From Romanomermis culicivorax (Eukaryota; Nematoda; Enoplea; Mermithida; Mermithidae), in contig CAWUHX010000077.1 in NCBI GenBank assembly GCA_963922205.1, positions 620,001-684,000 of the forward strand: a stretch of DNA of 64,000 nt. Direction: 5' to 3'. The notes below the pieces were generated by a model. It ran no database searches, was not told where the DNA came from, and saw nothing but the letters and a program-made list of their open reading frames with translations. Below, piece by piece: positions 1 to 64,000 of this stretch; within the stretch, counting starts at the first letter, position 1, and every line of letters starts with the position of its first letter. The position numbers were made by a program, and so were the translations under genes.

Positions 1-796
1 CGAAAAAGAGATTTTTCATCAATTCTCTCAATTTTTTCTCTCGATGCTTGGAATTTTTTGAACGTTTGCAACCTGAACTTTTGCGTTTATTGAAGATGGA
101 AATTGAAGACATCATTCAGGACTGCAATCTTAGAACTTCTGTTCAGTGTTCACGAATTTTGAATATAAAAATCCGAAACTTTTTCCCGGCGCTTCGCACC
201 GGAATCGGAATCAAATTACACGTCATCAGTTTGATTTTAATTTATTTCTCAACGTTGTGAAAGTTTAATTTCCAGCGTTTCAGAACGTGAAAATGCAAAA
301 AATTTTCCGGCGTTCCGCGCTGGTGGACCAAGAACTAAATAAAATTAGATGATTCTAGTCGGAACCACAGAAATGTTAATAGCGGATAAATCGTGAGAAC
401 TCTATCGTTAACATGCTTTACCCGCTCCTGTAGAACACCGATATATTCTTCACGAGCTCATTTTGACTAACATAACCACAATTTTCTCAATTTTTTTCCT
501 AATTTTTGCAGGTTCGTGACTTCAAATACAACATGGTATATATGCTTGGGTATGCTGCTAAAATGCATAAAAAGCATCTGTAGCCACATATGAACGTTTT
601 TAAAATGTGAAAAATTTTTGGAAAATGGAGAAAAAATTTTTGGTCTGGTTCTCATGTGGAAAAAATCTTCGAGGAAAAAACGGTGCTCCAGTTCCACCCA
701 GAGAACATCGTTTTTCACACAGAAAAATTTGGGATGGCGCATAAAATTCTGATCGTTTGTTGGCGCGAACTCTTTGAATAGTCAAAGACTAAGTTT
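1..796. other. AT-rich intergenic tract, no gene seen
   Basis: No open frame here looks like a protein. The tract holds two short GC-rich palindromes, at 185-202 and 307-323, of the form CCGGCG-TTC-CGC(G)CGG set in T/A-rich sequence. The same motif recurs elsewhere in the window. A Fe-free description is all that can be given: I see no promoter, RNA gene or transposon end that I can support. Confidence 0.5.
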
Positions 797-804
797 CCTT
801 AGTT

Positions 805-852
805 GGTATTACTGCAGCTGGTGCACACTACCCTATAGCGTTATAATGCTAA

Positions 853-896
<44 letters not shown>

Positions 897-1161
897 TATA
901 TTTGTCAAAATTATTGATTAAGCACTGTAATAATCTAACCCTAAGCCTAAGCCAAAGCATAGGCATTGGCTTAACCTTAGGTTTAGGCCTAGGCTTGGGG
1001 TTAAGCTTAGTAGGCTTAGCCTTGGGCTTAGGCCTGGGCTTAGGATTATGCTTAAGCTTAGACTATTGCAGTAATCAATAATTTTGACAAATATGCTGTA
1101 GGCCTATATATACTTATCATTATAACGCTATAGGGCAGTGTGCACCAGCTGCAGTAATACC
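805..1161. mobile_element. Foldback MITE with perfect 8-bp TSD
   Basis: The two ends are long inverted repeats beginning GGTATTACTGCAGCTGG on the left and ending with its complement on the right. They are flanked by a perfect 8-bp direct repeat CCTTAGTT (797-804 and 1162-1169). The arms continue through a TA microsatellite (about 850-892) into a core of irregular CCTAAG/CTTAGG words. There is no coding capacity. An 8-bp TSD is typical of hAT or P-type transposition, but the termini do not look like classical hAT ends, so the superfamily is open. Confidence 0.75.
850..893. repeat. (TA)n microsatellite
   Basis: An almost pure run of TA dinucleotides lies inside the left arm of the foldback element. 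The right arm carries only a short TATATA remnant, so the run has expanded on one side after insertion. Confidence 0.9.
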
Positions 1162-1237
1162 CCTTAGTTTTTATGCATTTTAATGGCTGAGAACGCAAAG
1201 ATTTTCCAGCGGCTTGCGCTAAAGCAGTCAATCAGTA

Positions 1238-1482
1238 AAGGGTCATATTTGCTTGCCTTTTTCGGCGGAACGGAATGGAACCGATCACCAACCGCTTGAA
1301 ACGTTCAGCCTGAAAATCCACTTTCGATCGGATAGGTTAACCGGAATTTTCTAGAAAATGACCAACGGTAACTTCCAACCGAACCAAACGGAACGAAAAT
1401 TTCCCTTCCGTTCGGTAACGTTGTGTCGATTGCATTCCGTTCCCTTCCGTTCCGCCGAAAAAGGCAAGTATAAATGACCCTT
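1238..1482. mobile_element. Short inverted-repeat MITE
   Basis: The left end AAGGGTCATATTTGCTTGCC and the right end are complementary over about 45 bases with few mismatches, and both run into CTTTTTCGGCGGAACGGAA. No protein can be read. I could not find a convincing target duplication; TA or TTAA-like bases flank the ends. Confidence 0.6.
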
Positions 1483-1639
1483 AACACTGTTTTTTCCACA
1501 TTTGCACTATAATGTCGAAAAAATTTTTTGAGGTCTTTGCGCAAATGTGGAAGAAAAATTGGGGGTTTTCATATTGAAAAGATGCATTTTGGTGCATTTT
1601 AGGAGGTTCAAATCTCAAAATTTTTCGGCATCATTATTA

Positions 1640-3311
1640 GGGTAAAACACGTTACATTGGACGCTCTTTGATCTTCGACGGTCCAGCGACGTGGAAAACG
1701 AAGTGCAATAATTAATTTTTTTAGGATTATTAGGCAGACCATCTCTCTATAAAAAGGTCAAAATTTTATACAACAGATACTTTTTCCCATGGAGATGTGG
1801 GCCTTTTTTAAAAATCTAGTACATGTCCAATGTTTGGGCGGACTCCTACCTGGACGGCAAAAATTTCAAAAAAGGTCAATTTAAACGCTTTATAGACGAT
1901 AAAGGCGACTCCAGGTAACAAAATGACGATAACATAAATCTATATTAATGACATAATGCAAAAAACAACAGATTTAATAATGAAACAATCATAATAAAGC
2001 ACGTAATTTTAAAGTTTTTTATTCTCTGTAATATGTATTTTGATCATTCATTTATTCATTTTCTTATTCATGTAAACATAAACTTTAGTGTCGATTACAG
2101 TACAGAGCGTATAAAAACACTGGATTCATTGAAATTTTGAGGTAAACAATTTTTACAGACTTTTAATTTTTAAAAATTTTTAAATTTAGTATTTTTTAAA
2201 CTTTACGTATTTTTCAAACGACTTTGTTTATTTTCATTGGACTATAAATCTTATAAGCTCTTTTGACATCATCCATTGTTTCCTGCTTAAACAAAAAAGC
2301 ACGAAAAAACTGCAAAACAATACACAAATTGGCTAAAAAATGCAAAAGTTTCAATTAACACAAATATCATCTGAAACATAGCAGGAGCAAAAAACTCTTT
2401 AAATGCTGGGACAATGGCTTAATAATGTTTTTAACTCCTTAAAAATGCGAAAAAATTGTTGTCCAATGTTAGGTGTGTAATGGTTCTCGCACACTGGGTG
2501 GTAGCTTCTCTACCACCGACTGCACAGCCCTGCATCGCCTGTTGCGACTGCAGCAGTGCCCATCACAAAAATCCAGGTCTGGGCCTGTGACTTGGATGAG
2601 CAACATCAAGTCTACCGGTTCAGAGGGAAATGCATGATGGCACCTTTTGCGCATCGTCACATTCTCCTCCTAGGAAAGTGTGACGCCCTCGTCACAACAT
2701 ACCTCCCCCTGCTGAGGCAGGCAAGGGACCTCCTGGTACAGTCACCATGTAAGGGTTCTCGCACACCGGGTGGTAGCTTCTCTACCACCGACTGCACAGC
2801 CCTGCATCGCCTGTTGCGACTGCAGCAATGCCTGTTGCAAAAATCCAAGTCTGGGCCCGTGACTTGGATGAGCAACATCAAGTCTACGGGTTCAGAGGGA
2901 AATACGCATGATGGCACCTTTTGCGCATCATCACAGGTGGACAGTGTCCAATATTTGCTAAAACAATGTGAGATAAAAACCCGATATTTAAAGCATCTTC
3001 ACTTATATCTGTGTAGATATTCCGGTAAAGCACATAAAATAACTCAGAAAAAGTAGATGTAGTGGCCATATAACGTTGGATGAATAAAGTTCTTACCAAA
3101 TTTTCGATATTTCTCGGGCCGAGGCGCAAAAATGATAATTATTTGAAAAAAATTAAATTAATAATTCAAACACAGCATATTCTTATAAGAGAAATGTTTC
3201 TTAACCTAAATGTCCAAAAATATTTACTTGAAGATCAATATTCATTAAGATACAGCACTTCGGAAATAAGTGTCTTATCTTTGGATGTGTCCAATGTAAC
3301 GTGTTCTACCC
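1640..3311. mobile_element. TA-flanked DNA transposon remnant
   Basis: The ends are 23-base inverted repeats, GGGTAAAACACGTTACATTG at 1640 and its complement ending at 3311, with one mismatch, each bordered by TA. This suits a Tc1/mariner-like MITE or a deleted transposon. The word GTCCAATG recurs inside (near 1824, 2460 and 2946). No transposase frame is visible. A direct duplication of about 180 bases lies in the middle and is listed separately. Confidence 0.6.
2482..2935. repeat. Direct duplication, unit about 180 bp
   Basis: Bases 2482-2661 recur at 2754-2935 with about 95% identity by eye. Both copies begin GGTTCTCGCACAC and end GCGCATC(G/A)TCACA. The open frames crossing this interval, including a 166-codon one, are products of the repeat and not a gene. 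Confidence 0.8.
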
Positions 3312-3630
3312 TATATATTACCATGCTCAGGCGCAGCTTTTAGCATGTCTACCTCCACTTACCATTTGATCTTTAATAGTTTTCATCATCTTAAACCCAT
3401 TATTTCATGTTTATTGGCAATCTTGAATATTATATCTTTATATTTAATGAAGATCTGCATTTTTTCCATCATTTATTTATTGAAAAAGATCAACATGTCA
3501 ACTTTCTAATCTTTTTGAAGCGTTTGTTGTAAATTCAATTCAAAAGCTTCATGGAAGTATTTTCGGAAAATTTATATGCTTCTGACTCATAGCTTTTCGG
3601 CCAAATTTATGAAAGATTACAAACAGACAT

Positions 3631-3885
3631 GCACGGCAAGAATTTTCCAGGGGGGAGGGTCCATGGACTTTTTTCCCGGGGGGGGGGTAGGGTGTGGGTG
3701 AGCAAAAAAAACGAGAAAGGTTCTACTAGCCTGTTTTTCATACAAAATATGCACAAAAATCATGAAAAGAACTGTCTTGGAAAAATTTGGGGGGGGGGTG
3801 TTTGACATTTTTTGGCCAGGGGGGTGGCCAGGGTCTCAGGTATGGGGGTTTACCCCCCCTACCCCCTTTTGTGCATGTATGGTTA
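3631..3885. repeat. G-run/C-run repeat family copy
   Basis: Runs of 7-10 G alternate with a terminal C-run, bracketed by GCATGTATGGTTAC-like words. Similar modules (GGGGGTTTACCCCCC, or AC(A/G)TGGGGGGTTTTGACCCCC, next to CATACATGC) recur at about 4628-4815, 7105-7260, 7495-7560 and 7805-7860. They look like decayed copies of one short interspersed family. The boundaries are approximate. Confidence 0.45.
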
Positions 3886-6800
3886 CGAACAAATTAATGA
3901 CTTTAAAATTTTTGAATGATAAATTTCTAGAAATTAGGATTTATGAACACAAAATTTAAGTCTGATTTTTGAGATATATGTTCAGAATGGTGCTTTAAAA
4001 TGCTTTAAAAATGATTGCTTTAAAATGCTTTATGCTTAAAAATCTCAAAAACACTTAAAGCGTTTATGAGCATTTTCAAGCGAAAAAACGATGACTTTAA
4101 GATGAAAACTTGTCTTTTAAAAAAGTTTTCCCCATGTGGAAAAAAATTGACCTCTTTCCACATTTGTGGAAAAAAATTCGTGGAAAAAAAACAGTGGTCA
4201 GTAATATTACCTTCTTTGTATTTTGCCTAAGCACTAGCGAATTTTCTCTCTCAACCTCCCCCAACATAGGTGTGATCCCGTGGGATTGTGAACTGAAACT
4301 CTCATTTTTTGTGTTTGATTCAAATAGAAAAGCTGACATTGTAGGCCCAATTTTTCGAAAAAAATTTATACAGTTTTCGACTTTATTTTCTTCAAGTACT
4401 TTTTCCCCACTGACTTTTGCCCAAACGGACAAGGCAGCCATAATTTTCCCTTCATTTTCCCAAGTCGCTTTATTGCTTTAGAATACCCACAGATGCCTCA
4501 TTTAGCCATTCTTCTGCTTTTTCTAACCTTCTCATGTCCTTCATGTCATTCAGTCATCAAAATGAAACATTCAGACTTTAAAATTCGATTTTCCCAATAT
4601 ATTAGAATTGTCATGTACATACCTGTAATTGAGGGGTGGTGTGGGAAACCCTGAAGCTTGGCCAACCCTATACCCAACCTTCCCCCCCAAACTCGGAAAG
4701 ATTGGGAAAGAAGTGCCTTTTTCGGGGAAATCTTCGACTTTTTCCGATCCCCCCCCCCCCCAAAAAAATGTCGGGTTTACCCACCCAACTGGTCTTACCT
4801 CTTACAGGCATGGTTATGCTAACTATACAAACGGCATAATGTCCATGAATTACAAAAGAGATCAGTGTGTAATGAGTAGTAGAAAATTCCTATTTAAATC
4901 ATTAGCCGTTTTCTTGTTCAATGTCTTTAACTTTGGGGAAAACCTGTAGATGATAAGGCGGCCACTCTAAGCTGTTAGAGGTTGACCTAAGGGGATGAAG
5001 ATACTCCCAATTGATAAATACAAAAAAGGGGTACTTACAAGAGATTGGAGACGACTTTATTCAATATAAAATATGGCGATGGAGGCGATAGTTATATGAC
5101 TATATGCCCGGAGAACGAAACTAAAAATCCTAAAAAGATTCCCCAAAAAGATCGATCAACCCAACTCAAGAGCACGATAAGTTTATATACTCTGTGAGTT
5201 GATGACGAGATGATGATGATGCGCTGACTTCTCTTGATACGAGTGAGAAGTAGTGCATGTTGGAGTGTGTGTGATGCTAGCGTGTGAATGTAGGCATCAA
5301 TCGCATTGGGCCTGAAGGGAGAGAGACAGCGCCCCAAAAGTGCCGAAAATAAATGACTGATTAGTCACACCAGAGGACACAAAATTGCGATCAGACACGG
5401 GATCAAACAGATAAAAATATGATACAAAGTGACAGCAAAGTGCAAAAACAATTTACGTAATCAAAACGTGGACATTGATGTGAGGCACATGACACTTGGA
5501 TGCGTAAACTGGTAAATGCCGACTCATTTTGAAGGTGCCCCTGATGGGACGGAAGCTATTGCCCGCCTACGTGGCTCCGCTTCGCTTCCCCGCCTAAGAC
5601 TTAAGTAGGTGAATGACAGGCAATACACTGTTGTTCCTGTTAGATTGGTGCAGATAGTCATCTTTGCACTACTTGATTCTTAGGCTCGGGTTTGTTCTTG
5701 TTCATTTATGTTAATTTTATTGAAAAATAACGTTTACTTCTTGTATTGAAATGGGCCAATCTTCAGCAGCTTCCCACACCTTCAGAAATCGTTTATGCTA
5801 ATTCAGCATGGACGAAAAACGAAAAAACGACTAATGTTCAAATTTTTTTCGTAGTGTCTTGATCTTGTGATTTTTTGCTGTTTTTTTATTACTTTTGTCA
5901 TTTTTTCGAATTTTCAGATGATCTGATATTTTGCCGGAAAAACCTGAGAAGAAAAATTAATTATCATTATTCATGTCTAGCTGCGGCTATTTCGATTTTG
6001 ATCGGAATTTTTCGCCATTTTCATGCCCGATCAATAACAACAAAAATATAAATTTATCGATGCCGTTAAAAAATCGACAATTACAGGTTGCCAAAAAATC
6101 GTAGGATATCGAATCGACTTGCAGTGCCGCAGGGCGGTTCCATGACGAAAAATTATGTTACAGTCATTCATGATGTAGTGAGCAAAATTTTTTTCATTTT
6201 TTACATTAAAAGTTGAACATTAAAAAAATTTCAATTTTTCATTTTCAAAAATTTAGTATTTTAATCTGGAAAGTTAAAAATTTATAATTTTTATGCAGTG
6301 TAAAATTGATCTGCATTGAACAGTTGACGGTAACATTTGTATAGAATAAATTGGAATTTTTGAACGTGAAAAATTGAGTTTTTCATGCTTAAAGTGTAAA
6401 AATAAACTTTGCATAGAAGATTGTTTGCATATTTTATACAAATATTCTTCAAAAAATTTGACGAGTAAGAAAACATTGATTCGACATTGATTTGTTTATT
6501 TTGAGAACTTGGTGCCCTTCATTTTTCGATCGATGTATTAGAAATCAATTTGATCAAAATTTCAATTTCAGACGTCTTGTTGAAATTTTGCCTCAAATGT
6601 ACTGACGCCAAAGATCGAATTTGTCGTTTGTTGAAATAGGAGCAAGAGCCCATAAATCGGTAGAAAATTCACAAAACTCGAACTTGGAAGCAAAAAACTA
6701 GAAAATTCTTAGAAAATGGAGAAAATTCGATGAAAATAGAAGAATATTTAGCAAAATTCTGAGAAAATCGAAAGAAAATTCGACTGTTACTTTTATTTTC

Positions 6801-8836
6801 ATCAGTTAAAAACAATAGTATATTGTAAGGTGATAAAATAAAGTTTTTGAAGCATTTCACTCTATCTTCGAGTAAAATTTACAGAACACGCTCCTGAATG
6901 TTTAAAACAATCAACGAAAACAGTTTTGAGGCCAGTAAAATTTTACTTGTTGAACGTTAGCTTGGCGTTATTTACTCTGTGAAGCAGTTTTGGTGAGCTA
7001 AGGACGGTTGCGTTGCGCGTGCATGCAGCGCAGAGAGTATAAATTTTCTGATACTCAACAGAGTCGTCCAATCAACTTCCTAGTTTTCATGGGATTTTCA
7101 AAATTCAAAAAATCCGACTAGTTGAGGGAGGTAAACCCACAATTTTAGTGTGGGGGTCCCTAAAAACCGAAAATTTTCCCAAGAAAGCTACGTTTTCCAA
7201 ATTTTTTGAGTTAGGAGGTCCTGATCATACATGCTCATAGGGGGACGTAAACCCTAGCCCGAGAAAAATCGTCAAACTCCCCTCCTCGAATTTTTTTGAA
7301 GCCAGTTTTTTGATGATTTTTATGCACATTTATTACAAAAAAATGCCTGCTGAGCTTTTCTTTGCCTACCCACCCCAATCTCGATGAAAAGTCCGAGGAC
7401 CCTACCCGTTTTTTCCCGTAATAGTACACTGTGCGCACGCGCGGTTATTGAACAAGAAATGTATACTTTATTTCATCCTTTCTCGGTTACAAGCATACAT
7501 ACACGTGGGGGGTTTTGACCCCCAGCAGATTCTTGCCGACCCCCAGTAGATTTGACTACCTCACCAATGATCGAAAAGAGAAAGTCGATATAAAAATGGG
7601 AATGATGCTGCAGTTTTACAATTTTTCTAAACAAAGCATATAATTGATTCCAAAAAAGTAACATTAAAACTTTAAAAAGTACAATCTAAGCAAAGAATTT
7701 CGCATATCTGACTAAAATAAATCGAAGTATATGCTGCTTGGATATTAGAAGACCCATCTAAAATTTTCTTTTTGTTACCAAGAACGAGAAAAAATTTTGT
7801 ATTCCACCCCGTCCTGGCTGACGCCCACCAGAATTTCTATGCTGTGCATGTATGATTACAAGCATTTTAAAAAATAGACTATAGTGTATCAGCACTACTA
7901 TAATCACAAGCACTACAAAATTAGAAAAAAATGTCCTATACACTTTGCGTTGAAAGTTCCAGTGGTTTTATCATGCATCATGTTTATAAAATTATGTAAA
8001 TTGTGAGGTCAATAGAGCAAACGTCAATCGTGGGTATTTTAATCTGTCATGATAATAAACAATGACGCGCCTTGAAAATACTTTGTGGTCTGACAATAAA
8101 ATCCAAAAACCGAAAATCCCACAAGAAATAAAATCCGCAACAATAAAATCGTCACTGTGACCACCCTCACAGTAACAAAACGCGGAACACTTCATGTTAT
8201 TGCTTACTGGGTATTCCAGTGTGAAACAATCTTGTATGCAAAAAATATTTGAACAATGACCGTGGGTTTTTTCATTTTTTCACGACAGGCTATTTGGCTC
8301 CCAGGGTCAAAATTTTACAGGCCAATACGTTCAACAAGCCAAAACTCAAAAATTTGTAAATAAATGTGGTAGTAAAAAAACAGTTCTTTTCAACAAATTT
8401 AGTCAAAATCACAGTAGAAGCCCAAATAGAAAATCCATATTCTGAATACATTCTTAGTCACACACAGAATAATAAGGCTCGCAAATTAGATCAGTCATTA
8501 TTCAAATCAATCATCAGAGTCTTTTCGCACAAGCCAGGTTGATCTGTAACTTGGGAAAAAATTTGGTTGCACAGATTAGTTTTTAGTTCCTTACTCTAAA
8601 ATTGATAAATTCGCTTAATTTTATCAGAAAAACCGCCAATGATCGATCATGATCTTTTCACCATTCGATTGGCGGACGAAGTCAAACCTTTTACCTCCAT
8701 TTTGGATCTTATATATCTGGAGCCAGTAATTTACCAATCACAATTATTTATTAAAAGCGATTGTTTTCACACGATCTATAACATAAAAAAGCACGATAGG
8801 TATTCTACTTCAGACTTGAATATCTCCGTGGCCTAG
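3886..8836. other. Repeat-rich non-coding tract
   Basis: No protein can be supported in this stretch. It contains further copies of the G-run repeat (4628-4815, 7105-7260, 7495-7560, 7805-7860). At about 4965-5620 there is an LTR-like segment with the phrase CAATATAAAATATGGCGATGG, resembling a piece of the LTRs found later in the window. I could not define its ends. The rest is AT-rich unique-looking DNA. Confidence 0.4.
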
Positions 8837-8837
8837 C

Positions 8838-8934
8838 ACTGAAAGAAAATTTTAGATTATGATATTCTATAGCGTTGGAAAAATGAATACTTTTAATATC
8901 TTTTTCCTCCATGAATGGTCTTTCTTTCAGTGAT
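8838..8934. repeat. Small hairpin MITE
   Basis: The ends CACTGAAAGAAA and TTTCTTTCAGTG are complementary and enclose about 75 bases of AT-rich sequence that can also partly pair. There is no clear target duplication. Confidence 0.45.
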
Positions 8935-8939
8935 TTCAA

Positions 8940-10610
8940 TGTGTTTTCAGTGGGGCAAACTAAAACTCAAAAATTAGGCAAGCAAAAATGAATCTGGATG
9001 GCTTCTTTGGATAGCAGGAACATCTGCCATTTTCCCATGCTGATGATGTTTTATTCATTTTCCAAATGCAACAATTTATGTTCACCAAATTGACAAATTC
9101 TAAAGCGCCGCAAAACGATTTTGTAAAAATAATCCAGAAAAATCTTGATTTTCGTCAAATACGTAGAAAAAACAATACAAGGTCAAACATTCATCCATAA
9201 CATGCTGGTTTTTCAAACCTGTAAGCATAAGCTAGGCCGATATTTTCTAACGGCACAGACGAAATGATACCAAGTATCATAAATAATTATCCGGCGCGAA
9301 GCGCTGGAAAATTTTTGATATTTTCCATTTCAAAATGCATAAAAATGCATTTGTGCACAGGGAACCCTATAGCCTAATCAAAAATGCGGTTAGGCCCTAA
9401 TTTTCACCAGCCAATTTGGTTGTGCCGCTAAATTTTTAGGAGCCAATCAGAATTAATGACCTAAAGTGGACGGTGATCGTAATAAAGTCATCAAAATTTG
9501 ATTTAATCAGAGACAGAGGTCTATGAATCGGAAAAAAACTAGATACCAGACAGTATTCCCTTAATCGCCCCTAAAACCAGGGACGAAATCTATGTCGATT
9601 AAGATACTCGTATTCACAATGCAAGTGTTGTAGTGGTGCGTCAATGAACCACCGAGCATTATTTTTCTGACGCGCCGGCTACGTGGATTTGGGCATACGA
9701 CACACGCTTTAATTTCGTTCAAATTACTGGTTATCTCGGGCAGGTCAGTAATTTTGATGCTAATGTTTTTCAGGTCGATGTTCAACAAATTCTTCATTTT
9801 TTGGTTTATATGCGTCATTTAGTTGGTAAAAAATCGCTGATTGTTCTTCATGATAATAACTTGTTAGATATAACATGAAAAAATTGGTTCATAATCGCCA
9901 CTATTGTCGTAATAAATGCGGGGGCAAAACGAGTGCAAAAATTCTTTTTTTCAACACGCAAAGTCTATAGGATATTTTTTTCCAATTTGGTAGTCCTTAG
10001 TAGCGCTCGTGCACCATACCCTTTTTTGGACACCTTCTCATAGGATGCTGAAGAATTTCTTTCTTCCTTTCCGTAGCCACTATAGCCAATTTTTCCATGT
10101 GATCCTCGGCGCACAGAAAAATGTTCATGCAAATAATAAATAATCTGTGTGTATGGACACCTTTCTCCAGTTGACTATGCAGGTTTATTGACTGAATATA
10201 TGGATGAATATTACTTTTCCGAGGCTCATTTGAAAATGAATAGACTGTAATATACAACATATTGGGTTAATGTCCATCAGATTTGCATGCAATTTTGGGA
10301 GCATAGGTGATTGCACATACTGCAAAGTGATAATCAACGCGATGCAGGAAACATTGGATGCTTTCAAACTAGGCGAATCGGAGGAATAGATATGTGCCGT
10401 TGCATTGATAAAATTTCATTTATCTATTTCCATGTAATTGCGTGATAGGGTAACTCGAAAGGGATGTTACGAAAATTGCATTCACTGGAAAAAATTGAAG
10501 CAATGAAGTGGTCTACGTAGAAGAGACCCTGTTTCATACTGAATGATAGTAGCTAAACGAAAATAAGTCAACTTATATTAGATTGCTGTGGATTTTTAAT
10601 ACAGCAGAGA
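8940..10610. other. Intergenic tract, no gene seen
   Basis: The open frames here are short, have no recognisable motif and show no family resemblance I can name. A CCGGCGCGAAGCGCTGG palindrome lies at 9291-9307. Confidence 0.4.
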
Positions 10611-10728
10611 GCATTCGGATATACAGAATTCGAGAAGATCCACTTGAAAAAATCGTTTATACAAGAAAAAATTTGCTACAACTTGGAAAAATCGTTACCT
10701 TCGAATATGATGCCCAACATTTTTTTAA

Positions 10729-11043
10729 ATGCATCGCGAAAATTTCAAGATGCTTCGCAAAAATTTCAAGATGCATCGCAAAAAAATCAAGATGTAAGAG
10801 TTTTTCGATGTTCGACTTTCTTTTCAAGTGCATCGCAATTTTTCCAAGATAACTCGAAAAAAATTAAGGTGAAATCTTGAAAAAATCAAGATGTCATGTT
10901 GAAAGAAAATCAAGATTCCATCTAGGGAAAAATTAAAATCAAATCTTGAACAAAAATCAGGATTCCATCTTGAAAAAAATCGAGGTACCATGTTGAGAAA
11001 AAGTCAAGATGTCATCTTGGAAGAAAATCAAGATTCGATCTTG
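10729..11043. repeat. Degenerate CAAGAT minisatellite
   Basis: Tandem units of roughly 20-35 bases are built on CAAGAT and ATCTTG, alternating direct and inverted, separated by A-runs. Related units continue at 13480-13560 on the other side of the nested insertions, which shows that one array was split. Confidence 0.6.
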
Positions 11044-11678
11044 ACAGGGTTGTTTAGTCATTTTAGGGGCCTGGGTCCCTAAATGTTTGGAAATGGCTCC
11101 TAAAATTTTAGGTCTAGGAGCCATTTTGGCTCCTAAAATTTTGACTTACTTATTTATATTTTAGGGAATTATAGTTATTTTCGTTCAATTTTAGATTTAC
11201 CGTAAGTGTTTTACAGGCTCTAAATCAGAAAATAACTAAAATTTTCTGGCGCATCGCGCCGGATTTCATTCTATAGTTTTCTGGGTCGGTCTATTTGCTG
11301 TTCTTCTACAAATCAAATTTTCTGGGGGAGCAAATTTTCGAAAAAGGAAAAAAATATGGGGGTTAGACGAGGAAAATTTTTATGCATTTAAGAGATCAAA
11401 ATCTCAACTTTTCCAATTTTTTTGTAAGTATTATTTTAAATATGGAGCCGTGTTTGGATTATAATGGGTGATTTCCATGAATTTCAAGTCTAATTTTTAT
11501 TTTCTCAAACTCAGGAAAGTACGAATATATTTTTTAATTTGTAAAATGATATATACATATTTTCGAGTCTTATGTTTACGGAATAAGTTAGCCTTAAATT
11601 CGTTTTCCAGCATTTTAGAGTGTCCGAAAGGAAAAAAATTTTCGTTGCGTAGCTCTGGGAAAATATGGGAAGCAACAG

Positions 11679-13084
11679 GGGCCGGTTTCACTAACTGAAA
11701 CTGAGGATCGTCCCGACGTCGGTATTAAGTGCTTGAAACTAAAGGCTCATCTATATTTTTTTGTCGAAAATCTGTCGCAAGTGTTTGGAACAAACAAAAT
11801 CGAACGAATCTCTTGTTTTCGCTGTGCGCAAGAAAGATCTTGACGAGTTCCATCCAGTGAAGTACATTTCACAAGAAAAATTTGCATAGTGTTGCAAATA
11901 TCAGCTATTTTGTAAGCGTCTTGCGTTCCTTACGTTTCTTTCGTAAAAGCTAGATTTAGAGCGCACTATGAATACTTGTTAAACGTATTTGGTATCTTTC
12001 GATCAGTAATTTCAATATCTAGCTTGCTAAATGCTGAAATTGCCCATTACTTTAAGAGCAAATCGCTTGCGTCTGTTTTTTGCGAAAAAAGTAAAGATAG
12101 GCCTTAAGTTTCAGTTGAGCGCGATGTCGGTGTTCCATCTTTCTTGGGTTCCACTAAAAAGTTCGAGCTCGGATTAGCTGGATCTGAGGTCTAAGTCCAA
12201 GCTCGAGATGATCTCGACCATGCGGCAGTAAAAGCACATAAAAAATGGCGCGTCGTTATAAAAAATTGTGAAAACGGAAAACGTGAGTTATATGTAAGAC
12301 ACGTGTTACAAAAAATTCAAAAATTAAAAAAGAACAAATAGGTATGTTTGTTTAGAAACCATCGTAGGAAAAATGTAAAACATGAGTGTACATACAGGTA
12401 CTATATCAAATCAAAAAGCTGAGCAGAACACAACAGAATGCGCTAGAAGTGTGGACCTTTTAATGAAAAGTATTCTTACTGTAGAACGTGAAAAAATCGC
12501 CATAGAAAAGCTTGCCCCAGAGAAAGAAAGGATTGCGTTTAAAAAAGAAAATTTTGCGGCCAAAAGTAGTCTGTTGGAAGCCAAAACGCAGTATTACTTA
12601 TTACAATGCCGTAAATTGGACATTGAATTACCAGTGTATCACACCATGAAGTGAGGGCTGCAATTTCGTGTTGTTGAATTTTGGAGATTAAAAATTGAAA
12701 GCTGATTTGAATTCTTCATTCTTCTTTACTTATTTTTCTCTTTCTCTCCTCTTTTTCCTTTTCTTTCTCTATCTTTTTTAACATCCTATTTTCTATTATT
12801 CATTTTTAACACAAAATTCCTTTTTAACAATTGACGGAAAAAACAAAAAAAGTTCGGACTTATACCTGCACGCTAAGGAAGATTAACTTTTGTGTGTGGC
12901 TGAAACCGACGTCATGATCAGGATTAAATGAAAAATGTTAGTGAAACCCAACAACTCGAGCTCGGACTTAAACCCGAGCTCGGGATGATCGCGACGTTAG
13001 TGAAACTGCTGAAACCGAGGTTTTCTTTTTTGTGGTCGAAATAATCTCGAGCTCGAGCTTAAACCACTTTAGCGGAACCGGCCC
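11679..13084. mobile_element. DNA transposon remnant with GGGCCGGTT termini
   Basis: The terminal inverted repeats are GGGCCGGTTTCACTAA at the left and the complement of GGGCCGGTTCCGCTAA at the right. Internal AGCTCGAGCTTAAAC and GAGCTCGGA words repeat near the ends. The element carries one small frame (12382-12654). Such ends with a small coiled-coil accessory protein suggest a PIF/Harbinger-type element, but no transposase remains and no clean TSD is seen. A shorter relative lies at about 35857-36243. Confidence 0.5.
12382..12654 (+). CDS. Small coiled-coil protein, possible transposon accessory factor
   Basis: A 90-residue frame starts at an ATG in good context (AACATGA). Residues about 25-75 are rich in Lys, Glu and Leu with heptad-like spacing (REKIAIEKLAPEKERIAFKK), suggesting a coiled coil. 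This resembles the C-terminal helical tail of Myb/SANT-like accessory proteins found in Harbinger-type transposons, but the DNA-binding half is not visible upstream. It sits alone inside the GGGCCGGTT-ended element. It could be a truncated remnant or a chance frame. The function is inferred from context only. Confidence 0.35.
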   Translation: MSVHTGTISNQKAEQNTTECARSVDLLMKSILTVEREKIAIEKLAPEKERIAFKKENFAAKSSLLEAKTQYYLLQCRKLDIELPVYHTMK

Positions 13085-14127
13085 AAGAATAAGAACAGAA
13101 ACTACATTTTCAAAACAATATAGTTTTGTGCCAGAAGGAACTTAACTGAAGTGCTATCTTGGAAGAAGGTTTGTGCAAAAATAAACGAAATATCGTGTTT
13201 TTGCATTTATTTCTTGGCCGATCTTTGTACATGTAGAAAGAAGCCTGTAACCAAAAAATGCTGGTTGGAAAAAATTTTAAACAGTAATTTTTTTGAACAC
13301 GTATAAACTGATTGAATATTCATATAATTTAATAATATACGTGTTACCGTGTGTTACAAGCCTATTTTTCGATATTGTACAATTAAAAATTTTTGGCTCC
13401 CAAGATTTCAATTTGGCCACTGAATATTTAGGCCTAGGAGCCACCTGGCAGCTGGTTTTCAATCCAAAAAAGCCTGCATCTTCAAAAAGTCAAGATTCTA
13501 TGTTGAAAAAATCAAGATCCCATCTTGAAAAAAATCAAAAATCAAGATGGGTGGCACATCAGAAGATGAAAATTTCTGAAACTAGCCAATCAAAGGCGTC
13601 CTCCTGCATTTTAGGTCCTCCTGCATTTTAGGCGAAAAAACAAGCATTTTTGACGTTTTTCTGAAAAATTTCAGAGAACTAAATTTTCACGAAAAGGCAA
13701 TACTGCCCGTCGGATTCCCCGTGAAAAGTAACGTCCCCCTTCAGCGACCTCCCGGATAAGCCAAGGGCGCCCTCTGCCAGAAAATCGCGACTTCAGATAT
13801 CTATTTTGAAGGATTACCGTAAACATAGGAGGCGGAGCAACGCCTTTTATTGGCTAGGTTCAGAAATTTTCATCCTCTGCTGTGCCGCCCATCTTAATTT
13901 TTTTTCAAATTTGAATCATGATTTTTTCAAGATTATCCTGAAAGAATGCGACGCATTTGAAAAAAATTGCTATACACCTGAAAAGAAAGTCGAGCATCGA
14001 AAAACTTTTGCATCTTGATTTTTTTGCGATGCATCTTGAGACAATGTTGTGTAATGATTTTTTTCAACAGATTTTCTTAAAAGGTTACGATTTTTTTCAA
14101 GTGGCTTTTCTCGTGTTACATGCGGAT

Positions 14128-14368
14128 AGAGTCCAATTCAAAAGTGTAGTCGCCGATTGAATCCTAGGAATCGACGACAGTCACCAATTGTCGCCGATTG
14201 TCAGCACAAAAATCCTAGGGTTGTTTCACTTCTGGACTGGGCTTTCTGTAAATTGCCTATTCATTCCTCAGAATCGCCGACTGTCGCCAATTAAATCCTA
14301 GGGATCGGCTACAGTCGTCGATTGTCGGCGACAAAAATCCTAGGATTTTTTACTTCTGAATAGGCTTT
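14128..14368. mobile_element. CCTAGGATTTTT MITE, copy 1
   Basis: The ends AGTCCAATTCAAAAGTG and CACTTCTGAATAGGCT-like sequence are inverted. The interior contains two tandem modules of TCGCCGATTG...ACAAAAATCCTAGG. The same family occurs at 25236-25404 with clearer ends. Confidence 0.5.
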
Positions 14369-15580
<1,212 letters not shown>

Positions 15581-15587
15581 ATCTTAC

Positions 15588-16125
15588 CTGTGTGAGTTCG
15601 TTGATGGGCTCTCAGGTGTGAAGACTTGTTGTAGATTTTGCCACATCCTGGGTGTGTGCAGTAATAAACCATAAATTTCTTGATTCTCCTCGATTTTTTC
15701 TTCGATTTCTCCCTTTCTTCCAACGCCACATTTTTATTAATAAGTTTCGAATTTTGATCATTCTCACTACGGTCACCTTGATCGGTGAGTAAATGCTCCC
15801 GAATTTTGGAATCAGTGAAACCTTTATGTATCAGACTTGTACAAGAAGGCAGTTGTGCTGCAAATGGATCATCATCGGATGATCGAAATGCTTTATTTTC
15901 GGGTAGTAGTTGATTTTGTTGTTCGATTTTCAACATATTGTCGATTATGAAATCCAGATCGAGAGATTTTTCCAACTCCTCAAGATTGTCTTCACGTTCT
16001 TGATTGACGAATTTTCGTTGATGGCAGGGATAAGGCGGTGGCGGCGGTAACCAATGTTCGGTTTTCATTTTTGAGCAAGGTAATAACGGATGACGATCGT
16101 CCCAACTTTTGGATCTCGACCACAT
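15588..16125 (-). CDS. Krüppel-like factor, first coding exon (partial)
   Basis: This exon encodes about 179 residues of a nuclear transcription factor of the KLF/Sp type. The N-terminal part has a proline run ([10 protein letters not shown]), an acidic [11 protein letters not shown] stretch that suits an activation or cofactor segment, and a basic [13 protein letters not shown] patch. The C-terminal end is the first C2H2 finger ([20 protein letters not shown]), close to the KLF consensus. The exon stops right after the HTG linker at a consensus donor (CAG|GTAAGAT, GT at 15587-15586). Fingers two and three are not seen downstream within 15 kb. The ATG at 16125 has an in-frame stop just upstream, which supports it as the start. 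Which KLF member it is cannot be decided. Confidence 0.75.
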
Positions 16126-17409
16126 TATTCATGGCCTCTGGAGAAACACCGTCCAAAGTTTGATCATTTCGAGAGTGTGTAGCGATGATCCAGTTCAAAT
16201 ATGAACTTTACTAGCTCATAACGCTTGGAAAAGTTTAGTGTTTCGAACACGTTTTGACATTGTACGCTAGTTTTTCTCGTCATTTTAGCAAATGTGTTAA
16301 TAAAGAACCAAAAGAACTGGTTCGTCTAATTATATTTTTATACAGGCACCGCGTAGTTTCGGCGCTCTTCTTGTCAAACACTCTATCATTGAATAATCTC
16401 TTACCGGGCTAAGGGTAAACCACGGTTTCAAAAATATACTACGTCACCTTCAGTGTACCGTAAAAATTTTGGTGACTTCTCTTTCCTTCACTGAACGGTC
16501 CAGTGAATTTTTTGGTACTATGAACATAAGATAATATACAGAATACAAAGTTTTTAATGCCAAAGTCAAGGTTGAAGTTTTTGGTACAGATCTCTTCACA
16601 ACCTAACGTCATTACAAAGTTTGCTTTGCCGATCATCATCATCACATGAGTGTCACGAGTTTTTTTATCATTCGCCTGAATTTAATGACCTATAAATATA
16701 TAAGACGAAATAATTCAAAGTGACTGAAAGATGTTATTGTAGAGAATTGGCGAAACGATTTCATAGTCAGGCCATGTTGACAGAAAATTCGCAATCTTGT
16801 CCACGTAGCATTTCCACGTGGCCCAACACTGGGGTACTGTAATAATATGTGTGTGTGGGTGGAATTGTGCCTGAGCTCTAGCTACAGGAGGAAGTTTGAC
16901 CTTTGATGTTTTCGACCTCCATCCTAATTCACGCTAGTCTATGTAGGGCGAATTTACTAAAAGGAAAGAGGCCAAATTTTACAGATATTAACTTGAACTG
17001 CAAACACTTAAAGGGAAATTGACATAATTCTAAACAAAATCGGTGGAACAGAACACAACATGAATAGAGCAGAAATTATTATATGTACTACTGAAATATG
17101 AATACTGGTGAAATCATAAACAGTGAAAAAAGCGAGAATTTGAAAAAAACTAAAATATGGGTGGTCCAAAACAGTATATATAGTGTCTCAAATATGTTTC
17201 ACGCCAACTACCTCGAAAAATACATGCTAGTAAATCGAGTCAATGACTGTACAAACAAGTAATGAACAAAAATCGGATGATAAGATTATTTACATGTCGA
17301 CTAGGCTGATGAATGCCGACTGTGGCTTTGATCCCTATCCTAATCTCAGGCGTTTGACGTGCTGATAATCATAGTTCCCTTTGTTATTTTCGTCCCCATC
17401 ACCTTGTTT
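16126..17409. other. KLF upstream tract, probable 5' UTR and promoter region
   Basis: No coding region is supported. A short ATG frame (start 16198) overlaps the KLF start in another frame and could be an upstream ORF. I see no convincing TATA box. Confidence 0.35.
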
Positions 17410-17417
17410 TCTGTAAG

Positions 17418-18178
17418 CAGGGTTTTTTAGCACGAGTCCCATCAGCATTCGTACTAACGAAAAAATATTTCATTAGCACAGTTAGCACGGTTGATAAAGG
17501 TTACTTTATGGTTTCAAACAAATGTATGAGTTTGTCAATTCTGATCACATGCTTTTATTGTATTAACTCATGAAATCATGCTCGATATTGGTACATTTAA
17601 GAGGAATAAGACTCTCATCTGTTTCTAATTAAATCAGCTCATGCTTACATCATGCACTTGATTTTTTTGACCAACAAGTAAATATTCAGTAGTTAGTTGG
17701 ACAGTAATATTTTTAGGAATCGTTAAGCTCGCGTTCTGTTTGGATAAAAGTTTACACGTTTTCATTGTATGTGGAAATGCGCTTCAGCTTCAATTCAGGT
17801 TTTCGATTGATTTTTTCAGAAAACTTACAATAATATTTGCTACTCACTATTACTGATTTGCCTAAACTTCAGCATATGTAAACAGCTGTTTTCAAATTAT
17901 CTAAGTAGTGTCCAAGAGCTTTGTACCGAAGGGAATTCGGATTTGAGCCAGTGTCATTCACTATGCAAAGTGACGGAGAGAATGATGATATTGACGAAGT
18001 TTTGATTTGTGAAATCAGCGATTTTTGATTTTTCACTACAATTTTGTTATATCCTTGATTTTCTTTTTGAATTTTTTTGAAAAATTCCTCTTTTTCAGTC
18101 ATTAGCATGCGAACTAACGTCCGAAAATTTCCATCAGCACGGCTCAGGATTCATTAGCACCGTGCTAAAAAAATCCTG
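17418..18178. mobile_element. hAT-type non-autonomous element
   Basis: The termini CAGGGTTTTTTAGCAC and GTGCTAAAAAAATCCTG are inverted, with CAG/CTG ends. The flanking 8-bp repeats TCTGTAAG (17410-17417) and TCTGTGAG (18179-18186) agree at 7 of 8 positions. Subterminal copies of CATCAGCA and CATTAGCAC add to the match. No transposase is encoded. Confidence 0.75.
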
Positions 18179-18295
18179 TCTGTGAGGCAGTGCAAGTCGT
18201 TTATAGTTAACAACGTTTTGTGTTGATCGACAGAAAATATGGTAATGATCTTGTTATATATGAAAAATTACAAAATTGGGCCACGGACTGAGAGG

Positions 18296-18395
18296 TCTAT
18301 TCCCAAGTAAGCGATTCCCAAGTGAGCGATTCCCATGTGAGCGATTCTCATGTGATATTCCAATTGAGCGAATTCCCAAGTGAGCAAATATCAAT
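18296..18395. repeat. GGGAATCGCTCA minisatellite, left array
   Basis: Tandem units of about 17-18 bases (GCGATTCCCAAGTGA type) form the outer part of the left foldback arm. The right array (24945-25080) is the same unit in opposite orientation. Confidence 0.7.
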
Positions 18396-18964
18396 CAGGC
18401 GATTTCAAGCGAGTGATCGAGAATGTAACAACACTTTCTTCATATTTTCTTTCTTTACCTAACATTTTTCTTTGTATGAATTTCTTTTTTCTTTCGTTTT
18501 CTGGGTGTATTGTTAATGTTTTCATTTATGTACGTTTTAACGTTTTCATCTTTTGTCTCTGCCTTCTTTCCTTTTCGTTTTTCTTGTCATCTACTTTTTT
18601 CCTTTTTGTTCATGAAACAACACATTACGAGTTGTCATTTTAAATAACCGTCGTCTCCTGTATAATTCTAGTGCAGTTCGACATGCTTAAGTCTTTCGTG
18701 GTTGTAAGTGTGAAAATCTTCATAAAAAACATAAAGAAAAGAATGCTGCAACAAAGTGAAAATAGGTGGAAAACCATTAAAAAAAGAAAGAAAACACGAA
18801 GACAGTTACACGAAAGAAAAAGCAACATAGAGAAGGCAGCGAGAAAGAAAGAAAAAAATGTGAAAAAAGAACAAAAAAGAAAAAATCAGGAGTGATCAAA
18901 AGCTAAAAACTAAGATGAAAAATAATGAAGAAAAATCACAAAGGATAATATTGTGTAGAAAATG

Positions 18965-19867
18965 TGTCAGGGTTATTTTGTATTTTCGACCCTAGAACGC
19001 GAGACCCTGACTAATGATGGGTACGGATGAGCTCGATTCCCTTCTGGGTTTTCTATTTATTCAGAATTCGGTAGAAACGAATAAATATACAAAACTATAG
19101 AACAACCCAACTTTCTGACGATCCGTTACAAAACTGAAAATATCGACTAACTGTAGCAGGGTCCTTCCCACACTACTGGACTTTGTGGTTTAGGGTCCTT
19201 CCCACTACCACCAAACTCAGGGGTTTGAAGGGTCCTTCCCTTAAACCTTCCAATGCGTTTCAATGGGTTTTGGTCCGTCCACCAAAAACCCAATATGCGA
19301 TTCTATTTTTCAATTTGTGCCGAGCACATGACTTTTCTCAATCGCTGTTCCACTTCCTAATGACCACTTTCTTGGGTCCTTCCCATGAAAACGATTGTCT
19401 ACAGTAACCTTTACCGTTAGACTAGGGCGTGGTCAGCATCTATCCCAGAACCTTTCCAGGTAGATCGCCCATGCATATGCCTCCGTGCAGGCATAAAACG
19501 CATTTGCATATTTGCACAACCTTTGTGCAAATTGCATCACCTGTTGCACAACGTGCACATCTCTTCACATTTGTCCGTTAGTCTTTGTTGAGTGGGTCCA
19601 TCGTATCGTAATGATGGCCCCATAGTGTGCAGGGTCGTTAATAACCATCCCTTGCATATGTTTTTTTGGTTAATTTTTGGATTATCGTCAGAATATTGAG
19701 GTCGCCTAGACGAAAATGTACAAAAGAAGACGAGAAAAACAAAACACTTATGAAAATGTACGTCTGGAAAACGTTCCAGAATTGAGAACAAAAACACGAA
19801 ATAATTACAGTATGCTTGCTGAATTTTGCGAAAAAATTATATACAGTAAATCTTACACCTCGTGACA
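18965..19867 (-). repeat. 3' LTR (minus-strand element)
   Basis: It is 903 bp, with TGTCA...TGACA ends. It is the 3' LTR because the polypurine tract lies just inside it at about 19868-19885. Confidence 0.85.
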
Positions 19868-19904
19868 TTCTCTTCCTTCTCAAAACGAACGCCCTCGTTC
19901 GCAA

Positions 19905-20705
19905 TCATTCGTTCAATTTCGAAATGAGTATGATTTTTTTCTCGATATTTGACGACGGATGGAAATTCTTCTGGGAAACGTGACTTTTCTTGACGTTCTG
20001 AATTCGGGTCAATCGTTTTTTGTTACTGTAGTGGTGTTGGATCACACAGGGAACTTTTATTTCGCCCAATTTGAAATGACCTTCCTCGTGGTTCCAACCC
20101 CACTTTGGAAAGAGAGTCATAAGGTCCATCCCTAATAGGAGTTCAGAGTTACAGTTCTTTGGTACATGCGCCAACAAAGATAATTGAATTTCGCAGAATT
20201 CTATTGTAATTCGAGCTGAACCCAATAACTGTTTACCATGATTATCGAGAGTTAAAGGGATTCTACCATCAGGGGGTCTCAAACAAAGTTCAAGACCTTC
20301 CACGACTCTTGGATTTATTAATGTAATCGTAGACCCGCAATCGATCATTGCTGTAACATCAATTTTTTTATTCAACGTAACTTTGATCAAGGGTGTCTTC
20401 CTTTTCGCTCCTACAATGCAGTTGATGAGTTCCAATTTAGGGGCAGATGGAGTCCACTGATTAGGTACCATGACATAACCATTTCGAATTTGATTACCTC
20501 TCAAACCTACAAGGTCGACTAGGGCCTGACCGAATGAGGGGGCCATTGGCGGCAATACAGGGTGTATGTTGTGACGATTTTGTCGTACTGGCAGCTCATA
20601 TGCCAGATTTCTTGGTCGTTTTGGGAAATAACACCCACGGAGTAAGTAGAAGCAATACAAAGCACCTACATTTAACACCACCCTGACTGCTAAGTTTATA
20701 AGCAT
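19905..20705 (-). CDS. Env membrane anchor fused to retropepsin-like protease
   Basis: This 266-residue frame begins with a membrane-spanning segment (residues about 3-25, LAVRVVLNVGALYCFYLL) that fits the end of the upstream Env. A basic, proline-containing linker follows, then an aspartic protease domain. The catalytic loop reads AMIDCGSTITLI (about residue 120), in which D-C-G replaces the usual D-S/T-G. The C-terminal signature is ELLLGMDLMTLF. Retropepsins act as dimers and cut the polyprotein. The frame ends close to the 3' LTR, so no reverse transcriptase or integrase follows. The linear order Env-anchor then protease in one frame is the odd feature. The protease call is good; the function in this copy is doubtful. 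Confidence 0.7.
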   Translation of the reverse strand: MLINLAVRVVLNVGALYCFYLLRGCYFPKRPRNLAYELPVRQNRHNIHPVLPPMAPSFGQALVDLVGLRGNQIRNGYVMVPNQWTPSAPKLELINCIVGAKRKTPLIKVTLNKKIDVTAMIDCGSTITLINPRVVEGLELCLRPPDGRIPLTLDNHGKQLLGSARITIEFCEIQLSLLAHVPKNCNSELLLGMDLMTLFPKWGWNHEEGHFKLGEIKVPCVIQHHYSNKKRLTRIQNVKKSHVSQKNFHPSSNIEKKIILISKLNE

Positions 20706-22389
20706 TTGTAGGGGTCCCTTGAGCAGATTGTTTAGCCATCTGTCAAGCTGTTGTGGGACCCAACAATGACGTGTTCTAGGGCAAGCCCAGCACCGTTCAG
20801 TGTACTTCCGAGGGCTTTCCCGCTACCAGACAACACTTCGTACACTGAGCTGAAGTGCAGTGACATTTCTGATGTGTAATTCACTAGTCTTTTCACAACC
20901 AGTTCTAAATCATGCGTCTTGAACATGAACTCTTTCAAATAATTGAGATTCGTGGAAACAGCCGCTAGTTTATCATGAAAAATGGTTGGTGTGTTGAAGT
21001 GGAAAACAGAAAAATTGCCATTCCACAAAACTTCCAGGGGAACTCTGCTTACGTGAGCTTTTCCAGTCTTGCTGACCCATGTATCATTAACTTTGAACAG
21101 AGGGATATGCCTATGATTACAGTCAACTTTTTGGCTCGATGTAGCAAGATCCACACCACCAGGGTTCACAAACATAAGCTCCTTATCGATTCTTACTGGT
21201 AAGTCCCGAAAACAAGTAGTTCCCACTTGATAATCCTTGTATACTACTGTAGCATTCACTTGACAGCAGGACCAGGTCGTAACAGCTTCTCAAGTGAATT
21301 CGGCAACAATGTCTGTTCTTTGGAGGAAAGCATGTGCACCGAGGGTCGCATCTAGACGTAGCAGTTGCCAAACGAGATCCAAATGACGTTGGGCTTGATG
21401 GCAAAGTTCACTCCACACATTCCGAAAATTTTGCAGTTCAAATCGTCGAATTTTCTCAATCAAATAGTTCAATTTTCCGTTTATGGGGTCAGATTTGTCA
21501 TAATCTAACCCACTTGGAGTTCCATTGATGATGATTGGGTCTAACTCGATTTTTCAATCTATCATTTGATCGATTTTAATTACTATGCCTTGTTCAGTCT
21601 GAATCGAATTTGTGATTTCAGGGCAGTTTGGATGCGCATATGATCGATTTTTAAGGGAAAATGCAGCTTGCAAATCCTCTATTAGTGCATGAGAGTTGGT
21701 GAGATCGATTTGATATGAATTCTTGAATTCTAAAGGACATATTTTTTCAAGGGGTTTTTCTTCCCACATTATGACTCCATCAGGGTCACACATTGACCCG
21801 CATTAGCTTTACAACCTCTTAGGTCTCCAAGGGTGCTGATAATGCTAATTCCGTTCCAAGAGGCAACTTGGCCTTCTTCCACTTCTTGACAGTTGTCAAA
21901 ACAGCACCACTTGTATTCAATGGCAAGTTTGTTGTTCTGACCTTTGTAGTTTTTGGTCTCCCAGAACTTTGAGCATCCGAATGGTGCTAGATTTTCGATT
22001 TTTGTTTGATCAAAAACGATGCTTTTCGAGCTGAAGAAGCTAGTCTGGGTACATATTTTCCTCTTTCTGATAGTGCATTTGTACCCACGGGTAGTTTTAG
22101 GTGAACTTCTAGGGGTATAGACATGTCCGATGACTGTCAATGGAGTTCCTGAAACTGGGGGCTGCACACAAGATACGGATTTAGGAATTTCAATTGCATG
22201 TCCACTAAGTGAAGTACCACACATTTGATAAATTTGGGCATTTGATCCGCACAAAAAGCCCAAAATTGTGATCAAGCATAACATGATGGTATTGCTAGAA
22301 ACAAACCCACAGACGCAGGAATGGTGTTTACTTGCCTCTGATCGCATTCCAGGGTCCTCACCATCGATGTCCAACTGACAACTACCCAA
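20706..22389 (-). pseudogene. Env-like glycoprotein, broken
   Basis: The N-terminal part has a hydrophobic signal-like segment (NTIMLCLITILGFLCGSNAQ) followed by a Cys-rich ectodomain with N-glycosylation sites. A helical stretch comes at about 21290-21450 and another Cys-containing domain (TTCFRDLPVRI, then FVNPG) at 21100-21210. The arrangement resembles envelope glycoproteins of invertebrate retroelements. The membrane anchor is the hydrophobic run at the start of the next frame (about 20630-20700). The gene is spread over two frames, with a shift near 21780 and stops near 21554 and 21290. It would mediate membrane fusion in an intact element. The position between gag and protease is abnormal. 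I assign it by architecture, not by a database match. Confidence 0.55.
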
Positions 22390-22396
22390 ATTTTCA

Positions 22397-23520
22397 GCTA
22401 TATTGTTTTGACGAGGGCTCTGTCTATTTTCCTGAGGGCAGTCCCGACTGAGGTGTCCTTGTCACTTACATTTATGACACTGTGTGTCTTTCAGTCTGCA
22501 GTTGTCACTTTTGTGGCCACTTCGTTTACAGTTGGTGCATTTTACCCGACATTCTCTTTCGATGTGATTTTGCCGACCACATATGGAACAGGGTGGCTTG
22601 CTACGACAATCTTTGGCGTAGTGACCAATTTTACCACACTGAAATCATGTTTTGGGCTTCGAGTTGATGCCCATTTCTTTCTGACCTAGCTGAATGGTCA
22701 ACTTTTCGATTGCATCCTTCAATTTTTCAATTTGAATGTTCATATCAGGACCATTCGACTTAGGGGGCTGATGAGCAAAAACCTGTTCAGTCTGCCCACC
22801 ATACTTAGCTGCCGTGCAGGGGATGATGTTGGATTCATCCCGCAGAATCTCTTGTTCCACGGAAGTAACTTCGTCAATTACGCTTTTCAAATCAGGAAAC
22901 CGTTTAAATTTAAGGGCTCTTCTAACGTCAGTTTGAAGCCCTTCCAAAAATACTGATTCCAAAAAAGTATTTCTAGCATTCAAATCTAAATTAGGGTAGG
23001 CTAACCTTCCCAATTTTTCCAATTCGTTGAAATAGGCAGTGACTGTTTCAGTCCGTTTCTGCTTACGATCTTTCAAAATTTGTGGATGATGCAGGGAATC
23101 CCCCTGGCTGGAGAAAGCCAACTGCATAGCTTGTAAAAGTTGTGCGTAGGTTGTAGGTGGATCGTCTGAATTCAAAATATTTTCGAATTTTGTAAGGGCA
23201 TCGTCCTTCAGATGAAATTCCAAGAAAATCTGCTTAAGGGCATCATCCTCATTTCTGATGCCCTTCAAAATCATTTGCTTTTCTAATTTCTTTGCCCATT
23301 CGGTGAAATTTTCATAGGGCAAGCCGGAAAAGACTGAGAAATCCGAGGTTCTGGTCAAAAGATCACCTCGTAGATTGTTGACACGGATGTCATCAATTCG
23401 CTATTCAGCATTTTCAACTTTCCGGGTTAGCTGGGTTTCTAGATTTCGCAGTCGACCATCCAGAACCACTCCTAACGCATCTTGGATGACGGTTCCTAAC
23501 AAGTCTTCGTTTCCGAGCAT
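22397..23520 (-). pseudogene. Gag polyprotein with CCHC zinc knuckles, nonsense-broken
   Basis: This is the capsid-nucleocapsid precursor of the retroelement. The frame starts with ATG at 23520. Residues about 60-230 hold a retrotransposon Gag domain (WAKKLEKQMILKG, YFNELEKLGRLAYPN, FLEGLQTDVRRALKFKRF) clearly homologous to the Gag at 60306-62672. Four CCHC knuckles follow between about 22645 and 22455 and would bind the genomic RNA. The same frame is cut by TAG at 23401-23403, TGA at 22645-22647 and TGA at 22462-22464, the last lying inside the fourth knuckle. The frame then continues without further stop into the Env-like segment, so gag and env appear fused in one frame. Confidence 0.75.
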
Positions 23521-23759
23521 TCTTTTGCTCAAAACGATTTTTGGGGCTACAAAGACAGATCGGCTCTTTGAAGAAATTTTCGATTAGGAAAAATCGGATT
23601 TTCCATGCTCACAAACGATATTCAAAATCGACGAGGGAGCCTTAGATTTAAAAAAAAAACGATGACGAATCAAAATTTCAGGAAAACTACGATAGGGCAC
23701 GAAAACTTTTGGATAAGGCTGAAAAAGTTGCCCCTGTTATTAGGTCACCAAGTTTTCTA

Positions 23760-24657
23760 TGTCAGGGTTATTTTGTATTCTCGACCCTAGAACGCGAGAC
23801 CCTGACTAATGATGGGTACGGATGAGCTCGATTCCCTTCTGGGTTTTCTATTTATTCAGAATTCGGTAAAAACGGATAAATATACAAAACTATAGAACAA
23901 CCCAACTTTCTGATGATCCGTTACAAAACTGAAAATATCAACTAACTGTAGCAGGGTTCTTTCCACACTACTGGACTTTGTGGTTTAGGGTCCTTCCCAC
24001 TACCACCAAACTCAGGGGTTTGAAGGGTCCTTCCCTTAAAACTCCCAATGCGTTTCAATGGGTTTTGGTTCGTGCACCAAAAACCCAATATGCGATTCTA
24101 TTTTTCAATTTGTGCCGAGCACACGACTTTTCTCAATCGCTGTTCCACTTCCTAATGACCACTTTCTTGGGTCCTTCCCATGAAAACGATTGTCTACAGT
24201 AACCTTTACCGTTAGACTAGGGCGTGGTCAGCATCTATCCCAGAACCTTTCCAGGTAGATCGCCCATGCATATGCCTCCGTGCAGGCATAAAACGCATTT
24301 GCATATTTGCACAACCTTTGTGCAAATTGCATCACCTGTTGCACAACGTGCACATCTCTTCACATTTGTCTGTTAGTCTTTGTTGAGTGGGTCCATCGTA
24401 ATGATGGCCCCATAGTGTGCAGGGTCGTTAATAACCATCCCTTGCATATGTTTTTTTGGTTAATTCTTGGATTATCGTCAGAATATTGAGGTCGCCCAGA
24501 CGAAAATGTACAAAAGAAGACGAGAAAAACAAAACACTTATGAAAATGTACGTCTCGAAAACGTTCCAGAATTGAGAACAAAAACACGAAATAATTACAG
24601 TATGCTTGCTGGATTTTGCGAAAAAATTATATACAGTAAATCTAACACCTCGTGACA
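23760..24657 (-). repeat. 5' LTR (minus-strand element)
   Basis: It is 898 bp and nearly identical to 18965-19867. One 5-bp duplication (TCGTA near 19598) is missing here. The gag leader follows on the minus strand. Confidence 0.85.
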
Positions 24658-24944
24658 AATGGAGCGTGCTGAATCGTATAAGAACTACACAGGAGACTAT
24701 GCTTATTAAAAATAAGAATTTATAATTTGTTGTTTCATGAGCAAAAAAGAAAAAAGTAGGTGTAAAGAAAAACGAAAATAAAAGCAAAGACAAAAGATAA
24801 AAATGTAAAAACATATATAAACGAAAACATTAACAATACACACAGAAAAAAGAAAAAAAAATACAATCAAAGAAACATATAATGTAAAGAAGGAGAATAT
24901 GAAGAGTGTTACTACATTATCAATCACTTGTTTGGGATCGCACA

Positions 24945-25080
24945 ATTGGGAATTCGTTCACTTGGGAATTCGCTCAATTGGGAATCGCTCAAATGAGAAT
25001 TCGCTCACTTGGGAAATCGCTCAATTGGGAATCGCTCACACGGGAATCGCTCACTTGGGAATCGCTCACATGGGAATACC
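24945..25080. repeat. GGGAATCGCTCA minisatellite, right array
   Basis: About eight units of (C)ACTTGGGAATCGCT lie in tandem, inverted relative to the array at 18296-18395. Frames such as GNRSIGNRSHGNRS across it are repeat products. Confidence 0.75.
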
Positions 25081-25235
25081 CCGACTGAGGTATCAGAGGA
25101 AAACGGTAAAATCGCTATAAGAGAAGACAGACAGGAGAAATGGAAAGTAATCGGCCTTAACACACTAATAACACACTCGGCATTGACTTGTCGTGAAGAT
25201 TCTCCGACCTTGGATTTATGAGGCATTAACGTTAA

Positions 25236-25404
25236 GCCCAATTCAGAAGTGCAGTGGCGACTGTCAGCAACAAAAATCATAGGATTTTTTCACTTCTGAA
25301 TTGAGCTTTCTGCAAGTTGCCTATTTATCCTACTCATTTCATCGAACTGTCGCCGAATGTTGGCGACAAAAATCCTAGGATTTTTCACTTCTGAATAGGG
25401 CTAC
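25236..25404. mobile_element. CCTAGGATTTTT MITE, copy 2
   Basis: The ends AGCCCAATTCAGAAGTG and CACTTCTGAATAGGGCT form a clean inverted repeat around a core with TTGGCGACAAAAATCCTAGG. It is the same family as 14128-14368. Confidence 0.6.
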
Positions 25405-27099
25405 ATTAGAAAATTGTTGGTTCCTATTATTTGGTCTCATTATGTTTCTTTTTGATGTAGTGATGCTTGAATGGTTTATAATGGTCCAATCAAGTTTCAG
25501 ATTCATAATTGTTACGTTTTCTGTGATCTGAATTTCCTGAGATTTGTTCATAATATCTCTATCCATTAGATCAAGATGGCGCAATTTTTGATAAAATTCG
25601 TTCAGTTATGTCGAAGAATTTATCGGCATCATGTGATTCAGCAAACCTGAAGTCGTTCAATTTTTCAGAATCGGCATCAGCCCATGTATAAACATCGAAT
25701 TGTTCTTCTGATGTGGCAATCTGGCTGAACAATCATGCTTTTCAGTTCGAGCAAATGGCAGAATGATGGATGGTGTTGTGATGCTCACATGTAGTAGATC
25801 ATGTGTCCAATTAATATCGCCTTCATCCTGATTCAAAATATGTGATGTTGTTGAAATTTCTCAAACTGATATTCATCGTCTAGCATTTCTACATTGGTCA
25901 GATGATCAGTAAGTTTATTGATCCAATTAAGCTGATCCATAGGTGATGAAATATGGTCAAATTCAACACATAGCAGTTGAAAGGTGTTCAAATTAGTCGT
26001 TGTCATGAATCCTGCAAGCACTTGTTAAAATCGAGTGTCAATATGATACCGTTAAACATATGGGATAATCAGCAAGTTTGAATGCCATGGATTTTGATTG
26101 ATGGATTTCACTTTTCCTTTGTTCCTTAATCGTTCATTTGCTTTTCGTCTTGAATCAGTCCACGATTATGCCTTATTTTATTGCAGTTCACATGACATTA
26201 GATTACATAAACTCAATATAGCAGCACAACTTGATAATGTTACATGAACAAAAGTTGAATAGTCTGGGAGCTCAAGCGACCTATGTGGCATTCTCATCAG
26301 GACCCCAAAAATAGAATCATTTGCATCAAAGATATATTTGGAGGGCATGTAGACATAAATTTCCATGTGTTACTTCTGTCTGTTTACAATTTTCTCTGCT
26401 ATTATCAGCTAACTTTCACGTCTTGATCTGGAGAAGTGCCTTGATCTTCTGAAAGCTGTACCACCAAATACCTGAGGTACAGGTTTCTCGAATGTCTGAT
26501 TGGAACAAGCATGCACCTCTTATCTGAAATTTGATTATAAAAACTTAGGCTTGAATTCACTGTCTGTGTGAAATCAGCTTTCTGCTCAATATCCATCAAA
26601 TTATTGATTGTTCCTATTTTACATATATAATCTGTTATTTCAACCACTTTTTCTTCCAGATCTGAAAGTAAGTGCAATACTGTGGAGTTCCCTGACTCAC
26701 TGTGCAGGTGATGAATTTCTCAAAAACATGACAGTTTGGAAAGGTCAATAGTGAGCCATGGGTCCCTGGTCTGTAATACTTAAGGATAGGCAATGGTTAA
26801 AGATAGACAAAAAAGTTGTCTTTGACTACGTAGTCACATAACCATGAGTGCATGCAGCCACATCTGGGCATGTTTGGTGCGAACCACTACTGGGTAGTTT
26901 TGGCCACTGGGTCATTTCCATCATCAGGTCATTTCCGCCACTGGGTCATTTTTGCTACTCAGTCCTACTTGAAGCTGAAATAAATATTGGTGTTACCTGA
27001 AATTGAACCATTGACTTGAGGAGGGAAATCGATTGTGAGACCAAGGTGGTTGCAGTTGGTTATAAAATATTAAAATATGCTGAAAGTATGAAGGATATA
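25405..27099 (-). other. Decayed, coding-like tract of unknown origin
   Basis: Several minus-strand frames of 60-90 residues follow each other with stops between them (25833-26021, 26178-26366, 26405-26677). Composition and codon rhythm look like an old broken gene, but I do not recognise any domain. The miniature Polinton is inserted at its right end. A similar unrecognised tract resumes beyond 34764, so both may belong to one relic element. Confidence 0.25.
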
Positions 27100-27105
27100 T
27101 ACATC

Positions 27106-28175
27106 AGTAGTATAGAGACCCCCCCTTAGGCGTAAAATTCAGAGCAAAAACATGCAAAAGATAGGACATTTTTCATGACGTCATTCAAAAATTCAGAGCA
27201 AATACACACAAAAGATAGGCCACATAATACTAATGTTGGATCTGCCTCAGACCAAAAACACACACAAAAGAGAGCCATCAGATAAAGCATAAGCAACCCA
27301 AGCTAGCATATTGTTTTAAGTTGTGTCTCTTAGCAATGACGTCACAACTTTAGGAATTTAGAATTGAGAGCCCATAGAAAAAAAAGATAGTCCACGTAAA
27401 TTATATTTTGACCTGTTTCAGGGCAAGTGCACACAAAAGATATGCTTGAAAGATAAAACACTAGCAAAGTAGCTGCTTTTTTCATCTTTTTTTGTAGCAA
27501 TGACATCATCACTTCAGAAATTTATAGTGGAGAGCAAACTCATACAAAAGATACTGTAGCCAGGTGAAGCATCAGCAAAGTAGCAGGGTTTTCTATCTTT
27601 TTTTCTAGCACTGATGTTATTGTTTCGGGAATTTGACTTACTTTATTCTTCATTTTGGTGATCCATATAATGTTTTTATTTATAGTCCAGCATTAAAGCA
27701 AAAGCTTAGAGACATAGAACTATAAAAATGAATATTAGCTTATTTTTAACACATTTCTTATAGCTTACATCATCCTTTCTAGTAAAGCTGAGGTGCATTA
27801 GATATAGCATCTAATCAGATATAGCATCTAATCAGATATAGGATCTAATTCTACCATGTTGCACTTATGCATTGCCAGTTATATCAGTCATCCAGAGACC
27901 AGTATTGGTCTTTAGAATATGGGTTATTTTTGTGTTTTTTATACACTCTTATTTCTTTTTGTTTTGTTTATCAAGTTGTTTTTATTATTTATTTGTTTTT
28001 TACCTTCCTGTTTATTTTTTCACGCCTCTGATGTTTATTTTTTATTTTCAAATATTTTTTGATTTTGATTCTGTGTAATATTGTATTCTTAATGACACTG
28101 TAATGTTGCAATTTTAATGACACTTTGTCTGTTTCTAGTTAGGCTCAGCAGGGAATCAGGACAGAGTATTCAACA
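27106..28175. repeat. Left TIR of miniature Polinton
   Basis: Besides the terminus it holds an irregular tandem series of CA(C/T)ACAAAAGATA(G) words (near 27155, 27208, 27262, 27430, 27541) alternating with TGACGTCA-like words (27176, 27336, 27500). Copies of these motifs also occur at the ends of the larger Polinton. Confidence 0.85.
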
Positions 28176-30640
28176 AAAATTTTTCGACTGAAAATATTCA
28201 CACAAAGCCTAGTGAGTATTACACTAAGTAACATTTGATATACCAAACAAGACTTAATTTTTTATTTTTACGGAATTACTAAAAGCATATACAACCTATA
28301 CATTTATGCTATTTCCCCACGGTAGTATTTCTCGTAACTCACCCAGGACTGCACTTGAGAATTACTGTCTTATAGTTTTGATGCCCATACCCGAATCACC
28401 TTTTTTATTTTCCTCATAATAATCCAATGATTAACAGTTTCAAGGTGCAGATGAATGAATGATCAAATTTGCTTTCTGTATTGCTGTACTCACTTTATTT
28501 GTTATTCTTATAATTTTGTGTATGAATTTTAAAAGTTTACAATCATATCTGGGATGAGCTTGCAGAGACCTATTATTACTGAGTTTGGTTAACAGTACCA
28601 CTCAAAAAGTGGTTGTTCCTCAATTTTCATGAAAATGTTCATCTGATTCAACAAAGTATAAATACTTTGCACCTGCTTCCCAAAGAAGAAAAATTATCCA
28701 ACTACATGTATTTAAATGTTTTATTGCTTTAAAAACTGATTTTACTCATTTTAAGCTCAATGCATCATTGTTTTGCCTTGTGCACTCTGTTTACAAAAGA
28801 CCTACATGTTGATGGACCATTAATCCTGTTTCATGACTGCTTATTCTAGGTGCAGGATATTGTTCATTTACATTTACAGCCAAGTTCAATACATTACACT
28901 TATAATTTACAATTAGAGTTCTAATCATTTTTGAAAACTGTTATTCGACTACAGTTTTTTCAGTCTCAAAGTCTCAGGTGCTTTACATAACATCTAAAAT
29001 GCTTTACATGCTTCATCGAAGTGGGTGAGGAGTATCATGAGGTGTGATGCATAACATTTGAAACATTTTTTTCATGATAACCTGACCATAAGCAGTGCAT
29101 ATGAGAACCTGATGATAAGGAGTAGATACACACAAAAAAAATAAACAGAAGCAGCAGTCAAACATTAAAATTTAGGGCTTATGTGTGTTGACAGGCAACT
29201 GTCTGACACTGATACATCTCATCATTGTCAAACTAATTAATGAAACGGGGATCCTCATGGAATGTTCTTTATTCTATCCTTTCAACAAGAGTCTATTTCT
29301 GTTGTTTACATTCAAGAACAGTTGGTGTTTCTGAAAGCATTCCTCTTAATGCATTAGATTGTTAGATGTAAAATGTAGAAAAATATGGAGATGAGCTATA
29401 TCCCAATTTTTAGGATGATTACCAGTCAGACACCACTATTGCTAGATTCCCCTAAATGCCTTTCAGTACATGAGTCTTACATCACACTGTAATATCACTT
29501 ACATACTGATGTTTGCACTTAAGTCATCTATGCTCTGCTTTCAGAAAGACTACGACATCACATCACAGAGAGTGTGAAATTGAAAAACCTTTAAAGTTCA
29601 CATATGTATTTTTTATATCCTGAGTCTTTGACAGAAGGTATAATCTGGTGCATTGGAGATTTATCCTTTTTTTAGTGAACGTATGCTATTTTGCTGTGGT
29701 ATTTTATTAGTCCTGGTGTTAAAAGATGGAAAAAACACGTATGAATGGATTAATTCCCGGGTTCTTTTTAGAAACACTTGGAAAGGCACAAAGAGGCCAT
29801 AAATTAAAAAATATTGCTGAAGATGGCAAAATATATAGAAATAAAGGATTTTCAGTACAAAAAGTAGGCATCAATTTACCTCCTGGTGTCACTATGCTAA
29901 ATAACCCAAGTCAATCAAAGTTTGTAACTAACATTGCTCAAAAGAACTCTTAACAGCAGTGACTATATTATGATAAGTATAATTTCTCTATTCAATGTTT
30001 CTCTCACGCCTTATTTCGATCGTAACATATACATGATGATAATGACCTTTATGTCTGCATGCTTTAGTCAATGCACAAGAATACATCAATACATGTGGTC
30101 CATAACTGTTTATGTTATGCATCATACACTCATGACATTAAGTTTATGATAATTTACAGTTTTAAATGTACTCAATCAAGATTGACATATTTATGACATA
30201 TATTTATCTCACCTCCTAATGTTTTATATTTGGCTGTTGTTTACTTGTTTTGAAACTTTGTGAGATTAATCCACAAGAAGAGCTCATGAATCAAAATTGA
30301 TAGGAAAAAGCAAACGAGTAGTATAAGTGAGTCCTGTCCATCTATTGTCTCTGATGAAAAAGTGAAATTCATAGTTTTTCCTTATGATCAGTCGATTGTT
30401 ACCTAAAAAGTTTAGGGAAATTGATCTTTATATTGATGTTATTATTTGTAAATTGAAATACAGCTTTTGATGCATGACAGAAAGCATCAGGTATTGCTGA
30501 TATTCCCTCCTTTTCACTTTTTTGGTTATATTTTACAAGCTGCATTCAAATTTGTTTTATCTTACAATGCAATGACCGTCATTTGACATTATTTTCATCT
30601 TCAGTGTATGACTCAATCAAGTGAATGATGTCACTTACCC
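28176..30640. other. Interior of miniature Polinton, mostly non-coding
   Basis: AT-rich sequence without a recognisable gene apart from one 75-residue plus-strand frame (29726-29953), listed separately. It probably replaced the deleted Polinton genes. Confidence 0.4.
29726..29953 (+). CDS. Hypothetical 75-residue protein
   Basis: The frame opens with an ATG in good context (AAGATGG) and is rich in Lys and Gly (GFFLETLGKAQRGHKLKNIA, then GFSVQKVGINLPPG). I do not recognise the family. It lies inside the miniature Polinton, opposite in strand to the polymerase relic. No TATAAAAGTT-type box precedes it. It may be a remnant of a small Polinton gene or a chance frame. Confidence 0.25.
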   Translation: MEKTRMNGLIPGFFLETLGKAQRGHKLKNIAEDGKIYRNKGFSVQKVGINLPPGVTMLNNPSQSKFVTNIAQKNS

Positions 30641-31438
30641 TGAATCACAAGTAGGCAGAGGAATGACATAAAATTCCACATTGGTAATTGCAGCCAAGTA
30701 CTACTTTGTGTTGGGTTGTGTAAATTTTTCTGTTAAATCAATGACAGTCAGTTCATCAGCCAGCTTTTTAATATCATTACCATTGATCACTAGTCAGGAG
30801 TTTTCAAGTAATGTGAAATTGTTGTGACAGGCATACCAGTATTTTGTTTCATTTGTTTCTCGATTTTTCAGTATACACCCAATGACACAATCCACACAAA
30901 AACATCATTTTTCATTAAAATATATGTATGTTAGCATGGTCTTGAAGTCTCCATTGACATGATTCCATCGATAGTTGTAGACATGATCCAACAAGTTTGT
31001 TATTAATTTACTTGTTCTGATCAAATACCAATAATTCAATATTTCTTCATGCAGTTCTTCAGGGTAACTTTCTAGGTCCAGTGGGCTTTCTGAGTCATCT
31101 TGAACTTTGTCAATCATAATAGCTAGGTCATTCTCTAAGGGTTCTCGTGTCAAAGTTGCTTGTACAGGTTTGGTGAGCAAGCATTGATTTCTATGCTCTT
31201 TTGAAAGTAATGACTTCCAGTCCTGGAATAATGTTTTGCAGTTTAAACATTCCAGTTGATTAAAATGTATGTTCTTAAAGTGATTGATCAGATTTCTTTC
31301 ATTACTGAGTGTTGATTGGCATAGGGGGCACCTATATCGCCATCCATTGTGAAACACATTGGTATGCTCTTGCAAGTATCTATGTGTCAAGAATTTTTTG
31401 CCACCCACCAAACAGTTTAAATTGTTATTGCTCTCCAT
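30640..31438 (-). pseudogene. Polinton DNA polymerase B, N-terminal relic
   Basis: The intact part (30905-31438, 177 residues) aligns by eye over its whole length with the N-terminus of the polymerase at 51114. Both have three C2H2-like fingers (CPLCQSTLSNERNLINHFKN, CLNCKTLF), an acidic linker and the block EEILNYWYLIRTSKLITNLL, then HVYNYRWNHVNGDFKTM. Homology continues in broken frames to about 30640, where KYWYACHNNF-like and ITNVEFYV-like words are visible with one shift and stops between them. The catalytic polymerase is absent. A TATAAAAAGT box (31504-31513) precedes it, as for genes of the large Polinton. Confidence 0.75.
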
Positions 31439-31503
31439 ACTTGATAAAGCAACCTCTCTTCAACATGAAAAAAAATTAACAATGGCTCACGGCTTGTTGA
31501 GCC

Positions 31504-31513
31504 ACTTTTTATA
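31504..31513 (-). promoter_or_regulatory. TATA box of polymerase relic
   Basis: TATAAAAAGT on the minus strand, 65 bases before the relic's ATG. The polymerase at 51114 has its box at the same distance (63 bases). Confidence 0.5.
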
Positions 31514-31949
31514 CTTTTCTTGTAGCATGACATCACAAAAACAAGACTTATTGAGCATGCAAATCAATTCTTCCATAGATACTGTAGCCATACTTGGGAG
31601 CTTTCTATTTTTGCCTCAACATTTGCATGAAAATCATATTTGTTCTTAGTAAAAAAAAACACGCCCTAACTAGTGTATGTTGTACCATCCATCGCAGCAG
31701 AGACATACATGCTGGGTAAGCAGCTACTTACTTGATCATCACATCATCTTTCTGACAAAAAATTTGGAATCATCTCTTTCGATCTTTTTAAAATTTTAAT
31801 TTTAATACCATGTATGCATAAAAACTTTATTTTTAAGATATTTTGTTTAGTCTGACATGTCTGGAATTCCTGAAATGTACACATGTAAATTTATACTAGG
31901 AACATTGGCTATAAAAGTCAATTTTTTCAATTTTCCTGTTCAGCCATGT

Positions 31950-32450
31950 TGGTAACTTTCATTGCTTTGTTAGCTACTTGAATGATGGCATTCTTCAATA
32001 GAGGCCGGTTAGCTGTAATAAAAAAATGGGGGGAAAAACACAAAGAGGAAAAAATAAAAACGTATGAAAAATGCACAAAAAATGAGCAAAAATGATGAAA
32101 AAAAATGTTAAAAAAAGTAAAAAATGTAGCGAACAAAAACAAGATAAACAAAAATGATGACAAAAAACGTACGAAAAATACAAGAAAAATGAATTAAAAG
32201 ATTGAAAAATAATCAGAAAAATGATAAAAAAAGTAAAAATGTAGCGAAAGAAACAAGAAGATGAATATGAATGATGAAGAAATGATTAAAAATATATATA
32301 AAATGTTTGAAAGATACAAGAAAACGAACAAAAATAATGGGAAATGATAAAAATTGACAAAAAAGAGAAAAGAAACAATCTTGATAAAAATAAATAATGA
32401 ATAGACAATGACAAAAACAAAAGGAAACATAAAACTAATTTAAAATAAAT
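31950..32450. repeat. A-rich low-complexity tract
   Basis: The plus strand is a degenerate series of AAAAATGATGAAAAAA and ACAAAAAGTAAAAATGTAGCGA words. The T-rich complementary frames (FFVHFSYVF and the like) are compositional artefacts. Confidence 0.7.
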
Positions 32451-32923
32451 GTTGTGACCCAGATGAGAACGACATATCCAATGTTCTTACATCAAAATCT
32501 TTATGTTCTTTAATCTGATGCTAAAAAAAACAAGTTTGCACTCTGGATGTGAAAGAAGTTCACACTATGAGTGTGAGGAAAAAATCGAGGTACCTTACAG
32601 TAACTCATGCCTCATCAAATGGCTAAAAGCTAAACAAAATTATGCGATAATGAATGAAGCAGTGAAAAAAAACAAAAAACAGGAAAAACAAAGAAAACTA
32701 AATACCAAAACACAGTAATTGATTTACAAAAATTATGAAAAAATAAAGGAATGAAGAAGTGCGAGAAAACAACCAAAGAAAAAAATAATAAACATGCACA
32801 ATGGAAAAATGAGCGATAGGATCAGAAGATGTAGCCAAACAAAAAACAGTGCCAGTGGGGTAAACAGGGTTTCCAATCATCATGTGTAGTGATAGCCTCT
32901 TCCGTATTTTTACGAGTCTTGAA

Positions 32924-34757
32924 TGTTGAATACTCTGTCCTGATTCCCTGCTGAGCCTAACAAGAAAGAGACAAAGTGTCATTAAAAATGCAATATTACA
33001 GTGTCAGTATACACAGAATACAATATACACAGAATCAAAATCAACAAAATATTGAAAATAAAAAATAAACACCAGAGGCATGAAAAAATAAACAAGAAGG
33101 TAAAAAATAAATAAATAATAAAAACAACTTGATAAACAAAACAAAAGAGAAATAAGTGTGTATAAAAATACACAAAAAATAACCCATATTCTAAAGACCA
33201 ATACTGGTCTCTGAATAACTGACATAACTGGCAATGCATAAGTGCAACATGGCAGAATTAGATGCTATATCTAATTAGATGCTATATCTAATGCACCTCA
33301 GCTTTACTAGAAAGGATGATGTAAGCTATAAAAATGTGTTAAAAATAAGCTAATATTCATTTTTATAGTTCTATGTCTCTAGGCTTTTGCTTTAATGCAG
33401 GACTATAAATAAAAACATTATATGGATCACCAAAATGAAGAACAAAGTAAGTCAAATTCCCGAAAACAATAACATCATAGCTAGAAAAAAAACCTGCTAC
33501 TTTGCTGATGCTTCACCTGTCTACGGTATCATTTGTATGAGCTTGCTCTCCACTATAAATTTCTGAAGTGATGATGTCATTGCTACAAAAAAACAGATGA
33601 AAAAACCAGCTACTTTGCTAGTGTTTTATCTTTCAAGCATATCTTTTGTGTGCACTTGCCCTGAAACAGGTCAAAATATAATTTACGTGGACTATCTTTT
33701 TTTTCTATGGGCTCGACGTCATTGCTAAGAGAAACAACTTAAAACAATATGCTAGCCTGGGTTGCTTATGCTTTATCTGATGGCTCTCTTTTGTGTGTGT
33801 GTTTGGTCTGAAGCAGATCCAACATTGATATTATGTGGCCTATCTTTTATGTGTATTTGCTCTGAATTTCTGAATGACGTTATGAAAAATGTCCTATTTT
33901 TTTGCACGTATTTGCTCTGAATTTTACAGCTAAAGGTGGATTCATACTTCATCTGGCATCCGGCAAGTTATTTTTAGCTTCTGGCATTCAGTGTCTGGCA
34001 TCTGGCAATTTGGCTTCCGTCAAGTTGCCGGATGGGATGGCAATTCATACTTCTTCTGGCACTAGAAATGCCGGATGACAATTTATTCTTGCTTTTGCTA
34101 TGTTAAAATACTTTGAAATCTGTGCAACATTTTGTTTCAGGAGAAATTGCATATGGAAAATATGTATAATATTATTTTCCAGGTCTACTCGTAATTCTTA
34201 CGATTTCAGACGAAGAAAACATGTTTGATCTTGCAATTTTGTACTATTTATTGAAGAGAAATTGGTCAAATTTGTCAGTCTTCTATAGGCGTATAATAAT
34301 ATATGACTAAACTATAATTACGCCTAGAAAAAAGTCTTCATATGACTACCCTGCACATACATATGCTTTCAAGAACGAAAAAAACATACAGAATACTCAG
34401 AAATCAAAAATTAAACGAACGCCATGATTAAAAACACAAAATTTTGCCTCAACTAAAAAAATCGACATCTCTCCCATACACTGTATATGCAAGAACCAAT
34501 CAAACATGCGCTTCAATTGGAATTACATACAAAATATGCTTTAGGGCATCCAGAAAAGTACAACTGTTTCTACTCTTCCGATCCGCCAAATTCCAGTCTT
34601 CCGGCGAAAAAATGAGATCGCAGTGTGGGAAAAGGAAAAAAAGACGTCATCCGGTGTTTGCCGGATGAAAAATCTAAAGATAGACTTTTTTCAGATTCCG
34701 GATGCCGGACGCCCCCCATGAAGTATGAATCCACCTTAAGGGGGTCCCTATACTACT
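32924..34757. repeat. Right TIR of miniature Polinton, interrupted
   Basis: It begins TGTTGAATACTCTGTCC, the complement of the inner end of the left TIR, and ends TATACTACT. It is about 1.03 kb without the nested element 33933-34736. TATAG(A/C)ATCTAAT repeats near 27800-27850 are matched near 33250-33290. Confidence 0.85.
33933..34736. mobile_element. TA-targeted MITE nested in Polinton TIR
   Basis: The ends AAGGTGGATTCATACTTC and GAAGTATGAATCCACCT are inverted and flanked by TA (33931-33932, 34737-34738). The intact left TIR shows the empty site, with a single TA in CCTAAGGGG. Inner words CTGGCATCCGGCA and GATGCCGGA continue the pairing. No transposase is seen. The TA target suggests the Tc1/mariner group or a relative. 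Confidence 0.75.
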
Positions 34758-35856
34758 TACATTGTTACAGAAGGAAGTGCTGGTTGTAGAATCTGACATA
34801 CAAAACAAGTTTTCTGTTGAAATGCTGGGTCCTTAAAAGGGCCATCGGATTCAGGTTGATACAATAAAAAAATTTGACCATCAATCTTCAATACATAGGG
34901 CACATCGAAATTACCCAATAATTATCTTGTTGCTCCACCATGACGATCTGGATACCACAGCAGTTGTAACCTCAATAGTCAGAGCCAATAACCCAACCAC
35001 AGTGGTAGGAGAACATGAAGCCAATCCTTTGTTATTTGATCGCCTTCCTCTGCTTGATCAACAAAATCAAAGGCATCAACTGTCAATCCTTTCATATCTG
35101 AAGGTGAAACCAAAAAAATTTTGTGCAGCCTCATTCCAAGAAAATTCGTCATTATGTCTAGCCAAATGATCATAATACATATCATGGAAAATGAAGCTAT
35201 ATTTCATGAGTGGTGAAATTCGATATTGGCCAATAAAAATAGAAGAATTCATTTTTGAATTGTTGGTTTCAGAGAAAAATTGTCTGCTATTTATACCTTG
35301 AAGATTAAATGTCACACCTGACATGCGACGTATAACATGTGAGGCCTCATGAGTGAGCTGCAAGCCATAGGGATGAGTATATATAGTACTTCAGGAAGAA
35401 TTATTTCAGAACAATGACGGACCCCCCTATGATAGTGGTTATGAAACTGGAAATCATGATGATAGCTTATTACAAAATACCCCGATGGGACAGAAAAGAG
35501 GAGCATATACTTGCTTAGATTGTTGCCAAGCTATAAAAAGCAGTGGACTAGCTTTTTGAAAACTTCGATTAAAGTTGGAAAAAAATCACTTTTGTAATAC
35601 TGGTTTTTTGATTTTTCTAATCGAAAAGTTTTCCATGTCTATGAAAGAGTATATTCTGCAGAATTCCTGATTTTTTCCTTCGCCTGGCGTCAGCTACAGT
35701 AAAAGTTTTCTATATAAAAATTATTTTCAATAATGCTGATGGCTGACTTCAGTCAAATGTATAGAAATGGTAAACCAATCGTACTATAACTCCCGACCAA
35801 TTCAAAACTCTTAGCGAGGGAGGCATATTATATTCATTTTCAGAACTATGAAGAAA

Positions 35857-36243
35857 CCTGAGGTTGGTTGCACTAGCCCAACATGAGGATAATCTCAATA
35901 TCAGGATTAAATTGCTGATCATCAATTTGAGCTAATCGCAATGTCGAGACTATTTCTTCCAGTGCACAGACAATACTCACTTCATGATTAACTAATACTG
36001 AGGTTTAAGTTCGAGTTTGAGAGTAGAAGATTTTTTTATATTTATTCGTTTTAGAGATAAGGAAATTATGCGAAAATGTTAGTGCAACCCGACAGCTCAA
36101 ACTGGGGATACTCTCGACACTGACCTCATTATAGTCCTGATGACATTGAGATTATACCAAATTTTAGATCGAACCCAATTGCCTCTTTGTTCGAGATTGT
36201 CTTGAGCTCGAGCTTAGACAAGTTTAGTGCAACTGGGCCTTGG
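35857..36243. mobile_element. Small inverted-repeat element related to 11679-13084
   Basis: The ends contain GGTTGCACTAGCC on the left and the complement of GTTGCACTAAAC on the right. The inner sequence GAGCTCGAGCTTAGACAAGT parallels GAGCTCGAGCTTAAACCACT near 13050. No TSD is visible. Confidence 0.45.
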
Positions 36244-37079
36244 TTGCAGTCATTGGGCACCATCTGCAAATATGAGAGCAGGGTAAAGCATACAAAAATG
36301 CCATTAAAAATCTCCAGATTCAGCCATAGCTATATTAGGGACGCGCGCCAAATCGGGTTTCCACTTCTCCTCCACTCTACTCGCACTCCCACGGCAACAG
36401 TACGCTTTTTGAAAGCAGGACGGGAGTGATTGGGATGGGTGAAATTGCTCTCCGTGTGCAACCCAGCAAAAAGCACTCTTTCTGCAGCTTTCAGTTTATA
36501 TCCAAAAACTGTGAATGTTGCTATTTTGTTGGATAGTTTCAACAAACACTCATAACTTGATTTCGAGCTCCTAAATTCAGATAAATTTTGCTCACAGCTT
36601 GTAATCAGTAAAACTTATGGGGTGAATTTTATACAATGTCATAATAAATGACTGAATTAAATATATCCAGCACAATGGATTTAGCAGATTTTAAGATTTT
36701 AATTTAAGAGAGAAAAGATTTTAAGCTGTAAATTTTTTCATAAAAAGCTGAGTGGGATTTCATGTGTCACATTTCCACAGTTGATTCCTGTTTTATTGAC
36801 ACTGAATTTAGCAAATAAGTTCAACTCAGTTAGAAGCTCACATGTATGAGGGGGGAAATGAAGGTATAGTCTACCCCAAGAGCATTTAAACTGGAAAATC
36901 TGGTATGAAAAAAATTTTTGTCCAAGTTTCTTTTAAATTTTTTGTCTCAAAAAACGTCAAAAAACCAGGGTCAATTACCAGTACCCTCCTCTAAATTCCG
37001 GAGATGCACATGTATGGTTGGAAAGCCTGTTGAAGCACTCAGCTGTGGAATATACTTTTTCACAGACATCGAAAATTTT

Positions 37080-37450
37080 TTGATGAGACCCCTCCCTCAA
37101 CAAATCGCAGAATAACATTTGTTTACACATGGTATAATTTATTGTGTAAATTGATCACATTCATTGAATTCTCTGTGAAAGCAAATTCCACCAAAAATCA
37201 AGAAAATATGTTTGTTTACACCATGGATACTTTTTGTGTAAGGTGTCTGTATCTATTGAATTCCCCGCAGTCGAAAACCCCTTCCTCAAAAAGACCACGA
37301 AACTACCTTTGGTTTACACATTGAATAATTTTTCCTATAAAGTCATCGCATCCATTGAATTTCTCCTGGTTGAAAACCTCTTTCACCAAAAAATCGCAGA
37401 AATACGTTTGTTTACACTCACAATATTTTTTTATGTAAATGACTGCGATT
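37080..37450. repeat. Four-copy tandem repeat, period about 97 bp
   Basis: The phrase CAAAAAATCGCAGAAATACG-TTTGTTTACAC or a close variant starts near 37098, 37191, 37288 and 37387, each followed by ATTGAATT-CTC-TG-(A/C)GAAAA. Identity between units is about 70-75% by eye. Confidence 0.65.
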
Positions 37451-37699
37451 TCTGCAATTTTTTCTGAAAATCGCAATTTCCTAAGGTCAAACACTTTTGC
37501 CCCAAACATTGTAGTAACCCTCTTTCTCGCACGGATCAGTAATTTTATGTTCTCTAAAAAATTATTTTTTTGAAACCGAATGATGCATAGTGAAAAATTG
37601 TCAAATTCAGGGATTTCTCGGACTAGGGTCAGTTATATAACTTGATAGAGTCGATATTTCCAAAAAATCTGAAATAGCATTCAAGATATCTCTTAGTAG

Positions 37700-37990
37700 A
37701 TGCATGCCTCAAATTATCGAACTTGCAGATCAAAACCCAATATGGAACCTACAGGTACACAATGCCCCAAAAAAGGCCATTTTCTGCATGTTTTTGGTGC
37801 CCCACCGAGCATTATTCAAATATAGAGCGGCAATGACCTTTTCCACCCCTATGTTTGCACCTAAGCTGGATATTATGCGAAAAACCGCATCCCTATATCT
37901 GCGACCATTTTGGCTCTAGGGGAGGGAGACTCTGAAAAAGGGTGTTCAAGTATATTATAGGTTGGCACTTTTGTGCCACCTACGATATTA
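37700..37990. repeat. Dispersed repeat, copy A
   Basis: The phrase AAAAAGGCCATTTTCTGCATG-TTTTTGGTGCCCCACCGAGCA is matched near 57995-58050 by AAAAAGACAGTTTTTTGCATG-TTTTGGAACCCCACTGAGCA. The following 100 bases also resemble each other. Confidence 0.5.
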
Positions 37991-38139
37991 CTGATAAACC
38001 ATTTCCATAAATGATTGTAAAAAAACGCAGAAAAAGGGTGTATAATTATGCCAACATCTTATCCATTATTACGCAATTTTTAGCTAAGGGTGTAAAATTT
38101 TCACTTAGAATACTTATTGTTTATCATCCAATGTCCAAA

Positions 38140-38345
38140 AATTTAAAAATTATCAAACAGGGCTTTATCATAATTAATTTTAAATGTTGATTCAGAAATT
38201 GCCACTCCTGTTCTTCTGCAGCAGCTTGAACCATAGAATAAACTTCATCATCCTGTGCAAATTCATATGGTAAATTAATTTTTTCATATATGTAGTGCTT
38301 TGCTAATTTCGGACCAAATTATAGTTGCTTCATTCCTGATGGCAT
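38140..38345 (-). pseudogene. Coding-like fragment of unknown gene
   Basis: The minus strand reads about 60 residues with protein-like composition (INLPYEFAQDDEVYSMVQAA, then EEQEWQFLNQHL), with a frame break at the N-terminal side. I do not recognise the family. It lies between relics of Polinton-type genes and could belong to the same old element as the polymerase relic at 40211. Confidence 0.25.
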
Positions 38346-38673
38346 TCATATCTGTTAACAAAATGTGTCAATCATTCATAAATGACAATGATTTCCTTAA
38401 CTATCTTGCATTCAGTAGTTACAGTGACTGAATCGTGTACATATTAAACTCTACAGTGGCTATTTGTAATGGTGTGACTATAGTCTCTTTCCATAGAATG
38501 CTTCCAAATAGAAAAGTGACACATATCAGTACTGTTGTTAAAATCGTTTACGTACAGCTCTTACTGTAACATTTTTTCGCTCGGAAAATTGTTAAAGATT
38601 AGGTCTGTATGCTAGGAATCTCCAGTCCTATATGATATATTGTTTACCAAAAAATCGTGAAAATCTGAAATAC

Positions 38674-39185
38674 TGTTAGGCTGCTGTGGGAGAGAGTTGA
38701 TGTAATTGACCTTTGGGTTTAGACAAAGGAAGTTGCAACAGTTCTGACCACAGGCTAACAAAAACAATAAACTAAAAACTCTCCCAGACCTTTCACCAGA
38801 TACTCGCTAGAACTTTCACCAAACCTCAGGCAGAACACCTCGGCACGTACCTCAGGAGATCCTACCCAAGTCTCCAATCCTAAACTTATAATAGCCTCCC
38901 CTACACTCACAAAACAATACACTTACAGGTTCAAAATGTAATGAGTGATGACGTGCGACGCCAAACAAAAATAATAATAACAAAAATATTATATAATGGG
39001 CGATGGCGGCGACGCTCCACAAAACTAATAAAATCTAACACTGACAAACAAACATAAAAGACGCGAAACAGTGGCAGCATCTATCTATGCAAATATTCTT
39101 TTTCTTCTTGCCACTTTTCACTGTGTCCAACTGCCTGCACACCGACGCCGGAAGCTGAACATGTGCACCTGAGGCCACCCCAACA
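38674..39185 (-). repeat. Probable LTR of a third, truncated retroelement
   Basis: The segment starts TGTTAGGCTG and ends CCACCCCAACA. Just outside its right end the minus strand has a purine-rich tract (GAGGGCGGAGGGA) immediately before TGTTGG, as in the other two retroelements. The next 430 bases carry an unclassified minus-strand frame (39340-39570). No second LTR was found in the window. Confidence 0.4.
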
Positions 39186-39659
39186 TCCCTCCGCCCTCAA
39201 AACCAACCAACGGGAGGTGAAAACCTTTCTGCAGCCTCAGTCTCATACTGAGACCCTGACTGCATAACAGTTTTCCTCTCGGAAGACAAATTTTTGGGGC
39301 TACCCCCTCCAAGATTTGATCCTGCCCCTACCTGGTCCTTCAGGTGACGGCGACTTTTACCAATCCATTCGGCAGGGCACTCCTTTTCAGGCTACCGGAA
39401 ATGATCATGAACATAGTTTGGCCTGGACTTTGATGTTGATCTGTGCCTAGATCCGGGGCGTCGCCATTCCTCTTCTCCCGTGTACTGGTTTTTACAACAT
39501 CGGTGTTGAGGTACCCCAGGTGGGCTCCTTCTATGGTCGGCCACTCGCCACGTCGCTCCATCCAATACAAATCTACTCAGTAAAAAACATTTTCTATAAA
39601 ATATTTCAATTGAGGTTGAGGCAACCTTTTCCCGCTACTCGGGGCTACAAAAAAGTTAG

Positions 39660-39732
39660 GCTTGGTATGGGACTTGAACCCAGGACCTTGCGGCTACCAT
39701 CGGCACCCTCTAACCAACTGAGCCAACCAAGC
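39660..39732 (-). tRNA. tRNA-Thr(GGU)-like gene or pseudogene
   Basis: The 73-base minus-strand sequence folds as a tRNA. It has a perfect 7-bp acceptor stem (GCTTGGT/ACCAAGC), a D-arm with the A-box TGGCTCAGTTGG, an anticodon loop ATGGTAG (anticodon GGT) and a T-arm with the B-box GGTTCAAGTCC. One mismatch each in the D, anticodon and T stems lowers confidence in function. A run of six T follows 5 bases after the 3' end and would terminate Pol III. It could be a genuine tRNA, a pseudogene or the head of a tRNA-derived SINE. Confidence 0.55.
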
Positions 39733-40210
39733 AGCTGGAAAGGCGCTCTCTTTTTGCAACAATTCGTAGTTGAGGTGGCTGCTTTGGTCACTCTCAACAA
39801 ATACTACTTGCTTTCCACTTTCATTATTAAGATGCATTTCAAGATAAACAGACCGTAATTACAGTAATTTGTCTAGAGAAATACAATCTTTAGTACTTGA
39901 TAATAATTGTGATTTCCAAGTTGACAAATTGGAAAAACTTCAAAATGCTTGCAAAAACTTGAAGAAATGACATTCAAATAGAAACGTGAAGAGCACCACT
40001 GGAAACATGCTGAGCTTGACACAATTTCAAAAGAGATTGTTGGTTGTATGGTTTCATTGGTGTTACTTTATTTGTATTTATATTACAAACTGTAAAATCA
40101 AGAATTATATTAAAGTTTACAATCAGACAGTAAAGAACAAATAATTATTTCTGCCCAAAAGAGTTCATGTCAAGATCGATTCATACAATACTTTAAACCT
40201 GAAAAAAGCT

Positions 40211-42107
40211 TTGAATTCCAGTTGTTCACTAATTATGGCAGACTTACAGGATATTCCCAAATGGTTGATCCAACAAAATTATGAATTTTTAATTTCAGAT
40301 TGGCGTACTATAAAATATTGCCAATTCTCTTTAATGTCCAATCAATATCTTGCTCAGTCTTTACACCTGTACACACAATTTTCCGAGATGCAAACAAGAT
40401 TACTGTGGCGTTTGAATTTTGCAGTCTTACCCTATCCAGGAAATCTACCAGTGGCATTCTTTACACTTTCTGAATTTTTTATCTGATTTTATGCTAATCT
40501 TTTGTTTTGCCACAATCAGAGCTTACATTTACTGCAAACATTCGTATTGCCAACTGATTAGTCATTTGTCCTGAAAAGCAGCTCTATTTATACCCAAGAA
40601 TGTCATAACATGTTAGGGCATGACACATCACACCTTACGTGCTGCCAAGGAATATAAATAGGAGCAGTTTTGTCTGGAAAATTGGTAGTTACTTTTTCTG
40701 GTTCAAGTTAGTCTTCAACGAAAATGGAGTCTGTCAAGAAAGTCATTGATTCCAGAACTTGGGTCAACAATAAATACCTTATTGGCGCCTTGTGGAAAAA
40801 GCTAATTGAGCTGAAAATGGATACTCTAGCACAATTCTGGGTGACAACCATGAGAGATAGAAATGGTCAACTTGTGATGGCCCAAATCAATCAAGAAACC
40901 CTACAAATTTTGGTCATAAGTCGATTATGGGAAACTAAGCATAGTATCATAAACTTTATTTTGGACTATTATGGTTCATTATCAATGATCGATCATCAAA
41001 ATTTTGGAACCCCTGAATTTTGGTGGCAACATTTTTGGTTATGAGGATGAAGGTCAATGGTGCAGTGGTCAAGCTTTGGATGAATATTAAAATGTTGGTG
41101 AAATAGTCCATCAGCATATGCCATCAGCATACATTGTCCGATTTTGACATATCAATGAACTCAATGGTGAACAATTGAGAAAAAATCTGAACCATTTGTT
41201 GAATAATATATTGGTTGATCATGATAACTGTGATCATATTGGTGTGGAAATTAACTATCTTGGCCTGGACAAGCAGATATTGATTCCACTTACTGAGCGG
41301 GAATATGTCAATTCAAATCATATTTTAATTATTGCTGATCATGTCCAACAATCAAGCAAAGAATTACTTTTGATGAAGACATGAATTTTAAAGTTGTTAT
41401 TGTCAATCATGTCGAAGGAGGTGGGAGAAATTGCCACAAGGTGGGGCAAGCACAACGGTTAATTGGAAAGCATGGTTCCAAAAGCATTGTGGCAATGGTG
41501 GGTGCTTCATTCAAGTTAAACCTCCGTGATTCTCACTAAAATCTTGAACATGTCTAAAATTTTTCATATAAACAATGAAGAAAATCAGTGTTTAGCTTGA
41601 GCAATGGTTACTGCCAGAGAAATTGCTGATAACCATCCTCATTTGAAGACGATGAAGCAAAGTGATAAGAATCACAGGACATTGGTACACGAATTGGCAA
41701 AAACATATGACCAAAGTTAGATTGGATGATTTCAATTGTTCATGTGGAATGGATGAAGTCAAAAGAATCCAAGAATTTTCGGCACCCAATTACTAGATCA
41801 ACATATTTTTGAAAAACCATTATAATGCCATAATTTATGAAGGAGAAAAAGCTCGAAAGATTACTAACCTTTACTATTATGTCAAACATTTTGATGTCAT
41901 AACAAAAATCCTGCCTTTTGTGCATGGATCCTATTTTTGTGAAATGTGTAATATCAGCTACAGACAAGGAAGAGTATGGATGCAATCAAGATAATTGTCC
42001 TGGCAGTCATGCAGAACAAAAATGCCTATTCTAAAACTGAATGTAATCATTGCTATCAGTAAGAACAAATGAATAACTTACTTCATACTGTAATTTTACA
42101 TTTCTAG
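40211..42107 (+). pseudogene. Old Polinton-type DNA polymerase B relic, 5' part
   Basis: The plus strand carries a decayed gene in successive frames: about 40724-41044, 41160-41384, then broken pieces to 42058. Recognisable blocks of the N-terminal half of Polinton/adintovirus-type polymerase are NSNHILIIADHVQQSSKELL, an INNEENQCLARAM block (41568-41610, split by a stop), YNAIIYEGEKARKITNLYYY (41818-41880), and HFDVITK followed by YFCEMCNISY and further Cys/His pairs that should bind zinc. At least five stops or shifts interrupt it. The last 49 bases (42059-42107) look like an intron, GTAAGA...TTTCTAG. The 14.3-kb Polinton is inserted at this acceptor, and reading resumes after 56415. Confidence 0.65.
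42059..42107 (+). other. Probable 49-bp intron of the polymerase relic
   Basis: It starts GTAAGA and ends TTTACATTTCTAG. The frame before the donor joins in phase to the sequence after the second copy of the acceptor beyond the Polinton (56419 onward). The Polinton TSD CTAGGC includes the acceptor AG. Confidence 0.55.
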
Positions 42108-42109
42108 GC

Positions 42110-42230
42110 AGTAGTATAGAAGGGGGGGGCTTAGGGGTAAAAAGCTCCCCGGCCCATGCAAAAGATAGGCGTTGGACTTGGAAAAAAATCACAACCTCCC
42201 CGACACACAAAACATAGCCGACCTTCCGCC
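42110..42230. repeat. Left TIR of 14.3-kb Polinton
   Basis: It pairs with 56300-56414 through AGTAGTATAGA, a run of G, AAAAGATAGGCGTTGGACTT (compare AACATAGGCGTTTGACTT) and CCCCGACACACAAAACATAG, with indels between blocks. The region up to about 42740 is non-coding, with GACGTCA words and GC-rich runs (42480-42530). Confidence 0.75.
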
Positions 42231-42749
42231 GACTTCTACGACGTCATTCTTCCGCTGCAAAAAAGCATGACGTCACACTTGACTAGAAAGAAAAAAGTTG
42301 CTGAAACTTGGCCCACTCACATCTCCGTCAAAACTTGAGATAAAGTGATATATATGGTACTTTTCGGAATCAGCTCAATGAGATCTATCGATTGGTACCA
42401 AACATGACGCATTTAGGACAACAGCCTAAATTTGGAGCGGGACTCTACTGTTTGTTCTCTTAGTTGCCACACACCGCTGCTGCCCGCCCGCCGCCGCCAC
42501 CCCCCCCCCCGCCTGTTGGGGGAGGGAAGATCGCCTAGCTAATAAAGCTGAAGCTGCGGCTTCAAGATTTATATGGCTAGCCTAAATGGAATAAACAATC
42601 GATATGAGCAATAAATCATGTGATATATCAACAGAAATTGTGTACTCATTCGCACTGATCACAGGATCAGTCCTAGCGCCAGCCGCGGGGAGGCTAGTAG
42701 ACATGTGGCGCCAGTACTTTCATAGAAAGTACCCATAATAAATGTTGTT

Positions 42750-42929
42750 TTACTTTTTTCTAGAATAGTTGTTATCCCAAGTCCATTCTTTCTTCATCAG
42801 CCTTTTCATTCTGTTAATTGGTGAATGATCAGCACCCAGTTCTCTGTATCTACCTCCCTGAACATATTTACACACATCATAATGCACAGAATGCATAGGA
42901 ATTTTCCCACATATGTTGCAAGGCTCCAT
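42750..42929 (-). CDS. 59-residue Cys/His protein
   Basis: A short frame starts MEPCNICGKIPMHSVHYDVC and ends in a basic tail (MKRLMKKEW, then NYSRKK). The C-x2-C...H...C spacing suggests a small zinc-binding module. The ATG at 42929 is 32 bases downstream of a TATAAATATA box (42961-42972), the spacing seen for other genes of the element. It is the last minus-strand gene before the left TIR, next to the TBP-like gene. I do not recognise the family. An alternative is a nuclear or virion-associated nucleic-acid-binding peptide. Confidence 0.5.
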   Translation of the reverse strand: MEPCNICGKIPMHSVHYDVCKYVQGGRYRELGADHSPINRMKRLMKKEWTWDNNYSRKK

Positions 42930-42960
42930 TGCAGAGAATGAATGTTTCAGCTTTCTATAT

Positions 42961-42972
42961 GATATATTTATA
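42961..42972 (-). promoter_or_regulatory. TATA box of 59-residue gene
   Basis: GATATATTTATA on the plus strand, read TATAAATATATC on the minus strand, about 32 bases before the ATG. Confidence 0.5.
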
Positions 42973-43015
42973 CCAGTGGGTAGTACTGTAATTCAATCAT
43001 ACTTGTACTTACTCA

Positions 43016-43534
43016 TCAACTTTGAAAACTGACAAGTAACTCTTTGAAGTTCTTCTGCAGTTCATCATTGGTCTTGGCACCCCTGATAATAATTTTACCT
43101 TTGTGAAAAATCAATGCACATAAGCCCTGCTTGTTAATTGTATATTTCAGTGCAGGAAATAATTCGGGAGAATAATCACACTGACCCCTATGAGTGTTAT
43201 AGAATTCCTCAACATTGATACAGTGATCTAGGGCGTATGACCCAACAACATTGCACATTCTAAATTTCCTGGGTCTTGGTCGATAGCCGAGTTTGAGCAG
43301 TATTTCTGCAGCATAATCTATACTTTTCACAGCCTGCTGAGTTGCCTTAATGCCCACACATACGAGCTTGCCGTTTTCATACAATAGTAGACAACATTTT
43401 GGATCATTAAGATGCCAAATCAGTGACCTGAATTTTCCCATTGTCAGGTTAGAGCCATTCAATTTTTTAGCAAGTGAGTCTAAATTGAGTCCACAGCCAA
43501 GTTCAGCTGTGACAGTAATGTTTTGTACTTGCAT
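43016..43534 (-). CDS. TATA-binding protein homologue encoded by a Polinton
   Basis: This 172-residue protein is essentially one TBP core: two imperfect repeats that should form the DNA saddle. Repeat 1 (residues 1-84) has VQNITVTAELGCGLNLDSLA, GKLVCVGIK and AAEILLKLGY. Repeat 2 (90-172) has NVVGSYALDHCINVEEF, YSPELFPALKY, LIFHKGKIIIRGAK and a final helix. The four DNA-intercalating aromatic positions of TBP map to F35, Y52, F126 and F143, with spacings 17, 91 and 17 identical to those in eukaryotic TBP; only the second is changed from Phe to Tyr. I take the first ATG (43534); six upstream codons are open but lack ATG. The frame is intact. It probably directs transcription of the element's own TATA-box genes. 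Distant host TBP-related factors are the alternative relatives. Confidence 0.88.
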   Translation of the reverse strand: MQVQNITVTAELGCGLNLDSLAKKLNGSNLTMGKFRSLIWHLNDPKCCLLLYENGKLVCVGIKATQQAVKSIDYAAEILLKLGYRPRPRKFRMCNVVGSYALDHCINVEEFYNTHRGQCDYSPELFPALKYTINKQGLCALIFHKGKIIIRGAKTNDELQKNFKELLVSFQS

Positions 43535-43548
43535 TTTCAGAATAAACT

Positions 43549-44319
43549 TCACTTTCTAAAGTGTAACTTCACAATTGTTTTACCAGTGACAAATTTTATA
43601 GGTTTGTCTTGATATGTTCTAATTGAAATTTCGATAGAATCGATATCTTTTACCAGTGCAGGCAAGTAGTGAGGAGCTATATATATCTTATCTATAATGT
43701 CACCAAAAGCTCCCTCTATATTAACAATACGGAGGAGGGGGGCTAAAATATCACCAGCAATCTGTTGTTCAATGATGTTACAATAAACATACATAGTTTC
43801 GAGACCAGCCTTCATATCAGCAGGGTGTGCAGCAGCAATTTTCAATTTTTCAGATGATGTTGTTTCTAGTTGTGATTCCTCAAAGCCCAACAGGTAGAGT
43901 AAAGGATCACTTAATTTTATGCTCTTGATTCTAGTCAAGTTTACTTTCAGGACAACTGCTCTGGCTAATCTCCTATATGAAAATTTGATAAACTCATTAT
44001 ATGGAACTTTTTCCTGTTCACTCAACAACCTGATGGATTGTTGAATAGCTTCAATTAAACCTATTATAGATTCATACCTTGTAGAAGGTACTTTTAGTAA
44101 TTGCCTAGTATTGGTCTGGAGATCATAAAATTTTATTACACTATCACTAGGTGTTATATTGAACCAGGTATTTGGGTAGATGAATTCACAAAGTGCACAT
44201 TCCCATTCACCTTGCAAAATCAATCTATGAGGCAACCTGATACTAAAATTTGAAGCCGAGTTACTCGGATCACTCTGAGCATTGCTCGGTAATGTTACAT
44301 AAAACTGTGAAAAATCCAT
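43549..44319 (-). CDS. Polinton minor capsid (penton-type) protein
   Basis: This 256-residue protein matches the Polinton minor capsid family, predicted to be a single jelly-roll penton at capsid vertices. The N-terminus reads FSQFYVTLPSNA, followed by NFSIRLPHRLILQGEWECAL and CEFIYPNTWFNI. The C-terminal part has GDILAPLLRIV, PHYLPALV and a terminal KLHFRK, all in the usual order. The first ATG is at 44319, since the codons before it lack ATG. The gene begins 5 bases after the protease stop. A TATTAAAGTT box lies 30 bases upstream within the protease gene. The frame is intact. Confidence 0.85.
   Translation of the reverse strand: MDFSQFYVTLPSNAQSDPSNSASNFSIRLPHRLILQGEWECALCEFIYPNTWFNITPSDSVIKFYDLQTNTRQLLKVPSTRYESIIGLIEAIQQSIRLLSEQEKVPYNEFIKFSYRRLARAVVLKVNLTRIKSIKLSDPLLYLLGFEESQLETTSSEKLKIAAAHPADMKAGLETMYVYCNIIEQQIAGDILAPLLRIVNIEGAFGDIIDKIYIAPHYLPALVKDIDSIEISIRTYQDKPIKFVTGKTIVKLHFRK
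43591..43600 (-). promoter_or_regulatory. TATA-like box before the TBP-like gene
   Basis: TATAAAATTT on the minus strand, inside the 3' end of the penton-type gene and 56 bases before the ATG. Confidence 0.4.
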
Positions 44320-44324
44320 TTTTT

Positions 44325-44762
44325 TCAATATTTCATTAGGGTGGAAACTAACTTTAATATTCTGTTGAGCTGGTCGAATAAAAATGCATCATCATATATG
44401 GGAGTATTTGTTCTAAAGAGGCTGTTGATGAAGCCAGTGACAAATTCATCAGCATCGCCTTGTTCCAAACTAGCAGCAACTCTAACAATGCACTTGTAAG
44501 AAGTAGATATAGTCTTGATGTAATTCCTAAGCTGTTGAGGTGGTTCCAGGCCATAACTGTCAAAATAACAACATGCATGTTTTTTATCAACAAACAGAGC
44601 TACCCAGTGTGAACGAGGTTCATCCTGCTTGTCCAGATTTACAACCAATGCTGCGGGTACAGTGTCAAGAGGTGGTAAACAGTCTATAGGAAATACCCCA
44701 TTGAAGATTTGTCTGAGAGCTTGATCTCTATTAATCAAGATGTAGATTTCAGAGGTATTCAT
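44325..44762 (-). CDS. Adenovirus-type cysteine protease, probably inactive
   Basis: The 145-residue protein has the fold signature of the Polinton/adenovirus maturation protease (family C5-like). It has LPPLDTVPAALVVNLD, the catalytic His in SHWVALFVD (H52) and the acidic partner in CYFDSYG (D68). In this family a Gln and then a Cys-Gly follow about 35-45 residues later. Here the region reads RVAASLEQGDADEFVTGFIN (residues 94-113), with no Cys anywhere after C91. The nucleophile and the oxyanion-hole Gln therefore appear to be missing. Its ATG overlaps the capsid stop (ATGA), suggesting coupled translation. It would normally cut capsid precursors. C91 acting as nucleophile is a less likely alternative. 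Confidence 0.7.
   Translation of the reverse strand: MNTSEIYILINRDQALRQIFNGVFPIDCLPPLDTVPAALVVNLDKQDEPRSHWVALFVDKKHACCYFDSYGLEPPQQLRNYIKTISTSYKCIVRVAASLEQGDADEFVTGFINSLFRTNTPIYDDAFLFDQLNRILKLVSTLMKY
44350..44359 (-). promoter_or_regulatory. TATA-like box before penton gene
   Basis: TATTAAAGTT on the minus strand, one change from TATAAAAGTT, 30 bases before the ATG at 44319. Confidence 0.45.
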
Positions 44763-46060
44763 GCAGTATAGTCATTAAAGACGTGTCTATTTTTATCAAT
44801 CATAATCAAATTGTCAAATTCTGCATAAACAATAACTTCTATACCTGCGTCAGGTATCGTATCAGCAAATGTCAATTCTATACTTGTGGAGCCATCTCTA
44901 ATCAAGTCCCAATGTCCACTATCATCTCCATCAGGTGTAAAATCGAAGTCAAAGTAGTACTGTCCATTTTTAAAATTAAGTCTGCTAATGCCATTCCCTT
45001 TGTTATCTTTAGCCATGTCTAGAGTTTCAAAGAGCTGATCATATGCTCGAATATATTTGTTGTTGGCAAAATCAAGTCTTAGTGGAGTGGCTGGAAAAGC
45101 TTGACCACCAGAGACAACCTTGACTTCACTTATACTGTAACATTTAAAATTAAATGGAGATTTTTTTATTTCTCCAGGATATGCATCTGCATCGACACAT
45201 GCTATAATCATCCTAGGTGGCAACTGACCAGTGAATAGAGTATTCAGAGGTGTAGATTGCGTTGTACTAGGAATATGAAGATTCACCATTTGGATTCGTC
45301 TAATTGGGTACTTGACTGGTGTCTTTAACATTGCTTTCTCCAGAGCCAATCCAACACTGTAGAGAACTTCAACTTTCCTGATGAAGATTTTCATCTGGGA
45401 AACTTCCAATTTTGCATTTTCTGCATCACCAGCTGGACACTGTAATACAAATGGATTACTATTGCGAATCAATTTGAGTTTAAGCTCAGAATTGCTGAGT
45501 AAATATCGGTCTTGCATTAGAAGATCAATATGAAGAGGAGCTGTTATTTCAACTGTTTGACCATTTTCAAACTGCTTTACCCTGTCTTTAAAACCCTGGA
45601 AATCAGCAGTATCTATTTTAGGACCAGCTTCCATAGTATACAAAGAAGACTGTAAGTGACTGTTTTTAGCAACAAAACCAAAATTTAAATCAGTTTCAAA
45701 GAATGCTCTGTAGGCATACTTATCCCCACTATCATGAATAAGATGACCATTCAGGAAGAGCTTCACTTGTCGGAAAAATGCTTTACCAATCAGATTGATA
45801 GGTGCAATTACTGGTGCAGCTCCACCAGCAGGAACAGTGTAAGTAATTTTCAAGGTCATGTACAGATAATTTTTGCTAAGCTGAATCATGTGAGGATCTG
45901 GAGGTATACAAAATTCGTATGGACCATCATTTGTGATAGGATTTACGGGGTTAACTTCATCCCAGTAGCCTTGTTTAATTACTACTTGTGTGGGAGGAAC
46001 AGTGAAAAAGTCCAATTCAGACTTTGTACTAATACTAAAAATTGTATCAATTAGAGCCAT
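44759..46060 (-). CDS. Polinton major capsid protein (double jelly-roll)
   Basis: The 433-residue protein fits the Polinton major capsid family that forms pseudo-hexagonal trimers. Motifs in order are the N-terminal SELDFFTVPPTQVVIKQGYW and IPPDPHMIQLSKNYLYMTLK. These are followed by GKAFFRQVKLFLNGHLIHDS, DKYAYRAFFETDLNFG and a mid-protein DLLMQDRYLLSN. The C-terminal half contains YIRAYDQLFET and ends IVYAEFDNLIMID. I use the ATG at 46060: the upstream codons overlap the TATA box (46101-46110), which would place the transcript start near 46075. The frame is open. It heads a close-packed capsid, protease, penton and TBP series. Confidence 0.92.
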   Translation of the reverse strand: MALIDTIFSISTKSELDFFTVPPTQVVIKQGYWDEVNPVNPITNDGPYEFCIPPDPHMIQLSKNYLYMTLKITYTVPAGGAAPVIAPINLIGKAFFRQVKLFLNGHLIHDSGDKYAYRAFFETDLNFGFVAKNSHLQSSLYTMEAGPKIDTADFQGFKDRVKQFENGQTVEITAPLHIDLLMQDRYLLSNSELKLKLIRNSNPFVLQCPAGDAENAKLEVSQMKIFIRKVEVLYSVGLALEKAMLKTPVKYPIRRIQMVNLHIPSTTQSTPLNTLFTGQLPPRMIIACVDADAYPGEIKKSPFNFKCYSISEVKVVSGGQAFPATPLRLDFANNKYIRAYDQLFETLDMAKDNKGNGISRLNFKNGQYYFDFDFTPDGDDSGHWDLIRDGSTSIELTFADTIPDAGIEVIVYAEFDNLIMIDKNRHVFNDYTA

Positions 46061-46100
46061 GTTTCCTTCTCTTTTTCTTTGAGAATATATCATTTTTCTC

Positions 46101-46110
46101 AACTTTTATA
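46101..46110 (-). promoter_or_regulatory. TATAAAAGTT box of major capsid gene
   Basis: Exact TATAAAAGTTG on the minus strand, 40 bases before the ATG at 46060. It lies inside the 3' coding part of the pX-like gene. Confidence 0.75.
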
Positions 46111-46220
46111 CCTTTTGGTCTAGTCCCCAAGCCTCTTCCAGTCTGCAAGGCCTCTCCCGCACTGTGGGCCAACTTGGAGAGTGCTGCTCGGCCATGTTCT
46201 TCTAGAGACTCTTTAATAGA

Positions 46221-46469
46221 TCAACCCTCGGCTAAATCACCAGCAATATGCTCACCTGTAGATAGCACTTGCTTACCAATGTGGCCAGCAGCTGACCTAA
46301 TAACAGGAATGGCTATTCTGAATAACGATCTAAAGAAGCTTCCTAGACCTCCTCCGCGCTGATAAGGAGTGCCTTTGAAGCCTTTGAAATCATAACCAGT
46401 TTGTTCAGCTTGTTCAGTGTAGTACTGAAGCCAAGTAGCATAATCTTCCGGATTAAAGTATTGTCTCAT
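46221..46469 (-). pseudogene. pX-like small virion protein, cut by a TGA
   Basis: The 82-residue frame has an aromatic N-terminus (MRQYFNPEDYATWLQYYTEQ) and then a Gly/Arg and hydrophobic core (RGGGLGSFFRSLFRIAIPVI, then GKQVLSTGEHIAGDLAEG). That core is characteristic of a small core or membrane-lytic protein found beside the capsid gene in Polintons. The family usually runs on, and here the same frame continues past the TGA at 46221-46223 with similar Ala/Gly-rich helix (HGRAALSKLAHSAGEALQTG) to a stop at about 46047. The TGA is therefore most likely a recent nonsense mutation. A TATAAAAGTT box is 31 bases upstream. Confidence 0.6.
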
Positions 46470-46500
46470 ATTTATAGGTTTAGAGAATGCTGTAAGTTAC

Positions 46501-46510
46501 AACTTTTATA
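46501..46510 (-). promoter_or_regulatory. TATAAAAGTT box of pX-like gene
   Basis: Exact TATAAAAGTTGT on the minus strand, 31 bases before the ATG at 46469, overlapping the stop of the preceding gene. Confidence 0.75.
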
Positions 46511-47233
46511 CTTTTCCAAATCCTAACCATCTAGACCTTGGTGTAATGCTTTTGGGTACCTTAATCTTTTTACCATCTACTGGGCTACTGGGGGAAGCAA
46601 ATGTTTCATCGCTTTCACTTCCAACATTTAACCTGGACTTATTTACAAAAAGATCTCGAGGCACATTCTCCTTTAAGAGGTTCTTTACAAACAATTCTGA
46701 CCCTATTGCTTGCTGACGCCTTGGACCAACTCTTGCTACATCAGAAATCAAATCAACAATGTTAGTTCCACTTATTTTGTTGCCTTTCAGAATCATTTCT
46801 CCTTTATCCGACCACTCCATGTGTGGATTATCTTTAGCATAATCATATAACATTTTGGCTTGACTATGCCATTTTTTGGTACAATTTTCATAGTTTTTTC
46901 ATGCAGCACATCTTTTCTCGGGGTAACATCAACAGTGCTTTCAGCAGTGTCTGGCTTTTTTTGCCTTGGTGTTATTTCTTCCAGATTAGGAATGGGGTGT
47001 TCTGCAACAGGTTCATTAACAGTCAACTCATAAGGTCTGGTTTGATCCTGCCTAGCCTGCCTATATCTGTGCAACACTTGATTGTATAAGATTATCTTTC
47101 TGTCAGAGGGCAATGACTTATTAGTTAAAATGTCATTCATTTCTTTATCCATAGCAGTCATTACATTAGCTGCTATATCCTCCCTATGACCAATGTCATG
47201 CGGTACAAGAATCATTTTATTTGTATGCATCAT
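46506..47233 (-). pseudogene. Polinton hypothetical protein, frameshifted
   Basis: Two frames make up one gene. The N-terminal frame (46793-47233) has KIILYNQVLHRYRQARQDQT. The C-terminal frame (46506-46853) has MEWSDKGEMILKGNKISGTN, IVDLISDVARV and NVPRDLFVNKSRLN. The second block is a recurrent motif in Polinton-type elements (W-x-x-x-GE...G-x-x-I-x-G(S/T)NI-x-DLI). The shift lies around 46855-46875. Its role is unknown; a virion or DNA-binding protein is possible. The start ATG at 47233 overlaps the previous stop as ATGA, and no TATA box was found just upstream. This gene therefore seems to depend on read-through of the upstream transcript. Confidence 0.6.
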
Positions 47234-47574
47234 CTCTTTATAATTGCATCAGCTAGTAATTGTCCAGCTATTCCTAAAATTGGTGCCAACAATACAGGCA
47301 AAAATCCACCTTTTTGTTCTAGAATGTCTTGTCTTTTGCTGAGACTTGTTTTCTCATCTGCTAATACTCGTAAATGTCCCTTGTGGGAACTTAATTTATT
47401 CAAGATATTTTTGTCAACTTTTATATTGCCTTCCAGGAAGTTGAGTATACATTCACACAAACAAAGTATCAGTTCACGATCAGTGGTGCTAATAATAGCT
47501 TTACGTTGCTTGGGTTTAGCCTTAGCTAGTACCCCGATGTAATCAATATTATGTCTAAGACGATCACAAGGCAT
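47230..47574 (-). CDS. Small Polinton protein with GGFLP hydrophobic tail
   Basis: The 114-residue protein has a charged helical N-terminal half (AKPKQRKAI, CLCECILNFLEGNIK). Then LSKRQDILEQKGGFLPVLLA leads into a hydrophobic C-terminal stretch (PILGIAGQLLADAII), probably membrane-interacting. This (L-x-x-KR...GGFLP) pattern is common in small proteins next to Polinton capsid genes; the role is unknown. I choose the ATG at 47574 because the TATA-like box TATAGAAGTT (47601-47610) lies 26 bases before it and would exclude the upstream codons. The stop overlaps the next ATG (ATGA). Confidence 0.65.
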   Translation of the reverse strand: MPCDRLRHNIDYIGVLAKAKPKQRKAIISTTDRELILCLCECILNFLEGNIKVDKNILNKLSSHKGHLRVLADEKTSLSKRQDILEQKGGFLPVLLAPILGIAGQLLADAIIKR

Positions 47575-47600
47575 TTTGACTAAACAACTGAAGAATAGAC

Positions 47601-47610
47601 AACTTCTATA
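47601..47610 (-). promoter_or_regulatory. TATAGAAGTT box of GGFLP gene
   Basis: One base from TATAAAAGTT, followed by G, 26 bases before the ATG. It overlaps the stop codon of the ATPase gene. Confidence 0.6.
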
Positions 47611-48229
47611 CTTTTGGCACATATATCATGGAAAATTTTGAGAAAATATCAGCTCTGAGTCTAAGTTTATCAGGTGTTGTTTGAAAAAGATCAATAATTA
47701 TATAACTGTATGGTCTAAATGTGGCATCTTCAAAAGACTCGAGAAAGTACTTTACCTTATCAGGAAACAACTGTCTTGCCAAAGTCTTTACTTGGAGTCT
47801 ATCTACAGGATTTTTCATCAAAACAAGGTACTCTGCATTTATTCTAGATGTTCTTAGACCCTCGAACAAAACATTTTGAACAATGTGTATCACAGACACA
47901 TTCATGTGATGACATCCATGAGTAAAAAGAATGTCGAGATGCTTATTTTTTGCCATTTCCTGCATCAGATCATCTAGTACAACAAGCTGGGGTACAGGAC
48001 TGAGCTCTCTAATCAAGTTCATGACAGGTAATCCCTGATAGAAGTTGACTCTGCCAGACAAGTCATTGTAGACTGGCTGCTTCTCACTAAAGAACCAGTG
48101 AATATGTTCAGGAACCGGTTCCATCAAGTACTTAAAATTTAGTACTAAATTCTTTACAAAGGTTGTTTTACCCGCTTTTGCAGGGCCAGCAACAATACAT
48201 GTAAAGGGGTGATTATATTTTATAGCCAT
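47606..48229 (-). CDS. Genome-packaging ATPase (FtsK/HerA type)
   Basis: The 207-residue ATPase should pump Polinton DNA into capsids. Walker A is GPAKAGKTT (residues 15-23) and Walker B is LVVLDDL (about residue 85). The family sequence SVIHIVQNVLFEGLRTSRIN, with a polar Q-N sensor, follows, then AEYLVLMKNPVDRLQVKTLA. The C-terminus has PYSYIIIDLFQTTPDKLRLR. The length is normal for Polinton ATPases. I use the ATG at 48229 (MAIKYNHPF) because the TATA box at 48255-48264 lies only 25 bases upstream and overlaps the earlier ATG. The frame is intact. Confidence 0.92.
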   Translation of the reverse strand: MAIKYNHPFTCIVAGPAKAGKTTFVKNLVLNFKYLMEPVPEHIHWFFSEKQPVYNDLSGRVNFYQGLPVMNLIRELSPVPQLVVLDDLMQEMAKNKHLDILFTHGCHHMNVSVIHIVQNVLFEGLRTSRINAEYLVLMKNPVDRLQVKTLARQLFPDKVKYFLESFEDATFRPYSYIIIDLFQTTPDKLRLRADIFSKFSMIYVPKV

Positions 48230-48254
48230 GTTTTTTTTTCTTCTATAGATTCTC

Positions 48255-48264
48255 AACTTTTATA
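48255..48264 (-). promoter_or_regulatory. TATAAAAGTT box of ATPase gene
   Basis: Exact TATAAAAGTTGAG on the minus strand, 25 bases before the ATG. Confidence 0.75.
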
Positions 48265-48377
48265 ATATGCAACATGCTGAAAATACCAGCAATTGTGCTT
48301 CAATTTGTTTTTCTCTTAATTTTTTTCTTGTTTTTTATTTTTCATCACAATATTTAATCAAAATTATCACAATATAA

Positions 48378-48707
48378 TTAGGGTATATCTATACCTTCAT
48401 CATTGTATTTTTGCATGGCTTCTGGACTCAGATTCATCCAGATTTCAAACAAAAGGGGTCCAGCACTGCAGATTTTTATCAAACCCTCTAGTGCCTTGGC
48501 AAAATGCCAAAACCCTGTCAATTTTCTCTTACCCATAAGATGATCCAGTTCATTGGCCACTTTAGCCAAAATCTTCCATTCATGCTTGTAGCCATCATTT
48601 ATTTGATCCCAAAAATATGAGGCAAATCTGGCCACATCTTTTTGAGTATAAAGTCTTTTGAGAAAAGTGCCCATACTCAGTGCAATATTTAAAAAAATAC
48701 CTTCCAT
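48378..48707 (-). CDS. Hypothetical 109-residue Polinton protein
   Basis: The frame opens MEGIFLNIALSMGTFLKRLY and continues with mixed helical sequence (DVARFASYFWDQINDGYKHE, GFWHFAKALEGLIKICSAGP). I recognise no domain. It has no signal peptide in the strict sense, though residues 1-15 are hydrophobic. A TATATAAGTT box lies 63 bases upstream. It lies between the ATPase and the CxxC protein, and the unbroken frame with its own box supports a real gene. The role is unknown. Confidence 0.5.
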   Translation of the reverse strand: MEGIFLNIALSMGTFLKRLYTQKDVARFASYFWDQINDGYKHEWKILAKVANELDHLMGKRKLTGFWHFAKALEGLIKICSAGPLLFEIWMNLSPEAMQKYNDEGIDIP

Positions 48708-48770
48708 TTTGAAAAAGTGACTAAACTGTAGAAGGAAAAGTTTGAAGACTGAAGACTAAGGAGAATTCAC

Positions 48771-48780
48771 AACTTATATA
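48771..48780 (-). promoter_or_regulatory. TATATAAGTT box of 109-residue gene
   Basis: TATATAAGTTGTG on the minus strand, one change from TATAAAAGTTG, 63 bases before the ATG. Confidence 0.55.
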
Positions 48781-48819
48781 CATAAAAAATGTTACAGAAT
48801 ACTTGCAAATCACATATCA

Positions 48820-49095
48820 CTAGTTTACTGTAGGCTTGAAGATGAGTGCCTGTCTATCAGCCAGCTGCTTCTTTAGTACAGCCGTGCCAGCTTCCTGCAA
48901 TGCCTTATTGTATTCTAGACATTTTGGGCACATTTCAATAGTAAAGAATGTTTTACCCTGCGACAACTGGAAACATTCCCGTTCAGAGCTGTTCTTTTGA
49001 CAAAAATAACACAGTTCAATCATTAAGGGATACATGGCTCTTGGCAAGTTTCGAGCGCAGAGTTCAATAGGAGCTTTAACTTTTTTCGATTCCAT
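48820..49095 (-). CDS. Small zinc-ribbon-like protein
   Basis: The 91-residue frame contains two CxxC pairs, CYFCQK (about residues 29-34) and CPKCLE (about 56-61), 27 residues apart, plus a nearby CARN. This is typical of a zinc ribbon. The C-terminal third is helical and Ala/Leu/Lys-rich. No closer family can be named. The ATG at 49095 follows a TATAAGCAACTT box (49127-49138) by 35 bases. A transcription or DNA-binding role is possible given the ribbon, but this is inference. Confidence 0.55.
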   Translation of the reverse strand: MESKKVKAPIELCARNLPRAMYPLMIELCYFCQKNSSERECFQLSQGKTFFTIEMCPKCLEYNKALQEAGTAVLKKQLADRQALIFKPTVN

Positions 49096-49126
49096 TCTAG
49101 TTAATCAAATGATTAAAATAATTTTG

Positions 49127-49138
49127 AAGTTGCTTATA
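49127..49138 (-). promoter_or_regulatory. TATA-like box of zinc-ribbon gene
   Basis: Minus strand TATAAGCAACTT, 35 bases before the ATG. It is a variant of the common box with a displaced AACTT. Confidence 0.45.
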
Positions 49139-49206
49139 TGCTGAAATATCAGGCACATGTAAAAATTTTTAGACCTGCAAATCATTGTTTAATTTTCATA
49201 CTGTAG

Positions 49207-50271
49207 CTATAGTTTTATCAAGTCTGTCACCCAACTATTGAATTTATCTGGGTGACCCTTCCATTTAACAAAGTATTCAGTTTTCCCAGCCTTTTTTCTC
49301 TTTGGTATAATCTTTTCTATAATGCAGACGTCTGTAATCTCATCAACTTTCTTTAATTCTGGCTCATAAAAGATACCCTGTATGACTTCTCCCAGCTGAT
49401 CTTCTACCATATATACAGGAGGATATCTAGCTTTTTGCTCACGAATCACAAAAACTTCATCACTCCAATTGGGAGTGTAACTCTTCTCAAGAGTCATTTT
49501 GACCTTGCTTATGCGTACCTTGTCACCAGGGACCAGTTTAAATTGTACACTGGACTTACATTTCCTGAAAAGCTTTTCAACAATTTCAGCTTTATTCTCA
49601 TCAGTAACATCAATGGGAGCAACACCTATGGTCCTATGCCTAGTCGAGTTGTAAGAGCTTAGCAGGAGGGGTAGAATGTTTAGGTACTTGTATGTATTAT
49701 TTTGAGTAAAATGACGCCACATTCTTTCCTTTAAAGTTCTATTGAACCGCTCAACAATGCTAGCCTTAGTTTCACTAGCAGTTATGAAAAAACTAATGCC
49801 AAGTTTCTTTAATAAGGCCTGGAAGGCTTTGTTTGTGAACTCTGTACCAGCATCAGTCTGTATTTTTTGTGGCTTTCTGCCAGATTTCAAAATTGTTTGA
49901 AAGGCATGCAAAATAGATGATGTATTTTTATTTTTCAAGGGTACAGACCATGCAAATTTCGACAGGACATCTATACAATTTAAAAGGAATTTTTATCCAT
50001 CATTATGCTTGGCGAGTGAACTGAGGTCTGCAAGATCCATTTGCCACTGCTCATCAATATCAGTAACTAGAACATTATTCCTGGGTAAATGGCGCCTAGC
50101 ATACTTGTGTACAGTATATGTTGGCTGTTTCTGTAACCATTCCTTAACAGAATGCAGAGTGACTCTTGGATCACTAGATTTTGCCTGTCATAACAGGTTC
50201 TGAACACTACAATACCCTGTACTTGGGTTGAAGTATATGCTTCCAAAGAGCTTGTCCATTTTTTCAAGCAT
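49207..50271 (-). pseudogene. Polinton retroviral-type integrase, two nonsense codons
   Basis: The DDE integrase that inserts Polintons is read in one frame of 354 codons from ATG 50271. The first catalytic Asp is in QMDLADLSS (about residue 79), the second in KIQTDAGTEF (140) and the Glu in SIVERFNRTLKE (174). A chromodomain closes the protein (IIPKRKKAGKTEYFVKWKGH, then FNSWVTDLI) and would bind histone tails. The frame is cut by TGA at 50188-50190 and TAA at 49993-49995, with no frameshift, so inactivation looks recent. The uninterrupted C-terminal part starts at 49938. A TATAAATAAAAGTT box lies just upstream. Confidence 0.88.
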
Positions 50272-50281
50272 GCTGCTGTCA

Positions 50282-50295
50282 AACTTTTATTTATA
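50282..50295 (-). promoter_or_regulatory. TATA box of integrase gene
   Basis: TATAAATAAAAGTT on the minus strand. Its TATA core lies about 20 bases before the ATG at 50271. Confidence 0.55.
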
Positions 50296-50506
50296 CATCT
50301 GCAAGATTGAATCTGACACTTTTTCTACTAGTTTTAGGTTTTTTGGTGAACAGGTTCTCCAAATATCTCCTTAACAATTTCAATAGAGTCAGTATTGTTA
50401 GTATAGCCAATAGAGCCACACAATGCCATATCTCAGTAAAAACTGTTTTCCCATTATGCCTTTCCAGGCAAGCTAGAAAATGTCCAATAGTGTGGTTAGC
50501 ATCCAT
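50291..50506 (-). CDS. Small single-pass membrane protein
   Basis: The 71-residue frame has a central hydrophobic helix (about residues 27-46, HCVALLAILTILTLLKLL) followed by a basic tail (RRYLENLFTKKPKTSRKSVR). This suits a type II or tail-in-cytosol membrane peptide. An exact TATAAAAGTT box is 28 bases upstream. It is the first minus-strand gene, divergent from the polymerase. Its function is unknown; small membrane proteins are common in Polinton-like viruses. Confidence 0.55.
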   Translation of the reverse strand: MDANHTIGHFLACLERHNGKTVFTEIWHCVALLAILTILTLLKLLRRYLENLFTKKPKTSRKSVRFNLADV

Positions 50507-50534
50507 GTTTTTTCTTCATTTTAGAGAGCCAGCC

Positions 50535-50544
50535 AACTTTTATA
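50535..50544 (-). promoter_or_regulatory. TATAAAAGTT box of membrane-peptide gene
   Basis: Exact TATAAAAGTTGGC on the minus strand, 28 bases before the ATG. Confidence 0.75.
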
Positions 50545-51040
50545 GCCACCAATCAATTTTCAAAGAGAGCCAGTTGTTGTTTATTTACCTAAACTTTATT
50601 GATTGAAAACCTTCCCACTACATGAAACATTTTATGTAGAGTCTGGCATGTTTTTCCACTAGTGAAAGTAGCAAAGAGATCAAATTGAAAGAGCAGTGAG
50701 GTACAGTATTAGAAGCTCAAGTGATTCACATGCTCATTGTTGTGAATCAAGGCCTGCTAAAAGGCAAGAAATACTTTTATACAAAGATAGTTGGGAAAAT
50801 GACTCATAAGGTGACTGCTTGTCTAAAGAAAAGTGACGTAAGCAAGAAAGTTTTTATATGTGCATTTTGATTGAATTTGACTTGAAAGACAGATCAAGAA
50901 GTGAGATAAGAAAAAACCAGAAAAAACCAGTTTATTTCAGTATGAATCATCAGAAAAAGTGAGAAAGATGTGACATTTGATGGAATAGATCAGTAGGTTT
51001 TGCTGTTCCACTAAGCCTACAGTACTCCTGCCCATAAGAG
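50545..51040. other. Divergent promoter region, integrase/polymerase side
   Basis: No gene is visible between the minus-strand block and the polymerase. It contains further ATACTTTTATAC and TTTTTATATG words (about 50770 and 50853) that resemble the TATA motif in either orientation. Confidence 0.4.
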
Positions 51041-51050
51041 TATAAAAGCA
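51041..51050 (+). promoter_or_regulatory. TATA box of DNA polymerase gene
   Basis: TATAAAAGCA on the plus strand, 63 bases before the ATG at 51114. It places the transcript start near 51070, downstream of which the first ATG is 51114. Confidence 0.65.
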
Positions 51051-51113
51051 AAAAAATTTGAGGAAAGCTCATTTGTGATTTTTATCAAGTTAAAGAAAGG
51101 TCGGATTGTTAAA

Positions 51114-52757
51114 ATGGATGTTAAAAATTTTTTGTGCAACAAATGTGGAAGAAGCTTTGGCGAAAAACAATATTTGAATGGACATATGGCTGCATCACAC
51201 GAAGGGAGACGATTTAAATGCCCTCAATGTGGCTCAATGTTTACACAAATGAAAGGATTGAAGAATCATTACCAGAAACAACATCAAGAATTTAATTGCC
51301 TGTATTGTGGAACCAGCTTTTGCAACCAACAAGCATTATTTTCCCCTATGCATAATGGTAGCTGCTTGATGGTCAAACCAGAAGAGGGAAATTCAATGGA
51401 ATTGATGGATGAAAAACCAACTACAAGTGGACTTATGATTCCCGAAGATGAAGAAACACCAATGGAGCTGAGTGAATACCCAGAAGAAATGCAGAGAGAA
51501 ATCAATAATTATTGGCGACTTATTCGAACCAATCAGTACACTTCCAACCTACTGGAGCATACTTACAATTATAGATGGGCGGCTACCAATGGAGACCTTA
51601 AAAGGATGATTTACAACATTTACCAGTCAGAAAAGGAATGTTTTCGTATTGATGCTGCAATTGGATGCTTGTTGAAAAATTGGGAAACAGGTGAGTACAA
51701 ATATTGGTATGCATGCCAGAATAACTATACACTGTTAAACCATCCTGTTTTGATCAAAAATGGGGAGGATGTGCAGCAATTAACTGGGACTATGAAAAAA
51801 ATTGATTTTGAAGAAAAATTTACACGCCCTGATACAAAATGGTCTCTTGCCCTCATCACAAATGTTGAATTCTATGTCATGCCACAAAAAAGCTTTGTGG
51901 CTGGTTGCAAAGACTCCCATTTACCTGACCCACTCGTCTACCAGACCCACAATATTATTGGTATGACCCAAGATGGTCAGAGAAACAGATTTAAAGATAA
52001 TCTTTGTCTTTTTCGTTGCTTAGCCCAAGGAATTTTTGGCAGTTTTGAAGATAAAAGGCGTGTTTTTCAGCTCTTTGTAAAGTATTGCCAAAAGAAGAAT
52101 ATCCCATCAGTTGTAGATTACTTTTCCGGGGTTCCATACACAGATTTGGAAATGATTGAGAAATTATTCCTCATTGATATACAGGTTTATCACTATGATC
52201 TTGCTAAAAATATGGCCATTTGCTGGAAAAATGTTATTCCACAATATGAAAAACTTATAAATTTGGATGTTCCATTTGATGACAGTAGGCGTGCTCACTA
52301 TAGTTATATTGTCAATATAGATCAATATGCAAAACGGTATTCTTGTATTTTTTGCAGTCATCTCTTTAGAGAACGTGAAAAACTTAATGAGCATACAAAA
52401 GACCATTGCCACGAGGGTAAAACAATCCATAAATTTCCTGGTGGTGTATATACAGTGGAAAAATCCGTTTTTGAACAGCTAGATGAAATAGAAATTTTTG
52501 TAGATAGAACATATCGTTTGTGTCCCTTTTATGCAGTTTTTGACTTTGAAGCCCTTCTTGTAAAAACTTCTGAGCAAACATCTGATAAATTAACTTTTGT
52601 TGCTCAGCATCAACCTGTGTCATGTGTTATAGCAACTAATATTTCTGGATTTGCTCCAATTTGTTTTGTTGAAGATGATCCAGATGTTTTGGTCAAAAAA
52701 ATGGTGGGTCATCTAGAACTGATTAGCTTCAGACAAAATGAAATTTTGACTAATTAG
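51114..52757 (+). CDS. Polinton DNA polymerase B, N-terminal part
   Basis: This is the first half of the protein-primed replicative polymerase. It begins with three Cys/His fingers (residues about 7-80: CNKCGRSF, CPQCGSMF, CLYCGTSF). An acidic linker and the block MQREINNYWRLIRTNQYTSN follow, then HTYNYRWAATNGDLKRM. RNRFKDNLCLFRCLAQGIFG is at about residues 293-312. A further Cys/His motif (CIFCSHLF) and the exonuclease I motif FDFEALLV (about residue 476) come next. The frame stops at 52757. The next 100 bases hold coding-like sequence in another frame (CKAYIEELYDQKTMAKSNF), so a shift and probably a deletion separate it from the catalytic half. The ATG at 51114 is chosen from the TATA position. 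Confidence 0.85.
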   Translation: MDVKNFLCNKCGRSFGEKQYLNGHMAASHEGRRFKCPQCGSMFTQMKGLKNHYQKQHQEFNCLYCGTSFCNQQALFSPMHNGSCLMVKPEEGNSMELMDEKPTTSGLMIPEDEETPMELSEYPEEMQREINNYWRLIRTNQYTSNLLEHTYNYRWAATNGDLKRMIYNIYQSEKECFRIDAAIGCLLKNWETGEYKYWYACQNNYTLLNHPVLIKNGEDVQQLTGTMKKIDFEEKFTRPDTKWSLALITNVEFYVMPQKSFVAGCKDSHLPDPLVYQTHNIIGMTQDGQRNRFKDNLCLFRCLAQGIFGSFEDKRRVFQLFVKYCQKKNIPSVVDYFSGVPYTDLEMIEKLFLIDIQVYHYDLAKNMAICWKNVIPQYEKLINLDVPFDDSRRAHYSYIVNIDQYAKRYSCIFCSHLFREREKLNEHTKDHCHEGKTIHKFPGGVYTVEKSVFEQLDEIEIFVDRTYRLCPFYAVFDFEALLVKTSEQTSDKLTFVAQHQPVSCVIATNISGFAPICFVEDDPDVLVKKMVGHLELISFRQNEILTN

Positions 52758-52860
52758 TATAACTAGTATTCCAACATTTAGAAGGTATGATAGAAAGTTG
52801 TAAGGCCTACATTGAAGAACTGTATGATCAAAAAACCATGGCCAAAAGCAATTTTGGGAA

Positions 52861-55104
52861 ATGGGTCCTACCAAAAGTCTCAGATTCTTGGATATCTCCC
52901 TGTATTTAGCCCCTGGTTTTAGTTTAGACACCTTTATGAAGGCTTATGGGGCATCCCTTAGCAAAGCCAAATTCCCCTATGAGTATTTGGATGCCTTTGA
53001 AAAGCTTTATGAGAAATCACTGCCACCCCCACAAGCATTTTACAGTTCTTTGAGAAAAGAATCCATTTCTGATGAGGACTATCAACTATGCCAAAAGTAC
53101 TGGAGAGAGAATGGAATGGAAAACTTGAAAGATTTTTTAATTTTTCACAATCTTCGGGATGTTGTGCCTTTTCTAGAAGCTGTTACAATGATGATGAAGC
53201 TCTATTGGGAAAAATTTGGAATCGATATTTTCAGAGAAGCAATGTCTCTGCCTGGGGTTACTGAGAGATACCTGTTCAAAAGCATTAAAGACACACACTT
53301 TGCCCTCTTTTCTGAAAATTCAAAAGATCTTCATTATTCCTTAAAATCCGGTATGAGGGGTGGTCTGGCGATGGTGATGACCCGACTGGCAATCAAGGAT
53401 AAGACATTCATTCCGAATAATCCCAAAAAACTAGTCAAATCAATAATTGGGCTTGATTTTAATGCCCTCTACCTCTGGGCGCAGTCTATGCCTACACCCA
53501 CAGGATTTTTTGATCAGTGGGTCTGTCAGGGTGAAAAATTTCAAAAAGTAAACAGTTCTAAAAAAGTTTCTGTTGAATGGTTAGAAAAGATGAGTTGGGA
53601 ATGTGGCCATTTCATTCAACACCTTGGAAATGGCAAAGAAAAGTGCATAGGCCTGAGGCATTTACCTGATGAGGGTTACTGCCAGGACACGAACACCATA
53701 TATGAATTTTATGGGTGTTACTGGCATTGTCACAACTGCAACTTCAGCAAGCCAAATAAACAAAAGGATAGCAATGATGAGCATGCTAAAAGAGAGGAAA
53801 AGGAGGCATATATAAAATCACTAGGCTACAACTTGGCAACCATCTGGGAGTGCCAATGGGACAACCAGCACCAAGCTTACATTAATCAAAGAGCTAAATT
53901 GTGTCCAAATTTTTTTAGAAAATTTCAATTTCAAAAATACGTTAATAAAAATCTTATGGAAAAATCAATTACAGATGGCTCTGTTTTTGGGTTTGCAAAA
54001 GTCGATATTTCTACACCAGACCATCTAAAAGAAAAATATGCCGATTTTCCTCCAATAATAAAGCATGCAGAAGTGGGACGAAATGATGCTGGTGACTTCA
54101 TGAAGCAGTATGCTGAAAATACCAACCAGCTAAGACAACCAAGAAAAAACCTTATCAGTAGGTACTTTGGCAAGGAGATCATGGTTTCTACACCCATGAT
54201 CCAATTTTTGGTAAAACATGATCTGATACTTGATAAGGTCCATGAAGTTATTCAATTTGACGAGGCAACACCTTTTGAAGCATTCCATGACAAAGTTACC
54301 AAGCACAGACGGGAAGGAGATACCAATCCCGAGCTAGCAATGATTGCTGATACGTTTAAATTACTAGGCAACACAGGATATGGAAAAACATTGACCAATA
54401 AGGAGAGTCATATGGATGTCTCCTACCTAGATTATGAAAAGGCTGCTGAGCTAGGCCTCAGCACTTACGTCAAGAAAATAAAATGCATAACTGAAAAGTG
54501 TTATGAAGTCCACATGCAGAAAAAAGAAATTGTTTTAGACTTGCCCATTGTAGTGGGCCTTTCAGTCTATAATTGGGCAAAGGTCAGAATGTTGGAGTTC
54601 TTCTATGATGTGCTCCAAAAGTATTTTGACCCTGCTGATTATCAGTGTATGGAAACAGACACTGACAGCATCTACCTGGCAATATCAGCTGAACACTTTT
54701 TGGATATTGTAAAGCCAGAACTAAAAAGTGAATTTTTGACTCAAGTCTACCCGAATTGGTTTGCGACAAACCCTGAACAGAAACGAACCCCTGGATTACT
54801 GAAAGAAGAACGGCGTAGAACAGCTATGTGTTGTTTTTCCCCCAAAACATACATTGGGGTCGGAAAAGGTGAGAAAAAGACAAGTTGTAAAGGTCTCATG
54901 AAAAAAATAAATAATCTCACCTTTGAAAAATATCTTTCTGTTCTGGAGACCAGGGAACCCTGGAATGGTGAAAATATAGGGTTCAGGTTGCAGGGAGACA
55001 GCAAAATATGGAGGTACATGCAACAGAAGCAGGGTCTCCCATTCCTTTATGTAAAAAGGAAGGTCTTAGATGATGGCATAACAACTGTGCCATTGGGCTT
55101 ATGA
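52861..55104 (+). CDS. Polinton DNA polymerase B, catalytic part
   Basis: The second half starts where the family reads LRFLDISLYLAPGFSLDTFM and includes the palm. Motif A is GLDFNALYLWAQ (about residue 197), motif B is KLLGNTGYGKTL (about 499) and motif C is ETDTDSIYLA (about 598), followed by the SPKTYIGVGK lysine-tyrosine region. An endonuclease-like insert, IYEFYGCYWHCHNC...GYNLATIWECQWD, lies at about residues 278-335. The catalytic motifs are intact. The exonuclease II region expected between this part and 51114-52757 is not found, so the gene is probably disrupted by a deletion of about 100 codons plus frameshifts. Its ATG at 52861 is internal and not the true start. Confidence 0.88.
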   Translation: MGPTKSLRFLDISLYLAPGFSLDTFMKAYGASLSKAKFPYEYLDAFEKLYEKSLPPPQAFYSSLRKESISDEDYQLCQKYWRENGMENLKDFLIFHNLRDVVPFLEAVTMMMKLYWEKFGIDIFREAMSLPGVTERYLFKSIKDTHFALFSENSKDLHYSLKSGMRGGLAMVMTRLAIKDKTFIPNNPKKLVKSIIGLDFNALYLWAQSMPTPTGFFDQWVCQGEKFQKVNSSKKVSVEWLEKMSWECGHFIQHLGNGKEKCIGLRHLPDEGYCQDTNTIYEFYGCYWHCHNCNFSKPNKQKDSNDEHAKREEKEAYIKSLGYNLATIWECQWDNQHQAYINQRAKLCPNFFRKFQFQKYVNKNLMEKSITDGSVFGFAKVDISTPDHLKEKYADFPPIIKHAEVGRNDAGDFMKQYAENTNQLRQPRKNLISRYFGKEIMVSTPMIQFLVKHDLILDKVHEVIQFDEATPFEAFHDKVTKHRREGDTNPELAMIADTFKLLGNTGYGKTLTNKESHMDVSYLDYEKAAELGLSTYVKKIKCITEKCYEVHMQKKEIVLDLPIVVGLSVYNWAKVRMLEFFYDVLQKYFDPADYQCMETDTDSIYLAISAEHFLDIVKPELKSEFLTQVYPNWFATNPEQKRTPGLLKEERRRTAMCCFSPKTYIGVGKGEKKTSCKGLMKKINNLTFEKYLSVLETREPWNGENIGFRLQGDSKIWRYMQQKQGLPFLYVKRKVLDDGITTVPLGL

Positions 55105-55170
55105 ATATTTTTATTCTTGTTTTTTTATTATTCTCATATCTTTTCTTATTCTCATATTTTGCTATATCAG

Positions 55171-55198
55171 CTCCTACAATGTAGGAGTCATTTTTTTT
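55171..55198 (+). terminator. Hairpin plus T-run after polymerase gene
   Basis: CTCCTACAATGTAGGAG is a perfect 8-bp stem with one loop base, followed after three bases by eight T. It begins 67 bases beyond the polymerase stop. The form recalls an intrinsic terminator. It could instead be a 3'-processing signal or chance. Confidence 0.4.
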
Positions 55199-55297
55199 AC
55201 ATATTTATTTATCATTTTTATGTGTTTGTATTTGTCTGTTTTTATATGTTCATGTATTTGTCTTGCTTCTGCTATACAGAAGTAAAGCTTCTACAGG

Positions 55298-55420
55298 GTA
55301 CTAGGTGCATGGTGAGGAGCCAATGATGGCCTAGGGTCAGGCAGAAGCCAGCAGTGTAATGGCGCCAGGTGCATGGTAAGAAAGCCAATGACGGCCTGGA
55401 GTTGGGCACTGCGAGTCATA
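55298..55420. repeat. Two-copy direct repeat, period about 64 bp
   Basis: AGGTGCATGGTGAGGAGCCAATG-ATGGCCT and AGGTGCATGGTAAGAAAGCCAATG-ACGGCCT are tandem in the non-coding tail of the Polinton. Confidence 0.6.
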
Positions 55421-56299
55421 CTATGTATGGCTGGCGTCTTCTGTAAAAGGGAGGCACTTGGTGTCACATATGTACAGGCCTCCACGTGGCTGACACTGGG
55501 GCTGGCTCAAAAGGTCAGTGCTAACGGGTACATAATAACTATAACATACATTCATATATAATACACAACTAACAAAAAAAAGGAAATGTTGGTGTAGAAA
55601 AAAAAACTTATTGGCAAGGTTGCTACATGAGATAATGGTAAACTTAGTTAAATTTAACCAATTTTTTTGGTAGGAAAAAGGTAATACACACAGTGATGAG
55701 CAGATAACGTGAAAAAAGTAGACTAGTTGTAGAGTACTACATGATTGTTATGTGGTGGGAGAAAATGAGCTTATTGATTGCTGAAGAAATATACTACTTT
55801 ATGCTCGGTACTTTGTGCTTGTTTTGTTGACTGAAAAAAATGACATCGATTGTATGTAGAAGTATAAAAAACAAAACATGACATTGAAAGGTGCTTTATT
55901 TAACCAGTCCAAAATAAAAGAAAATTGTGTACTCATAAAAATGGTGATGTAGTAGTAAGCATGGAGCTCGAAGCTATGTTTGTGATGACTGAAAAAATGT
56001 GGCTTCACTGAAACATAAAAAATGCATAAAGAATATGCTTTCTAAAATGACGTAGTAGTAGAGAACATGTTTACTCCTTCTTTAAAGGCTTGTTGTTTTT
56101 TAAAATGGTGACGTAGTAGCAAGCATGCCTTTCTTCTTTAAACTACTAAATAGTGTAGTAGCTAGCTACATAGCTGAGCATGAGGAAAACTTGTGAGGGG
56201 GAGGGGTTACATTCCCCCCTATTATTAGCTGGCTGCCTAAAAGTTTAAACTTTATGGCAGCTAGCTGATGACTAATAGGTTCAAAGTGTAGGCTAGCTG
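55421..56299. repeat. Polinton right subterminal region with repeated motif
   Basis: There is no gene. AAAATGGTGATGTAGTAGTAAGCATG (about 55938), AAAATGACGTAGTAGTAGAGAACATG (56045) and AAAATGGTGACGTAGTAGCAAGCATG (56102) form a dispersed triplet near the right end. They may be binding sites for the element's own proteins. Confidence 0.5.
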
Positions 56300-56414
56300 T
56301 GCTTGCCTATACTTTGTACATGGGGACGATGCTGCTTTTTTTTCTAAGTCAAACGCCTATGTTTTGTGTGTGTCGGGGACAAACTTTACGCTCGAGCCCC
56401 CCCTCTATACTACT
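56300..56414. repeat. Right TIR of 14.3-kb Polinton
   Basis: The complement of the left TIR blocks, ending TCTATACTACT. The block order differs slightly from the left because of an internal deletion or duplication. Confidence 0.75.
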
Positions 56415-56860
56415 CTAGGCGACTGATGAGCCAAGCTTGCTTTGACAATCATAAAATAGACAAATATGATATGGGTAAAGGTAAAACAAAGAGAATTGAT
56501 CCAATCTGTTACAAAATTAAATGATGCAAAACATGCAACCAATTGGTTGATAGTAGACATCAAAAGCAGCATAAATGCTTCTCGATGCATTGCAAAACAT
56601 CTGACTGATGGTTGAACAAAGAAGATCATGCTTTTTATATGAAGGTACTTAATATTCTTACTTTAGATCCTCGTGTAAATTAGTTGTCTCAATTTTCCAG
56701 AGTATTGATAATGACTTGAAACAAAAACAAAGACCATTTTTTATTTTCATTAATTTTGAGACTAGACAAAATGTTATTTTGGATCAAAATGAAAATAACA
56801 ATAATGAAACACGGAAAATTATAAAATGACACTTCTGCATGATGCAATAGGTCTGAGGAA
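56415..56860 (+). pseudogene. Old Polinton-type DNA polymerase B relic, 3' continuation
   Basis: Directly after the Polinton's right TSD the plus strand resumes Cys/His-rich coding, with CFDNH, then CKTCNQLVDSRHQKQHKCFS and HCKTSD, typical of the zinc-binding region. About 250 bases further on the phrase FINFETRQ matches the exonuclease I motif (F-D-F-E-T), with Asp replaced by Asn. One TGA and several shifts interrupt it. Beyond about 56860 the homology fades. Confidence 0.55.
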
Positions 56861-57899
56861 TTCAATCTTCAAAAACAAAGTAGAAAATCTGGAGAAACTA
56901 TTACAGGAATTAAATAATTCTAGCTATATTGTAAAAGTACATGTCATTCATCCTTAACCATAACTTTTCATACTTAGAAAAGCAGAAAATTTCAATTAAT
57001 CAGGTCAGTAAAGTTAGTCAATTGCTAATAAATTTGAAGAAGTCTCTGCTCATAGAATGTATGCTTCCATAAAAAAAGCATAAAAAATTACTTACAAAAT
57101 TGTAAAACTTCTGCCTAGATACTGGATCTCATCAAAAAAGTCCAAATGATAGTTAATCGTTCAAACAAAAATCATATCTATGCACACTGTGTTTTTTGTG
57201 CTGACCTTTTCTCAAAATGAGAAAAGTGGTGAAAATTTTTTCCTGCATAGAAATGTTCATAGACGTGTTACTTGTGTTCCAGGGCTTTTTTCAAACAAAC
57301 TTGTTAATTCATCAAAATAATTATCCAAAAAATCGAAAATTTTGAGTAATTAGAATCATACATGTAATGAGGCCATGATGTCTGGGGAGAATTGAGGGGC
57401 CAGGGGTCACTGACTCCCCAAACTTTTAGGGGTGTGGTCTCTGAAGAAAAAAAAATTCAATTTTTTAACCAGGGAAGTCTGAAAAATGGTTCAAAAAATA
57501 GTATCTTTTGTCTTAAAAACCCTTATAAAATGTGTAGATGGTGTGAAGCACCGAGAAAATTGATGTTTTTGACCATTTTTTCTTAAAAGTTGACAGTTTT
57601 AAAAAAAAATTGACGTTTTCCAGTATTTTTCCAACCAAAAGCATTGGTGTTCCTATCACTACCATGTGGCTAGCCATACGATTGAAATATCCTGAGGGGG
57701 TCGCCCAATGGTTAGCCATATGGCTGACAATTTCTGTGAGGGTTCCTATAGCCCTTCCACCCGATTACATATATAACTCTAATTTACAAGCATTATGGAA
57801 GTAATTTTTTCAGCAATGAATTACATAAGAAATTGACCATAACACCCACAAAAATTTTCCAGGTACTGGTATTCTGCAACATTGATTTGACATGTCTGT

Positions 57900-58160
57900 T
57901 CAAGAATTTAGGTTCTATAAATTTATCATTTGGAAAATTTGGAGACCAGCATGGAGATGCTACATCTAATGTGGAAGCAGATGGCTTTAAAGGCCCTAAA
58001 AAGACAGTTTTTTGCATGTTTTGGAACCCCACTGAGCACCATTTTTCTATAGAGCCCCAATCACATCAGGGGTCCCCATGTTCGCCCCTATGCCTGACAT
58101 CAAGCAGAAAATTATGTCTATCTCTAACCATTTTCACTCTAATGGGGAGCTCTAACCAAT
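57900..58160. repeat. Dispersed repeat, copy B
   Basis: The same orientation as copy A near 37.7-38.0 kb. The ends are not defined. Confidence 0.5.
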
Positions 58161-58206
58161 TTTAAGTGTGTACTTGATGTTGGGGCTTGCATTGCTCACA
58201 TTTTTA

Positions 58207-58420
58207 AAGAGATATATGTTATAACATACCTTACATTATAACACATCCCATATTATAACATGTCCTATGTGATAACATATACCATCTTATAGCATATCCT
58301 GCATTATAACATATCCCATGTCATAACACATATAAGTTTTTGACAAAAAATTGATATATTATAACATAGGACTGTGTTATAGCATAAGGCTATGTTATAA
58401 CATATGGCTTCAATATAGAA
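58207..58420. repeat. TTATAACATA palindromic array
   Basis: About ten copies of (G/A/C)TTATAACATA and close variants, spaced 17-22 bases, alternate with CCCAT/CCTTA words. Units occur in both orientations. Confidence 0.7.
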
Positions 58421-58728
58421 ATTTTTTGAAAAAAACCCCTTTTTAATGTGTTATGACATATAGCTTGTTTTTCTTGGAATTCTTCTAAATAATGGAAGTG
58501 GAAAGCAAGTAGTGTTTCAGAGGCAGCATACTGACCTCACACATTTAACAATTCTTTGAGTGAAAAATTTTAAAGTAAGAATTCTATAGTAGTATAGGCT
58601 GTCTAGGGAGTCCCCATACAAAACATAGCATTTTTCGGCCTATCCTCTAGTACAGGAGTGACCTGGACATTCCCGCCTTCAACCGAAGTGATGCCTTACT
58701 TATAATCAGGTTCTGTACCTTATATATT

Positions 58729-59577
58729 CTATATTTGGTACAAATGTTTCATGTAATTTTTATTTTTTATAACCAAAAGGCAGCATAAAATAATTTGTAA
58801 GCACAATGCCTTTATCATACACAATTTTTTAGTTTTATACATTTTATTGGTTAACACATCACGTTCATCAGTGTGCACAATTCTTGTATAACTCAATTTA
58901 CAATACGAATCTATTTGCTGGCTCACAAAAAGTGTAACCATAAATTTTACGGTTTCAAAATTCAACATGGAAGCTATAGAATGAGTTAAGTGAAATCCAC
59001 GAATTTTTAAGCTACATTTTTCCACATTATTTACAAGCACTTTATAACCATAATTTTTTGGACTCCCTGCAACAGATTCACAAATAAAAATGTCTGATCC
59101 ATAATATTTTTCAAGCTCAGTAGTCATTTCGCCTAAATAGTTACCTATGGGGATTTCATGTACATCAGTGGGTCTACTCAAGTATATTAAGTTATCTGTG
59201 TCAAAATATAGCACACAATCTAGCAGTTTTCCAATGTAAGAATACAGCTTAAGGCGCACATGGTAAGTTATGTAAGCTGCAAACACAGAATAAGTATTGG
59301 ACAATATATGTACAAAATCATCCAATTTGGTATAGTTTACCATGATCATATAATTACCAACAGCGGGAGTACTGTGTATTATATTACTATTATCATTCAA
59401 GAGCTTAAAATACTCACATGGTTTTGTGAAATATCCACTCTGCATCATATTACCCCTTTGGCCGAATTTTCCCCAAAAGCTGTTGAGGCACAGTTTTGCA
59501 AGAGCTCTGAAGCCTGGGTTTTTGTTGATTTTTGTTGATCCAACTGAATATTTTCTTTATCGACCCATTCCTGAAGG
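58729..59577 (-). pseudogene. DNA polymerase B, C-terminal part of interrupted gene
   Basis: The palm and C-terminal region of a Polinton/adintovirus-type polymerase of a different subfamily from the one at 51114. Reading from 59577, motif B (LNSFWGKFGQR) lies at about 59452-59485. Then comes FTKPCEYFKLLND, motif C (VLYFDTDNLIYLSRP, DTDN instead of DTDS, about 59175-59220), and GSPKNYGYKVLV with the lysine-tyrosine region near 59040. The C-terminal LNFETVKFMV follows. One single-base shift lies near 59525. The first codons join in frame to the part at 63575-64000 when the retroelement is ignored. Without the insertion this gene would have very few lesions. Confidence 0.8.
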
Positions 59578-60335
59578 TGTAACGACCAGATTTCTAAGTG
59601 TACTTTTACTTGGTCCCAGCGATGGCGATAACGACAATGAGTAAGAAATTAAAGATCCCTCGACAATATAAAATATGCTTCACACACGTCCCGTATTAAA
59701 CGCTTTTACAAAATTCACATAAAATCGCAATGAAATCTCTCTTTCTCCAGGTTTCTCTGTCTTTTATACCGATTCTTTCATCCACGTCCTCGCATCGTGG
59801 GAGGTCCGCTTCCGTCGGCTCGCCTAACCAATCGCTGCTTCGCTTACCTGTTTCTGCCTACTGTATGTTTCTTTCGCCACGCCTCTTGCTTTAATTTACT
59901 CTTAATTTCTACGCTTGCATGCCTTTTGACCTACAGTATGCTTTGCCGCCTATGTTTTTTAGTTTTTCATGTGTTTTTCGGTTTTCCATGCATTCCTCCT
60001 AAATCTTTTGTCTGGGTTGGGATTTCTGTACTTTCTACATGGGCAGGTGTGTTTACGCGTTTTGGAGGGGATTATTGTACCTACAAAATGTGTATCTTCA
60101 TGTGCATTACGAGGGCCAGGTGCCAATGTGGAAATAATTATGTGTGTCTTTAATTGGGTCAATGGGGTGTGGGATGATCAAAATAAAGTGCTTCACATAA
60201 ATTCATAAGAATGTTTGGGTGTGAATTCCAGGCACCCTTGAGACGATAGATTAATACATGAAAATATATCTAATAAATGAATATCACATACTGTACAATT
60301 TGTATTTACATTATTACTTCAGCATGTACGTTACA
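59578..60335 (-). repeat. 3' LTR of gag-only element
   Basis: 758 bp. It contains TATAAAATATGC-like and TTTTATACCGATTC words. The Gag stop codon lies inside it. Confidence 0.88.
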
Positions 60336-62672
60336 TTTCCCTCCTTCTGAAGTTGAACATCCTCGTTCAAAGGGGTCGAGGGAGAGAGGGTTTTGGGGTG
60401 GAAGACTTGGAGGGATAAGGGATTTTGTCTGAAGGATTGACCCGCCAGTTTTACATGAAGGGGAAGTGCTTTGATTGATAACATCAGCTTTCTTAAGTTG
60501 CTCAACTTTTTGTTTGATGCTTTGTTTTGCTTTTGGTGGTTTTCGAAAAAGGGGTCTGTGTCTGTGTTTATAATTACTTGTACCAATGCTGTGGGAGACA
60601 AGTGGCCTGCGACTCACATGTGTTTTTGACTCAGTGTGAAGGGGCTGATATCTGGATAAGAAATTGATTAACTCAGCTTTTTCCGTTTCAATCCTGTCAC
60701 TCTTGGCCGATTCTATTTTGCCTTTTAGCCATGGGAATGTATGAAGACGTTTCTGTTTGTCTTGGGTGGGAAAATGAGATTGGGCGGGTGAATTTTTCGT
60801 TGGGAGGGGACAAGAAACAGGGGCGATGCATGTATCAGGATGGGAGATTTGGGGCTTGCTGACGTCGTTTGAGCTAGAACTGCAGATACCACTACTTTTA
60901 CTCTTTGAAATGCTAGCTGCAAAATGAATTTTACGATTTTCTTGTGCTTTGGGGGTAGGAAGAGAAGTTTTTCGCCTGGGGAATGTGTTGGGGTCGGTTG
61001 CTAGGAGGGGACAAGAAACAGGGTCAATGCATGTATCAGGATGGGAGATTTGGGGCTTGCTGACGTCGTTTGAGCTAGAACTGCAGATACCACTACTTTT
61101 ACTCTGGGAAATGCTAGCTGTAAAACGAATTTTACGATTTTCTTGTGCTTTGGGGGTAGGAAGAGAAGTTTTTCGCCTGGGGAATGTGTTGGGGTCTGTG
61201 GGAAGGCCCTGCAATTGTGAAAACATTGGGCGTTCCTTTTTGTATGCTGGTTCAGGTTTGGACGTCTCACTGGTTTCAGGATGTTTATGTTTCTGTGCAA
61301 TTTTTGGCTGGGGGGGTTTTGATTTCAACATGTCACTGCTTTTTGGTGATGCAATTTTTGAAGTGCTGCTTGTATCAGGGAGGGGTATGTCAAGGACATA
61401 CTGGGGGTCAAACTGCTTATGACTGCTGGGCAGAACTGTATTTAAAGCATGTTGAGGTTGATGCTGGACAGTGGGCAATGTGGAGTACATGACTGGGACA
61501 TCAATGTTCATTTGTGGTGGGGGTAGTCTCTCTTCAATGCGATTTTGGATGTTAGGGGTCATTTGGTTGGGGCAATATCTACTCGTGTGACCTTTTTGCT
61601 TACAAAGAAAACATTCTACATTTGAGTAGCTTTTTGATATGCAATGGCTGGATCTGTGACCAGTCTGAGAACAGTGAATGCATCTGCTTTTACAGTCTCG
61701 AGTTATGTGATTACTCCTAAAGCAAATTTCGCATGATTTCTGAGTGCCTTGCAAGTTACAATTTCTGGCAAAATGCCCGACTTGATTGCATTGAAAACAT
61801 GTGATCTGTCTCAAATTACTGTTATCATGATGGGGTTGAGCTTGGGAATTTTGCAGTATTTGCAATTGCAACTCCATGACTTGTTCCAATTTATGTAGGA
61901 TTCCCTGCTGTTCAGTGTAATTGCCTAATGAAAGAATGGGTTCCGATTCAGGGGATATGAGGGGTATGGGGCTAGATTTCAATCTGTTTCTGAAAATTTG
62001 TTGTTCAACATAAGCTGCCTCGTCAGACATGTCTGTTAGGGAGGTGAATCGTTTGTACTTGAGTGCCTCTTTAATTTCGGTCTGCATGCCTTCCATGAAA
62101 AGGGGTTTGATTATCATTTCTCGTGCCTCTGAATTGAAATTGGGGTAGGCGAGGGTCGCTAGATGCTCTAGGTCAAACAAAAATTCAATGACAGTTTCCA
62201 AACTTTTTTGTTTCCGTTCATGCAAAAAATGTTGGTGTAAATCTGTGTCTCTGTGGTCGGGGAAACATGCTTGTAATGCAGTTTTATACTGTTCATACGT
62301 TTGGGGTGGGTTTTCAGAATTTTCTAAACTTTTGAATTTTGCTAATGCTGCACCACCCAAATGAATTTCAAAACATGCTAATTTGAGTTGCTCATCAGTA
62401 TCTTTCATGCCTTGTAGTATCATGAACTGCTCTAGTCGCTTGCTCCATTGGCCGAAATGTTGGGTTACTCCTCCCGTAAATACTGTAGGTTTTGCATAAA
62501 AATTGTTCGTCATACTGTTACGGATGTTGGCCGTTCTTAAATCGTCTATCAGGGTGGGATTCATAGTGTTTTTGCTCAATTGTGTGTGTAAAGTTCGAAA
62601 ATTTTCTGCAAAAAGTTCGTTGATCTGCTCTCTTACAATTTCTCCTAAGTGGTCTCGTGTATGGTGGGTCAT
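60306..62672 (-). CDS. Gag polyprotein with four CCHC knuckles and duplicated linker
   Basis: The 788-residue frame is intact. Residues about 50-240 are a retrotransposon Gag domain (QWSKRLEQFMILQGMKDTD, LEHLATLAYPNFNSE, FMEGMQTEIKEALKYKRF), homologous to the Gag at 22397-23520. Four CCHC zinc knuckles follow (about 290-380: CFQCNQVGHFARNC, CEICFRSNHITRDC, CIHCSQTGHRSSHC, CFLCKQKGHTSRYC). A long Pro/Ser/Lys-rich region then contains a 67-residue unit present twice in tandem. The C-terminus runs a few residues into the 3' LTR. It forms virus-like particles in its family and binds RNA. An open frame in an element without pol suggests either recent birth or selection on Gag. Confidence 0.85.
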   Translation of the reverse strand: MTHHTRDHLGEIVREQINELFAENFRTLHTQLSKNTMNPTLIDDLRTANIRNSMTNNFYAKPTVFTGGVTQHFGQWSKRLEQFMILQGMKDTDEQLKLACFEIHLGGAALAKFKSLENSENPPQTYEQYKTALQACFPDHRDTDLHQHFLHERKQKSLETVIEFLFDLEHLATLAYPNFNSEAREMIIKPLFMEGMQTEIKEALKYKRFTSLTDMSDEAAYVEQQIFRNRLKSSPIPLISPESEPILSLGNYTEQQGILHKLEQVMELQLQILQNSQAQPHHDNSNLRQITCFQCNQVGHFARNCNLQGTQKSCEICFRSNHITRDCKSRCIHCSQTGHRSSHCISKSYSNVECFLCKQKGHTSRYCPNQMTPNIQNRIEERLPPPQMNIDVPVMYSTLPTVQHQPQHALNTVLPSSHKQFDPQYVLDIPLPDTSSTSKIASPKSSDMLKSKPPQPKIAQKHKHPETSETSKPEPAYKKERPMFSQLQGLPTDPNTFPRRKTSLPTPKAQENRKIRFTASISQSKSSGICSSSSNDVSKPQISHPDTCIDPVSCPLLATDPNTFPRRKTSLPTPKAQENRKIHFAASISKSKSSGICSSSSNDVSKPQISHPDTCIAPVSCPLPTKNSPAQSHFPTQDKQKRLHTFPWLKGKIESAKSDRIETEKAELINFLSRYQPLHTESKTHVSRRPLVSHSIGTSNYKHRHRPLFRKPPKAKQSIKQKVEQLKKADVINQSTSPSCKTGGSILQTKSLIPPSLPPQNPLSLDPFERGCSTSEGGKCNVHAEVIM
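60803..61205 (-). repeat. Tandem 201-bp duplication within gag
   Basis: Two in-frame copies (about 60803-61003 and 61004-61205) encode DPNTFPRRKTSLPTPKAQEN and SKSSGICSSSSNDVSKPQIS with only a few residue changes. The duplication keeps the Gag frame. Confidence 0.85.
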
Positions 62673-62823
62673 TTTCTGTTTGCGTTTTTACGAATGTCTG
62701 TCCTACTGTAGGAAACGATTACTACTGTATGCGATTACTGCTTAGGGATGCCCGGATATAGGATGCACCTTAATGGGGCAGGGAGTTCCAGTGGTTAACG
62801 GTACGGTACGGTCACCAAAAATA

Positions 62824-63574
62824 TGTAACAACCAGATTTCTAAGTGTACTTTTACTTGGTCCCAGCGATGGCGATAACGACAATGAGTAAGAAATTAAAG
62901 ATCCCTCGACAATATAAAATATGCTTCACACACGTCCCGTATTAAACGCTTTTACAAAATTCACATAAAATCGCAATGAAATCTCTCTTTCTCCAGGTTT
63001 CTCTGTCTTTTATACCGATTCTTTCATCCACGTCCTCGCATCGTGGGAGGTCCGCTTCCGTCGGCTCGCCTAACCAATCGCTGCTTCGCTTACCTGTTTC
63101 TGCCTACTGTATGTTTCTTTCGCCACGCCTCTTGCTTTAATTTACTCTTAATTTCTACGCTTGCATGCCTTTTGACCTACAGTGCCGCCTATGTTTTTTA
63201 GTTTTTCATGTGTTTTTCGGTTTTCCATGCATTCCTCCTAAATCTTTTGTCTGGGTTGGGATTTCTGTACTTTCTACATGGGCAGGTGTGTTTACGCGTT
63301 TTGGAGGGGATTATTGTACCTACAAAATGTGTATCTTCATGTGCATTACGAGGGCCAGGTGCCAATGTGGAAATAATTATGTGTGTCTTTAATTGGGCCA
63401 ATAGGGTGTGGGATGATCAAAATAAAGTGCTTCACATAAATTCATAAGAATGTTTGGGTGTGAATTCCAGACACCCTTGAGACGATAGATTAATACATGA
63501 AAATATATCTAATAAATGAATATCACATACTGTACAATTTGTATTTACATTATTACTTCAGCATCTACGTTACA
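62824..63574 (-). repeat. 5' LTR of gag-only element
   Basis: 751 bp and about 98-99% identical to the other LTR by eye. It lacks the TATGCTT present near 59937. The high identity indicates a recent insertion. Confidence 0.88.
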
Positions 63575-64000
63575 AAGGTATTTTCTCTCATGCTGATCAT
63601 CTCGCACCCAGGATGGCCACCCATCTGCTTCTTGTTTGATTTTTATGAATTGATTCATATACTGAGTGAATAAGCCATCTGGTAAGCTGATGTTGTCATT
63701 TTTGTACTCCGAGAATGGGGAATATTGCCATACCTTGTGTATTTCTGGCACAGCATGTCGGAGGTTCACAGTTTTGAACAATTTGTGGCATATCCATGCG
63801 CCACTGAGAGACCATTGTTCATCAGTATGATCACATTTACTAATATTTTTGTCTGCACACATTTTACATAAGGGGAATGCCAATTTTTGTCTGCTTCAGT
63901 ATGGTAACACAGAATGCAGTGAATCTTGAGGTGGTAACACTGTACATTTAATTAGCCCTTCATACCATTTGACCCCTGGTAATATTGGTTGGAAATTTTC
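63575..64000 (-). pseudogene. DNA polymerase B, upstream part of interrupted gene
   Basis: The minus strand encodes the segment before the palm motif B. It reads GLIKCTVLPP, then FPLCKMCADKN...KCDHTDEQWSLSGAW (Cys/His pairs), EIHKVWQYSPFSEY, and LFTQYMNQFIKIKQEADGWP with WVRDDQHERKYL just before the insertion. These are conserved blocks of the same polymerase family as 58729-59577. A TGA at 63896-63898 breaks the frame. The gene continues beyond the window. Confidence 0.75.

Follow-up and report, generated by a model that had tools for sequence, protein, structure and literature searches.

A Polinton in the genome of the mermithid nematode Romanomermis culicivorax carries a gene for a TATA-binding protein (TBP), and sequence comparisons indicate that TBP is a real, inherited gene of this Polinton group, with more than 100 copies in the genome. 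The element lies in a stretch of 64,000 nucleotides (assembly GCA_963922205.1, contig CAWUHX010000077.1, positions 620,001 to 684,000 of the forward strand), hereafter called the window, to which all coordinates refer.

A Polinton with a TBP gene

The element spans positions 42110-56414 of the window (14,305 bp), an extent assigned because the two inverted ends are both bordered by CTAGGC (Table 1). As in Polintons/Mavericks and adintoviruses, inverted ends and a 6-bp duplication are combined with genes for DNA polymerase B (polB), an integrase with a chromodomain, an ATPase, a putative protease, a putative major capsid protein (MCP) and a penton protein; the terminal repeats with the duplication, polB with the integrase, and the packaging ATPase with the penton identify the element as a Polinton. 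The left arm is read on the minus strand in the order integrase, one small open reading frame (ORF), ATPase, three small ORFs, MCP, protease, penton and, as the last gene, TBP, while in the right arm polB occupies two separate plus-strand frames. The integrase region gave a PHROGs transposase match (6e-8), and its frame is interrupted by stops upstream of the part listed in Table 1. The C-terminal part of the protease is unlike that of other copies, and a profile search of the PDB with the MCP alignment returned no match. The penton protein had no Pfam match, and its identity rests on the predicted fold: the model (pLDDT 79.6) matched adomavirus LO5, a MELD-virus penton, the adenovirus penton, and virophage and giant-virus minor capsid proteins, with significant E-values and modest TM-scores of about 0.3-0.5. 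It can be aligned across Polinton families A to C and a metagenomic relative, L040, all described below. With polB split, the integrase broken and a T-to-R change at a DNA-contacting position of TBP, the window copy is a decaying one.

Table 1. Features of the Polinton in the window (aa, amino acids; expectation values follow the names of matched families)
Feature	Position	Strand	Evidence or remark
Target-site duplication, left copy, CTAGGC	42104..42109		identical 6 bp at 56415-56420, immediately outside inverted ends
Left terminal inverted repeat	42110..42188		inverted match 77.5% to 56337-56414; homology with other copies stops near here
TBP gene, 172 aa	43016..43534	-	PF00352 2.7e-37, two repeats; predicted TBP saddle
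Penton/minor capsid protein gene, directly upstream of TBP	43549..44319	-	predicted fold similar to viral penton and minor capsid proteins
Adenain/Ulp1-type cysteine protease	44325..44762	-	Peptidase_C48 0.0021 and C5 0.12, both below cut-off; homologues in other copies
Double jelly-roll (DJR) MCP	44759..46060	-	DJR-like 0.0016, below cut-off; 73% identical relative has PF21738
TATA box TATAAAAG(TTG)	46103..46110	-	50 nt before MCP start
TATA box TATAAAAG(TTG)	46503..46510	-	
Conserved Polinton ORF orf115	46506..46853	-	present in other copies and L040
Conserved Polinton ORF orf146	46793..47233	-	present in other copies
Conserved Polinton ORF orf130	47230..47622	-	present in other copies and L040
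TATA box TATAAAAG(TTG)	47418..47425	-	within orf130
Packaging ATPase, Pox_A32 type	47606..48229	-	PF04665 2.2e-6, above cut-off
TATA box TATAAAAG(TTG)	48257..48264	-	35 nt before ATPase start
Conserved Polinton ORF orf109	48378..48707	-	present in other copies
TATA box TATATAAG(TTG)	48773..48780	-	73 nt before orf109 start
Integrase, 3' part: rve core and chromodomain	49207..49938	-	PF00665 2.1e-6, below cut-off; PF00385 4e-8, above cut-off
TATA box TATAAAAG(TTG)	50537..50544	-	upstream of integrase region
TATA box TATAAAAG	51041..51048	+	73 nt before ATG at 51114 of polB-arm frame
polB arm, first piece, zinc fingers	51114..52757	+	PF13894 1.9e-8
DNA polymerase B (organellar and viral type), second piece, separate frame	52861..55104	+	PF03175 5.3e-8, above cut-off
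Right terminal inverted repeat	56337..56414		inverted match 77.5% to left repeat
Target-site duplication, right copy, CTAGGC	56415..56420		identical to 42104..42109

Other mobile sequences are present in the window. Just beyond the left end of the element, positions 40724-41994 (plus strand) hold a broken remnant of a second Polinton-type frame, which by eye is similar to the polB-side frame beside the family-D TBP in locus L033. An LTR-type element at 18965-24657 has 0.9-kb direct repeats that are 97% identical, gag, an aspartic protease and one frame resembling a Monjiviricetes fusion glycoprotein (1.4e-7), and a further LTR-type element at 59578-63574 has 0.76-kb direct repeats that are 98% identical and a 788-aa frame with a zinc knuckle and a weak gag match.

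The original prediction, made from the letters of the window, held that the TBP frame contains both TBP repeats, and this was borne out: PF00352 matched it in two stretches with 126.9 bits against a cut-off of 22.9, and the predicted fold is the TBP saddle. Judged by the model, the protein appears nearer to cellular TBP (TM 0.92) than to viral TBPs, the comparison with predicted viral structures giving TM up to 0.81 (24% identity in the top row). At the positions that we take to be the intercalating aromatics and minor-groove asparagines of TBP, both Asn equivalents are kept and the four predicted aromatics are all present (F, Y, F, F), but the tyrosine, Y52, turned out to be a feature of family A, other families having F. 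The gene had also been described as intact; it does read as a 172-aa two-repeat TBP, but it belongs to a decaying copy and has a private change at a DNA-contacting position, T313R, where the 15 other family-A copies compared have T.

We counted positions identical to human TBP in 13 Polinton-type proteins and 11 cellular eukaryotic rows, using what we presume to be the human interface positions for DNA, TFIIB, TFIIA and helix 2. Across the whole TBP core, 749 of 2117 positions were as in human in the Polinton-type proteins and 1290 of 1804 in the cellular rows. The intercalating aromatics were identical at 46/52 and 43/44 positions, respectively, the minor-groove set at 53/76 and 61/64, and the TFIIB stirrup set at 29/39 and 33/33; the corresponding counts were 7/52 and 35/44 for the TFIIA set and 11/64 and 47/55 for the helix-2 basic set. 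The net charge of helix 2 is +3 in human and host TBP and ranges from 0 to -3 in the 13 Polinton-type proteins, L040 retaining part of the basic set (QKSRL for RRKRK). Within the stirrup, E284 has been substituted in families A and B but persists in C, D and L040; E286 is kept in every Polinton-type row seen, and L287 is kept in all except P0002 and L040. From these alignments, the Polinton TBPs appear to have kept the DNA-contacting residues largely and the TFIIB stirrup mostly, and to have lost the TFIIA contacts and the basic helix-2 patch.

TBP in other Polinton copies and families

A search of the genome (359 Mb) at E ≤ 0.001 returned at least 151 TBP matches (150 scored among 271 candidates), and a count by eye found 44 full-length TBPs (≥160 residues) without an in-frame stop among the 150 listed rows. 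The penton protein had 153 matches, 150 of which entered the locus count. At 129 of the 145 merged penton loci, a same-strand TBP match lay no more than 2 kb downstream; the distance was 200 nt or less at 116 loci and exactly 17 nt at 77, and 16 loci had no listed TBP. Conversely, at least 122 of 144 merged TBP loci had a listed upstream penton match, a lower bound because, among the 22 remaining loci, the six that were fetched (L016, L018, L024-L026, L028) do carry penton sequence. We fetched 20 TBP loci, picked to cover the identity groups. Penton directly preceded TBP in 20 of 20, and the run from integrase to TBP was complete and in the window's order in 10 and partial in the other 10, where a contig end, loss or insertion may have cut it short. 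The gene occupies the same place in most of the copies in this genome and a different place in L040, which comes from another source; the original prediction had proposed this comparison to tell a Polinton gene from an isolated host capture, and none of its three refuting checks (scores of both repeats, predicted fold, other copies) went against it.

TBP identity is 60-92% among aligned copies of the window's own family, family A. The TBPs of family B (L024-L027, L034) show about 34-36% identity, and the genes seen there are in the same order as in family A. In a third type, family C (C487; L031, L038, L039), a relative of the penton protein (24% identity, E 7e-7) follows TBP, and at C487 the other strand has polB-type frames nearby. 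In a fourth, family D (C13; L033, L036), TBP is divergent from polB-type frames, with an MCP fragment (52%). The Polinton context comes from one locus for family C (C487) and from one for family D (C13), and in three small family-C-type pieces (L030, L032, L035) Polinton genes other than TBP were absent from the 1-2.6 kb fetched. TBP is present in two and probably four Polinton families.

A relative outside this genome, L040 (JAJRVU010000309.1), is an 11,589-bp metagenome contig assigned to the Planctomycetota bin Dive96_bin10.66, to all appearances by mis-binning; going by the bin name, we guess that its source is marine. It encodes homologues of the window ATPase, integrase, penton, MCP (36.7%), protease, orf115 and orf130, and its TBP (PF00352 1.9e-45, 34% identity) adjoins the ATPase rather than the penton. 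A single-sequence protein search for TBP gave no matches, and a search with a 12-sequence TBP alignment gave 385 (120 listed); of 27 sequences taken from these, metagenomic P0001, P0002 and P0101, which sit on short contigs, group with Polinton TBPs. Scans of viral contigs with TBP, the TBP alignments A1, A2 and A3, and the MCP alignment produced no confirmed relative, and a PHROGs search with TBP produced no match. As a separate observation, the window MCP has 587 relatives, up to 73% identical among those listed; most of the 120 listed are nameless and none has a eukaryote name, and the window's Polinton clade may therefore be common in environmental DNA.

TATA boxes and a proposed role for the Polinton TBP

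The consensus TATAWAWR was scored 20-85 nt before mapped gene starts in five representative elements of families A and B (window, L017, L020, L022 and L027), with the expectation obtained by first-order Markov resampling; in L027, the TBP and penton positions are approximate because the mapped starts are not ATG. TATA boxes preceded 19 of 42 gene starts, at distances of 30-85 nt, against 1.54 expected, and they were found before MCP (5/5), ATPase (5/5), orf109 (4/4), penton (4/5) and TBP (1/5) and in no case before protease, orf115, orf146 or orf130. The family-A TBP has no TATA box of its own in the copies examined, and the window penton lacks the box found before penton in the other four representatives. 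In the left arm of the window element (42110-50500), the coding strand carries 10 TATA sites and the opposite strand 2, compared with 45 and 42 on the two strands of the rest of the window. In the right arm (50501-56414), 3 sites are on the strand that encodes polB and 6 on its complement, and apart from the box at 51041 no enrichment is seen.

The exact 11-mer TATAAAAGTTG occurs five times in the window, each time within the element and on the minus (left-arm coding) strand. Among 16 other family-A loci (L009-L023, L028), 11 have three to five copies and 5 have none to two; the 11-mer is absent from the family B, C and D loci, and TATAAAAG is kept in family B. The family-D TBP has TATAAATA 46 nt upstream of its ATG, and the family-C TBP in L031 has no TATA site within 85 nt. 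In L040, a site at 20-85 nt was found before only one of the nine starts examined (orf112), the MCP site lying at 94 nt and the integrase site at 7 nt. At sequence level, the link between TBP and TATA boxes is thus strong in families A and B only. The idea in the original prediction that the protein serves the element's own promoters finds indirect backing in the boxes upstream of several genes in these two families, but the pattern is not evident in L040.

We consider it likely that the Polinton TBP acts as a dedicated factor for promoter recognition, which would bring host RNA polymerase II (Pol II) to the element's genes, because the DNA face is largely conserved, E286 and, in nearly all rows, L287 are kept, regulatory surfaces are lost, and in families A and B the coding strand bears TATA boxes. 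In an active element, or in a virus form encoded by the element, its own TBP would sit on the TATAAAAG boxes and bend DNA like an ordinary TBP, and the conserved second-repeat stirrup would recruit host TFIIB (or a TFIIB-like factor) and host Pol II. The T313R change in the window copy, at a DNA-contacting position, calls for caution about TATA binding and bending predicted for this particular protein. NC2, Mot1 and TAF1 are regulators that contact TBP. Since its TFIIA contacts and the basic patch of helix 2 have been substituted, the Polinton TBP probably acts outside host TFIID, free of TFIIA and of these three host regulators, and promoter recognition by the element would no longer be limited by host TBP. 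In family A, TBP closes the capsid block, commonly at a distance of 17 nt from penton, and may be made late; that it is packaged for a following round is purely speculative. A scan of 10 of the element's proteins, which did not extend to at least two small ORFs, turned up no RNA polymerase gene, and the element should therefore depend on the host polymerase.

The nearest functional parallel appears to be the herpesvirus vTBP, which is of a different build. According to the sections available of PMC7498053, ORF24 of KSHV, a vTBP of the beta- and gammaherpesvirus type, is a TBP-like protein that replaces TBP at viral late promoters, where a TATT motif is used, and recruits host Pol II; it has 752 residues and a separate Pol II-binding domain (PMC7498053). 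The Polinton protein, by contrast, is a bare 172-residue TBP core associated with TATAAAAG boxes. A literature search whose scope left out most subscription journals found nothing on how Polinton genes are transcribed by means of factors that the elements themselves encode.

The same TATA boxes could also be used by host TBP. In one rival reading, the Polinton protein is a competitor or decoy that damps host transcription, either by titrating host TFIIB and Pol II or by sitting on TATA promoters of the host, while host TBP reads the element's boxes. The retained DNA face and the lost TFIIA and helix-2 surfaces would suit DNA binding without normal assembly, and the absence of the TATA pattern in L040 indicates that TBP and boxes need not go together. 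We nevertheless think such a role unlikely, since E286 is retained in all and L287 in nearly all Polinton-type rows, and since a blocker would also occupy the coding-strand boxes of the element's own genes in families A and B. Less probable still is a non-transcriptional role at element DNA, for example at the inverted ends, with the saddle bending DNA during replication or packaging: the location of the gene beside capsid genes and a TATA-like site at 42972, in the interval from the left end to the TBP gene, fit it, but the TATA sites in families A and B cluster upstream of genes.

Selection, phylogeny and age of the gene

We calculated pairwise dN/dS for 18 chosen TBP pairs, of which two had infinite dS, one had zero dS and three between-subfamily pairs had finite dS near 2. 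In family A, dN/dS was 0.11-0.31 wherever computable. With unsaturated dS, the window copy gave 0.13 with L013, 0.18 with L011, 0.17 with L016 and 0.31 with L015, and other pairs gave 0.14 (L013-L015), 0.14 (L013-L016) and 0.28 (L021-L022). Values were 0.22 (L017-L021) and 0.21 (L017-L022) at dS 1.0-1.2, and 0.13 (L013-L017), 0.14 (L013-L022) and 0.11 (L019-L022) at dS near 2. These ratios point to purifying selection on TBP in family A. We do not extend the claim to family B because dN/dS there was 0.85 for L025-L027 and 1.01 for L025-L034, both at dS 0.08; L027-L034 gave 0.26 at dS 0.03.

Two trees were built without TBPL1 sequences: a first one of 35 rows and a second, careful one of 30 rows, which left out meta_P0102, PolA_L021, PolA_L016, TRFlike_P0014, Gb_09530 and meta_P0003. 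In the 30-row tree, 12 cellular eukaryotic TBPs and TBP-related factors (TRFs) lie on one side of a branch supported at 96/97, with every Polinton TBP outside; in the 35-row tree, the cellular group has 92/97 and is not starred. Families A and B form one group with P0001 (100/98), families C and D another with P0002 and P0101 (100/98), and the host TBP exons (C95, L029) group with human TBP (84/83), all in the 30-row tree. The trees neither establish nor reject a common origin for all Polinton-type TBPs (p 0.22). Insect TRF, a TBP paralogue with about 30-33% identity to the window TBP, was rejected as a partner of families A and B (p 0.0046). Forcing A and B together with animal TBP gave borderline p values of 0.053 (host and human), 0.057 (host alone) and 0.034 (L040 added), and forcing C and D together with animal TBP was not rejected (p 0.125).

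Recent capture of a host TBP or TBP-related gene that hitch-hikes without function would accommodate the many broken copies and the unrejected grouping of C and D with animal TBP, and long branches could have moved a fast captured gene outward in the tree, but it is very improbable given the low dN/dS in family A, the exclusion of Polinton TBPs from the cellular clade (they do not group inside animal TBPs), the rejected TRF and borderline animal groupings of A and B and, above all, the conservation of TBP across several families and L040, which largely contradicts it. The trees suggest that the TBP gene is old in these elements; we confine this claim to its age, not its source, because long branches could push fast rows outward.

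The same literature search turned up no account of TBP being encoded by Polintons, Mavericks or adintoviruses. The available portions of PMC4028283, PMC8097293, PMC10328495, PMC10120064 and PMC11071308 contain no TATA or TBP terms, and in those of PMC12220804 such terms stand solely in the reference list; in the accessible text of PMC7786948, TBP is mentioned in another connection. Virus-encoded TBP folds are known from nucleocytoplasmic large DNA viruses and mirusviruses: from the parts of these papers available, a TBP cluster is present in 59% of mirusvirus genomes (PMC10132985), a megavirus expresses TBP alongside its own RNA polymerase subunits (PMC11464507), and TBPs are mentioned for green-algal elements of putative mirusvirus origin (PMC10675990). 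The Polinton differs from the large DNA viruses in having no RNA polymerase gene among the 10 proteins scanned.

A wider scenario is possible, if rather doubtful. It posits a clade of Polinton viruses whose own TBP predates the spread of present eukaryotic TBPs or stems from a very old transfer, the protein of the main families being tuned to TATAAAAG-type core promoters and shielded from TFIIA, NC2, Mot1 and TAF1; such a minimal system of viral promoter recognition would borrow only host TFIIB and Pol II, and the gene might be a relic of a TBP in a viral ancestry shared with giant viruses and mirusviruses. Polintons are assigned a place close to the root of many eukaryotic DNA viruses.

With TBP as a regular Polinton gene and TATA boxes in the main families, promoter recognition becomes directly testable in these elements, and the gene is a marker for one Polinton clade. 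The protein would represent a naturally stripped-down TBP, its DNA face kept and several regulatory surfaces lost, and a group of small viruses is now added to the question of where viral TBPs came from.
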